The notes beneath the pieces were generated by a model, which saw only the letters and a program-made list of their open reading frames with translations, ran no database searches and had not been told where the DNA came from. A stretch of 64,000 nt of DNA from Gemmatimonadota bacterium (GTDB taxonomy: Bacteria; Gemmatimonadota; Gemmatimonadetes; Longimicrobiales; Gaopeijiaceae), in contig JAJDVT010000140.1 in assembly GCA_022826005.1 (NCBI GenBank), positions 1 to 64,000 of the forward strand, given 5' to 3'. Each line of letters begins with the position of its first letter. Positions within the stretch are counted from its first letter, which is position 1. The position numbers and the translations under genes are program-made. This document shows, in pieces, positions 1-64,000 of the stretch.

Positions 1-1
1 G

Positions 2-154
2 GCAAGTCGAGCGGCTGAACGCGCGGGTGACGGACTTGACCGGATACTCCGGGACGTACGGCGCAGGGCCAGGGCACAGGTGGAGATGACGCGGCAACTG
101 CTGGAAAGGATCAGGCGGCCCGGGCCGGACCGGGATTCCGGACCAAGCCGCTGA
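2..154 (+). CDS. Possible C-terminal end of a helical protein cut by the window edge
   Basis: A frame open from the left edge to a TGA at 152-154 would encode about 50 residues rich in Arg, Glu, Leu and Ala, consistent with an amphipathic helix or coiled-coil tail. A second frame (3-89) is also open and also looks helical, so the reading frame is not certain. No start is visible and no family is recognised. It may be the tail of a gene lying to the left, or chance open frame in high-GC DNA. Confidence 0.2.
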   Translation, partial: ASRAAERAGDGLDRILRDVRRRARAQVEMTRQLLERIRRPGPDRDSGPSR

Positions 155-221
155 AGGATCGTGAGAAGGATGTACGGCTCGCGGGCCGACAACCTCTCCC
201 GGCTGCGACCGGCTTGGCGAT

Positions 222-452
222 TCAGTTGGAGTCGGCTTCGCCCGCCGTCTTCGCCGCTTCGACCTTGGCACGCTCTTTACCGTGGTCCGCCACGCCTTGG
301 CCCACAATGTACGCGAGGGCTGGTGACAGGATCGCCGTGATTTCGTCCGGCGAAAGCTCCAACCCGACCTTGGCTGCCAATCCGACCAAGCAGGAGACGA
401 GCGCTGTCATGAATTTCTTGGAACCGATCAGGGCTTTCAGCATTTCTTTCAT
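222..452 (-). CDS. Small phage-type membrane protein (holin-like)
   Basis: Encodes 76 residues from an ATG at 452, preceded by AAGGTGG five to nine bases upstream; an in-frame GTG at 461 is the alternative. The protein begins with a short basic amphipathic stretch (KALIGSKKFM) followed by one or two hydrophobic segments, then a highly charged Lys/Glu tail. This small 'GSKKF-hydrophobic-LSPDEI-hydrophobic' layout is common in holin-like or unassigned membrane proteins of phages. It lies downstream of vsr on the same strand, with a gap of about 107 bp. No lysis partner is visible in the window, so the role is uncertain and it may be a lone prophage remnant. Confidence 0.6.
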   Translation of the reverse strand: MKEMLKALIGSKKFMTALVSCLVGLAAKVGLELSPDEITAILSPALAYIVGQGVADHGKERAKVEAAKTAGEADSN

Positions 453-559
453 TTCCACCACCTTCTTGAACGAGGGTCAGGCCACGCAAAGCGATGCGAA
501 CGGCAACCGCGGGGCCGTTCTACAGGCTCCACACACCGTCACAGAATCAACACTATCCA

Positions 560-976
560 TTAGCACTCCAGAAAATCCCGGATGCGATCCGCGACCCCGT
601 TCCCGGCCACGACGTCGCATTCCCAGATCACGAGAACCTTCCAACCTCGCTTCGCAAGCTCCACCCGGTGCTCGGCGTCGCGCGCTACGGTGCGCTCCAG
701 TTTCGGTAGCCAGTAGTGTCGATTGGACTGCGGTCGGCGCGCGATCCGGCACGCAGGGTCAGAGTGCTGATGCCAGAAGCAGCCGTTTACGAAGATCACC
801 TTTCGGCGGCCTGGGAACACCAAGTCGGGTTTTCCGGGTAGATCCTTCCCGTGAAGTCGATAACGGTATCCCATGGCGTGGGTAATGCGCCGCACGGCCA
901 TCTCGGGTTTCATTCCCTTGGATCGGATGTTGGACATGATCTCGCTGCGTCGCGTGGGAGTCACAGTGTCGGTCAT
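560..976 (-). CDS. vsr: Very short patch repair endonuclease (Vsr)
   Basis: 138-residue mismatch endonuclease that nicks next to the T of T:G mismatches produced by deamination of 5-methylcytosine, starting very short patch repair. The start is set at ATG 976, because the upstream extension to 1015 is basic and unlike the family, which starts a few residues before the conserved SNIRSKGMKPE motif (here 15-25). The catalytic Asp is D51 (PGKPDLVF) and the GCFWHQH segment supplies H69 and H71; the D51/H69 positions match the E. coli enzyme. Later W/C-containing segments fit its structural zinc site. It follows the NgoMIV-type endonuclease by 66 bp and fits with the cytosine-5 methyltransferase in the same operon. 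Confidence 0.93.
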   Translation of the reverse strand: MTDTVTPTRRSEIMSNIRSKGMKPEMAVRRITHAMGYRYRLHGKDLPGKPDLVFPGRRKVIFVNGCFWHQHSDPACRIARRPQSNRHYWLPKLERTVARDAEHRVELAKRGWKVLVIWECDVVAGNGVADRIRDFLEC

Positions 977-1042
977 GTCGATCCTAGCCGTAAGAGCCTT
1001 CCGCCAAGCCCCCAACCCGATCCGGGTGGCCGAGCACCCACC

Positions 1043-1903
1043 TTAGATCACGAGGTCCAAAGGAAGATCCGAAATATCGCGGAGCCGCTTGCCTTGAGTC
1101 ATGGTGTGCAGCATTTCCAACGCGTCGGTGAGACCGAGGTCCGAAACGGTTTCCTCCAGTTCGGGCAGCGCAAAATGGTAGACGCAATCGATCTCGCCCG
1201 TTCCGAGCGCGATCGAAGCTATCCTATTGGGCGTCGGCTCGCCGGTTACCACAACGACATGGGGGAGTCGGCCTTTGCGGTTCCGCACCAAGTTCAATGC
1301 TTCGGAACGGGCGTTCTGAGATCGGTCGCTGCGAATCGTCCACTTGCACGATACGCTGGCATGAAGAATCGGAAGGCGGCTGTTCAGCCGCCGCAAGGGC
1401 GTGCCGCGCGCCTGCATTCGATCCACGAGCACACCACTCTCGTTGATGGTCTCGTCGTCCTCGGGAAAGCGGATGACCACCACATCGGGCTTGATCAGGT
1501 AGTCGCTTCCGAGGGCAGCGGACAATTCGGGATTTGCCTTGGCCGCGGCATCGAGAGCGGCCAAGTGCTCGTATTGGGCGAACTGTGCAATGGCGGCGCG
1601 CCCGCCTACACCCTTGCTGATTTCCCACCGGCCCGGGCGAAGATGGGCGAGCCGGGGAAACGCGAGCGCCAGATACTCCTTGCATACTTCTTCAAACCGG
1701 CTTCCGGATTTCTGGCCCGCCAAGCGCTCACTGGCGGCTCCAGTTCCCAAGCGCTCGACGATGCCCGTGGCAATGCTGACACTCAGTTTGCTGTGTTTGT
1801 CTGCGTTACTCGGGATGCCCTTCGAATCGACGCGGAGGATCGAAGCCTGCAGGGCATCGTGGAAGCCTCTGCGCGCGGTGGCAAGAAACACCTCACCGGT
1901 CAT
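1043..1903 (-). CDS. NgoMIV-family type II restriction endonuclease
   Basis: 286-residue restriction enzyme. I recognise extended near-identity to NgoMIV, which cuts GCCGGC as a tetramer, including the segments SCKWTIRSDR, NLVRNRKGRLPH and ALGTGEIDCVYHFAL. From ATG 1903, D140, K187 and E201 fall at the active-site positions I recall for NgoMIV, and R191-x-D193-R194 matches the CCGG-recognition motif of the NgoMIV/Cfr10I/Bse634I group. This agreement, and the ATGA overlap with the methyltransferase stop (1900-1903), decide the start over the upstream ATG at 1948. GCCGGC specificity is therefore a strong inference; cleavage offset and oligomeric state are assumed from the family. Confidence 0.95.
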   Translation of the reverse strand: MTGEVFLATARRGFHDALQASILRVDSKGIPSNADKHSKLSVSIATGIVERLGTGAASERLAGQKSGSRFEEVCKEYLALAFPRLAHLRPGRWEISKGVGGRAAIAQFAQYEHLAALDAAAKANPELSAALGSDYLIKPDVVVIRFPEDDETINESGVLVDRMQARGTPLRRLNSRLPILHASVSCKWTIRSDRSQNARSEALNLVRNRKGRLPHVVVVTGEPTPNRIASIALGTGEIDCVYHFALPELEETVSDLGLTDALEMLHTMTQGKRLRDISDLPLDLVI

Positions 1904-2877
1904 CCGGCAATCCCCGCGACCTGTAGGGATCTTGGGACCGACAGACATTGGCTTATCCTCTCTCCGACCGCTCGTGCGACGGGAGGGGGAAAGGCGTTTC
2001 CGACTTGACGGTACGAAGCCGTCTTGCGGCCCGAAAACTCCCAGTTGTCAGGGAAACCTTGGAGACGGGCCACCATCCGAACCGTGAGGCGGGGCATCCC
2101 GACAAAATCGGGGGCGGGCGGTTCGTCTGCGATCCCAAGGCCATCGACGCCGAGTGTCGCCCACGCCTTCCTCGCTCGGGTTGGTCCCAAGTCCGGGCCG
2201 CCATGCTTCAGTGACCCGCCGACGATCGTCGGCGCGATGTCATCGGCGTGCGCCCTCCATCGGCGTGCACCCTTCCAGCCGCGTTCGGCGATGAGGTCAT
2301 AGAGAGTTTCCCCGACGGTAGGCGGGGTACAGCCTGTGCCCGTGGGCCAGGAGAACAGGTGCGCGGAATCCGTGCGTAGGGCGACGATCACGACGCGCGG
2401 GCGTAGTTGTGGCACACCGAAGTCGGAAGAGTTGAACAGGCGCCATTCCGCCCGATAGCCCATCTTCTGGAACCGGGCCTTGAGTTGCTCTCGAAAGTCC
2501 TCGAACACAGCGCCGAGCATGCCTCGCACGTTTTCGATCATCACTGCCCGGGGTCTCGTGACATCCACGAGATCCAAGGTGACCGGGAAGAGGTTGCGCT
2601 CGTCTCGGTCGCCCAGTTGCTTGCCAGCGATCGAGAACGGCGGACAGGGAAGGCCCCCCGCGAGCAGGTCGATACCCCTGAAGGACTGAGCATCCTCGTG
2701 AACGAAATCCCGCAAGTCCTTTTCGAATACCTGCCAGTCAGGCCGATTCATCCGAAGCGTATTACAGTAGTGGCGCTCGATCTCGACGAGCGCCTCGTGT
2801 GCAAACCCCGCTTGCTCCAGACCCAACGCTTGCCCACCTCCTCCGGCGCAAATCTCCAACGAACTGATCCCGGTCAT
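1900..2877 (-). CDS. DNA (cytosine-5-)-methyltransferase, partner of the NgoMIV-type enzyme
   Basis: 325-residue AdoMet-dependent 5-methylcytosine methyltransferase. The conserved motifs are in order: motif I EICAGGGGQ (8-16), motif IV GLPCPPFS with catalytic C78, motif VI ENV (115-117), motif VIII QLRPR (157-161), and motifs IX/X near the C-terminus (RLQGFPDNW, QVGNAFPPPVA). The PCP triplet instead of PCQ is an accepted variant. The target-recognition region lies between motifs VIII and IX. It should protect GCCGGC sites from the adjacent endonuclease. ATGA overlaps with both the RHH gene upstream and the endonuclease gene downstream imply one translationally coupled mRNA, with the methylase made before the nuclease. 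Confidence 0.95.
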   Translation of the reverse strand: MTGISSLEICAGGGGQALGLEQAGFAHEALVEIERHYCNTLRMNRPDWQVFEKDLRDFVHEDAQSFRGIDLLAGGLPCPPFSIAGKQLGDRDERNLFPVTLDLVDVTRPRAVMIENVRGMLGAVFEDFREQLKARFQKMGYRAEWRLFNSSDFGVPQLRPRVVIVALRTDSAHLFSWPTGTGCTPPTVGETLYDLIAERGWKGARRWRAHADDIAPTIVGGSLKHGGPDLGPTRARKAWATLGVDGLGIADEPPAPDFVGMPRLTVRMVARLQGFPDNWEFSGRKTASYRQVGNAFPPPVARAVGERISQCLSVPRSLQVAGIAG

Positions 2878-3074
2878 GGTTGGTTTCTCCGGCGGGAGGC
2901 CCTCCTGATGTCGAGCGGGAGCTGCAGCTCCCGGTCGCGGTAGCGTTCAAGGAACTCGATGAGCGCTTGGCGTCCGATCCAAGCCCTTGAGACTCGGCTG
3001 GCTTCGGCCAAGGCGGCGATCTCACGATGTTCTTCGGCAGTCAGATTCACCGAAAGACGATGTGTGGATGGCAT
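2874..3074 (-). CDS. Small ribbon-helix-helix protein, possible controller of the R-M operon
   Basis: 66 residues from ATG 3074. The N-terminal strand (RLSVNLTAEEH) and two helices (EIAALAEASRVS, AWIGRQALIEFLERY) fit the CopG/Arc ribbon-helix-helix fold; the C-terminus is very basic. A longer frame to 3155 exists, but its upstream part covers the predicted promoter and does not look like RHH sequence. The gene overlaps the methyltransferase start by ATGA and is first in the operon. That is the position occupied by control proteins in other R-M systems, which are usually xre-type C proteins rather than RHH. Autoregulation is an inference; an antitoxin-like role is the alternative. Confidence 0.7.
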   Translation of the reverse strand: MPSTHRLSVNLTAEEHREIAALAEASRVSRAWIGRQALIEFLERYRDRELQLPLDIRRASRRRNQP

Positions 3075-3126
3075 GGGAGCTCGTAGCAAGGTGTTCCAGT
3101 TAGGTGCATGGTGCAGCACCGTAGCC

Positions 3127-3155
3127 ATCATATCTGGACTCGCGCGCGCTGTCAA
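3127..3155 (-). promoter_or_regulatory. Sigma-70-type promoter of the R-M operon
   Basis: On the minus strand TTGACA (3155-3150) and TATGAT (3132-3127) are separated by exactly 17 bp. The -35 box is perfect and the -10 box matches consensus at five of six positions. The -10 box lies about 52 bp upstream of the RHH start at 3074. The GC-rich spacer holds an alternating GCGCGCGC run. This is the best promoter match I noticed in the window. Confidence 0.75.
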
Positions 3156-3414
3156 CGCTCATTCCAAAGGTCAATCCCCCGACTCCGTGCGGAACGCCAC
3201 GCATCAAGGCCGCCGTCGGTGTGCCGATCACCACCCATTGGACGTGTTGGCCAGTATCCGCCAGGCCCCTTCCGGCCGGAGAAATCCTAGAATGCACGCT
3301 GGACGGCCATTCAATGCGGATGCACGTTGGTGGACAACCTTCGCGGTACGGTCGCGCATCCAACCCGTGTTGCGGTGGCGGCTCGCCACGTTCGACTCAC
3401 CAGAGAGGTCCTTG

Positions 3415-4744
3415 ATGAACGCCAGCAGGTTTGCCCCTATTCAATCGCTCCTTCTGATGGCCGTCTTGGCCGCCCCCTCAACTCTCCCCGCTCAGGAGAT
3501 CGTCGAGGTCACGGGACGGGACCGTCCGATCGAGCCCGCGTTCGAGGAGGTCTACCGGGTCGGCGTCCTCGAAGGCGAGTCCTGGGAGATGTTCGCCTCG
3601 GTGGGCCAGGTCGCCTTCGACGCGGAGGGCAACCTGTACATCTTCGACGGGACGACCGGGGGGATGCGTGTCGAGGGGATGCGCCTAACGCGGGGCGGCG
3701 CGGTGAGGGTCCTCGTGTTCGACGCGGCCGGGCGTTTCGTAACGGAATTCGGATCTTCGGGCGGCGGTCCCGGCGAGTTCAACCAGCCCGTGGGATTCGC
3801 GGTGTTGCGCGACGGCACCGTGGTGGTAAGCGATGTCGGCCACCGCGCCTACCAGCTTTTCGACGCCTCCGGCGATTTTGCGCATGGTCCGGGCGGATGA
3901 CGGGTCCAACCCGGTGGCGATCCCGGCCCACGACATTCAGCCGGATCCTCGCGGCGGGGCGGTCTTTGCCGGTGGGAGCACCCGCTCCATCGTCATGGGC
4001 GCGGGCGGCGCGGCGGATCCGCCCACCTCCCGCCCGGTGCTGCTGGTCGGACTCGACGGCGAAGCCGCACGCACCGATACGGTAGCGGAGGGATGGCTGC
4101 CCCCGCGGAGCGACCTTGAGGGTCTCGCGACGAGCCCCGTCCCCGCCCAGATTCGCGACGCGCTTCGCAGCATGACCATGCCGACCGTGTTCGAGCCCGG
4201 TTTCCTCGTGGCCGTCCTCCCCGACGGCGGCATCGTTCACTCGGACTCGTCCGCGTACGCCCTGAAGGTCACGCCGCCGGGTGCGCGCGATGCCGCACGC
4301 ATCATCCGGCGGCCCTTCGATCCCGAGCCGGTGACGGAATCGGTCCGGGAGGCGTACGAGGAGAGGACGGCGGAGGCCCGGCGCGCACTCGGCGGAACCG
4401 GTTCAAGACGCCTCATGTTGGTTGGGGCCGCCCGGGGAAACAATCCTCGGTCGGAGGCCACGTTCGATCTGGAGGACCGCTTCTACCACGAGATTCCCGT
4501 GCTGCGCGACTTGGCCACCACATGGGACGGACGTATCTGGGTGCGGCGCGGTGGCGAGGAACCCGATAGCGACGGCCCCATCGATGTCCTGACGGCGGAA
4601 GGGATCTACGTCGGCACCTATGCGACCGGTACGACGGAGATGCCGGACGCCTTCGGCCCGGGCGGACTGGCGGCGTTCATCGAGTTGGACGATTTCGATG
4701 TGGCCAGAGTGGTGGTGCGGAGGCTGCCGGCTGAGGTTCGCTGA
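3415..4744 (+). pseudogene. 6-bladed beta-propeller secreted protein, broken by a frameshift
   Basis: The first part (3415-3900) starts at an ATG behind GAGAGG and encodes a signal peptide ending PAQ, then propeller sequence with FDAEGNLYIFD, a G-rich GPGEF motif and [20 protein letters not shown]. It then runs into TGA at 3898-3900. The rest (in frame from 3833, ending at 4744) continues with no loss of homology as [12 protein letters not shown] through six-bladed propeller sequence. The break lies between about 3877 and 3885, where about two bases look missing (or one added). Without it the protein would be about 440 residues. It differs from the other propellers here (no ENARP-type motif), so I treat it as a separate subtype. 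Sequencing error is possible. Confidence 0.8.
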
Positions 4745-4867
4745 ACCCGACGCGTACCCGGCCGAAGCAGCGGGCATGACCCGAAAAACCGTCCGCTGAC
4801 TTCCGATGCCGTCGCATGCAATCCCGCTCATTTCTGCATACTGTAAGTGGTACGGGCATAGCTATAC

Positions 4868-4892
4868 GCGATGTAACATGTTGATACATCGC
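4868..4892. terminator. Hairpin between convergent genes
   Basis: GCGATGTA (4868-4875) and TACATCGC (4885-4892) form a perfect 8-bp stem with a 9-base loop. The site lies in the 150-bp gap between the ends of the convergent propeller gene (stop at 4744) and LRR gene (stop at 4896). There is no clear T-tract on either side, so it could equally be a protein-binding palindrome. Confidence 0.35.
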
Positions 4893-4895
4893 AGG

Positions 4896-7800
4896 TTACG
4901 AAATCGTCCGTAGTTCGGGCGGGATTGGTCCAGAGACATCAGCAAGGAGGAGATCAAGGGTTTCTAGGGAACCCAGATTACCGAGTTCGGCGGGGATTGG
5001 CCCGGACAGGTTGGTTCCGCGTAGATTAAGGACTTTCAGGGAACCCAGGTCACCGAGTTCGGGCGGGATTGGCCCGGACAGGTTGGTTCGCGCCAGATTG
5101 AGCGTCTTCAGGTTGGCCAGGTTGCCGAGTTGACGAGGGATGGGGCCAGTCAGACCCAGTCCTTCAAGATCGAGCGTGGGCAATCCGCTCAACTTACCCA
5201 GTTCCAGCGGGATCGGTCCGGTGAGGTTGGTACGCCGCAGACCGAGCGTGGTTAGCCGATGCAAGTTGCCGATTTGGGGCGGAATCGGTCCTGTCAGACC
5301 TGTATTGTCGAGCCGGAGCACTGTCAGGTTGACGAGTCTTCCGATTTCTGACGGGATATGGCCTCGGAGCGCGTTCCTGTGAAGCTGCAGCTCCGTCAGG
5401 GAGACCAGGTCACCGAGTTCCGGTGGTATGGAACCTGCCAGACGGTTTGAGGGAAGGTAGAGACGCGCTACTCGCCCCGCGGAATCAACACGGACGCCCC
5501 ACCAAGTGCTCAGCGGTGCATCAGAAAGCCAGTTGTTGCGGTTAAGCCAGTTTGGTCCATCGGTGGCATTATACAAACTCGCCAGAATTTCGCGCTCTGA
5601 AAGTGCAGGGCACTCGGCTTCGGTACCCCTGTCCGTTGCAATGGAGCTGATCCACTGCCGAAAGGCGTTGTCCGGGGGCATACACAGATCTGTGTCTTCG
5701 TAGTGGAACTCGTCCAGCGGCAGAGAAAGAAAGGACCGAGGCAGCGGGCCAGAGAGGCTGTTTCCGCTTATCCGCAACACGGTGATGTGGCCCATCTGGT
5801 CACCGAGCCCCGCGGGGAGGGATCCCGTGAGTCCGTTGTTGGCCAAATCAAGTTCGATCACCCGTCCCAAGGAGTCCGTAACAACGCCGTGCCAGCGGTC
5901 AATGCCGGCGGGGCTGAGCCATCCGTCGGAATCCGTCCAGTCGCCGCCTGCTGTGGCATGGTAGAGGTCGACGAGTCCATTCCTGTCGTCGGCATTGCAG
6001 AGCGTCCCGTCGACGATCCGAATGTCCGCCAACCAATCAGCGAAGTCATCGAGACCGGGTATGCACAGATCTTCGTTGGCACTGATCTCGAAGAGTCGCA
6101 ATGTATCCATCTGAAGAAAGCTACGCGGGACCACCCCGGTCAGCTTGTTACCGTGCAGCCGAAACCAGTCCATCCTGGACAGATTCCCGAGCTCCGGGGG
6201 CAGTGTTCCGGTCAATTCGTTGAACCAGAGAATCAGGGTGTGCAGGTTCACCAGGTTCCCGAGTTCAGGGGGGATGTGGCCAGTCAGGCCGAGACTGCCG
6301 AGCCCCAGCCCCTCCAAGCTGACCAACCCTCCGATTTGCGGCGGGATGGGGCCGGTCTGAAAGGAGTTGTCTGAGAGGTTCAGGATCTTCAACGATTTCA
6401 GCGAAAAAAGCTCGGTTGGGATGCCACCGGTCAGGTCGTTGCTGCTGATGCTCAGCCATTCCAGCCCGGTGAGGTTGCCGAGTTCGCGGGGGATTGAACC
6501 GTTTAGCGCATTGCGTTCGAGCATCAGTTCCCTCAGGGACGTCAGGGAACCGAGTTCCCTCGGGACTGGCCCGGTGAGTTCGTTGGCGTGAAGCCACAGT
6601 TCTTCCAGGCCTTCCATCCGTCCGACTTCCGGTGGGATCGATCCTGTCAGGTTGTTGTTGTAGAGATGAAGGCGTGTCAGCCTGGAAAGCCTGCCGAGCT
6701 GCGGCGGGATTGGTCCGGTCAAACCATTGACTCCAAGCAGGAGGGACGACAGAGAGTCCAGGTTGCCGAGTTCCTTGGGTAATGGGCCCGTCAGTTTGTT
6801 CCAGCCGAGATCGAGGTGTTGCAACGAGGTCAGGTTGCCGATCGCGAGAGGTATAGGGCCAGAGACTTCGTTGTAGTACAGGCTCAGCAGTTGCAGATTT
6901 GCCAGGTTCGCGAGTTCCTTCGGAATGGTGCCGCGAATGCTGTTCTGTTGGAGCGAAAGTTGCCTGAGGTTGGTCAACCAACCCAGCTCCGGTGGTATGC
7001 GTCCCGAGAGATTGTTGCGTGGAAGCCGTAGCCAAACGACACGCCCCCTCGCATCGGTCCGCACTCCGAACCACCTCCCAAGTGGAGCATCCGTCAACCA
7101 GTTGGTCCGGGTGCGCCAATTCGGCCCGCCTGTTGCCTCATACAAAGCAACCAACGCAGCTCGATCCGCGTTTTCGGGTAGCGTCACGTCAAAGCTGATC
7201 GAGACCGAGAGCCCAAAGCGATCTTCGGCAACGACGCCGATGCTTGCCTTTCCCGTGGCGACAGGCTCGACTGTGGCTTGGCTGCCCGACGCTGCGATCC
7301 GAGCCACACTGGCATCGGAAGTCTGCGCAGTGAATACCAACGTGTCGCCGTCGGGATCGTGGAAGTGGTCCAGCAGGTCGATGGTCACTCGGCGGTCCTT
7401 GTGCAGTGCTTGATGGGCAATCGGCTTCGTGACCAACGGTTGACGGTTTGGTATCTCGACGGAAAAGACCTGCGAGGCGACGAGGCCCGAAGGATCCCGG
7501 GCAATCACGGTGATCCGGACACGACCCCTCGCCAAGGCCGCAACGGTTGTCGTGCTCCCCGACACGTCAGCGGTCACCACGGCCCTATCCGAGCTCTCGA
7601 CCACGTACACCAACGTGTCTCCGTCCGGGTCAGCGAAGTATGCGGCCAGGTCGATCGTCGTCGATTCGCCGGTGAAAACGGTGACGTCAGGGATGGAATC
7701 GGTCAGGACAGGTGGGCGGCTCGGTACCGTTACCTCGACAGCCTGCGACGTGGTCAACCCCCCGGGATCCCGGGCAGTGACGGTGACCGCGGAACTCCCG

Positions 7801-8402
7801 GGGGCCACCACGGTCACAGTCAGGGAGTCGCCCGAGACGGAAGCGGCCGCGACGGCTTGGTTGGATGTCTCGACATCGAAGACCAGTTCGTCTCCGTCCG
7901 GGTCGGTGAAGTGGGTCAAGAGGCCGATGGTCGCAGAGTGGCCGGTGAACAACTCCAGGCCCGGAATGGAATCTGTGAGGATAGGTGGGCGGTTCGGGAC
8001 GGTTACGATGAAGGCCTGCGCGGCGACCAGACCACCAGAATCCCGGGCGGAGACCGTGACGGAAGCAGTGCCTTGTCCCACGCCTCTGACCCTGACCGTG
8101 TCGTCTGACAGCGAGGCAAGGGCAACTTGCCGGGTCAGGGATTCCGCCGCATAGCTTAGATGGTCGCCGTCTGGATCGGTGAAATAGGTCGACGCGTTGA
8201 TGGTTGCGACCTCACCCACGGCGACGGTCTGCTGCGGAATCGCTGTGACGACAAGTGGCGCCCTGTTCGGCGGGGGCTCCATGGTGTCGTCAGCGCATGC
8301 ATAAACAACCGGGGCCGCCAGTGCGACGCTGAGAATCGGTCGGATGGTACGGAAGGGCTTGACCTTCGGTTTGCCCGTAGCACCTTCGTCGCTGTACGGC
8401 AA
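4896..8402 (-). CDS. Large surface lipoprotein with Ig/cadherin-like domains and plant-type leucine-rich repeats
   Basis: 1168 residues. The start is TTG 8402, supported by GGAGGTGA nine bases upstream. A signal peptide ends in lipobox V-Y-A-C36. Four tandem beta-sandwich repeats of about 85-90 residues follow (about 47-405), each with a YFTDPDGD-type calcium-binding motif of cadherin-like or Big-type domains. From about 407 a capping segment (ALVALYEATGGPNW...WFGV) introduces a long array of 24-residue repeats of the plant type (L-x-G-x-I-P-x-x-L-G). The cap recurs near 807 and 937, giving three LRR blocks. It is probably an outer-surface adhesion or ligand-binding protein. The DNA is visibly less GC-rich than its neighbours, suggesting transfer or repeat expansion. 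It is transcribed alone, convergent with the broken propeller gene. Confidence 0.9.
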   Translation of the reverse strand: MPYSDEGATGKPKVKPFRTIRPILSVALAAPVVYACADDTMEPPPNRAPLVVTAIPQQTVAVGEVATINASTYFTDPDGDHLSYAAESLTRQVALASLSDDTVRVRGVGQGTASVTVSARDSGGLVAAQAFIVTVPNRPPILTDSIPGLELFTGHSATIGLLTHFTDPDGDELVFDVETSNQAVAAASVSGDSLTVTVVAPGSSAVTVTARDPGGLTTSQAVEVTVPSRPPVLTDSIPDVTVFTGESTTIDLAAYFADPDGDTLVYVVESSDRAVVTADVSGSTTTVAALARGRVRITVIARDPSGLVASQVFSVEIPNRQPLVTKPIAHQALHKDRRVTIDLLDHFHDPDGDTLVFTAQTSDASVARIAASGSQATVEPVATGKASIGVVAEDRFGLSVSISFDVTLPENADRAALVALYEATGGPNWRTRTNWLTDAPLGRWFGVRTDARGRVVWLRLPRNNLSGRIPPELGWLTNLRQLSLQQNSIRGTIPKELANLANLQLLSLYYNEVSGPIPLAIGNLTSLQHLDLGWNKLTGPLPKELGNLDSLSSLLLGVNGLTGPIPPQLGRLSRLTRLHLYNNNLTGSIPPEVGRMEGLEELWLHANELTGPVPRELGSLTSLRELMLERNALNGSIPRELGNLTGLEWLSISSNDLTGGIPTELFSLKSLKILNLSDNSFQTGPIPPQIGGLVSLEGLGLGSLGLTGHIPPELGNLVNLHTLILWFNELTGTLPPELGNLSRMDWFRLHGNKLTGVVPRSFLQMDTLRLFEISANEDLCIPGLDDFADWLADIRIVDGTLCNADDRNGLVDLYHATAGGDWTDSDGWLSPAGIDRWHGVVTDSLGRVIELDLANNGLTGSLPAGLGDQMGHITVLRISGNSLSGPLPRSFLSLPLDEFHYEDTDLCMPPDNAFRQWISSIATDRGTEAECPALSEREILASLYNATDGPNWLNRNNWLSDAPLSTWWGVRVDSAGRVARLYLPSNRLAGSIPPELGDLVSLTELQLHRNALRGHIPSEIGRLVNLTVLRLDNTGLTGPIPPQIGNLHRLTTLGLRRTNLTGPIPLELGKLSGLPTLDLEGLGLTGPIPRQLGNLANLKTLNLARTNLSGPIPPELGDLGSLKVLNLRGTNLSGPIPAELGNLGSLETLDLLLADVSGPIPPELRTIS

Positions 8403-8408
8403 GCTTAC

Positions 8409-8416
8409 TCACCTCC
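8409..8416 (-). promoter_or_regulatory. Strong Shine-Dalgarno site selecting a TTG start
   Basis: GGAGGTGA on the minus strand ends six bases before the TTG at 8402-8400. An in-frame ATG is absent here, and this near-perfect anti-16S match is the reason for choosing TTG as the start of the LRR lipoprotein. Confidence 0.65.
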
Positions 8417-8477
8417 CGCGAGTCGGTAGCAGGCTGTTTGGCCGAGTAAGGTAATACGGGACTACTGGACAAGCACA

Positions 8478-8990
8478 CTATCCACCCGCCCCCCGCTTCG
8501 GAATCGCCTTCCCCGTCTCCCGATCGTAGTCGACGATGTTCTCCCATTCCGACGCGTCGGAACGCGCGACCACCGCGACCACGTCCTCGCTGTCGCTGTC
8601 GTTGCAGACCTCGTGCGGAACCCCCGGCTCGATGAAGATGAAGTCGCCCGCGTGGTTGATGATCGAGTGGCGGAGGTTGGGGCCGAAGTCGTGACGGACG
8701 GTGCCCTCGAGGATGTAGAGCATGACCTCGAAGTCTACGTGGATGTGGGCGAAGGCTACGCCGCCGGGCGGGATGCGGGCCACGTTCATGGACAGGTCGC
8801 GCGCGGGGACGTTGTTCGCCGAGAGACCGGTCTTGTAGTGGATGCCGTTCCAGCCGCGGTGGATCCCGCTGGCGCGGATGGTGTGGATGCCGTCGTGGCC
8901 GTCGGGTGTGCCGGGGCGGTCGTCGGCCGGTCCGGTGCCAGTGCGGGCCCGGGAGGATTGACCGGCTCCAGGGCTGTCCGCGGCGCTCAT
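8478..8990 (-). CDS. Cupin-domain protein
   Basis: 170-residue small cupin. The first 35 residues are Gly/Ala/Pro-rich and probably disordered. The single cupin barrel holds motif 1 (PPGGVAFAHIHVDFEVMLYILEG, with H-x-H and a downstream Glu) and motif 2 (GDFIFIEPGVPHEVCN, with a metal-ligand His). It is probably a metal-binding dioxygenase-like or sensory cupin; substrate unknown. The ATG at 8990 overlaps the HAD stop by ATGA, so the two are translationally coupled. The upstream open frame is a shadow of the HAD gene. Confidence 0.82.
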   Translation of the reverse strand: MSAADSPGAGQSSRARTGTGPADDRPGTPDGHDGIHTIRASGIHRGWNGIHYKTGLSANNVPARDLSMNVARIPPGGVAFAHIHVDFEVMLYILEGTVRHDFGPNLRHSIINHAGDFIFIEPGVPHEVCNDSDSEDVVAVVARSDASEWENIVDYDRETGKAIPKRGAGG

Positions 8991-9772
8991 TCGGCCAATC
9001 CCAACAGTTCCGCGACACTTGCCATGTCGCGAACCGTGACATCCGGGCGGGCGTCTGCGGGGGGCGTGGCGCCGCTCCCGCCCCCCCGGCTGGGCCGGTC
9101 CACGTGCACCGTGGCGTAACCCAGGGCCGCGGCCGGTGCGATGTCGTGGAAGAGGCTCTGCGCGACGTGCAGCGTGCGGTCGCGTGGGATCCCGGAACGC
9201 ATGGCCATCTCCTCGAAGTGCGCGGTGGCGGGTTTGTAGCTGCCCATCTGCTGGGCGGTGACCACCCAGTCGAAGTTGGTGTGAAGGTGCTGCCGGGTCC
9301 GGGCGAAGAGGTCGTCGTCGACGTTGGAGACGATGCCGAGGCGGTAGCGGCGCGCGAGTCGCCGGAGGGCGTCGACGGTGTCCGGGAAGGCGGGCCAGTC
9401 GCCGACGGAGGCTGCGAAGGCGTCGCACTGGGCCGGCGTGGGACGGAAGCCGAGGGCGCCGCCCATCCTTTTGAGCGTGCGGCCAAGCACCTCGCGGTAG
9501 CTCCGGTAGCATTCCGCCTGGACGACATGCTCCGCCGCGCCGAAGGCGGAGAGGATGGCCGCGTTGCCGGGCGCCAGACCGGAGGTCGTCCCGCGGGCCG
9601 CGCACGCCTCGCGTACAGCCGCAATAATCCCCGCCTCCCAGTCGACGAGAGTGCCGTAGCAGTCGAAGGTCAGCAGGTCGAAGCTGTCGGGGTCGAGCAG
9701 AGCAGGGCGATTGGCGGGCAGACGCCGCGGTGCGCGGCTGGCTGCCGGCGTCCCGGAAGCGGTGGAATTCAC
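8987..9772 (-). CDS. HAD-superfamily hydrolase, haloacid dehalogenase type II-like
   Basis: About 261 residues from GTG 9772, chosen because GGAAGG lies just upstream and because the longer frame to 9859 runs into the DinB gene and is not HAD-like. Motif I is FDLLTFDCYGTLVDWE (nucleophilic first Asp), motif II is the SNVDDD segment, and motif III holds the Lys of SYKPA; the cap domain lies between motifs I and II. It likely hydrolyses 2-haloacids or a phosphomonoester. The Cys in D-C-Y-G-T-L is usual in this dehalogenase-like subgroup. The final segment gives an HVDRPSRGG loop. It is coupled by ATGA to the cupin gene and follows DinB by 13 bp. Confidence 0.85.
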   Translation of the reverse strand: MNSTASGTPAASRAPRRLPANRPALLDPDSFDLLTFDCYGTLVDWEAGIIAAVREACAARGTTSGLAPGNAAILSAFGAAEHVVQAECYRSYREVLGRTLKRMGGALGFRPTPAQCDAFAASVGDWPAFPDTVDALRRLARRYRLGIVSNVDDDLFARTRQHLHTNFDWVVTAQQMGSYKPATAHFEEMAMRSGIPRDRTLHVAQSLFHDIAPAAALGYATVHVDRPSRGGGSGATPPADARPDVTVRDMASVAELLGLAE

Positions 9773-9785
9773 GCCCTTCCCGCTC

Positions 9786-10292
9786 CTACATGTCGGGGAA
9801 GTCGGCCGTCGGCCCGAACAACTGCGGCACCGGCACGTCCAGCATCCGCAGGTAGACACCGAGCTGAGCGCGATGGTGGATCATGTGATCCATGATGAAA
9901 GTCCTCAGGACCGTTCCCTTCGGAAGCGTGAAGCGGGCCTCTCCCGCGACGAGCATCGTCCATGGACTCGCAAGATCGGCGTCGGAGCAGCCCTCGATCG
10001 CGCTGCGGGCCGCGGCAGCGCTCCGTTCCAGAGCATCGACCAATTCGGCGCTGGTCGTGAGTGCGGCCAAAGGCGGCGGCCCCCCGTCCGCGGGACTGAT
10101 GTCGAACTCGGAGACCGACAGGGTGGCCATGGTCCAGGTGGGCAGGTTGGCCAGGTGGGTCGCCAGTTCCCCGAGCGTCCACGACTTCTCGTGAGGGCGC
10201 CAGTCCAGTTGGTCGTCGGGCACCACCGCCAGCACCGCCCTTGAACCCGCGACGATCTGGTCGAAGGCGCTAAGGATGGGTTTCGGAACCAT
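9786..10292 (-). CDS. DinB-family putative metal-dependent enzyme
   Basis: 168 residues forming a DinB/YfiT four-helix bundle. Ligand candidates are the His in TLGELATHLANLPTW and the His cluster in IMDHMIHHRAQLGVYLRMLDVPVP, the usual three-His arrangement. A GAAGGAAGA ribosome-binding site precedes ATG 10292. Many members are thiol-dependent transferases or hydrolases (mycothiol or bacillithiol S-transferase type), but the substrate cannot be read from sequence. It is first of a three-gene DinB-HAD-cupin run. Confidence 0.85.
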   Translation of the reverse strand: MVPKPILSAFDQIVAGSRAVLAVVPDDQLDWRPHEKSWTLGELATHLANLPTWTMATLSVSEFDISPADGGPPPLAALTTSAELVDALERSAAAARSAIEGCSDADLASPWTMLVAGEARFTLPKGTVLRTFIMDHMIHHRAQLGVYLRMLDVPVPQLFGPTADFPDM

Positions 10293-10416
10293 GGCTCTTC
10301 CTTCAATCGCCAGTGACTCATGCAGCCCGCTCGTCGGACCGGCATCGCTGGAGAAGTTAGCGCGCCCGGGACCCCGACGGGAGCGCCTGGGACGGAATTG
10401 GGAGCACCATCACCTC

Positions 10417-13400
10417 CTACCACTCGATTCTCCAGATCCGCCCCCCGCCCCCCGCCGCCCACCCCGCGCGGCCTCCATCCGCAAACTCCACCGCCCACGC
10501 ACTCACGTCCGGGATCGCCTCCCACGTCGCCCCCATGTCGTCGGTGAACGCGGCCCCCGTGGGAGCCACGGCCACCACGACCCGGTACCAGCTGCGCCCC
10601 CCCGCCGCGCTCCCGTACACCGACCCCTCGATCGGCGCGGCTGCGGCCACCGCCCAGCTCTGCCCGCCGTCCGCGCTCACTGCCGCGTTCCGCTCCACCA
10701 CCGCCTCGCCCGAACCCAGGTCGCCCCCCAGCGCCATGACCGGCCGCCCGCCATCCACCGCCAGAGTGAAGATCCCCGCCATGTCGCCTCTGGCCATCGG
10801 CACCTCGGTCGCGGTCCAGCTCGCGCCGTAGTCGCTCGTCTCCAGGATCCGGGCCGAGCCGCCCGCTCCGGTGCCGATCCAGCCATTGCCTTGCCCGCCG
10901 GTCCGTGCGCACGTACCGCTCGCCGCGAATCCGCCCTCGCCCTCGTTCCCGGCGGGCAGCGCATCGGCCGCGACGCGGGCCCAGCTCCGCCCGCCGTCCC
11001 GTGTCACCAGCACGTACGGCGACCCGTCGAAGGTGTCCCCGAAGGCGAAGCCGCGGTCTCCGTCCCAGAAGTCGAGGCAGTCCATGAAGCCTGCGGGCTC
11101 GTCCATCAGGAACGTGAGCGACCAGGTATACCCGGCGTCGGCGGTTCGGTAGATGCGCGACATGGGCCCATCGCCGGAGGTCAGCGCGACCGCGGCCCGC
11201 GACGAGAAGGCGTGGATGTCCCGGAACTGGAGTGAATCGCCCCCGGGAGCGGCGATCCGCTGCCAGCTCGACCCGCCGTCCACCGTCCTGAGGATCACCC
11301 CGCCGTGCCCGCCGACCCAGACCGTCTCGTCGGAAACCGGGCTGATCGCCTGCAGCACCTCGGTGGTGCCGCTGGACTGCTCCCTGATGGTCGGCCGCAG
11401 CGGCGGCGCGAGCCCCGGCGGGCGCTCTCCCGGCGCGCGCACCTCCAGCGTCACCGCGTTCACCCCCTCCGCCCCCCGCCGCCGGTAGACCTCGCGCGCC
11501 TCCTCGAACTGCGCGTACACGTGCGCCTTCTCCCCCTCCGACCGCCACCCGGGCCACTCCTCGGCCATCGCCTGAAGCCTGTCGATCCAGCGGAGCGCGT
11601 ACTCTGCGGCCTCGGCGCTACGAACCGGCCGTCCCGCTACCTCCACCCACACCGGGTTCGTCGCGGCCTGAGGGTACGAGGTATCGAGCGGCCAGCGGTC
11701 CTCGCGCAGTCCTGTCACCCGCAGGTGAATCCACGCGCTGCCGGCCAGCGCGATCCTGTCGTCGATCTCCAGCAGCTTGCGGTCGCCCTCGAACGTGTAG
11801 GTGCGGACCACCTCGCCGTTCACCACGACCTCCGCCATCTCCATCCCCACGATCCCCCACACCCGACCGCCGAGCCGCACCTCGCCCGGCGCGTCGAGCG
11901 CAAGATCCTCGCCCGGCCCCCGCCCTTCCACCGCGAACTCCACCAGCGGTCCCGAACTCATATACGCGCGCCCGTTCCGCAGCCCCTCGAACCAGCCCTC
12001 CATCGTGAGCCTTCCATCCGGCGTCCGCACATACGTCCGCATCGACCCGACCAGCGGAGTCGCGTGCAGACTCGAAATCGCGTCCTCGCCGCCGACCAGT
12101 GCGGCCCGGACCCCGTTGCTCCACACCGCGTAGAGCGGCGGCCACCCGTTCTGCGGCGTCGACCACTCCACCGCGTCCGCCGCCCCCAGCGCCGCGTCGA
12201 CGATGAACCCCTTCGCGCCACCCAGGTTCCCGTCCAGCGGATCGCCGTTGAAGAAGGAGTGCACGTACGCGGTGGTCGCGCCCTGCGCCTTCGCCTTCAG
12301 CAGCATGTCGGTGTTGCTGGGGTACAGGCTCTCGATCGCGGTTCCTTCGTAGCCCATCGCGTAGGGAGCGATCAGATGGTCGGTGTGGCCGAACATGAAG
12401 ACGTGGCCGTAGAAGGGCGGACGGTACTCCTGCCCGACCACGAGCACGCGGTCCGGTTCGGAGAGCGGATGCGCACCTCCCCCGGGGATCCAGAACTGGT
12501 GGTCGAGGATGCGGTTGTCCTTGTTGGCGATCTGCTCGTTGACGATGTCCTGGTCCTCGGCGGCGGACATCATCATCAGGTTCTCAAGCGAATTGCGCAG
12601 GTTCCCGGCGTAGTTCATGTGCAAATGGGTCGAGCCGGAGAACCAGCCCTGGTCGGAGACGTCGGAGATCTCCTCGAGCACGACCGTCCGCTCGGTCACC
12701 TCTCCCGCCCGCACCTCGGCGTGCACGGTCTGCGGGGCGGTCTCGAATCCGCGCACCACGGTCATCTCGGCGGTGCCGGCCGGCAGCTCGACGGTGAACG
12801 AACCGGGGTGGTGGAAGATCCGGTCGCCGGCGCGGCTGACCCGGGCGTAGGCGTCGGCGGGCGCGTAGAACCTGCCGTCGGCGGCGGTCAGGTGGACACG
12901 GCTGGCCAGGAGCGTTCCGTCGGCGCCGGCCGTGCGGACCGAGAGCGTGCCGGTGGGCCGGGCCCAATGCCGCTCGGTGATGTCGACCCGGCGCAGCGCC
13001 CCTCCGTTGGCCTCGAGCAGGTGTAGCTGCGGCAGCCCGCCCTCGTTGGCCACGAACACGATCCACTCGGCGTCCGGCGACCAGCGCGGGTGAAAGGCGT
13101 CGAAGTCGAAGAAGGTCATCTTGTACGGCTCGCCGCCGCTGGTGGGCTGGACGTAGAGGTTCTGGAACTGGTCCGCCGCGCCCGCGGTCGAGGAATAGAC
13201 GAAGCGGCGGCCGTCGTAGGAAACGTGCGGCTGCGTGCGGTACAGGGTCTGCTCGGCCAGGACGACCTGGCGTTCCTCGATGCCGTCCGCCCGCGCGGGG
13301 ACCCGGTAGACGTTCCCGCTCCCGAGCGCCACGTCGCGGTTGGAGACGATCAGGAGCTCTTCGCCGTTCGGCAGCCAGGCCGGCGAGATGTGCATGTCCC

Positions 13401-14112
13401 AGGGGCCGAAGTAGAGGCGGTTGCGACCGAAGGAGTTGTCCGAGGTGACGGCCACCTCGCGCCCGGTCCAGGCGCCGTCGGCGAAAGGGCGGATGTAGAT
13501 GTTGAAGTACCCGCTCGGGGCCGTGGAGACGTACGCAATCCGGTCGCCGGCGGGGGAGAAGCGCGGGTCGGTGTGGATGTGGGTGCCCTCGGTGAGACGG
13601 TGGCGCTCGCCGGTGGCCGTGTTCACGACTTCGAGGTGGATGGTGCGGCCTCCGTCGTCGGCGGTGTAGAGCAGCCACGCGCCGTCCGGGGAGTAGTTGG
13701 GCGACGAGTAGTAGCCGGGGCCGTGCACGATCTCGTGCGCGTCGCCGGTCGCGATGTCCACCTCCCAGAGCGAGCCGCTCATCGCAACGGCGACGCGCTC
13801 GCCGCCGGGGTGCCAGGCCGGGTACCAGGGCGACGAGGAGGGCGCCGGGGGGAAATGGAAGTTGTGCATGTAGTTGCCGCCGTGCGCGGCGGAGGGGTAC
13901 GGGCGGTCGCCGGGCTGTGCGGTGAGGGTCGGGGTGGTAGTCAGTGCCAGGACGTCGTGCGGCGCCAGGATGGTGGCCAGTGCCAGGGCGGTGGTGAGCG
14001 CCGGGGCGGCGGCCAGTGCCGCGGCGGTCGAGGGCGTCGAGCGGGCGAAGCGGGTTGCGAGAGACGGGCCGAGCGAGGAGCGGTGCCGCGGCGAAAGCGG
14101 GACTCGTGGCAT
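10417..14112 (-). CDS. Three-domain secreted protein: PD40 propeller, CehA/McbA-type metallohydrolase, BNR/Ycf48-like propeller
   Basis: 1231 residues. An Ala/Thr/Leu-rich N-terminus likely holds a signal sequence. Residues about 75-440 carry TolB-type PD40 repeats (SPNYSPDGAWLLYT, DPRFSPAGDRIAYVS, HPRWSPDAEWIVF). The middle part (about 485-890) is a PHP-like CehA/McbA metallohydrolase with the metal motif STHLHMNY near 494 and a C-terminal beta-sandwich. From about 927 to the end there are BNR/sortilin-like repeats (TVDGGSSWQRI, TRDGGRSWARV, SADGGQSWAV) resembling the Ycf48/oxidoreductase-type secreted propellers. PD40 plus CehA is a familiar pairing; the added BNR propeller is unusual. Probably a periplasmic hydrolase; substrate unknown. 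Its start is uncertain because the N-terminus is low complexity. Confidence 0.82.
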   Translation of the reverse strand: MPRVPLSPRHRSSLGPSLATRFARSTPSTAAALAAAPALTTALALATILAPHDVLALTTTPTLTAQPGDRPYPSAAHGGNYMHNFHFPPAPSSSPWYPAWHPGGERVAVAMSGSLWEVDIATGDAHEIVHGPGYYSSPNYSPDGAWLLYTADDGGRTIHLEVVNTATGERHRLTEGTHIHTDPRFSPAGDRIAYVSTAPSGYFNIYIRPFADGAWTGREVAVTSDNSFGRNRLYFGPWDMHISPAWLPNGEELLIVSNRDVALGSGNVYRVPARADGIEERQVVLAEQTLYRTQPHVSYDGRRFVYSSTAGAADQFQNLYVQPTSGGEPYKMTFFDFDAFHPRWSPDAEWIVFVANEGGLPQLHLLEANGGALRRVDITERHWARPTGTLSVRTAGADGTLLASRVHLTAADGRFYAPADAYARVSRAGDRIFHHPGSFTVELPAGTAEMTVVRGFETAPQTVHAEVRAGEVTERTVVLEEISDVSDQGWFSGSTHLHMNYAGNLRNSLENLMMMSAAEDQDIVNEQIANKDNRILDHQFWIPGGGAHPLSEPDRVLVVGQEYRPPFYGHVFMFGHTDHLIAPYAMGYEGTAIESLYPSNTDMLLKAKAQGATTAYVHSFFNGDPLDGNLGGAKGFIVDAALGAADAVEWSTPQNGWPPLYAVWSNGVRAALVGGEDAISSLHATPLVGSMRTYVRTPDGRLTMEGWFEGLRNGRAYMSSGPLVEFAVEGRGPGEDLALDAPGEVRLGGRVWGIVGMEMAEVVVNGEVVRTYTFEGDRKLLEIDDRIALAGSAWIHLRVTGLREDRWPLDTSYPQAATNPVWVEVAGRPVRSAEAAEYALRWIDRLQAMAEEWPGWRSEGEKAHVYAQFEEAREVYRRRGAEGVNAVTLEVRAPGERPPGLAPPLRPTIREQSSGTTEVLQAISPVSDETVWVGGHGGVILRTVDGGSSWQRIAAPGGDSLQFRDIHAFSSRAAVALTSGDGPMSRIYRTADAGYTWSLTFLMDEPAGFMDCLDFWDGDRGFAFGDTFDGSPYVLVTRDGGRSWARVAADALPAGNEGEGGFAASGTCARTGGQGNGWIGTGAGGSARILETSDYGASWTATEVPMARGDMAGIFTLAVDGGRPVMALGGDLGSGEAVVERNAAVSADGGQSWAVAAAAPIEGSVYGSAAGGRSWYRVVVAVAPTGAAFTDDMGATWEAIPDVSAWAVEFADGGRAGWAAGGGGRIWRIEW

Positions 14113-14246
14113 GGTCGTGCCTTGTGCGGGGGTGGTGGCCGCGCCGGGGGGGCGCGACGCAGCCGTGCAGGGATCGTACCGTGCGGGGGGGTGGGGGGCC
14201 AGTGCGGGGTGGGGTGGTTGCAGATGACTTCCCGGGTCGGTTACAT

Positions 14247-14459
14247 ATGCCGGATCCCGACGACCCCGTCACCGCGGGCTCCTTCGGGCAGGTTCCGCAG
14301 TCCTATGCGAACGGCCTGCAACCCGGCGCGCTCGCGGGGGCGCGCATCGGCGTCATCCGCGACCCCAGGGACCGCCGGGTGGAAGCGTCGTCGGAAGGCT
14401 TCCTGGAATCGGTTCCCGCTGGTCGGTGCGGCAGGTTCATCCGGGCTGGACGAAACTAA
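14247..14459 (+). pseudogene. Amidase-signature enzyme fragment
   Basis: About 70 residues in one frame read MPDPDDPVTAGSFG, then an ANGL...LAGARIGVIRDPRD segment. This is the part of amidase-signature family proteins where the 'DP.D..T' motif leads into the 'L.GARIGV' strand. The catalytic Ser-Ser-Lys triad and both flanks of the enzyme are absent. It lies in the 430-bp gap between the PD40/CehA gene and the first tandem propeller, and is probably the remnant of a deleted gene. Confidence 0.5.
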
Positions 14460-14542
14460 AACAATAGGTGTAGATTGGCGTATGGCTGCCCCGCGTGCCG
14501 GTGAGGCGCAGGGTGCGGCATTTGACTGTCAGGAGGTCCCCG

Positions 14543-15775
14543 ATGAAGCCCGCTACCGTTCTGCCCCTCGTTTCCTCGCTTCTTGTCCTCGGCCTTGGCA
14601 CGACCGCCTGCCAGGGGGATGTGGAAGAGCCCGAACCGGGCCCGGAACAGCCGGAACTCGACGAGTCCAGTCTGCCCTTCTCTGAAAGCCGGGATAGCGC
14701 CGGCGTCCGGATCGTCGAGAACGCCCGGCCCGCGGACACGGCGTTCCTGGATTGGCGGATCGGGCCGGAGCCGTCCGTGACGATCGGCGTCGCCGTGGGC
14801 GATGAGGCCCGGATGCTGCACCTGGTCATGGGCGCCACGATGTTGGCGGACGGACGGATCGTGGTGGCGGAAGGGAGCTCGAGTCAGTTGAAGGTGTTCG
14901 ACTCGTCCGGCGCTCGGGTGGCGACCTGGGGCGGCCGCGGGGAGGGGCCGGGCGAGTTCCCGGGACAGATGCTCCACCGGATTGAACCCTGGCCGGGCGA
15001 CTCCATCGTGGCCTGGTACGGGCCGGGTTGGCGCGTGTCGGTCTTCGACTCCGAGGGGAACTTCGATCGTGCCTTCCTGGGGCCTTCCGGCAACCAGGCG
15101 ACGTGGCAGGCAGGACGTCCGAGGCTCGCGGCACGGTATGGCACGATTCTGACCAGCCTCGATGGGGATGAGCGCGTGGACACCGCCCTCATCGAGATCC
15201 GTGACGGCGAAGGCGGGCTCCAGGCGTCGCTGGGCTATCACCCCGCGCGCCAGCCGCTGTACTTCAGCCGCGAGCTGAGGCTCTCCGCCTGGGGTGACCT
15301 GGTCATCGTCAGTTCGCACGACAGGTACGAATTCAAGGCATATGCCACCGACGGCTCCCTGGTCCGAATCGTCCGGCGCGAGTACGAGACCCGGATGCCG
15401 GTGGCGGCGGACATCCTGGTCAGTCCCTCGCTCCGGCCGGAACTCCGGATACCTCTCGAAAGGGAGATGCTGAGGGTGCCGCAGAGTCAGATTGCGCCGA
15501 CCTTCCCGGCGTTCTCGTGGGTCATGTCCGATGCGGCAGGTTACCTGTGGGTCAAGGAATACCAGCCTCCGAAGGAACAGCGGCCGGTGCCGCTCTGGAC
15601 CCTCTTCAATCCCGAGGGACGGGTGCTCGGATTCGTCGAGACGCCGGTGGGGATGGACATCTATCAGATCGGGGAGGACTACATCCTTGGGCACATGGAG
15701 GACGAACTCGGGGTGGAGTATGTGCAGGTGTGGCCGCTGGAGCGATGGGTCGGCACGGATGGCGAGCGAGAGTGA
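14543..15775 (+). CDS. 6-bladed beta-propeller lipoprotein (ENARP subtype), tandem copy 1
   Basis: 410 residues from ATG 14543, with an AGGAGG ribosome-binding site; the ORF extension to 14495 is excluded by that site. The signal peptide ends in a lipobox T-T-A-C. A Pro/Glu linker follows, then the hallmark DSAGVRIVENARPAD, a WRIGPEPSVTIG strand, the GRGEGPGEF motif, and a C-terminal blade ending in a DELGVEYVQVWPLE motif. The fold is the 6-bladed propeller (NHL/BF3164-like) often found as a surface or periplasmic protein of unknown ligand. It leads a run of four related genes; the next gene starts inside its stop codon (GTGA at 15772). Confidence 0.88.
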   Translation: MKPATVLPLVSSLLVLGLGTTACQGDVEEPEPGPEQPELDESSLPFSESRDSAGVRIVENARPADTAFLDWRIGPEPSVTIGVAVGDEARMLHLVMGATMLADGRIVVAEGSSSQLKVFDSSGARVATWGGRGEGPGEFPGQMLHRIEPWPGDSIVAWYGPGWRVSVFDSEGNFDRAFLGPSGNQATWQAGRPRLAARYGTILTSLDGDERVDTALIEIRDGEGGLQASLGYHPARQPLYFSRELRLSAWGDLVIVSSHDRYEFKAYATDGSLVRIVRREYETRMPVAADILVSPSLRPELRIPLEREMLRVPQSQIAPTFPAFSWVMSDAAGYLWVKEYQPPKEQRPVPLWTLFNPEGRVLGFVETPVGMDIYQIGEDYILGHMEDELGVEYVQVWPLERWVGTDGERE

Positions 15776-17004
15776 CGACGCGTCCTGGCGCGACGGTTCT
15801 GGTCGTTTGCGCCTTCGCCTGCCAGCCGGATGGGCGGGGCGCCCGCACGCCTCAGGTCCAGGTCCGCGACAGCGCCGGAATCCGCATCATCGAAAACCCG
15901 CGTCCTCCGAAGGGCTCGCGGCTGCCGTGGCGGATAGGACCGGAGCCGACGGTGTCGATCGGCGAGCGGGCCGGCGAGGAGCCGTACATGCTCTACTTTC
16001 CGACCAGCTTCTTCAGGTTTCCGGATGGACGGATCGTGGTGGCGAACAGGGGCACCGAGGAGGTGCGGGTGTTCGACTCGCTTGGAACCCACGTGGCAAC
16101 CTGGGGAGGAGAGGGCGACGGGCCCGCCGAGTTCGAGACGTTGGGAGATGTCGCGCCATGGGTCGGGGATTCCATCCTGGCCTGGGACTTCGGCGACTAC
16201 GGGATTTCCATCTTCGATTCCGACGGCAACTACGTACGTTCATTCTTTCTGCAGAGCGGCACGGACCCCCCGCGCCGGGGCCCGAGGCCGGTGGCGGCAC
16301 GCGCGGACGGAACCATCCTGTCCATCGACCGGGTACTGGGTGATTCGGCCCTGGTACAGGTCTGGGACGCGGAGGGTGGCGTCCTCCCGTCCCCCGGCGT
16401 CCTACCCAACGAGGAGGTGCGTGCGGTAAGGGTTCCGGGTGGTTCCACGGAACAGGTGGGGGTTGCTTACACTCGCCAACTCCTGACGGCTGTCTGGGGT
16501 GACCTCGTTGTCGCCACCCTGAACAGGCCCTACGAGATCCGGGCGTTTCGGGCCGACGGTGCGCTCGCGCGCATCGTAAGGCTCGAGCACGAACCGCGGG
16601 TCCCGACAGAGACGGATCGGCAGACCTATGTCGAAGGGCGAATGGCGGAGCGCCGGGGTGGTGTCGATGCGGCGACCGGAGAACCCATACCCGATGCCCT
16701 GTTGGCGATGATGCGCGAGGTTTTTGAGGCCATCCCGGTGGCGGAGCACTTCCCGGCGTTCGCGGCGATCCTTGCCGACGACACCGGCCATCTCTGGGTC
16801 CGCGAATACGATTACCCGCAGGAGGAGAGGCCGGCCCCGCTCTGGACCGTCTTCGACCCGGCGGGCCAGGTACTGGGGTATGTTGAGACCCCCGAAGGCC
16901 TGCTGATCGGGCATATCGGGGAGGACTACATTCTTGGCCGGGCCGAGGACGAACTCGGTGTGGAGTATGTGCAGGTGTGGCCGCTGGCGCGCTCGGGAGG
17001 CTGA
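15772..17004 (+). CDS. 6-bladed beta-propeller lipoprotein (ENARP subtype), tandem copy 2
   Basis: 410 residues starting at GTG 15772, which overlaps the previous stop by GTGA. The short signal peptide has a lipobox ending A-F-A-C. The core shows DSAGIRIIENPRP, LPWRIGPEPTVSIGE, GEGDGPAEF (one change from GPGEF), LWVREYDYPQEERPAPLWTV and a C-terminal DELGVEYVQVWPL. It is closest to the preceding gene in N- and C-terminal motifs, so this pair is a recent tandem duplication that has since diverged. The upstream frame to 15517 is a shadow of copy 1. Function unknown; an outer-surface or periplasmic ligand-binding propeller is inferred. Confidence 0.88.
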   Translation: MTTRPGATVLVVCAFACQPDGRGARTPQVQVRDSAGIRIIENPRPPKGSRLPWRIGPEPTVSIGERAGEEPYMLYFPTSFFRFPDGRIVVANRGTEEVRVFDSLGTHVATWGGEGDGPAEFETLGDVAPWVGDSILAWDFGDYGISIFDSDGNYVRSFFLQSGTDPPRRGPRPVAARADGTILSIDRVLGDSALVQVWDAEGGVLPSPGVLPNEEVRAVRVPGGSTEQVGVAYTRQLLTAVWGDLVVATLNRPYEIRAFRADGALARIVRLEHEPRVPTETDRQTYVEGRMAERRGGVDAATGEPIPDALLAMMREVFEAIPVAEHFPAFAAILADDTGHLWVREYDYPQEERPAPLWTVFDPAGQVLGYVETPEGLLIGHIGEDYILGRAEDELGVEYVQVWPLARSGG

Positions 17005-17053
17005 ACAAGGGCAGCGACCGTGACGCCTCGAAGGAGGAAAGGGAAACAGATCG

Positions 17054-18361
17054 ATGCGCCTACGCCGGCCCGCCCTGACGCTCACTGGATTGTCGGTTTT
17101 CACCATCGCTTGCCAGGCCGGCGATTCCCCGGCCCATCAGGCCGCCACCGTCATCGTCAAGGACAGCGCCGGGATCGAAATCGTCGAAAGTGCGGCGCCT
17201 GCGTGGGAGGGCGGTGGGTGGACGGTCGCGACCGAACCCAGCGTGTCCATCGGCCGGACATCCGGTGACGAACGGTATCTATTCGGCTCCGTCCGGGGGG
17301 CCATCGTGCTCGCGGGCGGACGAATCGCGGTGCTCGACCAACAGGCCGCGCTGGTGCGCGTGTACTCGCCCGAGGGGGTGCACCTGGAGGACTGGGGAGG
17401 AAGAGGGGAGGGCCCGGGTGAGTTCAACTTCCCCGTGAGCCTCTTCCCGTACCGGGGCGACTCGATCCTGGTGCGTGAGCTGATTTCCATGGGCCTCAGC
17501 GTCTTCGACGACCGGGGGCGGTTCGGAAGACGGACGATCCCGCCGATTCGAGCGGAGTTTGTGTCCGGTCTTGGCGACCTGCTGGCCGAGGGTTCCGCAA
17601 TCCCGGCGGAGAGCTGCTGTCGCCTCTGGGGGCCGCTCTCGACCGGTGCCTTTCTGGTCGCCTATCCGCAGATGATTCCGACGACCGGGAACGGGATGCA
17701 GCGGAGCTCCGTGTCGGTGGCGATCATTCCGGACTCTGGCGGTGCGGCCGCAGGCGTGGGGGAATTCCGGGGCGGGCGGTACCTGCCGGGACCTACTCGT
17801 GCATCGGTGCCGACGACCTTTCAGTTCCCGCTCTGGTTCAACATGGCCGCGGGTCAGGATGGGTATTTCGTCACGGAGGGCGACGCCTATTCGATCAGTG
17901 AGTTCGACGCGACCGGCCGCCTGCGCCGGATCATCCGTCTGGCGCGCGGACCCCGGCCAGTCACCGATGAAGTCAAGGCGGAGCACGAGGCCTGGCTGCG
18001 CGAGCGGGTGCTGGCCCCCGGTGCGCCCATCGAAGGCGGTTCTCCGGAGCAGGTGTTGCAGCGGAGGCTCGACGAGCCCTACCCCGCTACTCTCCCTTCC
18101 TTCCACCAGCTTCATGTCGACCCGGACGGGAACCTCTGGGCTGCGCAGCGGCGGTACGGGGCGGGCGACGATGGAAGGTCGTCGGGGATGCTCGACTACT
18201 TCGTCTTCGGGCCGGATGGCCGCCACCTTGGGGTGATCGCGCTGCCCGACAATCTCCAGGCGTACCAGATCGGGAGGGACTACATCCTCGGGGTGGTGCG
18301 GGACGAACTCGATGTCCAGTTTGTTCACTTGTACGAGATCGTAAAAGGGGGTCGGTCGTGA
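17054..18361 (+). CDS. 6-bladed beta-propeller lipoprotein (ESAAPAW subtype), tandem copy 3
   Basis: 435 residues from ATG 17054, behind AAGGAGGAAAGGG. The lipobox ends T-I-A-C. It carries DSAGIEIVESAAPAWEGGGW in place of the ENARP motif, then SVSIGRTSGDERYLFG, RGEGPGEF, and a C-terminal DELDVQFVHLYEI. It is a second subtype, shared only with the next gene. A CC pair (ESCCRLWGPLSTGAFL) is also conserved in the next gene (TTCCTLWGALPNGAFL). The 49-bp gap and fresh ribosome-binding site suggest it is in the same operon as copies 1 and 2 but starts translation independently. Confidence 0.88.
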   Translation: MRLRRPALTLTGLSVFTIACQAGDSPAHQAATVIVKDSAGIEIVESAAPAWEGGGWTVATEPSVSIGRTSGDERYLFGSVRGAIVLAGGRIAVLDQQAALVRVYSPEGVHLEDWGGRGEGPGEFNFPVSLFPYRGDSILVRELISMGLSVFDDRGRFGRRTIPPIRAEFVSGLGDLLAEGSAIPAESCCRLWGPLSTGAFLVAYPQMIPTTGNGMQRSSVSVAIIPDSGGAAAGVGEFRGGRYLPGPTRASVPTTFQFPLWFNMAAGQDGYFVTEGDAYSISEFDATGRLRRIIRLARGPRPVTDEVKAEHEAWLRERVLAPGAPIEGGSPEQVLQRRLDEPYPATLPSFHQLHVDPDGNLWAAQRRYGAGDDGRSSGMLDYFVFGPDGRHLGVIALPDNLQAYQIGRDYILGVVRDELDVQFVHLYEIVKGGRS

Positions 18362-19608
18362 AACCGATGATGATCCTGGTGGCGCTCATCGCCCTTGGCT
18401 GCCAGGCGCGCGACGGCCCTGCTCACGGGCCCGGCACCTTCAACGTCCAGGACAGCGCCGGCATCGAGATCGTCGAAAGCGTCACGCCGGCGTGGGACGG
18501 AGACGGCTGGAGGGTATCCGCGGATCCGAGTCTTGTCATCGGCCGGATGTCGGGTGATGAGCGGTACCTCTTCGGGGAAGTGGCCGGAGCCGTCGTGCTT
18601 CGCGATGGCCGCGTCGCGGTCGTCGACGGGCAGGCCGCGCTGATTCGCGTCTACTCGCCCGAGGGGGTGCACATCGAGGACTGGGGCGGCAGCGGAGAAG
18701 GTCCGGGAGAGTTCAGCGGCAGGCCGCAGAACATCCTTCCCTATCGCGGGGACTCGATCCTCGTCGAACAGTTTGCCAACGACGGCGCCAACATCTACGA
18801 CGACCGGGGGCGGTTCGGGAGAGCCGTCGCGCCGGAAATGTGGGTGCGTTTCAATCTCCACCGTGCGTCGCTATTCGACCCTTCCCTGAGCCCCGTGACC
18901 ACGTGCTGTACCCTCTGGGGCGCGCTCCCGAACGGCGCCTTCCTCGGTTCCTACTCGGAGATGCTTCCCTACCCGGGGACCGGAACGACGCGGGCTACCG
19001 TCATGGCGGCCATCACCCCCGAGTCCGGCAGCCCCCCCGAAGCCACCGGCGTCTTCCTGGGAGGCCAGTACCTCCATGAACCCGAAGGCGGCGTCAGCGA
19101 TTTGCAATTCCAGTACCGCTTCAGCATGGCCGTGGGGCCGGACGGCTACTTCGTGACGGAAGGGGACGCGTACTCGATCAGTGCGTACGATGCGAGTGGC
19201 CGCCTGCGGCGAATCATCCGGCTCGACCGCGAGCCCCGCCCGGTCACCGCCGAAGTGAGGGCGGCTCACGAAGCCCGGCTGCGCGAGGAGACTTCACCCG
19301 AAAACGAGGAACGGCTCCAGCGCCGGCTCTCCGTCCCCTACCCGACGCACCTCCCCGCCTTCGAGTGGCTCCATGCGGACGCGGAAGGGAACGTCTGGGC
19401 CAGGCACCGGCGGTATGGCGCGGACGATGGCACGGCGGGCGCCGGCATGTACGAGTTCTTCATCTTTGGAGCCGATGGCCGCCACCTCGGCACGATCGAG
19501 TTGCCGGCAGGTCTCGAGGTATACCGGATCGGCACGGATTTCGTGCTCGGCAAGGTGCGTGATGAATTGAGTGTGGACTACGTTCACCTGTACAGAATTG
19601 AGAAGTGA
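18358..19608 (+). CDS. 6-bladed beta-propeller lipoprotein (ESVTPAW subtype), tandem copy 4
   Basis: 416 residues from GTG 18358, overlapping the previous stop by GTGA. The very short signal peptide ends with lipobox A-L-G-C. DSAGIEIVESVTPAWDGDGW, GRMSGDERYLFGEV, SGEGPGEF and a C-terminal DELSVDYVHLYRIEK match copy 3 closely over the whole length, so copies 3 and 4 are a tandem pair. The Cys-Cys pair is retained. Function unknown. The gene is followed by an AT-richer 55-bp gap and convergent genes. Confidence 0.88.
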   Translation: MKPMMILVALIALGCQARDGPAHGPGTFNVQDSAGIEIVESVTPAWDGDGWRVSADPSLVIGRMSGDERYLFGEVAGAVVLRDGRVAVVDGQAALIRVYSPEGVHIEDWGGSGEGPGEFSGRPQNILPYRGDSILVEQFANDGANIYDDRGRFGRAVAPEMWVRFNLHRASLFDPSLSPVTTCCTLWGALPNGAFLGSYSEMLPYPGTGTTRATVMAAITPESGSPPEATGVFLGGQYLHEPEGGVSDLQFQYRFSMAVGPDGYFVTEGDAYSISAYDASGRLRRIIRLDREPRPVTAEVRAAHEARLREETSPENEERLQRRLSVPYPTHLPAFEWLHADAEGNVWARHRRYGADDGTAGAGMYEFFIFGADGRHLGTIELPAGLEVYRIGTDFVLGKVRDELSVDYVHLYRIEK

Positions 19609-19663
19609 GGTTGTGCTGAGAGAACGATATGTCAAGTACACCTTACCTTTGGTAAAGTAGAGT

Positions 19664-19894
19664 TTACGAAGTGGCAGCAGAGTCCCTCAGCGCTTCCTTC
19701 AGGCGCGCCAGCCTCGCAAGGGGAATCGGTGCAAGCCCCGGGGCACGCAGGACCAGGTCGAGATCGCTGCCTCCGTGACTTCGACCATCGGCTCGGCTCC
19801 CATGGGCCCAGACTTCCGCTTCGGGAATATGCCGGGCAACAAGGGCTTGGATTGCGGTCCGATGACGCGGAAGAAGATCGAGTCCGTCAGTCAC
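19664..19894 (-). CDS. Truncated minimal nucleotidyltransferase (MntA-like)
   Basis: 76 residues from GTG 19894. The nucleotidyltransferase core is present: GSRADGRSHGGSDLDL holds the G-S motif and the two metal-binding Asp residues. Full MntA-like proteins run about 95-140 residues and carry a third acidic strand after a helix. Here the protein stops with RDSAATS exactly where that strand should begin, so the third catalytic carboxylate is missing. It overlaps the upstream HEPN-like gene by 8 bp in the usual operon order. Probably an inactive remnant. Confidence 0.65.
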   Translation of the reverse strand: MTDGLDLLPRHRTAIQALVARHIPEAEVWAHGSRADGRSHGGSDLDLVLRAPGLAPIPLARLARLKEALRDSAATS

Positions 19895-20108
19895 AGGTGC
19901 TCCCCTCGATCATGTCGGCCAGAGCCTTTGCGTCCGCTATGAAACCGGGCAGCAGTTCCAGCGTGCTCTCTGCCAGGATCTCACCATGGTCGTGAGCGGT
20001 CTCGTTGCGCGTGTCGCGGTAGGCCAGCCATCGCTCGCAGGCCTCGGCCGTAATCAGGCCGTGCCTTGCCCCCTGCCGGAAGAGGTCCTTGAAGACGAAG
20101 CGGTCCAC
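19887..20108 (-). CDS. Truncated HepT/HI0074-type HEPN protein
   Basis: 73 residues from GTG 20108 correspond to the C-terminal half of the HI0074 nucleotidyltransferase-partner family (normally about 130-145 residues): GLITAEACERWLAYRDTRNETAHDHGE, with the HEPN R-x4-H motif (RNETAH) intact. The N-terminal helices, including the usual 'RFEF..ELAWK' segment, are absent; upstream sequence is cut off near 20160 beside the GMC oxidoreductase gene. With the truncated nucleotidyltransferase it looks like a decayed MNT/HEPN toxin-antitoxin pair, although the motif-bearing half is still open. Confidence 0.6.
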   Translation of the reverse strand: MDRFVFKDLFRQGARHGLITAEACERWLAYRDTRNETAHDHGEILAESTLELLPGFIADAKALADMIEGSTCD

Positions 20109-20165
20109 CTGGCGGCGGCATCGATGGGCGGTGATTCCCTGACTGCCCCCAGCGCCCGCTAGATG

Positions 20166-21863
20166 CTAGATCTCCCCCCGCCGCGCCGCCCACACCGCGT
20201 AGTGACTCGCCCGCGCGGCGAGCGCCATGTACGTGAGCGACGGATTCTGGCACGCCGACGAGGTCATCGACGCGCCGTCGACCACGAAGAGGTTGGGAAT
20301 GTCCCATGCCTGGTTGTGCGCGTTCAGCACGGAGGTGGCCGGGTCGCGGCCCATGCGCGCGGTTCCCATCTCGTGGATGGTGAGGCCGGGCGGGGTCATG
20401 TCGGCGTCGATCGAGATGTCGCGGCCGCCGCCGGCGTCGAGCATTTCGGCCGCGCGTTCGGCGGCGTCGCGCATCATGATCCGCTCGTTGTCGCTCCAGG
20501 CGCAGCTGATCCGCAGGGTGGGAATCCCCCATTTGTCGACCTGCTCCGGGTCGAGGGCGACGTGGTTCTCCTCCCGGGGCAGGCATTCGCCGAAGCCGTT
20601 GATCCCGCAGGACCAGGGCCCGGGGCGCATCAGCTCGTGCTTGAAATCGGCGCCGAATCCAGGCATGGAGTTGCCGCGGCCCCAGCCGGCGCGCGACGCC
20701 GAGCCCTGGTAGCCGTAGCCGCGCAGGAAGTCGGCGGCGGGTTCGGTGACGTTGGCGAAGCGCGCGACGTAGATGCCGTTGGGGCGCCTGCCACGGGTGG
20801 TCCGGTCCTCCCAGCCGTCGAAGGTCGCGCGCGCGCCGACGCCCATGGTGTGGTCCATCAGGTACTTGCCGAGCACGCCGCTGGAGTTGGCGAGGCCGTC
20901 GGGGAAGTCGGCCGACTTCGAGTTGAGGAGAATGCGCGTCGACTCCAGCGCGGAGGCGCCGAGAAAGATGGTGCGGGCGCGGAACTCCATGTCCTCGTGC
21001 GACTCGGCATCGATCACGCGGACGCCGGTGGCCCGGCCCGCCTGCGGGTCCCAGATGACTTCGGCGACCACGCTGTTGGGCCGCAGGGTGAGCCGTCCGG
21101 TGGCTTCGGCGGCGGGGAGCGTCGCGTTGATCGAGCTGAAGTAGCTGCGCGTGCGGCAGCCGCGGTGGCAGGGTCCGCAGTAGTGGCAGGCGCTACGCCC
21201 CCTGTGGTCGGCGGTGAGGACGGCGGTGCGGCCGATCGTCATCCGCCGGCGCCCGCCGAAGGCCCGGTCGATCGCGTCGGCCACATGCGCCTCGACGCAG
21301 GACATCTCCATCGGGGGCAGGAAGACCCCGTCGGGGAGATGCGGCAGCCCCTCCGCGCGGCCGCTGATCCCGGCGAAAGCCTCGACGTGGTCGTACCAGG
21401 GGGCGAGGTCGGCGTAGCGGATCGGCCAGTCCACGCCGAATCCGTCCCGGGCGTTGGCCTCGAAGTCGAGGTCGCTGAGGCGGTAGCTCTGCCGCGCCCA
21501 CATGATCGAGCGCCCGCCCACCTGCCTCCCGCGGATCCACCGGAAGGGCTTGTCCGGGTCGGTGGTGTAGGGGTTCTCGATGTCGTTGACGAAGAACTTG
21601 CGCGCGACCTCGTCGCAGGCGTAGCACTCGCGCTGGACCGGCTGGGTCTCGGCGAGCGCCTTGCGGTCGTTCCAGCCGCGGTAAGGCATCTCTTAGCTTG
21701 GAAGGTGTTCGGCGTAGTCGCGCTCGGGGACGATCATCGGGCCGGCTTCGAGGACGAGGACGCGGGCGCCCAGTTCGCAGAGCTCCTTGGCGGCCCAGCC
21801 TCCGGACATGCCGGAGCCGACGACGATGACGTCGTGATCCTGGCGGCGGGGGCGGAGGTTCAT
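20166..21863 (-). pseudogene. GMC-family oxidoreductase interrupted by one in-frame TAA
   Basis: Reading from ATG 21863 gives the FAD-binding Rossmann start (DVIVVGSGMSGGWAAKEL, then VLVLEAGP). After 56 codons a TAA occurs at 21695-21693. The same frame continues at once with GAG and ATG 21689 for 507 more residues to 20166, with all expected GMC features: RWIRGRQVGGRS, a Cys-rich CHYCGPCHRGC insertion, HEMGTARMG near the active site, and the C-terminal NPSLTYMALA. Only the one codon is wrong; TAC or TAT (Tyr) is the likely ancestor. The gene overlaps gluconate-dehydrogenase subunit 3 by ATGA. The ATG one codon beyond the stop could allow reinitiation, but the FAD site would then be on a separate 56-residue peptide. 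Confidence 0.85.
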
Positions 21864-22474
21864 GGGCGGGCCTCCGCTGGCGTGAGTGGGGCACAGCCCT
21901 CGAAGGTGCGGAAGGTGGTGCGGTAGCCGAGGGCCTCCAGCCCGGCTTCGGAGGTGAAGTAGGCGGTGATTGTGAAACGTTTCACATCGTGGAAGAAGTA
22001 GCGGGACGGGCGGGCATCCGGGTCTTCGCGCAGCCGGGCGAGCTCGTCGTCGAATTCGCCGACGAGCTGCCTCTTCTGCTCCTCCGTGCAGTCCGCGAGG
22101 TCGGCGCCGAAGCGCTCCCGGGCGGTCTGGTCCACCGTGTCGAGCCCGGCAAGGAAGCGGTCGCGGTCGTCGTCTTCGAGCCACCCGTCCACGAGCGCGG
22201 TCACGAACTCGGTCACCCCGGCCTCGGCGGCGCCCGGCGTGTCGGTCGCGGGGATGATGATGTCGGCCAGCGCTTCCAGCGCCCGGGCGCGCTCGGGGGT
22301 GAGCTGGGTTCCGGTGGGGGTCGTGGCCGGGGCCGAATCGGATCCTCGGTCCTGGGGGATCGAAGCCCGGACGCGCTCGCCCCACGCCAGCAGGTCGCCG
22401 AGCGCTCCCGATTGCAGGAGGAGCGGGCCGCTCGCGACCCCGCCAAGCACTTGAATGGCTCGCCTTCTTTGCAT
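21860..22474 (-). CDS. Gluconate 2-dehydrogenase subunit 3 family protein
   Basis: 204 residues. The N-terminus (MQRRRAIQVLGGVASGPLLL) is Arg-rich and looks like a Tat signal. The body starts with LTPERARALEALADIIIPATDTPGAAEAGVTEFV, the typical subunit 3 segment, followed by the helical domain and a C-terminal YFTSEAGLEALGY motif. Members form periplasmic complexes with GMC flavoprotein subunits that oxidise sugars, sugar acids or other alcohols, and Tat export of the complex usually relies on this subunit. It overlaps the GMC gene start by ATGA. Since the GMC partner carries a stop codon, this subunit may be orphaned. Confidence 0.88.
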   Translation of the reverse strand: MQRRRAIQVLGGVASGPLLLQSGALGDLLAWGERVRASIPQDRGSDSAPATTPTGTQLTPERARALEALADIIIPATDTPGAAEAGVTEFVTALVDGWLEDDDRDRFLAGLDTVDQTARERFGADLADCTEEQKRQLVGEFDDELARLREDPDARPSRYFFHDVKRFTITAYFTSEAGLEALGYRTTFRTFEGCAPLTPAEARP

Positions 22475-22563
22475 GCGTTACTGGTCTTCTGTCGTTCCCG
22501 CGAATCCTGCCGAGCGGGCTTCACCGAGTAGCGTGCCATCGACACGCAGATTGGACTTCCCCG

Positions 22564-23454
<891 letters not shown>

Positions 23455-23466
23455 GGTAGCATCGTG

Positions 23467-26400
23467 ATGCGTCGCGTCCCCCTCCTCGCCGCAGCCGCCG
23501 CACTCGCCGTATGCGCCGCGATCCACCCCGCCGCTGCCCAGGAGAACGAGCAGATCCTGGCGCGGATGGAATTCGAGCGGATGCGGCTCTACTCGGGACC
23601 GGCGGTCAACTACACGATCCTGAAACAGAACGCTCTGCGCGAGGTGCTGGCGCTCGGGTTCGGGCCGGCCCGGGCCATGTCGCTGCGGGAAACGCGGTGG
23701 CGCGCGATCGGGCCGAGCGGGATCGACGCAGAGGACTTCTCGCCGGGTGGCCGGTTCGCGGGCCGCGTATCGACCATCGCCATCCACCCGACCGATCCGA
23801 ACATCCTCTACGTGGGGGGTGCGCAGGGTGGGGTCTGGAGATCGGACGACGCCGGCCTCAACTGGACACCGCTGACCGATGGCGAATGTTCGCTGGCGAT
23901 GGGGTCGATCGCGATCGATCCGGTCGACCCGCAGATCGTCTACGCCGGCACGGGAGAACAGCACTTCTCCGGCGACAGCTACTACGGGTGCGGGGTGCTG
24001 CGGTCGCTGGACGGCGGCGCGACCTGGGAGCAGCTGGGGGAAGATGTCTTCGTGCGACGGCGGTCGTTCACCGGGCGGGCCGGCATGGGGAGCGGCGGTG
24101 CCCGGATCGCACGGGTGGTGGTGGACAGGGCCAGCGCGGGGTCGGCGGCCACGACGAATGTGCTTGTCGCGTCGAGCTTCGGCCTCTTCCGCTCGACCTC
24201 GAGCGGGCAGGCCTGGGAACTCGTGCTGGAGGGCTACGCCACCGATGTGGTGGCGCACCCGGTCTTTCCTTCAGTCCTGTATGCGGCGCTGAACGGGCGG
24301 GGGATCTACCTGTCGTCGGATGGCGGGGCGTCATGGACCTACGCGTCCGAGTCGATTCCCCGGGAGGGGACGGAACGGACCATCCTCGCCGTCGCCCCTT
24401 CGGACCCGGATATCCTCTATGCGGGAGTGGTGCTGGAGGGCGAAACCCGCCGACGCGCCGACATGGCGATCTACCGCACGGGCGACGGCGGCGCGTTCTG
24501 GGAGGTGATGCCTGCGGAGGGCGCCAGCTGTTCCAACCAGTGCTGGTACGACTTCGCGATGGCGGTCCATCCGGACAGCGCCGCCGAGCTGTACCTCGGC
24601 ACGGTACCGATGTACCGGTCGACCGACGGGGCCATGACGTTCACCCAGGTGCACCCGAACAATCTGTACGTGGATCAGCACCACCTCGTCTTCGATACGC
24701 TCAGCGAACCCTACCGGCTCTACGTTGCCAATGACGGCGGGGTCTTCCGCACCAGCGACGGCGGCACCAGCTGGCTGGGGCTCAACAGCAACCTCGCGCT
24801 GGCCCAGTTCTACCGAGGCATCAGCCTGCATCCGTCGGATCCGGTGATCGCTCTCGGGGGAACGCAGGACCAGGGGACGTTGAGGCCGTCCGCGGGCACG
24901 CTGGCGTGGGACAAGGTCTTCCCGGGCGACGGAGGGTACACGGCGTTCGACGCCGAAGATCCGGATGTGTGGTTCAACGAAGTGCAGTGGATCCCGGGCT
25001 CGGGTGTGGCCGGGCCGCGCAGGAGAGGCGGGTTGTCGCGAAACGGGATCGACATCGGCGAGAACGCGCTCTTCATTCCACCGCTGGTGATGGATCCCGT
25101 CGATTCGAGGCGGCTCTACTTCGGGACGCAGACCCTCTACCGGACCGACAACTCGGCCCGCAACTGGACCCCCATCTACGAGACCCCCGACGAAGCCGTT
25201 ATCACCGCGATTGCGCCCTCGGCCGCCAGCCCGAACACGGTCTACGCGGCCATCCGCATGGGACGGATCGTCGCTACGCACGACGGGGGCGAGACGTGGC
25301 TGGAAGCGAGTCAGGCAGAGGGGCTTCCCGACCGCTACATCGGGGGCGTGGCTGCGCATCCAACCGACCCCGACCAGGCCTACGCAGCGGTGGGCGGCTT
25401 CCTGAGCGGCCACGTCTACCACACGGCCGACGGCGGCCGCAGTTGGCAGGACCGCACGGGCAACCTACCGGACCATCCCGTCAACTCGATCATCTACGAT
25501 CCGGCGGACCCGAACGGAGTCTACCTCGCCACCGACTTCGGCGTGTTCCATTCGCCGACGGGGGACGGCACGTGGACCCGGCTGCAGGACGGACTGCCCG
25601 TGTCGGCCGTGTACGACGTGGCGGCTCAGCCGGGGACCGGCAGGCTGGTCGCGGCGACCCACGGGCGCGGAATGTTCGAGTTGCCCATCGAGGTTCCGCT
25701 GAGCGCGCGCGTCCGCCCGGCTTCCATCACCGACACCGCCATCGTGGCCAGCCAGAGACGGATCATCGGCGACGTGATCGTGGCCCCCCACGGACAGGGG
25801 GACTACAGCGCGGCCTGGACCAGCTCGAGCGACTCTTCCTGGGTGCTGTTGCCCGGCGCGGCAGGCCAGGGCCGGGGCCGGTTCGACTACCAGCTCTCCA
25901 CGGCGGAGCTGCCCTCGGGCGACCACGAGGCGGCCATCGACATCTCGGTCGCGGGGGTCGCGGAGCCGGTCTCGATTCCGGTCCATCTCCACATTCCGCT
26001 GGCCAGCCACCTCGAGCTTGAGGCGGGCGATCCGCCGCGGTCGGTGCTCGTCGGCAGCACGGAGTCCTTCGAGGACTCGGTCCGGGTGGTCTTCACAGGG
26101 CCCAGAACGGGCACGAGGTGGACCGCCGAGTTCGGAGGCGGGCCGTGGTCGGAGTTGGGCAACGCCTCGGGGGCGGGGGACGGCGCGGTGACCTGGACGG
26201 TTGATCCCGGCGGCCTGGAAGTGGGTGCCTACGTGGACACGGTGGTCGTGGAGGCCGAGTGGGCATCGGGGAGCCCGGCCATCGTGCTGGACAGCTTCCT
26301 GGTGAAGCCGCCGCTTGGGGTGACGGGGCCGCGCACTACGGGTGGCTACGGGATTGCGGGGTGGACTCTGGCGCCCCGCGACTCGGCGGACGCCGGGCTG

Positions 26401-26907
26401 TTCGGTTTCGAAGCCGAACTCGCGCGGTGGACGGCCGCGGTGGAGGGATCGGAGTGGCTGACGATCGAGCGGGGCGCGGGGGCGTACGGGGAGGCGGTCG
26501 TGTGGACCCGCAATTCCGCCGCGCTGACGTCCGGGGTGCGCGAGGACACCATCACCATTCGGGTGCAGGGCCGCCCGGAGCTTTCGGGAGTGATCGTGGA
26601 CCGCTTCGAGGTGGTGGAAGGGATGACGCTGGAGGATGCGGCGCTTCAGGTTCTGGGGCTCGACAGGCTGGAGGCCGGGCAGACCCGCTTCCTGGACTGG
26701 TTCGGGAACCGTGACGGGGCCTTCAACCTCGGAGATGTGCTGAGGTGGCTGGACCACTGCGCGACGGGCCCGGGCGGGTCGGGGTGCCCGGCTGGCGCGA
26801 GCAGCGCGGGGACGGCGGAGGGTGGCAGTGCCGGATCGGGCAGTGACGGGGCGGTGGCCGGCCGCGGCGCGGGAGCGGCGGAGGGCCGCGTGGGGAGGGA
26901 GCCGTGA
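23467..26907 (+). CDS. Large secreted BNR/sortilin-type propeller protein with dockerin-like C-terminus
   Basis: 1146 residues from ATG 23467 (GTG 23464 is an alternative) with a signal peptide ending A-A-A-Q. Residues about 75-740 hold many BNR/Asp-box repeats (SDDAGLNWTPL, SLDGGATWEQL, TADGGRSWQDR), as in Vps10/sortilin-type and 'glycosyl hydrolase' propellers. About 760-1050 are beta-sandwich repeats with conserved Trp/Gly. Near 1080 the NRDGAFNLGDVLRWLD segment is a dockerin-like EF-hand (D/N-x-D-G), followed by a Gly/Ser/Ala-rich tail. Its role is unknown; binding or degradation of extracellular polymers fits. It is coupled by GTGA to a small lipoprotein gene. No cohesin was seen in the window. 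Confidence 0.85.
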   Translation: MRRVPLLAAAAALAVCAAIHPAAAQENEQILARMEFERMRLYSGPAVNYTILKQNALREVLALGFGPARAMSLRETRWRAIGPSGIDAEDFSPGGRFAGRVSTIAIHPTDPNILYVGGAQGGVWRSDDAGLNWTPLTDGECSLAMGSIAIDPVDPQIVYAGTGEQHFSGDSYYGCGVLRSLDGGATWEQLGEDVFVRRRSFTGRAGMGSGGARIARVVVDRASAGSAATTNVLVASSFGLFRSTSSGQAWELVLEGYATDVVAHPVFPSVLYAALNGRGIYLSSDGGASWTYASESIPREGTERTILAVAPSDPDILYAGVVLEGETRRRADMAIYRTGDGGAFWEVMPAEGASCSNQCWYDFAMAVHPDSAAELYLGTVPMYRSTDGAMTFTQVHPNNLYVDQHHLVFDTLSEPYRLYVANDGGVFRTSDGGTSWLGLNSNLALAQFYRGISLHPSDPVIALGGTQDQGTLRPSAGTLAWDKVFPGDGGYTAFDAEDPDVWFNEVQWIPGSGVAGPRRRGGLSRNGIDIGENALFIPPLVMDPVDSRRLYFGTQTLYRTDNSARNWTPIYETPDEAVITAIAPSAASPNTVYAAIRMGRIVATHDGGETWLEASQAEGLPDRYIGGVAAHPTDPDQAYAAVGGFLSGHVYHTADGGRSWQDRTGNLPDHPVNSIIYDPADPNGVYLATDFGVFHSPTGDGTWTRLQDGLPVSAVYDVAAQPGTGRLVAATHGRGMFELPIEVPLSARVRPASITDTAIVASQRRIIGDVIVAPHGQGDYSAAWTSSSDSSWVLLPGAAGQGRGRFDYQLSTAELPSGDHEAAIDISVAGVAEPVSIPVHLHIPLASHLELEAGDPPRSVLVGSTESFEDSVRVVFTGPRTGTRWTAEFGGGPWSELGNASGAGDGAVTWTVDPGGLEVGAYVDTVVVEAEWASGSPAIVLDSFLVKPPLGVTGPRTTGGYGIAGWTLAPRDSADAGLFGFEAELARWTAAVEGSEWLTIERGAGAYGEAVVWTRNSAALTSGVREDTITIRVQGRPELSGVIVDRFEVVEGMTLEDAALQVLGLDRLEAGQTRFLDWFGNRDGAFNLGDVLRWLDHCATGPGGSGCPAGASSAGTAEGGSAGSGSDGAVAGRGAGAAEGRVGREP

Positions 26908-27320
26908 AGGGGTTGAAGCGGCTCGGCCCTGTGGTGTTCGCCGTGGGCGTGGTCGTGTTGGCCTACTCCTGTGGCGACGGTGTCGAGCCCGAGCCGCCGC
27001 CCCCGGACCCGTCGGGGTTCCTCCAGGTCTCGGTCACGCTGAACCGGGACGATGTGGGCGCGATGATCCTGCGCATCTGGGCCGATCCGATTCCGGACTC
27101 GATCCGGGGCGCGTCCGGGCTCACGGTCCATCATGCGCCTGCCCCACAGTCGGTGCGCGCGTTCGTGGCGGGTCCCCTTCCGGACTCTGGCAGCGTGCTC
27201 CGCTTCTGGACCGCGAACACGAACCTGCTGGGACGTCACAGGGTAACGGTGGAGCAGGTGGCCGGGACGGACTACCGGCAACTCTTTCCGTCGTCGGTCA
27301 CGGCGCGGGTGATCCGGTAG
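26904..27320 (+). CDS. Small lipoprotein coupled to the BNR protein
   Basis: 138 residues from GTG 26904, overlapping the BNR gene stop by GTGA. A signal peptide ends in a lipobox A-Y-S-C, followed by a Glu/Pro-rich linker. The rest predicts as one small beta-sandwich domain (LQVSVTLNRDDVGAMILRIW, then SVLRFWTANTNLLGRHRVTVEQV). No family is recognised. Translational coupling suggests a partner or anchor for the large BNR protein, but that is inference. Confidence 0.75.
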   Translation: MKGLKRLGPVVFAVGVVVLAYSCGDGVEPEPPPPDPSGFLQVSVTLNRDDVGAMILRIWADPIPDSIRGASGLTVHHAPAPQSVRAFVAGPLPDSGSVLRFWTANTNLLGRHRVTVEQVAGTDYRQLFPSSVTARVIR

Positions 27321-27347
27321 GGGCAAGCGGCCGGCCCGGGGGCCAAC

Positions 27348-28196
27348 TCAGACCGGCGTCTCCCCCCGAATCGTCACCCGGTACCCCGACCTCGTCGCCG
27401 GCCAGTAGTCCCAGATCGCGTGGTGCTGGGTGCAGCGGTTGTCCCACATCGCCACCGAGTTGGTACCCCAGCGGAAGCGGCACTGGAAGTCCGGCCGCCC
27501 CACATGCTCGAAGAGGAAGCCCAGGATCGCGCGGCTCTCGGCGGGCGGGAGGCCCACGATGTACTGCGTGAACATCTGGTTCACGAAGAGCGCCTTGCGG
27601 CCGGTGACCGGGTGGGTGCGCACCACCGGGTGCTCGGCCGAAGGGTAGGCGCGCCCGCCGTCGTCCCGGCCGATCAGCCGGTTGACCTCGCGGTAGTAGG
27701 GTCCGCCGTCGTGGACGGCCGTCAGCCCATCCAGCAGCGTCCGCATTCGCTCCGACAGCGCCTCATACGCGGCGTACATGTTCGAAAACAGCGTGTCGCC
27801 CCCCGTCTCGGGCACGGTGTGCATCCGCAGGATGGACCCCATCGGCGGCCTCGGGTCGCAGGACACGTCCGAGTGCCACTGCTCGCCGGTCGCGCGGACG
27901 GAGTTCTCGTCGGCGTGGATCGGCATGACCTCCGGGTGGCCGTCGACGCCGGGGTCGTTCGGGTGGGCGACGAGTTCGCCGAAGCGCGCGCCAAGGGCCT
28001 TCTGGCTCTCGATCGAGATCTCCTGGTCCCGGAAGAAGAGGACGCAGTGCGACATAAGGGCGTCGCGGATCGCGCGGAAGTCGATGTCGGTGACTTGCTC
28101 CAGTTGGACGCCGCGGACCTCGGCACCGATCACGGGTGTAACGGGATGGACGGAGAGGTTGGAATCGCTCATGTTGTCGAAATGTAATCCAGACAT
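27348..28196 (-). CDS. TauD/TfdA-family Fe(II)/2-oxoglutarate dioxygenase
   Basis: 282 residues from ATG 28196; an ATG at 28172 (MSDSNLSVHP) is an equally possible start. The 2-His-1-carboxylate site is seen as H108-x-D110 (EQWHSDVS) and the distal His in CTQHHAIWDYWPATRSGYRVTI, where the Arg pair binds 2-oxoglutarate. NMYAAYEALSERMR is a typical TauD segment. It oxidises an organic sulfonate, phenoxyalkanoate or similar acid; substrate cannot be told. It is a single gene, divergent from the propeller gene at 28218 with only about 20 bp between starts, so promoters must overlap. Confidence 0.9.
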   Translation of the reverse strand: MSGLHFDNMSDSNLSVHPVTPVIGAEVRGVQLEQVTDIDFRAIRDALMSHCVLFFRDQEISIESQKALGARFGELVAHPNDPGVDGHPEVMPIHADENSVRATGEQWHSDVSCDPRPPMGSILRMHTVPETGGDTLFSNMYAAYEALSERMRTLLDGLTAVHDGGPYYREVNRLIGRDDGGRAYPSAEHPVVRTHPVTGRKALFVNQMFTQYIVGLPPAESRAILGFLFEHVGRPDFQCRFRWGTNSVAMWDNRCTQHHAIWDYWPATRSGYRVTIRGETPV

Positions 28197-28217
28197 GACA
28201 GTGGGGGACTATTGACC

Positions 28218-29534
28218 ATGGCTCCAGCGTTCAGATGGTGGGTGACGTTGCTCCTTTTCATGGCTGCCGGTTGCGGCGAGAGCGCCGCGACCGGTGATGC
28301 CGGGACCCCCGCCGAATGGGACCGGGCGGAGTATCCACTCGTAACAGGAATCCAGGACAGCGCTGGCGTCCGAATCGTCGAGAATGCGCGCCCCGCCGAC
28401 GATTCCCGGCTTCCGTGGAGAATCGGCACCGAACCGCTGGTGTCGATCGGCGAGGCCACGGGTGAGGAACCCTACCTGCTCCACCGGGTCATGGATGCGC
28501 TGATGCTCCCGGACCGCCGGGTGGTGATCGTGAACACCGGTACGAGCGAGATCCGCCTGTACGACGCGGAAGGGGTTCACCAGACCACCTGGGGCGGCAC
28601 CGGCGAGGGTCCGGGCGAGTTCCAGTACCTAACGGGCGTCAGGCTGTGGCCCGGGGATTCCATTCTTGCGTTGCACACGCTGGAAGGCGCGTCCGACGGG
28701 GGTTCCTCATGGCGCGGCGATATCTTCGACAGTACCGGCAGACTGGGGCGTTCCTTCCGCACACCGTCCGGCATCGGCTTCCCCTTCCAGCCGGCAATCG
28801 TCCTGGCCGACGGGAGCATTCTCGGTCGCACGAGAATCAGGGCACGCGGCCCCGATGGCCGACAACCTGACGAAGGATACTATCGCGATGAAGCCGAGTA
28901 CGATCTTCTGGGCCGGGACGGGACAACCACGGTTTCCTTTGGCCGCTACCCGGACATCGAGGCTTACACCGGGGTCTTCGCCGGCCTGCCGCTAACGGCG
29001 GGAATGGCCTTCGGCCGACGGGTCATGGAGGCGGTGTGGGGGGACCTGCTGGTCATCGGAAACAACGATCGATACGAGTTGCGCGGGTTCGGCAGGGCGG
29101 ACGCGTCCCTTGAGCGGATTGTGCGGCGCGAGCATACAATCACGGCTCCGACCAGGGCCGAATTGATCGAGGCGCGTGAACGGTCGATAGCGGAAGGCAA
29201 CGTGCCGGAACGGTTCATCCAAATGGGCCGCGCGGCGGCCGCTGAAGCTCCGATCGTAGAGAGCTACCCGGCGTTCAGCGCGATTCTGTCGGACGCCATG
29301 GGCCACCTCTGGGTACGTGAATACGACCTCCCGGGCGAGGACCGCCCCGCACCACTCTGGACGGTGTTCGACGCGGAAGGCCATGCGCTCGGGTTCGTCG
29401 AGACGCCCCCCGGGATGTCGCTCCTCGAGATCGGCGACGACTACCTGCTGGGCTACACGACCGACGAACTCGGGATCGAGAGGGTGCAGGTCTGGGAGTT
29501 GGAACGGGGCAGGTCTCCATCCAGGGTGTCCTGA
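28218..29534 (+). CDS. 6-bladed beta-propeller lipoprotein (ENARPADDSRLPW subtype)
   Basis: 438 residues from ATG 28218 with GGGGG about 10 bases upstream; an in-frame TTG lies at 28212. The lipobox is A-A-G-C. It shows DSAGVRIVENARPADDSRLPW, IGTEPLVSIGEATGEEPYLL, TSEIRLYDAEGVHQTTWG, GTGEGPGEF and a C-terminal DELGIERVQVWELE. These match the gene at 32791 almost segment by segment, so the two are close paralogues separated by 3 kb of other genes. Function unknown; cell-surface or periplasmic. It is followed by a fragment of a different propeller subtype. Confidence 0.88.
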   Translation: MAPAFRWWVTLLLFMAAGCGESAATGDAGTPAEWDRAEYPLVTGIQDSAGVRIVENARPADDSRLPWRIGTEPLVSIGEATGEEPYLLHRVMDALMLPDRRVVIVNTGTSEIRLYDAEGVHQTTWGGTGEGPGEFQYLTGVRLWPGDSILALHTLEGASDGGSSWRGDIFDSTGRLGRSFRTPSGIGFPFQPAIVLADGSILGRTRIRARGPDGRQPDEGYYRDEAEYDLLGRDGTTTVSFGRYPDIEAYTGVFAGLPLTAGMAFGRRVMEAVWGDLLVIGNNDRYELRGFGRADASLERIVRREHTITAPTRAELIEARERSIAEGNVPERFIQMGRAAAAEAPIVESYPAFSAILSDAMGHLWVREYDLPGEDRPAPLWTVFDAEGHALGFVETPPGMSLLEIGDDYLLGYTTDELGIERVQVWELERGRSPSRVS

Positions 29535-29640
29535 TCTCGGAAGAACAGGACCTGTTGCGCCAATGAGCGCGGCCACCACCGCGCGTTACCCTGCCAAGAA
29601 GATTCGGCCATCCCATTTGCTACTGACAGCGGCAAGACCA

Positions 29641-29940
29641 CATTTGGTTCGACGTCCCACAGACGAGTACGTCAGGCTGTATGCCAGTACGGAAGAGAGG
29701 GAAGATGCGCCGGGGAGGTCGGCCACGGATTCAATGGCGAATTCAGTGGACTTCGTTCTGGAGGTAATCGATACGAGATCAGGTGAACTCTTGGCGTCCG
29801 AAGTCTACGCGCAACCGCAAGTGCGGGACATTGTCCCCAGTGGTCTTTTCCGCGGTTCGCTGACAGGGTATCGACACAAGGAAGGCGACGATGGCCTGGC
29901 TTTTGTGGAAGTCGTTACCGTGGAGTTGGTACCGAGGTGA
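29641..29940 (+). pseudogene. C-terminal fragment of a CRIEF-subtype 6-bladed propeller
   Basis: About 99 residues with no start codon in a sensible place: RRPTDEYVRLY, then FVLEVIDTRSGELLASEVYAQPQ, and an end reading LAFVEVVTVELVPR. These match the C-terminal 100 residues of the intact gene ending at 31546 at most positions. The first 300 residues of the gene are missing. It is a duplicated or deletion-derived remnant lying just upstream of the intact copy, in the same orientation. Recombination between the two could have removed the intervening part. Confidence 0.75.
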
Positions 29941-30038
29941 GCCGGCGAAACGAAAGGAGCGCCGTCAGGCCGACAAGAATGGCTGACTTGTACTTGATCC
30001 GTTACTTCGACGGAAGTGTACCCAACAGGAGGAATCCC

Positions 30039-30347
30039 ATGATGAAGATGACCAGGAGTATTCTGTTTGTGATGCTGGCAGGCGTTTTGCCACTGGCTTC
30101 GGCCGGCGAGGTGCCCACGGAGGTCTCGAGGCAGGAGGAGGGCTGCTCGGGGTTTGAAGATTGGCGGGACCATCGCGCGGGCAAGGATTGGCACCAACAT
30201 TCCTCTTCACCTCGTCCTTGGGACCAGCGGCCAGGTGACTGGGAGCAGACTGACGATCCACGGGCTGATGGAAGGCGGCATGAGCTGGCAGGAGGGGAGA
30301 CGCTGGACGACTATTGGGCACATCACAATCCATGCGCCGGCAACTAA
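30039..30347 (+). CDS. Small secreted Trp/His/Asp-rich protein
   Basis: 102 residues from ATG 30039 with a strong AGGAGG site. A clear signal peptide (MMKMTRSILFVMLAGVLPLASA) precedes a mature part of about 80 residues that is strongly hydrophilic: EEGCSGFEDWRDHRAGKD, then WHQHSSSPRPWDQRPGDWEQ, ending DDYWAHHNPCAGN. It has two Cys residues near the ends of the mature part, possibly a disulfide. No family is recognised. It overlaps the next propeller gene by 16 bp, so the two are in one transcription unit. Confidence 0.75.
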   Translation: MMKMTRSILFVMLAGVLPLASAGEVPTEVSRQEEGCSGFEDWRDHRAGKDWHQHSSSPRPWDQRPGDWEQTDDPRADGRRHELAGGETLDDYWAHHNPCAGN

Positions 30348-31546
30348 CTTCAAGTCTCCCTGTGTACCCCCGCCTGGCCTCCCTGCTAGCGGCTTCCGCT
30401 ATAGCGCTGGGTTTGACTCTCGACCGCCCCGGTGAGGATCGGAAACATTGGCAGGAGACCTGCTTGCGGAGCCCCGCGCGCACCTTCGAATTGGGCAGTG
30501 TGACCGAGATTGGGGACCAAGCCCCACCACCGTGCCGCATCGAGTTTCACCCAACCGGAGTCAGGCTCGAGGCGACAGCAGATGGGTCACGCCCCGACCC
30601 GGGTCGGACCGTAGTGGTGGATTCCGATGGTCGCTTCATCTCGGCCAACGCGCGCGGATGGCGAACCGCCATCAGCGTATGGGATGCTCGAGGGAGATAC
30701 CTATCGTCTTTCGGGGGAGAGGGAGAAGGCCCCGGCGAGTTCTTGTCTCGGTATGGGATGCTGAACCTGCTGTTGGACGACCGGGGCAGACTGCACATTC
30801 GGGACGGCTCGCCCGCCTGGTCGCTCTTTTCGCCGGACCACGACTTCATCCGGCGGGTTCCGGCCAACGTGATGGGTGGCCTGATCGGATCGTCGGTCAT
30901 TCTGGACGGAGGATCAGCACTGGCCAGCGACGGCATTCTGTCGAATCAATCGCATTACTTTCGAGTTACCGATACGACAGGTGCACTTGAACGCGTCTTC
31001 GGGCCACTCGGGGACGCAACGGCCGGAACGGAGAGGCGCCCGATCAGCTACGTCGGCGGCGGTTCGTTCTGGGCCGGCCCGGGCGAAAAGGGTGCGCAAT
31101 CCTATCTCCTGGAGGAATGGGGGATTGACGGGGAGTTGCGACGCACGATTCGTCGTGACGTTTCATGGTGGCAGTGGCGTGGCGAGATGGACACATCCGC
31201 CAGAGTGCGCCAGGTACACATCGTTCGCAACGGGTTGCTTTACGTATTGGCTTGGCGTCCGACCGACGAGTACCTCAGGGAATACGAGTCCAGGGCTGGC
31301 AGAGAGCGGCCCGTGGCGGACTGGGAGTGGTGGGAATCACTGGAGGCGATGGCGGAGTACGTCGTGGAGGTGATCGACACGCGATCGGGTGAACTCCTGG
31401 CTTCCGAGGTCTACCCCCAACCGCAGCGGCACGAGATTGTTCCGATGGCGTTGTTTCGCGGCTCATTGGTCGGATATCTGCACAAGGTGGGAGACGACGG
31501 TCTTCCTTTCGTGGAGATCGTGACAGTGGAGTTGGTGCCGAGGTAA
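30332..31546 (+). CDS. 6-bladed beta-propeller secreted protein (CRIEF subtype)
   Basis: 404 residues from ATG 30332 (TTG 30314 is in frame). The N-terminal hydrophobic segment has no lipobox Cys, so it is probably secreted or membrane-tethered. A Cys near residue 41 and the PPPCRIEF Cys are both retained in the paralogue at 46917 and may form a disulfide. The subtype is defined by CRIEFHPTGVRLEATADGSRPD, the GEGEGPGEF motif, RRVPANVMGG, and the C-terminus EVIDTRSGELLASEVY to VTVELVPR. It overlaps the small secreted protein gene. Function unknown. Confidence 0.85.
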   Translation: MRRQLTSSLPVYPRLASLLAASAIALGLTLDRPGEDRKHWQETCLRSPARTFELGSVTEIGDQAPPPCRIEFHPTGVRLEATADGSRPDPGRTVVVDSDGRFISANARGWRTAISVWDARGRYLSSFGGEGEGPGEFLSRYGMLNLLLDDRGRLHIRDGSPAWSLFSPDHDFIRRVPANVMGGLIGSSVILDGGSALASDGILSNQSHYFRVTDTTGALERVFGPLGDATAGTERRPISYVGGGSFWAGPGEKGAQSYLLEEWGIDGELRRTIRRDVSWWQWRGEMDTSARVRQVHIVRNGLLYVLAWRPTDEYLREYESRAGRERPVADWEWWESLEAMAEYVVEVIDTRSGELLASEVYPQPQRHEIVPMALFRGSLVGYLHKVGDDGLPFVEIVTVELVPR

Positions 31547-31709
31547 GGACCTCAAGGGCCACCTGCCGACCACAGCAACTCGGAAAACTATGGAATGACG
31601 CGGCTGGAACAGGGTGGGCGGCCGAACAGAATGCGACAGGGAACGTTCACTTCACATGATTGCTGACGGTCAGTCTTTCTCGCATGGGATTGCCGTTGCC
31701 TGCCGGTCG

Positions 31710-31719
31710 ATGATATCAT
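31710..31719. promoter_or_regulatory. Palindrome/-10 element just upstream of the RHH-nucleotidyltransferase gene
   Basis: ATGATATCAT is a perfect 10-bp palindrome ending six bases before the ATG at 31726. It contains TATCAT, a fair -10 hexamer whose transcription start would fall at or next to the ATG, and no ribosome-binding site is visible, so a leaderless mRNA is plausible. A half-copy (ATGAT) recurs inside the gene near 31733. The encoded RHH domain could bind here; this is inference. Confidence 0.4.
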
Positions 31720-31725
31720 GAATCC

Positions 31726-32310
31726 ATGCAAAATGATACCATCCGCAACCAGCGCGAACGTCCCGCCTCCGGGCGCTTCGTCCTGCGCATCGATCCCTTC
31801 CTGCATGGAACGCTCCGGGCAAGGGCGCGGTCCAAGGGCGTTTCGCTGAATCGGTATTGTGCCCGCGAACTGGGATCGCCGAGCAGCGAGCTGCCGCAGC
31901 CCGCCGCCGCAGCGGTGGGTCGCGCGCACTCGATCCTGGCCGAGTCGCTGTTGGGCGTCGTCGTCTTCGGCTCGTGGGCACGCGGGGAGCCCTCGTCGGA
32001 GTCGGATCTGGACATCCTGCTGATCGCCGACGACCGGCTTCCGATCGCCAGGGCCCTGTACCGGCAATGGGACAACGGCCCCGTGCTGCAGTGGGACGGG
32101 CATGTGGTCGAGCCCCATTTCGTTCACCTGCCGACAGACGTTGAGGCGCCTTCCGGCCTGTGGGCCGAAGTGGCCATTGACGGTCTTGTCCTCTTCCAGA
32201 GGGGGCTGGCGGTCTCGCGCGCGCTGGCAGGCGTCAGGCGCCGGATTCTGGAGGAGCGCCTCTCCCACCGGGTGGTTCACGGGAACTCCTACTGGGTGCG
32301 GGAGCCATGA
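31726..32310 (+). CDS. Ribbon-helix-helix/nucleotidyltransferase fusion (MNT antitoxin-type)
   Basis: 194 residues. Residues about 15-50 (SGRFVLRIDPFLHGTLRARA, SKGVSLNRYCARELG) resemble the HicB/Arc-type RHH DNA-binding domain. After a short linker, about 63-194 form a minimal nucleotidyltransferase with GSWARGEPSSESDLDILL (G82-S83, D94 and D96) and a possible third carboxylate in VVEPHFVH. MntA-type proteins adenylylate partner HEPN toxins; the fused RHH would add transcriptional autoregulation. The stop overlaps the HEPN gene start by ATGA. Most MNT proteins lack a DNA-binding domain, so the fusion is notable. Confidence 0.75.
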   Translation: MQNDTIRNQRERPASGRFVLRIDPFLHGTLRARARSKGVSLNRYCARELGSPSSELPQPAAAAVGRAHSILAESLLGVVVFGSWARGEPSSESDLDILLIADDRLPIARALYRQWDNGPVLQWDGHVVEPHFVHLPTDVEAPSGLWAEVAIDGLVLFQRGLAVSRALAGVRRRILEERLSHRVVHGNSYWVREP

Positions 32311-32717
32311 AGAACACGGGGCTGGCCCGGGATTACCTCCGCCGCGCAAGGGTCCGGCTGGCGGCTCTGGACTTCCTCTTCGACGGGGAGAGCTGGGCCG
32401 ATGTGGTGCGCGAGTCGCAGGAGATCGTCGAGCTGTCCCTGAAGGGGTTGTTACGCTCCGCCGGAATCGATCCCCCGCGGATCCATGATGTCTCGAAGAT
32501 CCTCGTGGCGGAGGGGGACCGGCTGCCCGCGGAGCTGCAATGCGAATTGGAGTGGCTGGCGGACACTTCGCGGCACCTCCGGAGGGACCGCGAGCTGGCG
32601 TTCTACGGGGCGGAGGACCTGACGCCCTCGGGATTCTACTCTCGTGCCGATGCCGAGGGCGCACGGGACGGTGCGCGGCGTGTCGTTGAGGTGGTGTGGC
32701 CGTGGGTGGTCGGATAG
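32307..32717 (+). CDS. HEPN-domain protein, partner of the RHH-nucleotidyltransferase
   Basis: 136 residues forming the all-helical HEPN fold: ARDYLRRARVRLAALDFLF, then VRESQEIVELSLKGLLRSAG and a following HD motif (RIHDVSKIL), as in Pfam HEPN proteins paired with nucleotidyltransferases. I cannot see the R-x4-6-H ribonuclease motif in the usual place, so RNase activity is doubtful. It starts inside the stop of the upstream gene (ATGA) and ends the operon, with a 73-bp gap before the next propeller gene. A toxin-antitoxin or stress-response role is inferred from the pairing. Confidence 0.78.
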   Translation: MKNTGLARDYLRRARVRLAALDFLFDGESWADVVRESQEIVELSLKGLLRSAGIDPPRIHDVSKILVAEGDRLPAELQCELEWLADTSRHLRRDRELAFYGAEDLTPSGFYSRADAEGARDGARRVVEVVWPWVVG

Positions 32718-32790
32718 GCGGCCTCGCATTGACACCGCCCCACGTTCCGCCGTAACATCTCCTAACTCTCTAGGATTTTAGGAGGTGGAG

Positions 32791-34140
32791 ATGTATCGAG
32801 CTGCATCACAGCGGATGGCGGGCAGAATGGGTCGGGCGGTGTCGACCTGGTTGCTGGCGGTCAGCCTTGTCGTGGCCGCCGGCTGCGACGACGGCGACTC
32901 GTCCGAGGCGGGGCCAGAGGTCGAGGAGGATGCAGGGACCGCGCTCGCTGTCGCCGGCGATCGCGCGGGGCAGCCTTTGGTGACTGACATCCGGGACAGC
33001 GCCGGAATCCGGATCATCGAGAACGCACGCCCGGCGGACGATTCGCGCCTTCCATGGCGGATAGGGACCGAGCCGTCGGTGTCGATCGGGGAGATCGACG
33101 GGGACGAACCCTATGTCCTTCACGAGGCGGATGACGCGGTGATGCTTCCGGGCGGGCGCGTCGTCGTAGCGAACACGGGGACCAACGAGATCCGCCTGTA
33201 CGACGCGGACGGCACTCATCAGACCACCTGGGGCGGCAACGGTGCAGGACCGGGCGAGTTCCAGGCTCTTGCCGGCATCGCCCCGTGGCCGGGGGATTCG
33301 ATTCTGGCCTGGGAGGCGATGCGGTCATTGTCGGGAAGAGCCGATCTGTGGCGCGGATCGGTCTTCAACGCCGCGGGCGACCTGGGCCGGTCATTCCGCA
33401 TCGAGTCGCACGACGGCACCGGCCTTGAGCCGCGGGTGGTTCTGGCCGGCGGGGGAATCCTGGGACGAATGACCACGGGCGGCGCGGACGACGGCTACTG
33501 GCGCCATGAGGCCACGTATTCCCTCCTGACCCGCGAGGACGCCGCCGACGTTCCCTTTGGCACCCACCCCGCCCACGAGGGATTCCGCGGGGTGTACAAC
33601 GGCGTGATGCTGCACGTCGCCCACATGGCCTTCAGCCGCGGACTCGAGGAGGCGGCATGGGAAGGCATGCTCGTGATCGCCGCGAACGACCGGTATGAGC
33701 TTCGCGCCTACGGCATGCCGAACGGAACCCTCGCCAGGATCGTGCGCCGGGAGCATTCGAACCGTGCTCCAACCCGCGCCGAGGTTGCCGAGGCGATGCA
33801 CCGCACGTTCATCGAGGGCGAGCAGCCGGAAGAGGTCATCGAGATGTTCCGTCCCGCCTTCGACGAAGCCCCTCTCGTGGAGGGCTTCCCGGCGTTTCGG
33901 TCGGTCCTTGCCGATCCCTTGGGGCACCTGTGGGTGCAGGAGTATACGCCGCCTGACGTGGACAGGCCCGCGCCGCTTTGGACGGTGTTCGGCCCGGACG
34001 GGCGGGCGCTCGGGTTCGTGGAGACCCCGGCCGGGCTGTCGATCTTCGAGATCGGCGCGGGCTACCTTCTGGGCCGCGCGACGGACGAGCTCGGGATCGA
34101 GAGGATTCAGGTGTGGGGGTTGGAGCGGGCCGGGGGGTAA
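32791..34140 (+). CDS. 6-bladed beta-propeller lipoprotein (ENARPADDSRLPW subtype)
   Basis: 449 residues from ATG 32791, placed just after GGAGGTGG; an in-frame GTG at 32785 falls inside that site. The signal peptide ends A-A-G-C, followed by an acidic linker. Shared elements are DSAGIRIIENARPADDSRLPW, IGTEPSVSIGEIDGDEPYVL, TNEIRLYDADGTHQTTWG, GNGAGPGEF, LWVQEYTPPDVDRPAPLWTV and a C-terminal DELGIERIQVWGLE. It is the nearest relative of the gene at 28218. A run resembling TTAGGAGG after an AT-rich ACTCTCTAGGATTTTA stretch lies directly upstream. Function unknown. Confidence 0.88.
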   Translation: MYRAASQRMAGRMGRAVSTWLLAVSLVVAAGCDDGDSSEAGPEVEEDAGTALAVAGDRAGQPLVTDIRDSAGIRIIENARPADDSRLPWRIGTEPSVSIGEIDGDEPYVLHEADDAVMLPGGRVVVANTGTNEIRLYDADGTHQTTWGGNGAGPGEFQALAGIAPWPGDSILAWEAMRSLSGRADLWRGSVFNAAGDLGRSFRIESHDGTGLEPRVVLAGGGILGRMTTGGADDGYWRHEATYSLLTREDAADVPFGTHPAHEGFRGVYNGVMLHVAHMAFSRGLEEAAWEGMLVIAANDRYELRAYGMPNGTLARIVRREHSNRAPTRAEVAEAMHRTFIEGEQPEEVIEMFRPAFDEAPLVEGFPAFRSVLADPLGHLWVQEYTPPDVDRPAPLWTVFGPDGRALGFVETPAGLSIFEIGAGYLLGRATDELGIERIQVWGLERAGG

Positions 34141-34206
34141 GTTGGTGCCTAAGGGTTTGATCGGGACGACGACCGCCTTGTTGCGCCGAACCCGGCACGG
34201 TTGGCG

Positions 34207-34557
34207 TCAGCGCATCACCATCGACCCGAGCGGCCGCCCGCCCAGCAGGTGCAGGTGGAGGTGGTAGACCTCCTGCCCGCCGTGTTCCCGGCAGTTGATC
34301 ATGACGCGGTAGCCTGCCTCGGCGATTCCCTCGTCGGCCGCGAGGTCGGCGGCGACCCGCAGCATCCTGCCCAGCACGGCTTCGTCGTCCGCGGAGACAT
34401 CCGCGAGCGTGGGGATCACGCGGTTGGGCACGATCAGAATATGGGTGGGCGTGAGCGGGCGGATATCCCGGAAGGCGGTCACCAGGTCGTCCTGGTGCAC
34501 GATGTCGGCGGGGATCTCGCCGCGAACGATCCTGGAGAAGATGGTGTCGTCGGGCAT
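34207..34557 (-). CDS. HIT-family (HinT-type) nucleotide-binding protein
   Basis: 116 residues, usual HinT length. The histidine triad is HLHLHLLGG (H99, H101, H103), preceded by [23 protein letters not shown] and [15 protein letters not shown], all family hallmarks. It hydrolyses nucleoside phosphoramidates or adenylylated lysine in the cytoplasm. It lies alone, convergent with the propeller gene ending at 34140. Nothing unusual in length or motifs. Confidence 0.93.
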
Positions 34558-34772
34558 GATGTTCGGGGATTGGTAGGGACGGGAAGCGGGTCGTTGCGTG
34601 GGTGGAATGGTAGCACCCGGCGGGCGGCCCGGTCGAGAGTCCCATTATGCTATGTAGGTGCGCCGCGCGTCATGCGATCTTCGGTGGAGATGACGTGGTT
34701 GCGACCTCCGTCGGGTCTTGAATAGCTTCGATGGGTCGGAGCCAAGCGCCGACACCAGAGCGAGGGGAAAGC

Positions 34773-35198
34773 ATGGATTGGTGGCAGACGGTTGGCCTGA
34801 TGGGGACGCTGGTGCTGACAGGCACGGCTGTGGCAACTTTTGGCTGGCGCGTCCTGCGCAAGGAGACCGACAAGCTGCGCGAGGAGAGCCGGCGGGCCCA
34901 CGACAGCATCGGCGGCGAGATCGTCCGGCTCCGCAACGACCTGCGTGGCGAGATCGTTCAGTTTCGCGACGACCTGCGCGGCGAGATGGGGCAAGTCCGC
35001 AGCGACCTTCGGGGTGAGATCGGGCAAGTCCGCAGCGAGCTTGCCCAGCTCCGAGAGGGTCAGGCAAGTCTCAGCGAGGGTCAGGCACGTCTGCGCGAGG
35101 GACTGGGCGAGGTCCGTGGCGAATTGCGGGGTCTGACCCACTCGTTGCAGGCGCTGCGGGAGGACTTCCGGGCACACGTCCTGGCGGGGGCTGACTGA
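34773..35198 (+). CDS. Membrane-anchored coiled-coil protein with DLRGE repeats
   Basis: 141 residues from ATG 34773 behind GAGGGGAAAGC; the longer frame from 34731 lacks such a site. One N-terminal transmembrane helix (about 6-28) is followed by a long coiled coil from about 30 to 130. It contains an 11-residue repeat with the core DLRGE(I/M): LRNDLRGEIVQ, FRDDLRGEMGQ, VRSDLRGEIGQ, then LREGQASLSEGQARLREG. Hendecad coiled coils of this kind are seen in small DUF-type bacterial membrane proteins. Function unknown. It is convergent with the ARPP-1 gene. Confidence 0.75.
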   Translation: MDWWQTVGLMGTLVLTGTAVATFGWRVLRKETDKLREESRRAHDSIGGEIVRLRNDLRGEIVQFRDDLRGEMGQVRSDLRGEIGQVRSELAQLREGQASLSEGQARLREGLGEVRGELRGLTHSLQALREDFRAHVLAGAD

Positions 35199-35236
35199 GA
35201 CCGCGCCACCGAACGCCCGTACCCGACCGCCCTCCG

Positions 35237-36280
35237 CTACCTGGCGTACCGACTCTCCAGCGCCTCCCTCCGCTGCCGGTAGCTCGCAAACCGCTGACGC
35301 GACTCTCCTCCGGACCTCCGGCGATTCGGCTCCGCGAAGGCGGTGAGGTGCACGACGGTGTCGTCGGCGACGAGTGCACCCGCCACCACGCCGTCGCCGA
35401 CCACGCCCACGTCGCGGCCGAGGCCGACCGCCGGGTGGTCGTCGAAGGAGCCGTTGAGGATCCGCTGGATGAAAGCTTGCGCGTCGCCGCTGGGTGAGTC
35501 GTCACGCTGCCGCCCCCTCCGTCGCAGCACTTCGATCGCGTAGCTGCGCACGAGCTTCGGCAGGAATGCCGCGAAGGTGGCGGGCTGGTCGAAGAGGTCG
35601 AGGCCGCAGCGCCGCCTGCCCGCGATGAATACCGCGCCCACCTGGTCCGGTGCGGCCCCCACGAGTCCGACGTAGTCGTCGAGCGTCTCCCGGTGGCGTT
35701 CGAACATCTCACTCATCGCGCTGGTCGGCGACTCCGCGTCGAGCGCCGCGGCCTCCTCGGCGAGGGAATTCCACACCTGGCCCTGGTCCGACCGCCGACT
35801 GCCACTGTACCGGAGCGCCTGCCGCACGCTTCCGAGCTTCTCGGCCCGGCCACGTGCGTTCTGCACCCGGTCCGTCACGCCGAAGTCGCGTCTGCCGTAC
35901 GACCAGCGGCCCGCCTCCACACACGACACGGGGATGATCGTGGTGCCCGTGGCCGGGATCAGCATGGTGAGGTTGGCGACGCGGTTCTGCTTGGCGCCGA
36001 CCAGCTCTTCGCCGTCGACGACCAGCACCGGCCGGCTGGCACGGTTCTCCACGGCGAGTTCGGGAACGCTGCCGCCCTCCGACACCTCGCGTATGGTGAC
36101 GAGGTTCCTGCGCAGTCCCTCTTCAAGGAGCAGGTATTGCAGGCTGCTGCCAACGCTGGAAGTCAGCGGAAAAACGGTCAGCCCGCGGTGGACGGCGGCT
36201 TCGCCGAGCTTCAGGCCGGTGATCGCGGCCCGGAGGTGGCCCGGCGCCCCATTGGGTTCGGAAGTCTTGACGTGTTCCAA
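35237..36280 (-). CDS. ARPP-1 (DUF6569) domain protein
   Basis: 347 residues from TTG 36280, which has an AGGAGG site seven bases upstream. Recognised segments are VHRGLTVFPL near the start, then VDGEELVGAKQNRVANLTMLIPA and TIIPVSCVEAGRW, typical of the ARPP-1 family (named for association with ARG and rhodanese/phosphatase proteins). The C-terminal half has GLVGAAPDQVGAVFI and a C-terminal beta/alpha segment. Biochemical function is unknown. It is divergent from a MerR-family gene with shared regulatory DNA, so regulation by that protein is plausible. Confidence 0.8.
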   Translation of the reverse strand: MEHVKTSEPNGAPGHLRAAITGLKLGEAAVHRGLTVFPLTSSVGSSLQYLLLEEGLRRNLVTIREVSEGGSVPELAVENRASRPVLVVDGEELVGAKQNRVANLTMLIPATGTTIIPVSCVEAGRWSYGRRDFGVTDRVQNARGRAEKLGSVRQALRYSGSRRSDQGQVWNSLAEEAAALDAESPTSAMSEMFERHRETLDDYVGLVGAAPDQVGAVFIAGRRRCGLDLFDQPATFAAFLPKLVRSYAIEVLRRRGRQRDDSPSGDAQAFIQRILNGSFDDHPAVGLGRDVGVVGDGVVAGALVADDTVVHLTAFAEPNRRRSGGESRQRFASYRQRREALESRYAR

Positions 36281-36321
36281 TTTGCGCCTCCTGTTATGTT
36301 GGCAGTTGTGACCAGTACTAA

Positions 36322-36350
36322 ACAGTAACGGGTAATCGACAGTAAGTCAA
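36322..36350 (-). promoter_or_regulatory. Putative promoter of the ARPP-1 gene with direct repeats
   Basis: On the minus strand TTGACT (36350-36345) and TACTGT (36327-36322) are separated by 17 bp, about 41 bp upstream of the TTG start at 36280. Read on the plus strand, ACAGTAA occurs at 36322-36328 and again at 36339-36345, a 17-bp period. The 96-bp divergent gap between the ARPP-1 and MerR genes is AT-richer than its flanks, as expected for a regulatory region. Confidence 0.45.
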
Positions 36351-36376
36351 CACTAGTCACCAGTGAACGACAGCAG

Positions 36377-37180
36377 ATGACCACCCGGGTACCCAGCTAC
36401 ACGGTCGCGGAGCTGGAGCAGGAGACCGGCTTCGACCGCCGAACAATTGCCTACTACGTGCAGGAGGACCTGCTTCCGCGCGTCGGCAGGCGCGGTCCGC
36501 GGACCCGTTACCCGAAGCTGGTCCGGGACCGTCTGCACTTCATCCGGCGCGTGCGCGAGGCCGAGGAGGCGGGCAGGGTGCCGGCGGTGTCGCTGAGCGA
36601 GATGCGCAAGATCTTCGAGCGCGTTTCGCCGGCTCTGATCGCGGGGGTTGCCGATGGGCGGCTGGCGGTCACGGCGGACCTGGTGCTGCCGGCGTCAACC
36701 GCGTTCCGGCTCCCGGAGATGCGGAAGGCCGCGCTGCGGGCGCGGGTGGAGCGCGGGGAGGTGGCGCGCTGGAGTCCGCGCGGGTACGCCATGGAGACGG
36801 AGGAGGAGCCGGATGAACTGGCCCCGGCGGCGGCTCCGGCTGCGGAGGAGGGCGAGGTGGAAGCCGGCCCGGAACCGCCGGGGGCCGCCCCGGCTGACTG
36901 GGAGCGAGCAGAGGCGGCATGGAGTGTTCGCGAGCATCCCCATGCGGAGAGCGAGCCTGCCCGGTCGCCCGTGGCCGCAGCCCGCCTGGCGGAACTGCTT
37001 GGGCAACTTCAGGAGGCGGCGAACCGCGGCGGCGGCGATCCGCCGCGCACGCTGGACACCTGGACCCGTGTGGGTATCACGCCCGAGATCGTGCTTTCGG
37101 TTCGCAATGTCACTGCGGAGGACGGCGAGCTGGTGGAGAGGGTCCGGCGGTTGATGCGCAGAGTGATCTCCGGGGGCTGA
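36377..37180 (+). CDS. MerR-family transcriptional regulator
   Basis: 267 residues. Residues about 6-75 form the winged-helix DNA-binding domain (YTVAELEQETGFDRRTIAYYVQ, then RGPRTRYPKLVRDRLHFIRRVREAEEAG). A Pro/Glu/Ala-rich linker (about 145-215) joins a C-terminal segment (RTLDTWTRVGITPEIVLSVRN, ELVERVRRLMRRV) that is not a known metal-binding end; no Cys ligands are seen, so it is not a classical metal sensor. It is divergent from the ARPP-1 gene and probably regulates it through the shared 96-bp region. Confidence 0.85.
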   Translation: MTTRVPSYTVAELEQETGFDRRTIAYYVQEDLLPRVGRRGPRTRYPKLVRDRLHFIRRVREAEEAGRVPAVSLSEMRKIFERVSPALIAGVADGRLAVTADLVLPASTAFRLPEMRKAALRARVERGEVARWSPRGYAMETEEEPDELAPAAAPAAEEGEVEAGPEPPGAAPADWERAEAAWSVREHPHAESEPARSPVAAARLAELLGQLQEAANRGGGDPPRTLDTWTRVGITPEIVLSVRNVTAEDGELVERVRRLMRRVISGG

Positions 37181-37208
37181 GCCCGGTCAAGTCAATGGGG
37201 TGCCCGCC

Positions 37209-38300
37209 TCAGCGTGACGCCAACACCGCTCCCGCCGCTCCTATGAAGCCCGCCGAAAGCGCCGAGACGACGGTCGGTTGCGATAGGCCCGCTCCACCCA
37301 GCCACAGAAAGGCCGCCGAGAGGTAAGCCCAGGAACCTGCAAAGCCGCCAGCCATCACGCCCCAGCGCCGGTCGCCGGGTTTCCGCCGGCCTCGCTCCGG
37401 CCGAGATCCTGTCGCCGGCTGGGCCGTGGCTGTGAGGCCGGCGACGATCTCGCGCACACGCCCGTCGGCGATCGAGACCGCCGGGGCCGCAACCTGGGTC
37501 AACCCGTCGACGAGGCCCGTGATCTCGCCAGGGTCCGCGCGACCGCCCCGGCGCATTCCGACCCGCTCGGCCACCGACAGGATGACGCGCACACAATCCC
37601 GCCAGGCCATGACGCACACGAGCACGAACGGGACCGCGGGGGGAGCCAGGGCCAGCCACGGCGGGGAGAGAGCGCCGTGCATCGCAATGAGTTCGGCCAT
37701 GAGGACCATTGTGGCCAGAAACGATCCGACCAATGCCGCGCCTACCGTCCAGCGCACCGCGTAACGGGCGCCGGCTGTGAGGCCTCGGGTGGCCCGGCCC
37801 GTCACGGCGCCCCCGACGCCCGCGACAATCACGAAGAGCGCGACCGCGAAGGGCACCATCAGGCGGGAGTTGTTGTCCGTGACCATGCTTTCGATCAGTA
37901 CAGTGTCATAGGATCCGATGACAGCCTTCCAGGCGTACTCGTATCCGACGGGGGCAACGAGCAGCACGACATAGGTCCCGAGGGCAATGAGCCCCAGTTG
38001 TTTCCAATGACCACGCCTCAAGCCGGAACCCATCTCACCGTACAGGTCAAGACGATTCAGCGCCGAGAAGTACGTCGCAGGCGCCGCCATGAGCGGCAGC
38101 GGCAGGATCGCCATACCGCACACCCTCACAAGACGATGGTCAAGAGGCGTGTCCGGTCCGAGTGCGACGAATGCGCCGGTAGCATAGACCGCGTACAGGG
38201 CGGCGAAGGCAAGTACACAGAGACCGACACAATGCCCGAAGCGGTTCGTCATCTCTCGTCCACGGTACGGACTCCCAGGGTCGGGTGCGTCAGCCGTCAT
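37209..38300 (-). CDS. Polytopic membrane protein, last gene of the peptide operon
   Basis: 363 residues from ATG 38300, overlapping the Cys-rich peptide gene by 11 bp. I count six clear hydrophobic segments in the first 240 residues (for example GLCVLAFAALYAVYATGAFV, LMVPFAVALFVIVAGVGGAV, FVLVCVMAW), a polar Arg-rich stretch (about 240-310), and one or two more hydrophobic segments at the end (WGVMAGGFAGSWAYLSAAFLWLGGAG). No transporter ATP-binding or protease motif is visible. No family is recognised. Its position suggests a role in export, modification or sensing of the peptide, but that is inference. Confidence 0.72.
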   Translation of the reverse strand: MTADAPDPGSPYRGREMTNRFGHCVGLCVLAFAALYAVYATGAFVALGPDTPLDHRLVRVCGMAILPLPLMAAPATYFSALNRLDLYGEMGSGLRRGHWKQLGLIALGTYVVLLVAPVGYEYAWKAVIGSYDTVLIESMVTDNNSRLMVPFAVALFVIVAGVGGAVTGRATRGLTAGARYAVRWTVGAALVGSFLATMVLMAELIAMHGALSPPWLALAPPAVPFVLVCVMAWRDCVRVILSVAERVGMRRGGRADPGEITGLVDGLTQVAAPAVSIADGRVREIVAGLTATAQPATGSRPERGRRKPGDRRWGVMAGGFAGSWAYLSAAFLWLGGAGLSQPTVVSALSAGFIGAAGAVLASR

Positions 38301-38517
38301 TGGGTTTCTCGCACCCCTCGGGCGGACACATCCTGGGCCACCAACAGCACCGGAAGCAGCACAGCCTCCTGCCGTCCGACCAGTCGCGGCAACAGTCGAA
38401 CATCCAGGCCGCCCTGGTCGCCTGCGCGCTCGCCGCGGGCGGCCGCTGCAGCGTGAACGGCAACAGGAGCAGGTTGATCGCCACTGCGATCAGGATCCAG
38501 GTGGTTCTCTTCTTCAT
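38290..38517 (-). CDS. Secreted eight-cysteine peptide
   Basis: 75 residues from ATG 38517, with an AAGGAA site nine bases upstream. A signal sequence (about 1-31, ending A-S-A) leads to a mature part of about 44 residues holding eight Cys: C42-C43, C53-C54, C57-C58, C64 and C69. The CCFRCCWWPRMC cluster is striking and, with Trp residues nearby, suggests a compact disulfide-linked or metal-binding peptide. No family is recognised. It lies 27 bp downstream of the propeller lipoprotein gene and overlaps the membrane protein gene, all on one strand, with a CxxC thioredoxin-like gene upstream. Confidence 0.75.
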   Translation of the reverse strand: MKKRTTWILIAVAINLLLLPFTLQRPPAASAQATRAAWMFDCCRDWSDGRRLCCFRCCWWPRMCPPEGCEKPNDG

Positions 38518-38544
38518 CTTCGGGTTCCTTTTGTGTCTCCGATT

Positions 38545-39744
38545 TCACCGGAGCTCTGGAGGTAGGTCGACTTGTGCCAGGCGTTGTATGGATACCGCAT
38601 CGGTTACAACGCCCAGCATTCCTGAACCTGAAACCCGCACGGGCTGAAACCCCCGCGGAAGTCCTACTCGGGCGAACCGCGGAACCGAGCCGTCGAGTGA
38701 GACCGTGCGCCAGTGGGGACCGTATCCCAGCGGGTGCGCGTCGCCGTCAAACTCCTGGATCCACACTCTGCCGGACGCGCACTTCAGATCAACGCCGGCG
38801 GGAGCGTCGGCGGGAAAGAGGTCCTCGGCCTCCGCCAACGCCGATTCCGCCATGCGGTCGACCAGGTCACCCACCACACCCTCGCCCCGGGCTTCGGTCG
38901 CGATTTGAAAGTGGATGTATGCGAACTTGTCGCTCCTTCGCAGGGCGACGGGTTCCCAGGGAAGCCGGATGGCCTGCGCGTCGTCCTCCGACTGGCCAAC
39001 CACATGGACCGTTCGCGCGATGGGATCGAACACGGCGATTCGTCCATCGGGACATCCGTCCCAGAGCGGGACAGGGACCAGGCCGGGCGCCTGCGGAGAT
39101 GGGCGTTCGGCGAATCCCGCAAGATCGCCGGCGAAATCGAAGATAACCTCACCGACGGGAATCTCCCGGTCGTCGCGAGCCTTGTCGGCCACACGCACGA
39201 GCTTGCCCCGCCAGAGGTCGATGCCGTGGGTGACCCCGGAATCGAACTGCCCGACCACGGTTGCCCCTCCGTTACGGAACAGCCGGAACGGTTGTCCGAA
39301 GGTGACGGTCTCGATGTCGGCCCGCATGCTGCCCAGCCGCGGCATCCGATGCGAAGAGAGGAAGTCCCCACTGGCAGAAAAGGTCAGCGCGGCCGTGGAG
39401 CCTGCGTCCCAGACGGTCACCGCGTCCACGGCGCCTGCCGGCCAGATGGCACGCGGATACCGGAGTTCACCCGGTCCCTGGCCCGGGGTCCCGAAGGTGG
39501 CCATGCGGTGGCCGCCCGCGTCGAACCCGTGCAGGAACGGCGGGGACGCCTTGAGTGCCCAGAAGACGCCACCCGCTTCCAGCACGTCCCTGACGTCCCA
39601 AAGCGAGCCGTCGTCCGGCGACAGCAGGGTCATGGACTCTTCGCCGATTTCGATCAGCGGAAGGTCGTCCGGCCGCTCACCGCCGCAGGACAGCCCGCCC
39701 AGAAGGAGGACCGTGCCGCACCAGGTCCGGCCCCGGCGGATCAC
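38545..39744 (-). CDS. 6-bladed beta-propeller lipoprotein in the peptide operon (divergent subtype)
   Basis: 399 residues from GTG 39744, overlapping the thioredoxin-like stop by GTGA; the ORF extension to 40059 is a shadow of that gene. The lipobox ends G-L-S-C. The core shows GGVFWALKASPPFLHGFDAGG, GTPGQGPGELRYPRAIWP and repeated propeller strands, with a C-terminal RVWIQEFDGDAHPLGYGPHW. It lacks the ENARP and CRIEF motifs, so it is the most divergent of the propellers here, although GPGEL and the general layout are retained. In this operon it may bind or present the secreted peptide; the evidence is position only. Confidence 0.82.
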   Translation of the reverse strand: MIRRGRTWCGTVLLLGGLSCGGERPDDLPLIEIGEESMTLLSPDDGSLWDVRDVLEAGGVFWALKASPPFLHGFDAGGHRMATFGTPGQGPGELRYPRAIWPAGAVDAVTVWDAGSTAALTFSASGDFLSSHRMPRLGSMRADIETVTFGQPFRLFRNGGATVVGQFDSGVTHGIDLWRGKLVRVADKARDDREIPVGEVIFDFAGDLAGFAERPSPQAPGLVPVPLWDGCPDGRIAVFDPIARTVHVVGQSEDDAQAIRLPWEPVALRRSDKFAYIHFQIATEARGEGVVGDLVDRMAESALAEAEDLFPADAPAGVDLKCASGRVWIQEFDGDAHPLGYGPHWRTVSLDGSVPRFARVGLPRGFQPVRVSGSGMLGVVTDAVSIQRLAQVDLPPELR

Positions 39745-40292
39745 GTCTGGCCCCCAAGTCTGCGTACCGCGTCTTCCGCCAGCTCCATGTCGTTCCCATG
39801 GACCTGGAACCGCAGCACGCCGGCCGAATCGAAGACGAAGATCCAGGGAGTCCGGGCCAGCAGGGAATAGTCCCGGTCCGCGGGCGTGAGTTGCGACATG
39901 CTCAACACGTCCATCTTCCATCCGAAGCGCGCCGCATAGGCCAGGGCCGGTTCCGGCAGGTCCATGGTGACGGCCAACCTTCGTACCCGAGTGCCGCCGA
40001 TGTCGTCTCCGGGGGCGTATCGGGACCAGTCCGGCGCGATGGAATCGCAGTAGGCGCACTCGGGATGAAAGGCATAAAGCACCGTCGCCCGTGCGTCGCC
40101 GGCCGCGAGTGGAATAACGGTTGTGGAACCCGCGGCGGTCCGGCCAGACAGCGCACGCACCGTATCGCCCACTCCAAGCGCCGGTGCGGGCTGGACCGCG
40201 TCGCCCTCCGGCGGCCTTCGGCTGACGAGCAGCATGCCCTGGACACCGATTGCCGCAATCAGCAATGCGAGGAGAACCTTTGAGTAGCGCAA
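39741..40292 (-). CDS. Membrane-anchored thioredoxin-like (TlpA/peroxiredoxin-type) protein
   Basis: 183 residues from TTG 40292, with GGAG about nine bases upstream. One N-terminal transmembrane helix (about 5-23), then a periplasmic thioredoxin fold with the active-site HPECAYCDSIAP (C79 and C82, a CxxC), and TPWIFVFDSAGVLRFQVHG, the cis-Pro strand region. TlpA-type proteins reduce or rearrange disulfides in the periplasm. Here the next gene but one encodes an eight-Cys peptide, a plausible substrate. It starts 22 bp after the AraC-type gene and overlaps the propeller gene by GTGA. Confidence 0.88.
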   Translation of the reverse strand: MRYSKVLLALLIAAIGVQGMLLVSRRPPEGDAVQPAPALGVGDTVRALSGRTAAGSTTVIPLAAGDARATVLYAFHPECAYCDSIAPDWSRYAPGDDIGGTRVRRLAVTMDLPEPALAYAARFGWKMDVLSMSQLTPADRDYSLLARTPWIFVFDSAGVLRFQVHGNDMELAEDAVRRLGGQT

Positions 40293-40314
40293 AATCCCGT
40301 CTCCAGGTTTCCGG

Positions 40315-40938
40315 TCAGCCCACGCTTTTCAAGATAGCTTCGGCCACGTATTCATGCCCGCCGCACCACTCCAACTCGGTCGGGGACTTTCCGAACACGC
40401 CGCGCACGAGCCTGCGGTAGTTCGATCGGTCCGAGAACCCCAGCGCCAAGGATACGGACCCGTACGGCTGGCCACTCCACTCCGCGAGACGCTGGACGGT
40501 GAAGATGCGTGCCAGGGCCAACAGTCTCTTGGGCGAAGGGATGCCCAGAATGGTGCACCGGCGCTGCAGCGTCCGGGTGGTTCGGCCGATTTGGCGAGCC
40601 AGATCGGGCACCATGCAGGCGCCAGTGGCGGATTCGAGGGCGTGCTCCATGATCTCGATGGCGTACGGATGGGCCGACTGCTGGATCTGCCGGCGCAAGC
40701 GATCGACGCAATGGGCGTCGATGCTGCTCAGAATGGTCGTGCTGATGGCGCCGAACTCGTCGTCGACGCCGGGACGCAGGTGGGCCGCCACGGTGATGCC
40801 GGTTCGGTCCAGTCGGCGGTCCCGGCCGGGGTCGAGCCGGGCGTAGCAGATGACCGGGGTGTGGGCCAGCTGGCCGTTCCACGCCTCCGCGCCTCCTTTC
40901 GCGATGGGGCTGCCGTTGCCCCGGAAGGTGTCGACCAT
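40315..40938 (-). CDS. AraC-family regulator, start uncertain
   Basis: 207 residues counted from ATG 40938. The C-terminal half holds the two helix-turn-helix motifs of AraC (LARQIGRTTRTLQRRCTILG and YGSVSLALGFSDRSNYRRLVRGVFGKSPTELEW). The same frame stays open and protein-like upstream to about 41170 (for example LLALLASPRLRDRTRVALGF and GPVTYADGWRELGLLAAQHPG), matching the layout of similar regulators with a sensor-like N-terminus. No ATG, GTG or TTG occurs in that extension; a CTG near 41126 is the only near-start I see. The gene is either started at a rare codon or 5'-damaged. It heads the peptide operon, 22 bp before the thioredoxin-like gene. Confidence 0.72.
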   Translation of the reverse strand: MVDTFRGNGSPIAKGGAEAWNGQLAHTPVICYARLDPGRDRRLDRTGITVAAHLRPGVDDEFGAISTTILSSIDAHCVDRLRRQIQQSAHPYAIEIMEHALESATGACMVPDLARQIGRTTRTLQRRCTILGIPSPKRLLALARIFTVQRLAEWSGQPYGSVSLALGFSDRSNYRRLVRGVFGKSPTELEWCGGHEYVAEAILKSVG

Positions 40939-41203
40939 CGCAGGCGACCCCGGGTGTTGCGCAGCCAGGAGGCCCAGCTCGCGCCAGCCGTCCGCGTAGG
41001 TGACCGGGCCGATGATCCGGGACGCGCTCCCGAAACCGAGCGCAACTCGGGTGCGATCGCGCAGCCTGGGACTTGCGAGCAGCGCGAGGAGCGGGGGGGT
41101 GGATGAAGGCCTCAGATTGCCGTCCGGTTCAGGGTGGAGTTCGGCCTCGAGTTCGGCCCCTATACTCTATAGACGCTCGCCGGCCCGATTTTGGGCGGTC
41201 ATT

Positions 41204-41776
41204 TTACGACATATTGTCCAACCAGGCTTCCAAAGCCCTGCCAACCCCCCTCATTCGCCGTATCCGGTAGAGCCCGCGCTCCACCAGGTCTCCAACCGCC
41301 CGGCGGCTGACGCCCAGCGCTTCTGCCGCCTCCGCGGTGCTCCGACCCTCGAGTACGCGAAGAACGATCGCTTCGCGCTCACGATCCGGAAGCTTGCTCA
41401 GGGCCTTGAACAGCGCCTTCCGCAAACGCCGTTGCGTGAGCCGCTCCTGGGGGTCGGGGGCGTCCCCGGGGAGATAGACCAGTTCATCCATCCCCACCTT
41501 GCCCCGATCCTCGCGTCGATCCCGGCGCAGGCTGGAACCGCAGACACTCCGGGAGACGGCGACCGCCCATCCCGCGAATGGTCCGCGCGCCCGGTAGCTG
41601 TCCAGCCGTTCCAGAATGTGAACCCAGCAGTCCTGCAACAGCTCGTCGGCGTGGTCGTCGTCCCGGGCGTAGCCCTGGATCACCGCCAGGAGTTGCGGAC
41701 TGAGTTCCCGGACCAATGCCGTAAGCAACTCCGAATCCCGCGCGCGCAGACGCGCGAGATCGATAGGCGATGTCAT
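41204..41776 (-). CDS. ECF-type RNA polymerase sigma factor
   Basis: 190 residues from ATG 41776, chosen over the frame to 41860 because the extension overlaps the M14 gene end and is Arg/Thr-rich. Region 2 is DELLQDCWVHILERLDSYRARGPFAGWAVAVSRSVC; region 4 is LSKLPDREREAIVLRVLEGRSTAEAAEALGVSRRAVGDLV. No anti-sigma gene is adjacent. It follows the M14 peptidase gene by 25 bp on the same strand, so the two are probably cotranscribed. No ribosome-binding site is obvious. Confidence 0.88.
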   Translation of the reverse strand: MTSPIDLARLRARDSELLTALVRELSPQLLAVIQGYARDDDHADELLQDCWVHILERLDSYRARGPFAGWAVAVSRSVCGSSLRRDRREDRGKVGMDELVYLPGDAPDPQERLTQRRLRKALFKALSKLPDREREAIVLRVLEGRSTAEAAEALGVSRRAVGDLVERGLYRIRRMRGVGRALEAWLDNMS

Positions 41777-41801
41777 CGGGGTACGGGTTCGGGACGGACG
41801 G

Positions 41802-44800
41802 TCACCGGGACCCGTTTCCCCCGGAGTTCCCGTTCGACGCGTTCTCCTCTCCCTCGTCATCGTCCGGATCCTCCGGCGGTCGCGTCCGGCTCATCCGCAA
41901 CGTCGCTCCACCCCGGAACGCCGAACCGCTCCGTGTCACCTCGTGGTTACCGTCGTACAGGTAGTCCAGCAGCGCCTGGTCCCACGAGAGACCGGCCTTC
42001 GCCACCAGCTCCATCCACGGCCCGTACGCGGTCTCGTCCGGGGCCTCGGTTATGCCGCTCCAGATGGTGATGCGCGGGTTGTAGGCGCCACCGCCGCTCG
42101 ATCCCTTCAGCGGCATCTCGATCAACACGCTGTCCGTCATCGGCAGCCGGAAGACCTCTGTGTCGAAATCTGCACCGTAACGGCGATAGCGGGCATAAGC
42201 GCGCTGATTCATCTCGAAGACATCGCGGTTTGAGTTGATTCCGGCGGTGATGTAGTCGCGGATCTTGAACGCGGCGTCCTTGTGCCGGGGAAAGGCCGGA
42301 TCGTCGATATAGCCGAAACCGGGCATGAACCAGCCCTTGTTGAGGCCCCAGTTGCGTTCGGTGACGCGGCCGCTCCGCACCAGCCCGCTGTACTCGGAGA
42401 AGAGCTGGACCACCTGGTGGCTCGGGTACCCGTGGGGGTTCAGGAAGATGTCGGGCAGCCAGCGTTCCCAGAGTTCGCGGCGGACACCGGATTCGGGATA
42501 GACCGGGAAGCTGCCGAATCCGGAGGTCACGTTCACCCCGAGCGATCCGAGGTAGCCGGCGTGCAGGATGTAGTCGGGTGTGATCCGGTAGAGGTCGTAG
42601 GCGAGCTGGGCGCCGTCGGGGTTGGTGAAGGGGTGGATGACGACGTTGACCTTGTCCAGCCTGGGCATCTGCTCGGGGTCGGTGAGGAGGAGTTCGGCGT
42701 GGCGAAGCACATGACTCGTGGACGAGACCTCGTTGGCGTGCTCGCGCGCCGAGTAGATGACCGTCGGCTTGAACGTCGTGGCCTTGACGCGGGACCAGTG
42801 GGTGGTGGTGACCGGGGACATGAGGTCCATCGCCCAGGTGGTCCTGCCGAGATAGCTCTCGCCGACGCGGTACATCGTCGCGTGGTCGAAGGCGTGGCTC
42901 AGCTTGGCCGTCATCTCGTGGCCCTCGGGCGGCGGTATCGGGGTGTCCCACTGGACGATCCTCTCGCCCGTGTATTTCCAGCCGTCGGGCAGCAGGTCGT
43001 TCCACACCGGGAGCGGTTCCGGCACCCCGTTCGCCGGCAGCACGGCGGTCATGCGCGTGGAGTCGGTCGATTCGTGGGTCCAATAGGCCCGGACACCGAT
43101 CTCGCCGAGCTCGTGGTAGGCGAGCGCATCGGTGTAGAGTCCCGCGTCGCGCAGCGTGCCCAGGTTGGCCAGGGTTGCCGCGATCTGCTCGGCGGAGATC
43201 ATGCGGGCGTCGACGGCGTCGGGGGGTGCGAGGATGAGGAGGGAGTCGCGCTGGTCGGTATCGGAGTCGACGCGGAGGCGGAAGTCGAGGCGGGAGAGGA
43301 TGGAGGGGGACGGCTCGCCGCCGGGCCGGGCGCCGGGGTCGGCGTCGGTGGCGGGCGCGACCACGATTCTCCTCAGGCTCGGGCGGCCCATGGAGATCTT
43401 CGGGATGTCGAGGCGCTCCTCGCCGGTGGTGCCGTCGGCCCGCTCGTAGCGGACGATCACCGTCGGCCGGTCCGTGGCGAATCCGGTGAAGGTGATGCGG
43501 CCGCGCCCGGAGGTGCCGTCGCCCTTCGGCCGCATGACGGGGATGATGCGTCCCGGGTAGCTGAGTCCCTGTCCCCGCGCGTTGCGCCCGAGCAGCTGGA
43601 AGAACTCGATCGTGCCGAAGTAGATCTCCTCGTGCAGCGCGTCCATGGTCGAGATGATCTCGTTGTCGACGCCCAGGCGGTAGTCGGGCTCGCTCAGCTC
43701 CAGCTCGACGTTGAGCGTGCCGAAGTAGGGCTGGTCGCCGCGCCCGGAACGCGGGTTCCCCTCATGCCGCTGCATCACGTAGTCGTAGACCGCCGGCAAG
43801 GTGCGGGCCTGGAAGCGGTCCCAGAACCACTCGGGGTCGGTGACGATGCGTTCGTGGGCGAGGGTGTCGGCGCCGGAGGTGGCGGTGATCCACCCGGTCG
43901 TCACGCGCACATGCTCGTAGTCGCGGAACCGGTCGACGTAGGGGCGCAGCACCCAGACGGGGTCGAAGGTTTCTTCCACGATGGTACCGCCGTCCGGTGA
44001 GGTGGCTCGCACGCGGTAGATCGGGCCGTCCTCGACCATTTCGAAGCGTATCTGGCCGAGATCGATCCCCAGGTCCTGCACCAGGATCTCGTCGATCGGA
44101 AAGATCTCGTGCAGCCAGCGCAGGGGCGTGAGCATGGCCTGTTGGGGCCAATCGCCGGGCGGCTCGTTGCGCAGGAACTCGATCACGATTTCGCCGATAT
44201 CCTCTCCCGCGAGCCTGGGCGCGACCGACTCCCTGAGCCAGAAGAAGCCCTGCTTGAAGGCGGAAAGCACCTCGACGGTGGTGGCGTCGGGGTCGGCGCC
44301 GGCTTCGATGAGGCGGCGGCGGGCTTCGTCGGCGACGGCGCGGCGAATTTCGGGGGGTTCGGAGAGCCGGGCGTGGAGGTGGACGGGCGCGCCGGAGGTC
44401 AACTGCGGGATCACGCGGGCCTCGAAGGCGTCCCGGAACCTGTCTGTTTCGGAGGGCACTCCAAATTGGTCGTCGAAAACGGTATCCGCGGCCTGGACGT
44501 CCCGATTGTCGATCGTGACGGAGATGTTCTCCGTGCCGAGTGCCGCGGCGCGCTCCCGCACCACGTCGGCCAGGCCGGGCGGGGCCTTCTCGGCGGAGAC
44601 GAGGATTTCGGCCGAGGCGATGTCCTCGTCGGCCAGCCCGGCCACGATCCGGTCCAGCTTGTAGAGGCCGATCGCGGCCTGGCCTCCGGGAGTGTAGCCG
44701 GACAGCGTGCCCCAGAGTTCCTGCTCGATGTCGCTGAAGGTGGGGGTGCCGTCGGCCCACGCGCTTACACCGGGGAAGACCTCTGCCAGGCGCTTCGTGG

Positions 44801-46163
44801 CCATTGTGGCGCCCGCATGATCGGAACCGGTAACCACGACGGCGGACCTGCTTCCGAAGGCATCCGGCACGATCTCGATCAGGCCGTGACCGGGCGGCAA
44901 CGCTCCCGGCGCGATCCTGCCGCTGTCGGCGAGCTCGGCGATGAACGGGTGATCGCTGCCCACCAGGACCATCGCGGGCTCCCGCGCCGCGTTGTCGATC
45001 TCGTCCGTGGTCTTGACCAGCGGGACGGTGAATCCGGTGGTCTCCAGACCCAGCCGGGCCGCGAGTTCGGGCACGCCCTCGGCACCGTCGCCCGGCACGA
45101 CGACCACGCTGACGCTGTTGGGGATGTCGCCGCCGCCGAGGAAGCCCCCGCTCCTGTAGAGGTCGGCGAGGTTGGGCGTGCCCCCACCTCCGCCGGGCCG
45201 GCCGCCGGACGGGGACGAGGGTGCCAGTGCCGGAAGCTCGACTTGCAGGCCGCCCCCGGTGACGGTGACCGCGGCGAGGTTTCGGAAGCGCAGATCGGAG
45301 GAAGCGTCCTCCGTGCTGTCGGCGTCTGCACCGGTGTTTCCGCGGGCCAGGGCGCCGAGGCGGTCGAGCGCGTCGGCGGTGAGGGAGTCCGCGGTGGCGG
45401 CGTCCAGCGTCGGGTCGGCGTCCGGGTCGGCAACAAAGTCCAGTTCGGCGACCAGGTGGACTTCGTCGTCCGGGCTATTGACGGAAACGCGCGGGTATGA
45501 AAAGCTGGCCGATCGAGCCATTGAGTCGCCCGCCGCGAGCCATTCGTTGATCTGCTCGCCGACATCGGCGATGGTTGGCCCGGAGAGGGACCGGATGTGG
45601 GGCAGTGAGCCCGCGAGAAGTCGTGCAGCGCGAAGAATGGCGTCGTCGTCACCGCCCAGGACGGCCACCCAGCGGTCGCCGGCCGGGGTCGTCAGGGTGG
45701 CGACGGTGGGGGGCGTGCCGGAGGCCGGAGTGTGGATGCCGAAGTCCGCGGGCGAAAGCCCCAGGGGTTCCAGGGCACGGTGGCCGATCAGGATGCCGAC
45801 CTGTCCGGGCCGGAAGCCGCGCCGCAGCGGCAGATCGAGTGCCATGGTCTCGAAACCCAGCCGGGCCGCGATCTCGGCGGCGGCTACCCGTTCGGCGGTG
45901 GTCGGTTCGGGCGCGAGAACCAGCGTCGCGCCGAGGCGGTCGGGCACGCTGTCGCCGTTCTCGTCAAGGAGGAGGTGGCCGAAATCGAACAGCGTGGCGA
46001 GGTCGAGGGGGGGTGGGGTGGCGGGTGGGGCCTGGGCCGTGGCGGGGTGGGGGGGTGCCAGCAGCGCGGCCAGGGTGGTGAGGAGGAGCAGCGAGGGGTG
46101 GAGGCCGGTTGTGCCGGGGATGGCAGCCGTGTGGGGCGGGGTGGGGTGGCGGGAGGTGCTCAT
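41802..46163 (-). CDS. Large secreted M14-family zinc carboxypeptidase-like protein
   Basis: About 1453 residues from ATG 46163; the upstream frame to 46475 does not look coding. A signal peptide ends T-A-Q-A. The N-terminal 900 residues hold repeated alpha/beta segments with ILIGHRAL, VVPGDGAEGVPELAARLGLETTG and similar text, and beta-sandwich regions. The catalytic domain lies at about 1080-1400: zinc ligands H-x-x-E in SAREHANEVSS (near 1143) and a His in NPHGYPSHQVV (near 1246). An M14 peptidase with such a long N-terminal part is unusual but seen in secreted proteins of this kind of organism. The Glu general base cannot be assigned with confidence. Confidence 0.83.
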   Translation of the reverse strand: MSTSRHPTPPHTAAIPGTTGLHPSLLLLTTLAALLAPPHPATAQAPPATPPPLDLATLFDFGHLLLDENGDSVPDRLGATLVLAPEPTTAERVAAAEIAARLGFETMALDLPLRRGFRPGQVGILIGHRALEPLGLSPADFGIHTPASGTPPTVATLTTPAGDRWVAVLGGDDDAILRAARLLAGSLPHIRSLSGPTIADVGEQINEWLAAGDSMARSASFSYPRVSVNSPDDEVHLVAELDFVADPDADPTLDAATADSLTADALDRLGALARGNTGADADSTEDASSDLRFRNLAAVTVTGGGLQVELPALAPSSPSGGRPGGGGGTPNLADLYRSGGFLGGGDIPNSVSVVVVPGDGAEGVPELAARLGLETTGFTVPLVKTTDEIDNAAREPAMVLVGSDHPFIAELADSGRIAPGALPPGHGLIEIVPDAFGSRSAVVVTGSDHAGATMATKRLAEVFPGVSAWADGTPTFSDIEQELWGTLSGYTPGGQAAIGLYKLDRIVAGLADEDIASAEILVSAEKAPPGLADVVRERAAALGTENISVTIDNRDVQAADTVFDDQFGVPSETDRFRDAFEARVIPQLTSGAPVHLHARLSEPPEIRRAVADEARRRLIEAGADPDATTVEVLSAFKQGFFWLRESVAPRLAGEDIGEIVIEFLRNEPPGDWPQQAMLTPLRWLHEIFPIDEILVQDLGIDLGQIRFEMVEDGPIYRVRATSPDGGTIVEETFDPVWVLRPYVDRFRDYEHVRVTTGWITATSGADTLAHERIVTDPEWFWDRFQARTLPAVYDYVMQRHEGNPRSGRGDQPYFGTLNVELELSEPDYRLGVDNEIISTMDALHEEIYFGTIEFFQLLGRNARGQGLSYPGRIIPVMRPKGDGTSGRGRITFTGFATDRPTVIVRYERADGTTGEERLDIPKISMGRPSLRRIVVAPATDADPGARPGGEPSPSILSRLDFRLRVDSDTDQRDSLLILAPPDAVDARMISAEQIAATLANLGTLRDAGLYTDALAYHELGEIGVRAYWTHESTDSTRMTAVLPANGVPEPLPVWNDLLPDGWKYTGERIVQWDTPIPPPEGHEMTAKLSHAFDHATMYRVGESYLGRTTWAMDLMSPVTTTHWSRVKATTFKPTVIYSAREHANEVSSTSHVLRHAELLLTDPEQMPRLDKVNVVIHPFTNPDGAQLAYDLYRITPDYILHAGYLGSLGVNVTSGFGSFPVYPESGVRRELWERWLPDIFLNPHGYPSHQVVQLFSEYSGLVRSGRVTERNWGLNKGWFMPGFGYIDDPAFPRHKDAAFKIRDYITAGINSNRDVFEMNQRAYARYRRYGADFDTEVFRLPMTDSVLIEMPLKGSSGGGAYNPRITIWSGITEAPDETAYGPWMELVAKAGLSWDQALLDYLYDGNHEVTRSGSAFRGGATLRMSRTRPPEDPDDDEGEENASNGNSGGNGSR

Positions 46164-46374
46164 GAAGTGACTGTCTCCGGGAAGCAAGAACACTTGCGGC
46201 TGGCGTCGGGATGAAAATGACGTGGCGGGGGACGCGAGGCCACCTTGCAATGTGCGAGGCTCCCGCCTGCGTGAGCGCCAATCGAATCCGGCCTGCGTGC
46301 GCTCGCGCATCGCATGGTTAGCATCAACATCCATTTCCATGGAGGTCCCGTTGATCAGAACAAGGAGCTCCTGG

Positions 46375-46891
46375 ATGGGACGTTTGAGCGTGTTTCCAGC
46401 CTCCGCGACCGTGTGGGGAGTCCTCGCGGTGGCCGGTTGCGGCGGCGGTGGCCCCCAGGCCGGTGATGAGCCCATCGGTTGGAGCGGAGCCCTCGGACGC
46501 GCACCGCGTCCCCGCGGAGAGGCCCGAGCTGCTTGCCGTGCATCGCTCGGGAGAGGTGATTCTCAGGGCGGAGTGGAACTCGGGGGATCGCAGCATTCCG
46601 CCGGCGGCGCCGGACTTCCGGGAGGTCGCCGAGCGCTTTCCGGCCGCAGCCGGCCTGCAGATCGGCACGGATGGCCTTATCTGCGTTCAGCGTTGGACCG
46701 TGCGCGACGACCGGCCGGTCCGGGGTCCGGATTGGCTCGTGTTCAGCTCGGACGGTGACCTGGTGGCCCGCCTCGAGATGCGCTCCGCGTGGCGCGTTCT
46801 GGCATTCGGCGACCGGGCCCCTGTCGCGGCGGTGTACGTTGGCGACAACTTCCAGGAGGTCCGCGTGTACTCACTCGACGGCGTGGAATAG
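46375..46891 (+). pseudogene. 6-bladed propeller remnant: signal peptide joined out of frame to a C-terminal piece
   Basis: An ATG at 46375, behind AAGGAGC, opens a lipoprotein signal (lipobox V-A-G-C) followed by a short linker. The matching propeller C-terminus (RAEWNSGDRSIPP, WLVFSSDGDLVARLEM, VYVGDNFQEVRVYSLDGVE) is in another frame, open from 46448 to 46891. Together they would give only about 170 residues against the usual 400, so an internal deletion of most blades plus a frameshift has occurred. It stands 25 bp upstream of an intact propeller gene, a second case in this window of a broken copy preceding a whole one. Confidence 0.65.
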
Positions 46892-46916
46892 ACTGCAACA
46901 CGATGGGAGTTTGAGG

Positions 46917-48080
46917 ATGAGACTTTGGAATGGATTGTTGCTATTGCTGGTCAGCGCGGTTCTGGCCGTGTCAGATTCCCTGCCGGCGGATGCCCAGCAG
47001 GCACCCTGTCCCCGAAAGCCCGAGCGGTCCTTCGCGGCGGGCGATACATCGGTCATCGAGGACGGGCGCCCTCCCTGCCGCATCGAGTTCCGCAAGGTCG
47101 GGATCCGGCTCGAAGCGGTGGCCGACGGGTCGCGGCCGGACCCCGGCCGCACCGTCCTGGTGGACTCCAACGGCCGCTACTACTCGGCGAACGCGCGCGG
47201 GTGGGGAGTGACCATCAGCGTCTGGGATTCGCGGGGCAGGTACCTGCACTCGTTCGGACGGGAAGGGGAAGGTCCGGGCGAACTCACGGCGCGCGGCATT
47301 ATCAGCCTGTACATCGATGGCCGCGACAGGCTGCACGTCCGGGACGGGGGCTTTCAGTGGTCGGTCTTCTCCCCCCGGCACGAGTTCCTGCGGCGCGTCC
47401 CTGCCAACGTGATGGGCGGAGCGCTGGAGGAGAGCACGGTCATTCTTGACGATGGATCGGCGTTGGCAAGCGCCGGCTACGTTGAGGATCGGTCCCGGCA
47501 TTTTCGCGTTGTGGACACGTCGGGCGCCCTGGCGCGGACGTTCGGGCCGGAGGGCGAAGCCGGATACATCGTGCGGCCGATTACCTACGCGGGCGGCGAC
47601 ACCTTCTGGGCGGCTCCGCCCCAGGAGGGCCCGCACGAGTACGTTCTGGAGGAGTGGGGGCTTGACGGGGAGTTGCGTCGAGCCTTCCGGCGAGACGTGT
47701 CGTGGTTCGAGTGGCGCGGCGAGTTGGAGACATCCTCGGCGGTGTCCCGGCTGCACGTCCTGAAGGACGGCCTCCTCATCGTGGGGCTTCCACGTCCGAC
47801 CCGGGAATTCCTCGACGCCTACGAAAGTCCACGGCACGGGGACGGACCCTACGAGGACGACGAGGAGAGCGAGATCATGGAACTGATGGAGGTGGTCATC
47901 GAGGTGATCGACGCAAGATCAGGCGAACTCCTGGCCTCCGACGTGTTTCGGGTACCCGAATTCATGGAGCAGGCCGCAATGGAGTTCTTCCGCGGTTCGC
48001 CGCGGGGGTACCGGTACGAGGTGGGTGACGACGGGCTGCCCTTCGTGGATATCGTGGCCCTGGAGCTGGTGCCGAGGTAA
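46917..48080 (+). CDS. 6-bladed beta-propeller secreted protein (CRIEF subtype)
   Basis: 387 residues from ATG 46917 (GGGAG upstream). The signal peptide ends A-D-A-Q without a lipobox Cys at the cleavage site. It is the close paralogue of the gene at 30332: PPCRIEFRKVGIRLEAVADG, REGEGPGEL, RRVPANVMGG, then EVIDARSGELLASDVF and a C-terminal VALELVPR. The early Cys pair (QQAPC and PPC) is retained. The acidic insertion before the last blade (EDDEESEIMELME) is longer than in the other copy. Function unknown. It ends convergent with the penicillin acylase gene. Confidence 0.86.
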   Translation: MRLWNGLLLLLVSAVLAVSDSLPADAQQAPCPRKPERSFAAGDTSVIEDGRPPCRIEFRKVGIRLEAVADGSRPDPGRTVLVDSNGRYYSANARGWGVTISVWDSRGRYLHSFGREGEGPGELTARGIISLYIDGRDRLHVRDGGFQWSVFSPRHEFLRRVPANVMGGALEESTVILDDGSALASAGYVEDRSRHFRVVDTSGALARTFGPEGEAGYIVRPITYAGGDTFWAAPPQEGPHEYVLEEWGLDGELRRAFRRDVSWFEWRGELETSSAVSRLHVLKDGLLIVGLPRPTREFLDAYESPRHGDGPYEDDEESEIMELMEVVIEVIDARSGELLASDVFRVPEFMEQAAMEFFRGSPRGYRYEVGDDGLPFVDIVALELVPR

Positions 48081-48125
48081 GCGCGCCGGGGCTGCCCGAT
48101 TGGCTGAGGCCACGCCGGGCCGGCG

Positions 48126-50543
48126 CTAGCGCCGCGCCTCCCGCCCCGGCCGGTAGCGCCGGATCGCGGCCTCCTCGATCTCCTCGGCGGTCCACGCTAT
48201 CCGCTTCATTTCGCCGCGCGCGAACATGGCGGCCTGGTCGGAGTAGTGCGGGGATTCGCCGCGGGCGGTCTGGCCGTAGGAGAGAACGGTGTAGGCCGTC
48301 GGGATCTCGCCGAACTCCACGATCAGCACCCAGGCGTCGCCACGGTTCGCCGCGAGCCGCAGGGCCGCGGCGCCAGCTGGCATTTCGTCGTCGGCCGCCG
48401 CCGCGCCCACGGGAGCGAAGGAGAGGGTCCGGAAGCAGCCGAGCGTGGGCGGGCAGCCCGAAACCGGCACGTCGACGTCACCCCGGATGACGCGGTGGAT
48501 GTCGCCCCATGGGGCGTCGAGGGGGATTCCCCGTTCTTCCAGGGAGCCCGCTGCGGCCGCGAGAGCGTCGACGGCCTCTGCCGCATCGCGGAGGCCGAAT
48601 GGTGTCGTCGCAGGACGCTCGGGGTCCCACGGCTGACGCCAGCGGAGCGAGTCGGGAGCGCCGGAGAAGTACTCCTCCGCCCACCGCTGGAAGAGGACGG
48701 CGCCGCGGCTGCCGGCGGAAGCGGTCCGGTCCCAGGCGGCGAGTACGTTCAGCGCTTCGGCCAGCCCGGGGTGGTCGGTGGCTACGGGACCGCCGCCGGT
48801 GCCGGGACCCGTCGGCACACGGCGGTCGAGCGCCTCCCGCGCCGCGCGCAGGAGGTCGTCGACAACCCGCTCGGCCATGAGCATGCGCGGCGAGTGCTTT
48901 AGCGCGATCACGTCTGCAAGGGCGAGGGGTTCGGGGGCAACCGCGGCCTGTGGGGCGGGCGCGACTCCGGGGTTGCCCGCAGGTTGACCGGCCCCGGCAA
49001 GTCTCCCGCGGGCCGCCAGCTCCAGCGACAGCTGGCTCCTGAGCCGCAGGCGCGGGTCGGGCAGGTTGGGCGGGACCGTGTCGCGGTCCAGCGGGACGTT
49101 GAGGTTGGTGTAGTCGGGGGTGTCGTTGGCCTGCTGAACGTAGCCGCCGGGCGGGTTGAGGTAGAGGGGCAGGTCCTCCCAGGGGACTAGCTCGGACCAG
49201 ATGTCGGCGGACGAGGCGGCGAGGGCGGCCGTGTCGCCGGTGACCGGGTGGGGGAGCAGGGGAAGCCGGGCGTTGTAGTAGTGCGCGATGTTCCCGTCGG
49301 CGTCCGCGTAGGTGAAATTGGACGTGGGGTGGGCGCGCATCCGCATGACGCCGAGCCACTCGTCGAGGTCGCTTGCCATCATCATGCGCAGGAACTGCTC
49401 GCCGCGCCGGAATTCGCCGTCACGCGGGTCCTTGAGGATGTAGATGTCGTCTTCGGTGCGGTGGATGACCGGGCCGTGCGGGGTATGCCAGGATGTGCGG
49501 GTCTCGGTGGCCGTGTCTCCGGATTCGGTGAGGTAGGCGACGGTGGCGTCGCGCCCCTCCAGGGGCAGTGGCCGGCCGTCGAGGAGAGCGTGGTCGTCGA
49601 GTTCGGGGTGGGCGCGGAGGCGGTAGACCTGCGACAGCACCGGATAGTTGTTGGTAGTCGCCCAGCCGAGGCGGGGGTTGAAGCCGCCGATGATCCCGAA
49701 GGCCGTCCCGATGCGGAAGTCGCCGTAGAAGTCGATGACGCCGGGGACGCGGACGTGCGCCTCGTAGTAAGTGAGGCCGGAGGGCCGGTCGAGCAGGTCG
49801 TAGTCGCCGTCCCACCGGAGGTGCGGGTTGCGCAGGAGGATGGTGTGGCCGGATGAAGTGCGCGAGCCGTGGAAGGCCCAGGCGTTCGAGCCGTCGAGGA
49901 GGAAGGAGGGTACGGAAGGATCGGGTTGCCGGGCGTGCGTGCGGGGAACCGCGTCCGGGGCCTGGCGGAGATCGGGTGCGGGCGCGGCAGCGGAGGCCGT
50001 GACGGCCGATTCGGTGCGCGCGGCCAGGTTGCGGCGGAAGCGGGCGGCGTCGCCGCGGCTCCAGGTCTGGACATCGCGTGCGAGGGCGTCGGGGCCGGTG
50101 AAGTCGGGCGCGACCCAGGCGGGGAATTCGCGCGGGTGCAGGCGGATGTAGTGGTTGACGCCATGGGCGAAGCCGCTGTAGACGGCCCGGGTGCGGGGAT
50201 CGAGCTGGCCGAAGGTGGCGGCGGCGCGTGCGTGCGACTCGTGCGCGTTGAAGTCGGCGTTCAGCTCGTCGTCGCCCAGGTGGCGGGCGAGCGTGCCCCG
50301 GCTGGCGGCCATCGCGATGGCGATGGAGGCGCTGTAATCCTCGGACTGGACGTAGCCGAGTCCGAATCCCATCGCCTCGAGGTCGTCGGCGAGGATGTGG
50401 GGGACGCCGTACTCGGTGCGCACGATCTCCACGCGGCGGGCGATCTCGTGGGTTGGGGGTTGGCATGCGAGGAAGGCGGGCGCGAGGAGGACGGCCAAGC
50501 CTGCGGGCGCGTGACATACACGGGCGGGAGCGTGTCCCCTCAC
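48126..50543 (-). CDS. Penicillin acylase-family (Ntn) hydrolase lipoprotein
   Basis: 805 residues from GTG 50543, overlapping the HEAT-cyclophilin stop by GTGA. The lipobox ends F-L-A-C27. The alpha chain region shows VRTEYGVPHILADDLEAMGFGLGYVQ. The autocatalytic cleavage site with N-terminal nucleophile is DGSNAWA (S219), and the beta chain has ILLRNPHLRW and YEAHVRVPGVIDFYG. Family members deacylate amides such as penicillins, N-acyl homoserine lactones or cyclic lipopeptides; the substrate here is unknown. Ser as nucleophile and a complete two-chain layout suggest an active enzyme, anchored in the periplasm or outer membrane. Confidence 0.9.
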   Translation of the reverse strand: MRGHAPARVCHAPAGLAVLLAPAFLACQPPTHEIARRVEIVRTEYGVPHILADDLEAMGFGLGYVQSEDYSASIAIAMAASRGTLARHLGDDELNADFNAHESHARAAATFGQLDPRTRAVYSGFAHGVNHYIRLHPREFPAWVAPDFTGPDALARDVQTWSRGDAARFRRNLAARTESAVTASAAAPAPDLRQAPDAVPRTHARQPDPSVPSFLLDGSNAWAFHGSRTSSGHTILLRNPHLRWDGDYDLLDRPSGLTYYEAHVRVPGVIDFYGDFRIGTAFGIIGGFNPRLGWATTNNYPVLSQVYRLRAHPELDDHALLDGRPLPLEGRDATVAYLTESGDTATETRTSWHTPHGPVIHRTEDDIYILKDPRDGEFRRGEQFLRMMMASDLDEWLGVMRMRAHPTSNFTYADADGNIAHYYNARLPLLPHPVTGDTAALAASSADIWSELVPWEDLPLYLNPPGGYVQQANDTPDYTNLNVPLDRDTVPPNLPDPRLRLRSQLSLELAARGRLAGAGQPAGNPGVAPAPQAAVAPEPLALADVIALKHSPRMLMAERVVDDLLRAAREALDRRVPTGPGTGGGPVATDHPGLAEALNVLAAWDRTASAGSRGAVLFQRWAEEYFSGAPDSLRWRQPWDPERPATTPFGLRDAAEAVDALAAAAGSLEERGIPLDAPWGDIHRVIRGDVDVPVSGCPPTLGCFRTLSFAPVGAAAADDEMPAGAAALRLAANRGDAWVLIVEFGEIPTAYTVLSYGQTARGESPHYSDQAAMFARGEMKRIAWTAEEIEEAAIRRYRPGREARR

Positions 50544-52720
50544 CGGCGCACCACCGTGGCCCTCTCGATCACGGCGCCTTCCTGGACGGCGTCCACCACG
50601 TCCATCCCCTCCACGACGACCCCGTGGATGGTGTAGTTGAAGTCCAGGCGAAGGTTGTCCGCCAGGTTGACGAAGATCTGGGCGTCACCGGTGTCGCGGC
50701 CGCGGGTGGAGAGGCCGACGGTGCCGCGCCAGTGGGGATGGTCGCTGATCTCGTCGCGGCTGTAGGGGCCGTCGCCCGAGTACTCGTTGGCGTTCGGGCT
50801 GCCCCCCTGGATGACGAAGTTGGGCTCGACGCGTTGGAAGGTGAGGCCGTCGAAGTACCCCTCGCCGGCAAGCCGGGCGAAGCGGTCGGCATTCGTGGCG
50901 GCGAGTTCGGGACGGAGCGCGATCACGATGTCGCCCAAGCCGGCCATGGTGAGGACGACGGCGGAGCGTTCCAGCTCGGCGAGCCGCGCGGCGGTGGGGG
51001 GTGGGGTGCGGGGGAGCGGTTCGGGCGCGGCCCGGTACTCGTCGCTGCCGGGGCGCTGGCCCCCGGTCCCACCGCTTCCGGCTCCACCCGGCGCGTTCAG
51101 CATCGTGGCGGCACGGTCGGCCACGACCGGGTCGAAGTCGGTGAGGTACGGCTCGATGTCTTCGCCGGTAAACCCGCCCGCGTCGCCGATAGCGCCCAGA
51201 ATCGCGACCCTTACGTCCCGTTCGGTCTCTCGTTCGCGGGCCGTGAAGCGCGCGAGGGCGGCGAGAAGTGCGGGGGTGGGCGGCTCTTCGAGGGTCAGCC
51301 TCGCGAGCTGCCGGACCGCGGTCATGACGAGTTGCGGGTCGTCCTGGCCGAGCTGCGCGAGGAAGATCTCCCCCACCCCCACCCCCGCCGCCGCCGCCAG
51401 GCCCTGCAGCGCGGCCTCGCGCACGTTGGGATCGGGATCCTCGGCGAGCTCGGCCAACACGTCCGCGATCCCCGCCTGTCCCGCGGCCCGCGCTGCCCAC
51501 GCCCTCACGAACGGGTTCGCGTGCCGCGCGAATCTCCCGACATCGCCGGCCACCTCGCCCGGCACGAGCGCCGCGAGTGCGTGAAGCGCCCGTGCCGGCG
51601 CCCGCCAGTCGGGCGCGGTGTCGGCCGGGTCACTTTCCGCGCCCTCCTCGGCGCTCTCGCCTTCGTCCCCCGCGCCCCCCGCCTCCCCCAGCTCCGCCAC
51701 TCTCCCCCGCAGCGCCGCCACCTGTGCGTCCACGTCGCTGCAGGGACGGCCCAGCAGCCCGATCGCGACCGCGGCCACATCGGGGTCCGGGTCCGCCGCC
51801 GCCGCGATGATCGCGTCGCAGCCGCGAGTGGATCGGTACCAGCGGTGGTGGGCGCGCACCGCCTCGACGCGCACGCGCGGATCGGGATCGTCCAGCGCGG
51901 CGGGGACGACATCCCCGGAAGCGGTGCCGTAGCGGTTCGTGCCGAGGACGACCTGGCGCCGCACGCCCCAGTCCGCGTCCCGCAGGAGCCGGAGCGAGGC
52001 GTCCTCGCCGAGCTGGTCGGTGTGGACGAGGGCGGTGGCGGCGGTGCGCCGGATCCGGTCGGCGGTATGCGCGTTTGGGTCGCCGGACGGGAGGGTCAGC
52101 GTGGCCAGGGAGGCCGCGGCCGCGGCGAGGGCCATGGGCAGGGTGTCGCCCGCCTGGCCGCCGCGGGCGAAGGCCTCGATTCCGCGCGCGAGGCCGAGCC
52201 GTGCGAGGAGGTCGGGGTCGCCGTGCAGGGACAGGAGGCGGGCCGAGGCGTTGGTCAGGGCGGCGGAGGCTGCCGCGCGGTGATCGGGGGTCTCCAGGGT
52301 AAGGCGGCCGAGGTTGGTGGCCAGCGCGCCGAGCGTCGCCGGGTCGGTCTCTTCCCGGATGCGCGAGGCGAGGAGCCGGGTGACCCCGCCTGGGCCGGCG
52401 CCGAAGACGGACTGCGCGAGGGCGGTGGCCGCGGCGGTGCGCACCGTGGGGTCGGGGTCGCCGAGCAGCGGCGAGATCTCACCGTGCAGGGGTGGTTCCT
52501 CCAGGCGGCCGAGCGCGCGTACGGCGGCGGCGCGAATCCAAGGATCATCGTTGCCGAGGTGCTCCCGCACCCGCTCCAGGCCGAGCGCGCCGCGCGCGTC
52601 CTCCTCGTCGACGATCTCGGCGTAGGCGATGTGGAAATCGGACGCGGGCGGGTCGCAGGCGGCGGTGGCCAGGAGCGCGGCAGCAGTGAAATGCACAAAC
52701 AGCGCGCGCCCCCGGGTCAT
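50540..52720 (-). CDS. HEAT-repeat lipoprotein with C-terminal cyclophilin-type peptidyl-prolyl isomerase
   Basis: 726 residues from ATG 52720; the frame to 52894 invades the alkyltransferase-like gene. The lipobox ends A-T-A-A-C. Residues about 30-530 are HEAT repeats (DDPWIRAAAVRALGRL, DPDPTVRTAAATALA, DPDPNVREAALQGLAA). The last 160 residues are a cyclophilin: TFQRVEPNFVIQGGSPN (active-site Arg), GTVGLSTRGRDTGDAQIFVNL and FNYTIHGVVVEGMDVVD. HEAT plus PPIase probably assists folding of exported proteins. It overlaps the penicillin acylase start by GTGA, so that enzyme, which must mature correctly in the periplasm, is a likely client. Confidence 0.88.
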   Translation of the reverse strand: MTRGRALFVHFTAAALLATAACDPPASDFHIAYAEIVDEEDARGALGLERVREHLGNDDPWIRAAAVRALGRLEEPPLHGEISPLLGDPDPTVRTAAATALAQSVFGAGPGGVTRLLASRIREETDPATLGALATNLGRLTLETPDHRAAASAALTNASARLLSLHGDPDLLARLGLARGIEAFARGGQAGDTLPMALAAAAASLATLTLPSGDPNAHTADRIRRTAATALVHTDQLGEDASLRLLRDADWGVRRQVVLGTNRYGTASGDVVPAALDDPDPRVRVEAVRAHHRWYRSTRGCDAIIAAAADPDPDVAAVAIGLLGRPCSDVDAQVAALRGRVAELGEAGGAGDEGESAEEGAESDPADTAPDWRAPARALHALAALVPGEVAGDVGRFARHANPFVRAWAARAAGQAGIADVLAELAEDPDPNVREAALQGLAAAAGVGVGEIFLAQLGQDDPQLVMTAVRQLARLTLEEPPTPALLAALARFTARERETERDVRVAILGAIGDAGGFTGEDIEPYLTDFDPVVADRAATMLNAPGGAGSGGTGGQRPGSDEYRAAPEPLPRTPPPTAARLAELERSAVVLTMAGLGDIVIALRPELAATNADRFARLAGEGYFDGLTFQRVEPNFVIQGGSPNANEYSGDGPYSRDEISDHPHWRGTVGLSTRGRDTGDAQIFVNLADNLRLDFNYTIHGVVVEGMDVVDAVQEGAVIERATVVRR

Positions 52721-52740
52721 CTGCGCCCCCGGCCCTACCG

Positions 52741-53055
52741 TCACCCGTGCGGGTCCCATCCGAACCGTCCCCACGATGCCTCTCCATCCGCGTTGAATAC
52801 CACGCCTTCGCTCTCCAGGATTGCGCGCTGCCGCTGCGCGAGTCCGGTGAGCCGTGAGGTCGAGATCGCGCCCCTGCGGTTCACGACGCGCCACCAGGGT
52901 ACGTCGGAGCCGGGCGGAAGGTGGCCGAGGGCGTAGCCGACTCCCCGCGCGGCTCGTGGCTCCCCCACCAGGGCGGCAACGCTGCCGTAGTTGATGATCC
53001 TTCCGCTGGGGATCCGCCGCACACAGTCATACACTCGCTCCGAAAACGCGGTCAT
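52741..53055 (-). CDS. Alkyltransferase-like protein (ATL) with Trp at the active-site Cys position
   Basis: 104 residues from ATG 53055, the normal ATL length; the frame to 53505 is not similar to the family. It aligns to the C-terminal domain of O6-alkylguanine-DNA alkyltransferases (SERVYDCVRRIPSGRIINYGSVAALVG, ARGVGYALG). The PCHRV motif reads PWWRV, so the acceptor Cys is replaced by Trp, as in ATL proteins, and the following His is also Trp. ATLs bind O6-alkylguanine and flag it for nucleotide excision repair. It lies 20 bp upstream of the HEAT-cyclophilin gene. Confidence 0.88.
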   Translation of the reverse strand: MTAFSERVYDCVRRIPSGRIINYGSVAALVGEPRAARGVGYALGHLPPGSDVPWWRVVNRRGAISTSRLTGLAQRQRAILESEGVVFNADGEASWGRFGWDPHG

Positions 53056-53517
53056 GGCGTAACAAGCTATTTGCGACGCCGTCGATTCGCCACGACGGAA
53101 GTGGAGGGGACCGGGGGAAGCGAGGCGAGCCCGAGAAGCAGGGCACGGCGCTGGCGGCCCGTGGAATGGGTCCCCAGCTGCATTCGGGAGGCGATGCATC
53201 CGGGCTGATCCCCGGTGCTCACGCACTTGAGATGTCAAGAGAACCTTACGAATTGTAATGTTTGCTTCACTCTCAGGGTTCCTGAAGCACCGCTCCGGGT
53301 TGCTCCTCGGGCGAATAGTTCCGCCATGCTGCCCCTCGTCGCGCATTGCAGCCCGGCGCCTCGCCTCCCTCGGTGCGACGCGGGAGATTATCCACGGACT
53401 GCGAGCGGGGACTCCTCGGCGTCCGGGGAACCTGGGGCCCCTTGCGGCTGGTATTACCGGGTGCGTCCTCTCCATATTCCGACAGCGCCCCTCCGGGAAG
53501 CACAATCAGGAGCAGCA
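53056..53517. other. 462-bp gap without a recognisable gene
   Basis: Between the divergent ATL and LVIVD genes. The open frames here are not protein-like. The stretch about 53230-53275 is distinctly AT-richer than the rest and includes TTGACA on the minus strand (53238-53233), which would suit the ATL gene, although no good -10 box follows at the right spacing. The LVIVD gene has an AGGAG site at 53509-53513. Confidence 0.45.
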
Positions 53518-55698
53518 ATGATCAGACCTTCCGCACCAGCCGTCCTCACCCTCCTCGTCACCGCCTGCGGAGGCGGCACCTCGAGGGCTACCATCTCGAC
53601 CGCAGCGCCGCCCACCCCGCCTCCCGCCACCGACACCACGCCACCCGCCGAGCAGCCGGCCACGCCCGTCACCCAGCCCGCGCCGCCGGCCGATACCGCT
53701 GCGGCTGCGGTCCGCGACCCCGCCCTCGCTGCCCGGGGATACACGGCGGCGGTGCGGATCGGGGCACGCGTCGCGGATGTCCGCCCCGACCCCGAGGTGG
53801 TGGAGGTGCAGGTCGGCGACTCCCTCGCAGTGGGCGAGGATGTGAAGATCGTCGCGTACGACGCCAACGGCGAACCCGTGTCCGGCGTACGCATCCTCAC
53901 CAGCCTGGATTCGCGGCTGGCGGTTATGGAGGAGGGTTTCCTGCGAGGGGTGGCCGAGGGAGAGGCGGAGCTCCGGATGGCGATCCGGGCCCCTCCGGCC
54001 AGCGGCACCGGCCCGCCCGAGGTCCGTACCTTCTCGGCGCCGGTTCGGGTGGTCGGACGACCGGTGGCGACGGTGGAGATCGACGATCCCGGGGTCCGCT
54101 TCTTCGCGGGGTCGGTGGTGGGCCTCAACGCCCGGGCATTCACCGCCGGAGGCAGCGAGCGCCGCAGGGTGGAGATGGAGTGGACGAGTAACCGCGTCCG
54201 CTTCGCCACCGTCGATCCGCGGGGGTTCGTTCACGCGCTGGTGCCCGGCGAGGTGACGATCACGGCCCGGGCGGAGGGGATCGAGGCCGCGCTCACCCTT
54301 GAGGTCGAGGCCAACCCGGTTGCCGCGGTGGAGGTTTCGGGAGCCTCCCGCGCCCGCACCGGCGACGTGGTTCGTTTCACGGCGGTGTCGCGGGACGCCT
54401 CTGGAGCCGAAGTCGCGGGTGCGCCCACCGATTTCTCAGTGACTTCGTTCGCCGAGCGAACAAACTCCGGTGCGTCCGTGTACCAGGACGGCGCCTTCGT
54501 GGCAGAGCGGCCGGGGCTGTACCGGGTGGTGGCGAACGCCGCGGGCCGCACCGGCCAGGCGCTGGTCGAAGTCGTCGAACGTGGCGTGGAACACGACGCG
54601 ATCGTCGTGGGCCGCGGCCTCGTCGCCGACCGGCCGTCCTCGGACCTGTGGGCCTTCACCGGGGCCGACGGGCGAGACTATGTCTATACGGGCACCCATC
54701 TCGGGGGCCAGCGCATGCTCGTCTGGGACGTCACGAACCCGGCCACGCCCGTGCTGACCGACTTCGTCGAGGTCGACGCGCGGGTGGTCAACGACGTCAA
54801 GGTCAACCCGGAGGGCACGTTGGCGGTCATCACCCGGGAGGGTGCCCGTGACCGCCGGAACGGGATCGTCGTGCTGGACCTGGCCGATCCCGCGCACCCT
54901 GCCATCGCCAGTACCTACATCGGAGACCTGACCGGCGGCGTGCACAACGTCTTCTTCGCGGGCGACATCCTCTACGCGATCCACAACGGCACCTTCGACG
55001 TTCACATCCTGAACATCAGCGACCCCGGCAGGGTCGTCGAGGTGGGGCGCTGGGGAATCGATTCGCCCGGCAAATACCTCCACGACATCTGGGTGGTGGA
55101 CGGCCTGGCCTACGTCTCCTACTGGAACGACGGCGTCTACATCCTCGACGTCGGTGACGGGCGCTGGGGCGGCCTGCCTGCCGTGCCCGTCGAAGTCAGT
55201 CACTACGCCTACCCGGAGGGCAACACCCACTTCGCCGTTCCCTACACCAACGCGGACGGACACCGCTACCTCTTCGTGGGAGACGAGATCTTCGACTGCG
55301 AGGACTGCGTGTCGCGCAACGGGCATCCGGGCGACGGGTCGCGCGGGTTCGTCCACATCCTGGACCTGGAGGATCCCGAGAATCTGCGCGAGGTGGCGCG
55401 CTACGAGGTCCCGGAGGCCGGCGCCCACAACCTCTGGATCGAGGACGACAGGATGTACGTGGCCTACTACCAGGCCGGGCTGCGGGTGGTGGACATCTCC
55501 GGCGAACTCCGGGGCGACCTCTACCGCCAGGGCCGGGAGATGGCCTGGCTGCCCACCGGCACGCCCGACGGGGTCGTCCCCAATTCGCCGATGGCGTGGG
55601 GGCCGCAGCTCTTCAAGGGGAACATCTTCGTCTCCGACCTCAACTCCGGGCTCTGGGTCGTGCGCCTGGAGCCGCGGCGGAAGGTGCCGGTTTCGTGA
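53518..55698 (+). CDS. LVIVD-repeat lipoprotein with Ig-like domains
   Basis: 726 residues from ATG 53518 with an AGGAG site. The lipobox ends V-T-A-C, followed by a Pro/Thr-rich linker (about 20-65). About 80-360 are bacterial Ig-like (Big2) repeats (VEVQVGDSLAVGEDVKIVAYDANG, PVATVEIDDPGVRFFAGSVV). From about 370 the LVIVD-type propeller begins (MLVWDVTNPATPVLTDF, IVVLDLADPAHPAIASTYIGD, VHILNISDPGRVVEVGRWGI, DLNSGLWVVRLE). A Cys pair (DCEDC) lies in one blade. Probably an outer-surface binding protein. It is coupled by GTGA to the YVTN-type gene. Confidence 0.85.
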   Translation: MIRPSAPAVLTLLVTACGGGTSRATISTAAPPTPPPATDTTPPAEQPATPVTQPAPPADTAAAAVRDPALAARGYTAAVRIGARVADVRPDPEVVEVQVGDSLAVGEDVKIVAYDANGEPVSGVRILTSLDSRLAVMEEGFLRGVAEGEAELRMAIRAPPASGTGPPEVRTFSAPVRVVGRPVATVEIDDPGVRFFAGSVVGLNARAFTAGGSERRRVEMEWTSNRVRFATVDPRGFVHALVPGEVTITARAEGIEAALTLEVEANPVAAVEVSGASRARTGDVVRFTAVSRDASGAEVAGAPTDFSVTSFAERTNSGASVYQDGAFVAERPGLYRVVANAAGRTGQALVEVVERGVEHDAIVVGRGLVADRPSSDLWAFTGADGRDYVYTGTHLGGQRMLVWDVTNPATPVLTDFVEVDARVVNDVKVNPEGTLAVITREGARDRRNGIVVLDLADPAHPAIASTYIGDLTGGVHNVFFAGDILYAIHNGTFDVHILNISDPGRVVEVGRWGIDSPGKYLHDIWVVDGLAYVSYWNDGVYILDVGDGRWGGLPAVPVEVSHYAYPEGNTHFAVPYTNADGHRYLFVGDEIFDCEDCVSRNGHPGDGSRGFVHILDLEDPENLREVARYEVPEAGAHNLWIEDDRMYVAYYQAGLRVVDISGELRGDLYRQGREMAWLPTGTPDGVVPNSPMAWGPQLFKGNIFVSDLNSGLWVVRLEPRRKVPVS

Positions 55699-57020
55699 AG
55701 AGGCGCTGCACAGCGGCACCGCGCACTGCCGGTCGTCGCAGAGGCGCCATGGACGCGGGGCTTGCGCGACGCCGGGCGCGGATCCACGGGAAGGCCTGGT
55801 GGGTGTGTCCGGCGGTCCTGTTGGCCCTCTCGGCGCTGCTCCCGGCACCTGCGTTGCTTGCCCAGCCGCCGGAATACCGCCTCTACGTCGCCAACGAGTC
55901 GTCGGACCTGGTGAGCCGGGTCGTCTTCATCCCCGGCGAGGGCCTGGCGGTGGAGAAGGAGATTCCGGTCGGGATCATGCCGGCGGACAACGACGGCGCG
56001 CACGGGCTGAGCGTGTCCCCCGACGGCAGCTACTGGTACGTCACGATCGCCCACGGCACGCCCCGCGGGCATCTCTGGAAGTTCCACGCGGGCCCCGACA
56101 CGCTGGTTGGGCGAACGCAGCTCGGGCTCTTCCCGGCGACCATGGGGATCACGCCGGACGGCCAGTTTCTCCTCGCGGTGAACTTCAACCTGCACGGCGA
56201 TATGGTGCCGTCGGACGTCTCGGTGGTCTACACGCCGGACATGATCGAGGTTACGCGGGTACGAACCTGTCTGATGCCGCACGGCAGCCGTGTGGGCGTC
56301 GGCGGATCGAAGCACTACTCGGCGTGCATGCACTCCGACCGGCTGGTCGAGATCGACCTGGAGACCTTCGAGGTGAGCGCCCGCTTCGACGTGACGCCGG
56401 GGATGGAGGGGCTGGAGCGGGCCGCCGGCGAGGGCGGGGAGCATGCGGGCGCGGGCCACGGTGCGGTGGCCCGGGGGGCGGAGGGCCGCGCCGCGACGGC
56501 CGCTGGCGGAGACGCCAGGGTATGCAGTCCGACCTGGGTGGAGCCCGGTGCGGGGGCCGGGGCCGACCGGGTGGTCTACGTGGCCTGCAACAGGAACCGG
56601 GAGATTCTCGAGATCGACACGGAGCGGTGGGAGGTGTCGCGCAGATTCGCAACGGGGATGGCGCCGTACAACCTGGAGGTGACGGCGGGCGGCGAGCTCC
56701 TGATCGCGACGCTGAAGGGCGAGCAGGCGGTCGCCGTGTTTGACCTGGAGATGGGCAAAGAGCTGGCCCGGATCGCCACCACGCGGCCGGTGACGCACGG
56801 GGTTGTCGCCAGTCCCGACGGCCGCTACGCCTTCGTGTCCAACGAGTCGGCCGGGTCGGTGCGCGGCACCCTCGACGTGATCGACCTGGACGCACTCCTG
56901 GTTGTGGACAGCATCGAGCTGCAGCACCAGTCCGGAGGGATCGACTTCCACTCCGTCACCCCGGCGGGCGGAGGGACCCGCCAGGACGGCGACCGTGGGC
57001 CGGGACCCCGCAACGGCTGA
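55695..57020 (+). CDS. YVTN-type beta-propeller secreted protein
   Basis: About 441 residues from GTG 55695, which overlaps the LVIVD stop by GTGA; ATG 55749 would give a shorter start closer to the signal sequence. The hydrophobic segment ends P-A-L-L-A-Q. Propeller strands are of the YVTN kind (YRLYVANESSDLVSRVVFI, DGRYAFVSNESAGSVRGTLDVIDLD). The middle has a Gly/Ala/Glu-rich low-complexity insertion (EGGEHAGAGHGAVARGAEGR) between blades. Cys residues in CLMPHGSR, YSACMHSD, RVCSPTW and VYVACNR could pair. Function unknown; a partner of the upstream LVIVD protein is likely. Confidence 0.8.
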   Translation: MKRRCTAAPRTAGRRRGAMDAGLARRRARIHGKAWWVCPAVLLALSALLPAPALLAQPPEYRLYVANESSDLVSRVVFIPGEGLAVEKEIPVGIMPADNDGAHGLSVSPDGSYWYVTIAHGTPRGHLWKFHAGPDTLVGRTQLGLFPATMGITPDGQFLLAVNFNLHGDMVPSDVSVVYTPDMIEVTRVRTCLMPHGSRVGVGGSKHYSACMHSDRLVEIDLETFEVSARFDVTPGMEGLERAAGEGGEHAGAGHGAVARGAEGRAATAAGGDARVCSPTWVEPGAGAGADRVVYVACNRNREILEIDTERWEVSRRFATGMAPYNLEVTAGGELLIATLKGEQAVAVFDLEMGKELARIATTRPVTHGVVASPDGRYAFVSNESAGSVRGTLDVIDLDALLVVDSIELQHQSGGIDFHSVTPAGGGTRQDGDRGPGPRNG

Positions 57021-57045
57021 CCCGCGGTGCGGGGCGGGCCGGCGG

Positions 57046-57729
57046 GTGCGGCCACTGGCAGCCCGGGTGCCCGCGGCATCGGCCCGTGGACTGGAGCGGG
57101 CGCGCCGGCGGATGCTGAGGCGGCACCTCGCGGCGAGGGGAATTGACGATCCCCGGGTCATCGATGCGATGGCCGTGGTGCCGCGGGAGCTTTTCGCGCC
57201 GCGGAGCCGGGCCCACGATGCCTACGCGGACCGGCCGCTCCCCATCGGGATGGGCCAGACGATCTCGCAGCCGTACATGGTGGCGTGGATGGCGGAAGCC
57301 CTGGAACTGGGGGCCGGGGACCGGGTGCTGGAAGTGGGGACGGGGTCGGGATACTCGGCCGCGGTGCTCAGCCGCGTCTGCCGGGCGGTGTACACGGTGG
57401 AGAGGCACGCGCCGCTGGCCGAGGGCGCCCGGGCGCTGCTGCGCAAGCTGGGCTACGACAGGGTGCGGGTTCGCTGCAGCGACGGTTCACTGGGGTGGCC
57501 CGAGCACGCTCCCTACGACGCGATTGTGGTGGCGGCCGCCGGGCCGCGCATCCCGGGCACGCTCCGGGACCAGCTCGGTCCGGGTGGCCGCCTGGTCATG
57601 CCGGTCGGGGCGGTCGGGGGAAGCCAGTCGCTGGTGCGGGAGCGGCGCGATCCGTCCGGTGGATTCAGCCGCGAGGCGCTGGGGGTGGTGCGGTTCGTCC
57701 CCCTGATCGGAGAGGAAGGGTGGGGCTGA
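57046..57729 (+). CDS. pcm: Protein-L-isoaspartate O-methyltransferase
   Basis: 227 residues from GTG 57046, one of several possible GTG starts (56995 is another but overlaps the upstream gene). Motif I is VLEVGTGSGYSAAVLSR; the family segment GIDDPRVIDAMAVVPRELFAP and GMGQTISQPYMVAWM are complete, and YDAIVVAAAGPRIP follows. It methylates isoaspartyl residues in damaged proteins using S-adenosylmethionine. It follows the YVTN gene on the same strand. Confidence 0.92.
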   Translation: MRPLAARVPAASARGLERARRRMLRRHLAARGIDDPRVIDAMAVVPRELFAPRSRAHDAYADRPLPIGMGQTISQPYMVAWMAEALELGAGDRVLEVGTGSGYSAAVLSRVCRAVYTVERHAPLAEGARALLRKLGYDRVRVRCSDGSLGWPEHAPYDAIVVAAAGPRIPGTLRDQLGPGGRLVMPVGAVGGSQSLVRERRDPSGGFSREALGVVRFVPLIGEEGWG

Positions 57730-57754
57730 CAGTGGGGGCCTTGTCTTCGGGCTG

Positions 57755-58216
57755 CTAGCCGAGGGCGAAGATCCCCCGCACCACCCACAGAACCAGCGCG
57801 AACCCCATCAGGAGCGTCGGGATCAGAAAGATGACCCCCGTGGAGAGGATGAGGCCAGCCCGGAAGAGGTGGGGTCCCGTCGGCAGCACCTCCTTGCCCC
57901 AGAGTCTGTGGAGGCACCACTCGGTCATCGGCCCCAGCGTGTAGCAGATATTCGCCATGATGGCGATGGGAAGCACCGGAGCGAGGAGCTGCGCAGCCGC
58001 CATCGGCTGTCCGATGAGCTGGGCAAAGATGGTTGCAATCGACATCGTGACCGCCCCGCACGCCCCGACGATCACATTGTAGGCCAGGCGCCGGCTCTCC
58101 CACCACCTGAAAATGCCGCCAAGGGTGCGCCGGCGCGCGGGAGCGGGGTAAAGAAAGCCGACCAGCCGGGACTCGGAGGCCGGCGGGTCGAGGACTGGGG
58201 AGACTTCCCGGTTCAT
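57755..58216 (-). CDS. Small integral membrane protein of unknown function
   Basis: 153 residues. A polar N-terminus with the RRTLGGIFRWWESRRLAYNVIVGACG motif is followed by four hydrophobic segments (for example AVTMSIATIFAQLIG, AAQLLAPVLPIAIMANICYTLG, LILSTGVIFLIPTLLMGFALVLWVV). WWESRRLAYN recurs in uncharacterised small bacterial membrane proteins. No function can be given. It is convergent with pcm and divergent from the dehydratase gene. Confidence 0.72.
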   Translation of the reverse strand: MNREVSPVLDPPASESRLVGFLYPAPARRRTLGGIFRWWESRRLAYNVIVGACGAVTMSIATIFAQLIGQPMAAAQLLAPVLPIAIMANICYTLGPMTEWCLHRLWGKEVLPTGPHLFRAGLILSTGVIFLIPTLLMGFALVLWVVRGIFALG

Positions 58217-58266
58217 TGGATTATCTCGGGGCTGGAGCGTTGCGGCGTCTGACCATAGGTTGCCGG

Positions 58267-59265
58267 ATGGCCCCCAACAAGTTGCCTGTCCCGTTCAGCG
58301 CCATCCGGGACGCGCGCTCGCGCATCGCAGATGCGGCGATCCGGTCTCCCATCCTCCGCCTCGATGCCCCGGGCGCCCCCGCCGACATCCGGGTGAAGCT
58401 CGAGTGCCTGCAGCCGATCGGGTCGTTCAAGGTACGCGGCGCGGCCAACGCCATGGCGCTCGCCGATCCGGCACGGCTCGCCCGCGGCGTCTACACCGGC
58501 AGCGCGGGCAACATGGCCCAGGGCGTGGCGCTCGCGGCCCGGCGGCTGGGCGTGCCCTGCAGGGTGGTCGTCCCGGACACGGCGCCCCGCACCAAGCTGG
58601 ACGCCATCGCACGGCTGGGCGCGACTGCGGTGCCGCTTCCCTTCGACGAGTGGTGGGCCGTGCTGCGCGACCACGGCCACCCGGCCGAGCACGGGTACTT
58701 TATCCACCCGGTGAGTGATCCGGCGGTGATCGCGGGGAACGGCACGGTCGGGCTCGAAATCGCTGACGAGCTCCCCGGGGTGCGCGCGGTGGTGGTGCCG
58801 TACGGCGGCGGGGGCCTGTCGTGCGGGATCGCGGCCGCGATGCACAGGGTCGCTCCGGGGGTGCCGGTCTTTGCCGCCGAGGTCGAGACCGCGGCCCCCT
58901 TCGCGGCCGCGCTCGGCGCCGGCCGTCCGGTCGAGGTGCGGCACCGCGCTTCTTTCGTGGACGGCATCGGGTCGACGGGGGTCCTGGAGGAGATGTGGCC
59001 GCTCGCGAGCTCGCTTCTGGCGGGGTCGGTAGTGGTCTCGATCGAGCAGGTGTGCGCGGCGATCCGCGTGCTGGCGGGCAGGGCCCGCGTCGTCGCCGAA
59101 GGGGCGGCAGGGGCAGCCGTGGCGGCGGCGCTGCGCGGTCTCCCCGGAATCGGCGGCGGTCCGGTCGTAGCAGTGGTTTCCGGCGGCAATATCGACCCGC
59201 ACGTCTTCCAGGCGATCATGGAGGGGAGGGTGCCCCCACTCGCCCAGGAGGGTTCCGGCCCGTAG
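58267..59265 (+). CDS. PLP-dependent threonine/serine dehydratase-like enzyme
   Basis: 332 residues, fold type II PLP enzyme. The PLP lysine is in GSFKVRGAANAM, the phosphate-binding loop is VVPYGGGGLSCG, and SGGNIDP near the end is the usual pyridine-ring contact. Likely reactions are threonine or serine deamination, or a racemase-type activity; ilvA-type regulatory ACT domains are absent, so it is the short catabolic form. GTG and other upstream starts are possible, but ATG 58267 gives the family length. Confidence 0.88.
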   Translation: MAPNKLPVPFSAIRDARSRIADAAIRSPILRLDAPGAPADIRVKLECLQPIGSFKVRGAANAMALADPARLARGVYTGSAGNMAQGVALAARRLGVPCRVVVPDTAPRTKLDAIARLGATAVPLPFDEWWAVLRDHGHPAEHGYFIHPVSDPAVIAGNGTVGLEIADELPGVRAVVVPYGGGGLSCGIAAAMHRVAPGVPVFAAEVETAAPFAAALGAGRPVEVRHRASFVDGIGSTGVLEEMWPLASSLLAGSVVVSIEQVCAAIRVLAGRARVVAEGAAGAAVAAALRGLPGIGGGPVVAVVSGGNIDPHVFQAIMEGRVPPLAQEGSGP

Positions 59266-59368
59266 GTTGGGCGACTGGTTCGGCAGCCCTGCCGCCCGGT
59301 GCCGCGGGGGCTTCCCCGGGGGGGTCTGCCCGATCCGGACGCTCACCACTACCAATCCAGAGGTGCAC

Positions 59369-60886
59369 ATGGCGACTGAAAAAGGGATCGAATTCGAACC
59401 CGGCCTGTTCCCCGGCCATCCGAGAGGGCTTCCGACGCTCTTCTTCACCGAGATGTGGGAACGCTTCTCCTATTACGGGATGCGGGCGCTCCTGATCCTC
59501 TTCATGACGGGAACGACAATCGGCGAGAACCCGGGGCTGGGGTTCGATGTGGTCACCGCAGGCGCCATCTACGGCCTCTACACGAGCATGGTCTACCTGC
59601 TGGCGCTACCGGGCGGCTGGGTCGCCGACCAGCTCTGGGGACAGCGCAAGGCGGTCTTCGTGGGCGGCTGCATCATCGCCGCGGGGCACTTCAGCATGGC
59701 GGTGCCCTCGGACTACACGTTCTTCCTCGGCTTGATCCTCATCGTCGTCGGCACCGGACTGCTCAAGCCCAACGTCAGTTCGGTGGTGGCGGATCTGTAC
59801 CCGGAGGGCGGGGCCAAGCGCGATGCGGGGTTCTCGATCTTCTACATGGGGATCAACGTCGGGGCCTTTGCCGGACCACTTCTCTGCGGCTTGTTGGGCG
59901 AAGGGTACAACTGGCACCTCGGGTTCTCGCTCGCGGGGTTCGGCATGATCCTGGGCCTGATCCAGTTCCGGCTCGGGTACCGCTCGCTGGGCAATGCCGG
60001 TGTTCTGCGCACCGACAAGTCTCCCGAGGCGGTGGCGCGACTCGGTGGCCGGTTCTACGGGATCTTCGCCGCCATCGTGCTCGCGCTGGTTGCATTCGGC
60101 CTCCTTGTGTCCAACGGCACGATCCCGCTCGCCCTGCCCGACATCGCCGACTACCTGGCGTACACAATCCTGGGCATCATCGCCCTGTACTTCCTCTACG
60201 TCATCTTTCTGGGCGGGCACACCAGGGACGAGATCAAGAAGGTCGGGGTCATCTTCTGGCTGTTTCTTCTGGCGGCTGTCTTCTGGTCCGGCTTCGAACA
60301 GGCGGGCTCGTCGCTCAACATATTCGCCCGCGACTACACCGACCGGACCCTCGGTCCCCTGTTCGGCTGGGGACCCTGGGAATACACGGCCGCGTCGCTC
60401 CAATCCGTCAACGCGTTCTTCATCGTCGTGCTGGCGCCCGTCTTCGGGTGGTTGTGGGTCTGGCTCGCCAACCGCAACGCCAACCCGTCCGTTCCCATGA
60501 AGTTCGCCCTTGGGTTGCTGGGGCTGGCGGTGGGGTTCTTCGTCATCGCCTGGGGAGCGGCCAACGCGACGCCCGAGGCACCGGTATCTGCGGCCTGGCT
60601 GGTCGTCATGTACTTCCTGCACACGGTGGGCGAACTGGCGTTGTCGCCCGTGGGTCTGTCGGCGATGACGAAGCTGGCGCCGAGGAACCGGGTCAGCCAG
60701 ATGATGGGGGTGTGGTTCGTCGCGGCGGCGCTCGGCAACCTCATTGCGGGACGGGTGGCGGGCCAGCTGGAAGGATTGGATCCCTCCCGGCTTTACCTCA
60801 CCGTGGCCATGATCATCGGCGGCGGCGGCCTGCTTGCCCTCCTCGTCAGTCCCTTCATGAAGCGCCTGACAGGCGACGTCAAATAG
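59369..60886 (+). CDS. POT-family proton-dependent oligopeptide transporter
   Basis: 505 residues from ATG 59369 (AGAGGTG upstream). The POT signature starts with TEMWERFSYYGMRALLILFM (E-x-x-E-R-F-x-Y-Y-G) and continues LPGGWVADQLWGQRKAVFVGG, then KPNVSSVVADLYPEGGAKRDAGFSIFYMGINVGAFAGPL. About 14 transmembrane segments are expected from the hydrophobic pattern. It imports di- and tripeptides with protons across the inner membrane, which suits an organism with many secreted peptidases. It stands alone between the dehydratase and TPR genes. Confidence 0.93.
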   Translation: MATEKGIEFEPGLFPGHPRGLPTLFFTEMWERFSYYGMRALLILFMTGTTIGENPGLGFDVVTAGAIYGLYTSMVYLLALPGGWVADQLWGQRKAVFVGGCIIAAGHFSMAVPSDYTFFLGLILIVVGTGLLKPNVSSVVADLYPEGGAKRDAGFSIFYMGINVGAFAGPLLCGLLGEGYNWHLGFSLAGFGMILGLIQFRLGYRSLGNAGVLRTDKSPEAVARLGGRFYGIFAAIVLALVAFGLLVSNGTIPLALPDIADYLAYTILGIIALYFLYVIFLGGHTRDEIKKVGVIFWLFLLAAVFWSGFEQAGSSLNIFARDYTDRTLGPLFGWGPWEYTAASLQSVNAFFIVVLAPVFGWLWVWLANRNANPSVPMKFALGLLGLAVGFFVIAWGAANATPEAPVSAAWLVVMYFLHTVGELALSPVGLSAMTKLAPRNRVSQMMGVWFVAAALGNLIAGRVAGQLEGLDPSRLYLTVAMIIGGGGLLALLVSPFMKRLTGDVK

Positions 60887-61040
60887 CGATGTCGAACAGC
60901 GTCTTGTCCCGGTTCCGGATTCCCATACCTTCAAGGGACGTACCCGTGCACGGGGCGCGCTCCGACCAGCCCGGATGCATCGCCGCTCGAATGCCGGGGG
61001 GACTTTGTCCACGGGCTGCCAGGGGCTGCGACATTCGTCC

Positions 61041-61490
61041 ATGACGATCTGGAACAAGATCTTCGGGGGAACCTCGGGAGCCGAGCGCGTCGACTACTAC
61101 GAGGAGGGGCTCGCGCTCTCCCAGGAAGGGAAATTCCACGAAGCGCTGACGTCCTTCCGGCTGGCGCTGAAGGAGTCCCCGGGCGACCCGATCGTTCTCC
61201 AGCAGATCGCCATCACGTACACGCGCATGGGCATGGATGACGACGCCGCGAAGACGTACCGGCACGTCCTCTACCGGTATCCGCAGGCGCCCGGTGCCCA
61301 CTACGGGCTGGCCTTCATCCTGCTGCGGCAGGGCGACCGGGACGAAGCGGTCGAGCACCTGGAGGCGTTTCTGGCCGGCGGACCGTCGGAGGCCGAGGCG
61401 GGCGAGCACATCGCGCATGCGCGGGCCACCCTGCAGGAGCTGCACGGCGACGGCGGAGGTGGCGAAGGCGCCCAGGACGATTCCGGATGA
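61041..61490 (+). CDS. Tetratricopeptide-repeat protein
   Basis: 149 residues from ATG 61041. Three TPR-like helix pairs cover residues about 20-125 (YYEEGLALSQEGKFHEALTSFRLALKESP, VLQQIAITYTRMGMDDDAAKTYRHVLYRYP, HYGLAFILLRQGDRDEAVEHLEAFL). The tail is Gly/Glu-rich. A cytoplasmic scaffold is likely; partner unknown. Its stop overlaps the OsmC gene by ATGA, so they are translationally coupled. Confidence 0.85.
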   Translation: MTIWNKIFGGTSGAERVDYYEEGLALSQEGKFHEALTSFRLALKESPGDPIVLQQIAITYTRMGMDDDAAKTYRHVLYRYPQAPGAHYGLAFILLRQGDRDEAVEHLEAFLAGGPSEAEAGEHIAHARATLQELHGDGGGGEGAQDDSG

Positions 61491-61900
61491 AGACGGACAA
61501 GGAGATCCGGCTCGCGTGGACGGGTTCGGGACTCGTATTCGACGGAGGACCGGCCGGCGGGCCGCAGATCATGGTCGATGGGGATTCGGGCACGGGCCCG
61601 TCGCCCATGGATCTTGTGCTGACGGGCGTGGCTGCGTGCATGGCCATCGACGTCAAGGTGATCCTGGGGAAGGGAAGGGTACCGTTCGACAGCATCGACG
61701 TGACTGCTCAGGGCGCTCGCCGGGATGAAACACCCCGCCACTACAACGGGCTGCGACTGGTCTTCACTGTGACCGGGGTGCCGCCGGCGAGCCGTGCGAA
61801 GGTTGAACGGGCGCTCGAACTGTCCCGCGAGAAATACTGTTCCGTCCTGTTCTCGCTGAGGCAGGACATCCCGGTGGAGATCGTCCTGGAAGGTGGGTAG
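61487..61900 (+). CDS. OsmC-family protein
   Basis: 137 residues. The redox Cys pair of OsmC/Ohr proteins is C51 (GVAACMAIDV) and the Cys in EKYCSVLF near residue 117, with SPMDLVLTG as the family motif. OsmC/YhfA-type proteins reduce organic hydroperoxides or act as small thiol proteins in stress. It starts in the stop of the TPR gene (ATGA), and the next gene follows within 5 bp, so it is in an operon with the acyl-CoA synthetase. Confidence 0.9.
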   Translation: MKTDKEIRLAWTGSGLVFDGGPAGGPQIMVDGDSGTGPSPMDLVLTGVAACMAIDVKVILGKGRVPFDSIDVTAQGARRDETPRHYNGLRLVFTVTGVPPASRAKVERALELSREKYCSVLFSLRQDIPVEIVLEGG

Positions 61901-61904
61901 CTCC

Positions 61905-63737
61905 ATGGCAGACACGATCGATTACTACGCAAACAAGGCCGACGTGCCGCAGGGGACGCTCGTAGAGCTGTTTTTCCGCACCGTAAGTCGCCTGGCGGAC
62001 AAGGCCGCGTACAACGTGACCGGCCCCAAGGCTCGAACCTACACCTACGCGCAGGTGCGTGACGTGGTGCGGCGGGGGTCCGCGGCGCTCGCGCGGTCGG
62101 GCGTCGGGCGCGGGGACCGGGCGGCCATCCTCTCGGAGAACCGCGTCGAATGGGCGCTGGCGGACTGGTCCTGCCTCTGCGCGGGGGTGGTCGACGTGCC
62201 GATCTACAGCACGCTTCCTGCGGCCCAGGTCGCCTACATCCTCAAGGACTCCGGCGCCTCGCTGGTCTTCGTCTCCGACGCGGAGCAGCTGGCGAAGGCG
62301 CGCGAGGCGGTGGCCGGGCTGGACCGCGAGGTGGAGATCGTGGTGTTCGACGAGGCGGATGCCGCGGAGGGCGGGGCGGTCGCGTGGCCGGACTTCCTGG
62401 CGCGCGGTGACGACGCCGGGAACGACGACTTCGAGGCCGATGCCGGCCGGGCCCGGCCCGAGGACGTAGCCACGATGATCTACACCTCCGGCACCACGGG
62501 CACGCCGAAGGGCGTGATGCTCATGCACAACAACGTGGCGTCGAACATCTGGGCGTCCGAGCAGCTGCTCGGGGTCGGCCCCGACGACGTGAGCCTCTCC
62601 TTCCTGCCGCTCTCGCACGTCCTGCAGCGCATGGTGGACTACCTCTTCTTCACCTGCGGATGCACGATCACCCACGGCGCCATCGAGACCGTTGCGGCCG
62701 ACATGAAGGTGCTCAGGCCGACCGTGCTGGTTTCGGTCCCGCGCCTCTACGAGAAGGTCTACCAGACGGTGCTCGACGCCAGCGGCCTGAAGGCGAAGAT
62801 CGTGGGATGGGCGGCGAAGGTGGGGCGGCGCGTGGCGCTTTGCCGGGAGAGCGGCTCGAGGGTCCCGTTCCTGGTGGGGTTGCGGTACAGGATCGCGGAC
62901 AAGCTGGTGTTCGCAAAGATCCGGGCTGCAGTGGGCGGACGGCTGCGCTACTTCGTGAGCGGCGGGGCCGCGCTGGCGCCCGAAATCAACCGTTTCTTCC
63001 TGGGCGCCGGGATCATGATCCTGGAAGGCTACGGGCTGAGCGAGACCTCCCCCGTGACCAACGTGAACACGCCTGAGCAATTCCGCATCGGGACCGTTGG
63101 CCGGCCGGTTCCCGGCACCGAGATCCGGATCGCGGAGGACGGCGAGATCCTCATCCGGGGCCCGCAGGTGATGAAGGGCTACTACGGCCTCGAGGAGATG
63201 ACGCGCGAGGTGATCGCCGACGACGGCTGGTTCAGCACCGGCGACATCGGCGAGCTGAGCAACGACGGGTATCTGAAGATCACGGATCGCAAGAAGGACC
63301 TCATCAAGACGTCGGGCGGAAAGTACGTGGCCCCGCAGCTGATCGAGAACCTGCTCAAGAAGAACGCGTTCGTGGACCAGGCGGTCGTCATCGGCGAGGG
63401 CCGCAAGTTCTGCTCGGTGCTGGTGGTGCCGGCCTTCGAGCGGCTCGGAAGCTGGGCCGAGGGCGCCGGGCTCCACGCATCCGACGCACGGGCGCTGTTG
63501 GGCGACCCGAAATGCCAGGCCCTGCTGCAGGAGGAGTTGTTCAGCGAGATGCGGGATCTGGCACGCTTCGAGAAGCCGAAGAAGGTCGGGCTCGTGGCCG
63601 ACGCCTTCACTGTGGAGAACGGGGCGATGACCCCGACGCAGAAGGTGAAGCGCGACGTTGTCACCGAGCGCTACGCCGGGCTCATCGAGTCGTTCTACAG
63701 CGCGGACTCGGTCGAGCAGACGATGTTCGTGGCCTGA
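61905..63737 (+). CDS. Long-chain acyl-CoA synthetase (AMP-forming)
   Basis: 610 residues from ATG 61905, preceded by AGGTGGG. ANL-family motifs in order: AMP-binding P-loop YTSGTTGTPKGVM, LPLSHVLQRM, GYGLSETSPVTNVN, GWFSTGDIGEL and DRKKDLIKTSGGKYVAPQ with the catalytic C-terminal Lys region. It activates long-chain fatty acids to acyl-CoA by way of acyl-AMP. The sequence resembles the FadD15/bubblegum-type synthetases. Its stop overlaps the cutA start (TGATG). Confidence 0.93.
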   Translation: MADTIDYYANKADVPQGTLVELFFRTVSRLADKAAYNVTGPKARTYTYAQVRDVVRRGSAALARSGVGRGDRAAILSENRVEWALADWSCLCAGVVDVPIYSTLPAAQVAYILKDSGASLVFVSDAEQLAKAREAVAGLDREVEIVVFDEADAAEGGAVAWPDFLARGDDAGNDDFEADAGRARPEDVATMIYTSGTTGTPKGVMLMHNNVASNIWASEQLLGVGPDDVSLSFLPLSHVLQRMVDYLFFTCGCTITHGAIETVAADMKVLRPTVLVSVPRLYEKVYQTVLDASGLKAKIVGWAAKVGRRVALCRESGSRVPFLVGLRYRIADKLVFAKIRAAVGGRLRYFVSGGAALAPEINRFFLGAGIMILEGYGLSETSPVTNVNTPEQFRIGTVGRPVPGTEIRIAEDGEILIRGPQVMKGYYGLEEMTREVIADDGWFSTGDIGELSNDGYLKITDRKKDLIKTSGGKYVAPQLIENLLKKNAFVDQAVVIGEGRKFCSVLVVPAFERLGSWAEGAGLHASDARALLGDPKCQALLQEELFSEMRDLARFEKPKKVGLVADAFTVENGAMTPTQKVKRDVVTERYAGLIESFYSADSVEQTMFVA

Positions 63738-64000
63738 TGGGCCGCGCCACCGGGGTGGTGACGGTCCTCATGACCGCGCCGGGCGCGGGTGCGGCCGAAG
63801 ATGTCGTGCGCGCCCTCGTCGAGGAGCGGCTGGCGGCGTGCGGGAACATCGTGCCGGGTGCGGTGAGCGTCTATCGCTGGAAGGGTGAAGTGCACCGGGA
63901 CGAGGAGTCCTTGGTGATCCTCAAGACGACCCGTGAGGTCCTTCCGCACCTGCTCGAGCGCGCGGCGCAGCTGCACCCGTACGATGTGCCCGAGTTGATC
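63737..64000 (+). CDS. cutA: CutA-like divalent cation tolerance protein, cut by the window edge
   Basis: The first 88 residues are present. It starts at ATG 63737, overlapping the previous stop. Family features seen are VVTVLMTAPGAGAAEDVVRALVEERLAACGNIVPG, SVYRWKGEVHRDEESLVILKTT and a final HPYDVPELI, which matches CutA almost throughout. CutA forms small trimers; its cellular role in metal or redox tolerance is not settled. The C-terminus lies outside the window. Confidence 0.9.
   Translation, partial: MGRATGVVTVLMTAPGAGAAEDVVRALVEERLAACGNIVPGAVSVYRWKGEVHRDEESLVILKTTREVLPHLLERAAQLHPYDVPELI

What the first reader, a model, noticed from the sequence alone, without database searches (positions are those of the whole stretch)
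37209..41137. Possible peptide system: AraC regulator, CxxC thioredoxin-like protein, propeller lipoprotein, eight-Cys secreted peptide, membrane protein
Five minus-strand genes are packed with a 22-bp gap, a GTGA overlap, a 27-bp gap and an 11-bp overlap. A signal-peptide-bearing 75-residue protein with eight Cys in a 44-residue mature part is made together with a periplasmic CxxC thioredoxin-like protein (C79/C82), which could form or reshuffle its disulfides. The lipoprotein propeller is the most divergent of the family here. As I recall, small NVEALA-type secreted peptides of Bacteroidota also sit beside 6-bladed propeller proteins, so this may be an analogous but distinct arrangement. I know of no described system with these five parts; role (signal, toxin or metal ligand) is open.
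Basis: partly seen in the sequence, partly recalled or inferred. Interest (0 to 1): 0.8.

Follow-up and report, generated by a model that had tools for sequence, protein, structure and literature searches.

The report
Thioredoxin-paired eight-cysteine secreted peptide cassette
Bacteria of the phylum Gemmatimonadota carry an undescribed, repeatedly duplicated gene cassette that makes a small secreted peptide with eight fixed cysteines together with its own thioredoxin-like partner, a propeller protein, a membrane protein and an alternative sigma factor, which points to a purpose-built system for making and using a disulfide-rich peptide.

Summary
The 75-aa peptide is a real gene: 63 distinct homologues keep CC-X8/9-CC-X2-CC-X5-C-X5-C, with purifying selection. 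It is tied to the thioredoxin-like (Trx) gene: in 23 genomes of the genus, 52 of 55 Trx homologues lie within 3 kb of a peptide gene (about 0.4% expected). The cassette is larger than described: an ECF sigma factor (41204-41860) belongs to it, with a conserved promoter-like element at 41172-41211. Sister loci read M14 peptidase - ECF - [promoter] - Trx - propeller - peptide - membrane protein - AraC. A second subtype has peptide, shorter membrane protein, ECF and zinc anti-sigma factor, with its own promoter before both peptide and Trx. One correction: only the first Cys of the Trx motif is invariant; the second is C/S/T in 14/16/5 of 35. More distant Trx relatives across the phylum sit directly upstream of unrelated Cys-rich secreted peptides. 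Best reading: a sigma-controlled module that exports a disulfide-rich peptide and folds it with a dedicated Trx-fold partner. Whether the peptide is signal, toxin or something else is undetermined. NVEALA membership is not supported.

The parts
41802..46475 (-). Large protein with an M14-type (zinc carboxypeptidase-like) character, immediately upstream of the ECF gene; conserved neighbour in subtype A
   Evidence: 71-96% identical homologue directly upstream of ECF in nine subtype-A loci, and its 3' part in the loci of the two closest relatives and G021; M14 assignment rests on the HxxE motif and general knowledge; role in the cassette not shown
41204..41860 (-). ECF sigma factor (start may be the ATG at 41776)
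   Evidence: Pfam Sigma70_r2/r4, TIGR02937; ECF gene next to the cassette in both subtypes
41172..41211 (-). Promoter-like element TGTCGTAAAATGACC-N21-CGTC (putative ECF promoter), overlapping the ECF stop codon
   Evidence: Same element downstream of ECF and upstream of trx/arac/memA in sister loci; about 18 sites in subtype-A loci against 1.4 in shuffles and 0 in reversed sequence; only one in the window
40315..41139 (-). AraC-type regulator (HTH_18); no canonical start codon upstream of 40938
   Evidence: HTH_18 E=6.6e-11; start-codon situation
39741..40292 (-). Membrane-anchored thioredoxin-fold protein, C79-A-Y-C82, TTG start
   Evidence: 35-row alignment: C79 and the P149-W150 (cis-Pro) motif invariant; AhpC-TSA in 12 of 35 members, best 4e-8; thiol-disulfide proteins in the PDB
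38545..39744 (-). NHL/6-bladed beta-propeller, putative lipoprotein; two conserved Cys (C231, C322)
   Evidence: Profile matches NHL structures E=8e-19, PF17170 in 3/20 members, alignment A6; AlphaFold model poor
38290..38517 (-). 75-aa secreted peptide, CC-X9-CC-X2-CC-X5-C-X4-C, with invariant Asn15 in the signal helix
   Evidence: 33-row alignment with 8 invariant Cys and N15; framework in 63 distinct homologues; dN/dS 0.25-0.45
37209..38300 (-). Polytopic membrane protein memA (about 6 transmembrane segments)
   Evidence: 16-row alignment; homologous to subtype-B memB (hhalign E=1.6e-5, probability 79); weak LptF/LptG resemblance

Best explanation
A dedicated module for producing a disulfide-rich peptide. 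An ECF sigma factor reads a cognate promoter and switches on the Trx-propeller-peptide-membrane protein operon. The peptide leaves the cytoplasm by Sec. Its eight cysteines are paired in the periplasm with the help of the membrane-anchored Trx-fold partner, whose single invariant nucleophilic Cys acts as a disulfide isomerase or mixed-disulfide holdase; VKOR or another general pathway supplies oxidising power. The mature peptide then acts at or outside the cell envelope, with the propeller as its binding partner and the membrane protein as receptor, exporter or protector. Shown by computation: gene reality, Cys conservation, Trx linkage, ECF linkage, conserved promoter elements. Inferred: secretion, disulfide pairing, isomerase role, and all functions of propeller and membrane protein.
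For: Eight Cys and framework constant in 63 distinct homologues. 52 of 55 Trx genes in 23 genomes lie within 3 kb of a peptide and 52 of 58 peptides have the Trx; the two genomes without the peptide also lack the Trx. Purifying selection on every gene. Outside the 8-Cys group, 8 of 10 testable Trx relatives have a different small secreted Cys-rich gene within 260 nt downstream, against 0.005 expected per locus. 30 ordinary AhpC/TlpA-type genes of the same genome have no credible one. Promoter elements precede both Trx and peptide in subtype B and the Trx operon in subtype A. VKOR is in the genome. First Trx Cys and cis-Pro invariant.
Against: No wet data and no structure for any part (both AlphaFold models poor). 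The second Trx Cys is absent in 21 of 35, which excludes a simple two-Cys oxidase for those and leaves the redox role open. Peptide-free memB-ECF-anti-sigma loci exist, so the membrane protein and sigma module are not peptide-specific. The propeller is missing from several peptide-Trx loci. Nothing shows release from the periplasm.
Confidence: 0.6

Rival explanations
1. Peptide signal: the secreted peptide is sensed by the propeller or membrane protein and feeds back on the ECF/anti-sigma or AraC regulator, with paralogous cassettes insulated from one another. (This and the next rival are end uses that are compatible with the maturation module above.)
For: Nearly every cassette holds its own ECF factor; subtype B adds a zinc anti-sigma factor with membrane segments; promoters of different cassettes of the own genome differ in the -10 (CTGT versus GTGT); other propellers carry the same promoter.
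Against: No receptor domain identified; autoregulation alone explains the promoter pattern; no evidence of peptide specificity.
Confidence: 0.25
2. Antimicrobial (bacteriocin-like) peptide: the disulfide-rich peptide kills competitors, memA/memB gives immunity or export, and multiple divergent copies per genome reflect an arms race.
For: Up to seven copies per genome, tandem copies and a frameshifted copy in G018; precedents of exported peptides that need an oxidoreductase (sublancin, PMC6391423; EntV, PMC6606811; both found); a polytopic membrane protein usually near.
Against: Cores are on average acidic (net charge mean -1.8, range -10 to +4), unlike most membrane-active peptides; dN/dS not elevated; no dedicated exporter seen; memB also occurs without peptide.
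Confidence: 0.2
3. Redox or metal sensor/ligand in the periplasm: the eight Cys stay partly reduced and bind metal or report thiol stress to the sigma/anti-sigma pair.
For: Anti-sigma proteins of subtype B carry HxxxCxxC zinc-type motifs with a weak RsrA-like hit; Trx partners with CxxS/T are poor oxidases by general knowledge (for the motif).
Against: The mature window peptide has no His; it is exported to a compartment that is probably oxidising, with VKOR in the genome; the Cys spacing is fixed as in disulfide frameworks.
Confidence: 0.12
4. Chance ORF beside unrelated genes.
For: Short ORF in a GC-rich genome.
Against: 63 homologues with a fixed Cys framework, purifying selection, fixed neighbours.
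Confidence: 0.01

Closest known systems
Sublancin/BdbB and EntV (exported peptides whose disulfides depend on a thiol-disulfide oxidoreductase; PMC6391423, PMC6606811)
   Same: Small exported peptide whose disulfides depend on a Trx-fold protein, encoded beside it in the sublancin case
   Different: Gram-negative-type Sec export without dedicated transporter, four potential disulfides, ECF sigma control, propeller neighbour, Trx often with only one active-site Cys; no sequence relation was sought or seen beyond the Trx fold
NVEALA peptides of Bacteroidota (PF14055)
   Same: Small secreted Cys-bearing peptide near a 6-bladed propeller (that neighbourhood is recalled, not tested)
   Different: No sequence match in peptide or genome; Trx and ECF are the constant partners here
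Bacterial cis-defensins (CS-alpha-beta; PMC11561630)
   Same: Secreted Cys-rich mini-proteins; some peptides paired with relatives of this Trx elsewhere in the phylum have a defensin-like spacing (L150: C-x4-C-x3-C-x9-C-x5-C-x-C)
   Different: The window peptide has CC doublets and no CxxxC...CxC pattern; that survey's main text does not mention Gemmatimonadota
LptF/LptG permeases (PF03739)
   Same: memB and memA share weak profile similarity over transmembrane segments
   Different: Below the curated cut-off; no Lpt partner gene seen in the loci

Membership tests
NVEALA peptides | Match to PF14055 | tested here: not met
   No hit for 33 members at E<=1; none in the whole genome, while the control rings in Bacteroides
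Thioredoxin-fold proteins | Trx-type profile match, nucleophilic Cys and cis-Pro | tested here: met
Classical CxxC (DsbA/TlpA-type) dithiol oxidoreductases | Both active-site Cys conserved | tested here: not met
   Window has CAYC, but the second position is C/S/T in 14/16/5 members, with at least 5 changes between Cys and Ser/Thr on the tree by parsimony
NHL / 6-bladed beta-propellers | Profile match to propeller families or structures | tested here: met
   blade count not verified, model too poor
LptF/LptG permeases | PF03739 above curated cut-off | tested here: not met
   Best 9e-4, 7 of 20 members, window protein E=0.11; fold untestable
ECF sigma factors | Sigma70 regions 2 and 4 | tested here: met
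Bacterial defensins (CS-alpha-beta) | C...CxxxC...C...CxC pattern | tested here: not met
   Window peptide framework is CC-X9-CC-X2-CC-X5-C-X4-C
Bacteriocins | Killing activity and immunity | not testable with these tools
   No assay; charge argues against a cationic membrane-active type
Disulfide-bonded secreted peptides | Disulfides in the mature peptide | not testable with these tools
   Inferred from even Cys number, signal sequence and Trx linkage

The most novel reading that the evidence does not exclude
Gemmatimonadota have a phylum-wide programme in which one Trx-fold subfamily is the dedicated folding or activating partner of many unrelated secreted Cys-rich mini-proteins. In this lineage it has become an ECF-controlled, duplicated peptide-communication or peptide-weapon system using a monothiol (CxxS/T) partner that forms a specific mixed disulfide with its peptide.
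Probability: 0.35. Interest if true: 0.87.

Novelty: new variant of a known kind. Interest (0 to 1): 0.72.

Why it matters
Bacterial disulfide-rich peptides with their own folding partner are few (general knowledge). Here is a large undescribed family with a fixed eight-Cys framework, no Pfam, NCBIfam or PDB relative, its own sigma factor and promoter, and a Trx partner that has repeatedly lost or regained the resolving Cys. It gives a natural test of what a monothiol Trx-fold protein does for a peptide, and the Trx gene serves as a bait for finding secreted Cys-rich peptides that annotation misses.

Tried and rejected
Chance ORF: rejected. NVEALA membership: rejected. CxxC as the essential feature: rejected. 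LptF/G assignment of the membrane protein: only weak. The genome-contig scan gave only two near relatives but named the group as Gemmatimonadetes MAGs. Paper searches for NVEALA (no paper held) and for Gemmatimonadota or ECF factors with Cys-rich peptides found nothing on this system. Peptide-free memB loci: L131 and L141 show truncated peptide-like signal sequences, the rest nothing recognisable. PDB search with the peptide profile gave only a chance-level hit (E=3.1).
Full report
Observation. The peptide is MKKRTTWILIAVAINLLLLPFTLQRPPAASA|QATRAAWMFDCCRDWSDGRRLCCFRCCWWPRMCPPEGCEKPNDG; the cleavage point is my inference. In the 64-kb window it is the only ORF on either strand that passes a filter for small, signal-bearing, Cys-rich ORFs.

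The peptide is a family. A single-sequence search found it in most genomes of the genus. The contigs of the two closest relatives are named Gemmatimonadetes MAGs. A 33-row alignment keeps all eight Cys and an Asn in the hydrophobic signal segment (N15) without exception. A profile search finds it in 21 of 23 genomes of the genus and in four other genera of the family (27 of 121 genomes). In a sample of 395 genomes of the phylum there is one further clear case (G327, another family). 63 distinct members fit CC-X8/9-CC-X2-CC-X5-C-X5-C, with other loop lengths in a few. The misfits are contig-end or partial fragments, the two pieces of one frameshifted third copy in a tandem array (L054), a degraded copy, a false hit and one divergent variant. 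Between the three closest orthologues dN/dS is about 0.25-0.45 for the peptide and 0.18-0.37 for its neighbours. No Pfam, NCBIfam or PDB relative was found.

The Trx partner. In the 23 genomes of the genus, 55 Trx homologues were compared with 58 peptide places (fragments of one gene counted once): 52 of each lie within 3 kb of the other, with about 0.4% expected per gene; most exceptions are at contig ends. Genomes G009 and G011 have neither. The 35-row alignment has an invariant first Cys (C79) and an invariant P149-W150 (the cis-Pro motif), but position 82 is Cys in 14, Ser in 16 and Thr in 5. The tree (motif columns left out) separates subtypes A and B and needs at least five changes between Cys and Ser/Thr. 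So a two-Cys oxidase cannot be the general mechanism. A nucleophile that forms mixed disulfides (isomerase or holdase) fits all members; this is inference. CxxS forms are discussed among thioredoxin-fold proteins and protein disulfide isomerases (for example PMC2757866 and PMC12384036, found, not read in full).

The pairing is wider than the 8-Cys family. More distant relatives of this Trx in other families of the phylum (plus G004:C95 of the genus) sit directly upstream of small secreted Cys-rich proteins with other frameworks. Of ten testable loci, eight have one or more such genes within 260 nt downstream on the same strand, one has it 1.6 kb away and one has none; two more could not be tested because the contig ends. 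The expected number per locus is 0.005. As a control, 30 AhpC/TlpA-type genes of the window's own genome have no credible one. G051 of a related family has an 8-Cys peptide with longer loops, beside a CxxS Trx and an AraC-type gene. One peptide (L150) has defensin-like Cys spacing; its fold was not tested.

Cassette anatomy. Gene calling on about 70 loci shows two subtypes. Subtype A, the window's type: M14 peptidase - ECF - Trx - propeller - peptide - memA - AraC, with rearrangements, loss of the propeller in some loci, and three tandem units in G018. In the window and its two closest relatives AraC lies before Trx instead. The M14 protein upstream of ECF is 71-96% identical across loci. Subtype B: peptide - memB - ECF - anti-sigma (HxxxCxxC type), with the Trx divergent, upstream or close by. 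memA and memB are homologous and weakly LptF/LptG-like. The propeller profile matches NHL structures (E=8e-19) and keeps two internal Cys, C231 and C322.

Promoters. Subtype A has TGTCGnAAAnTGACC followed after 20-22 bases by CGTC, CGTT, CATC or CATT just after the ECF gene and before Trx, AraC or memA: about 18 sites in these loci, 1.4 in shuffles and none in reversed sequence; the window's copy is 41172-41211. Subtype B has TTGCAC-N16-CTGT before the peptide (10 loci) and before Trx (10 loci), among 49 matches to a looser pattern against 14 in shuffles. In the window's own genome a stricter pattern occurs 21 times with up to two mismatches, against 8 for the reversed control, including sites before propellers and an ECF gene. 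The pairing of each promoter with the neighbouring ECF factor is inference from position.

Mechanism. Shown by computation: a real, conserved peptide; linkage to the Trx; linkage to ECF; promoter elements. Inferred: Sec export, disulfide pairing, isomerase or holdase role for the Trx, and roles of propeller and membrane protein. VKOR in the genome could supply oxidation. Mean net charge of the cores is -1.8, which speaks against a typical cationic antimicrobial peptide. Signal and toxin remain open.

Window-specific point. Compared with L043/L044 the window lacks a second memA copy and the canonical start of AraC just after the promoter; the AraC of this copy may be shortened to the ATG at 40938 or may use an unusual start. 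A misassembly cannot be excluded.

Limits. All evidence is from sequence; the two structure predictions failed; the gene caller and the Cys-rich-ORF filter are home-made; the counts treat related genomes as separate observations, so the linkage numbers overstate independence, although the association spans several families and different peptide frameworks. The promoter patterns were written after looking at the sequences, so their enrichment is partly by construction; the fixed position between ECF and the next gene is the stronger argument.

Noticed in passing
L146, L147, L149, L150, L151, L154, L156, L158: Unrelated small secreted Cys-rich peptides (one to three tandem copies, some with defensin-like spacing) directly downstream of relatives of this Trx, mostly in other Gemmatimonadota families.
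   Followed up: partly
Own genome G000: C139, C71, C89, C133, C76 (L161-L181): An ECF-type promoter TTGCAC-N16-CTGT (variant GTGT in the C71 cassette) precedes peptide, Trx, propellers, another ECF gene and a short 46-79-aa protein: an apparent regulon with cassette-specific -10 letters.
   Followed up: partly
L054:9152-11243: Third tandem cassette in G018 has a frameshifted peptide gene while its Trx reading frame is intact.
   Followed up: no
window:40938-41172: AraC gene without canonical start and loss of a second memA copy relative to the two closest relatives: recent deletion or misassembly.
   Followed up: partly
window:14543-19608 and 28218-34140: Series of propeller lipoproteins with DSAGIRIVEN-like starts; none has a small Cys-rich neighbour in the window.
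   Followed up: no
L130-L142: memB-ECF-anti-sigma sets, many beside propellers, without a recognisable peptide or Trx; L131 and L141 show truncated peptide-like signal sequences.
   Followed up: partly
L111:10318-10524, L119:2080-2346, L120:1838-2134, L122:387-620, L129:17371-17598, L062:10780-11097: Six further small secreted Cys-rich ORFs away from any Trx of this family, possibly other peptide families.
   Followed up: no
window:38473-38475: Peptide residue 15, an Asn in the middle of the signal helix, is invariant in all 33 aligned peptides; unusual for a plain signal peptide, it could mean a specific membrane partner or processing.
   Followed up: no
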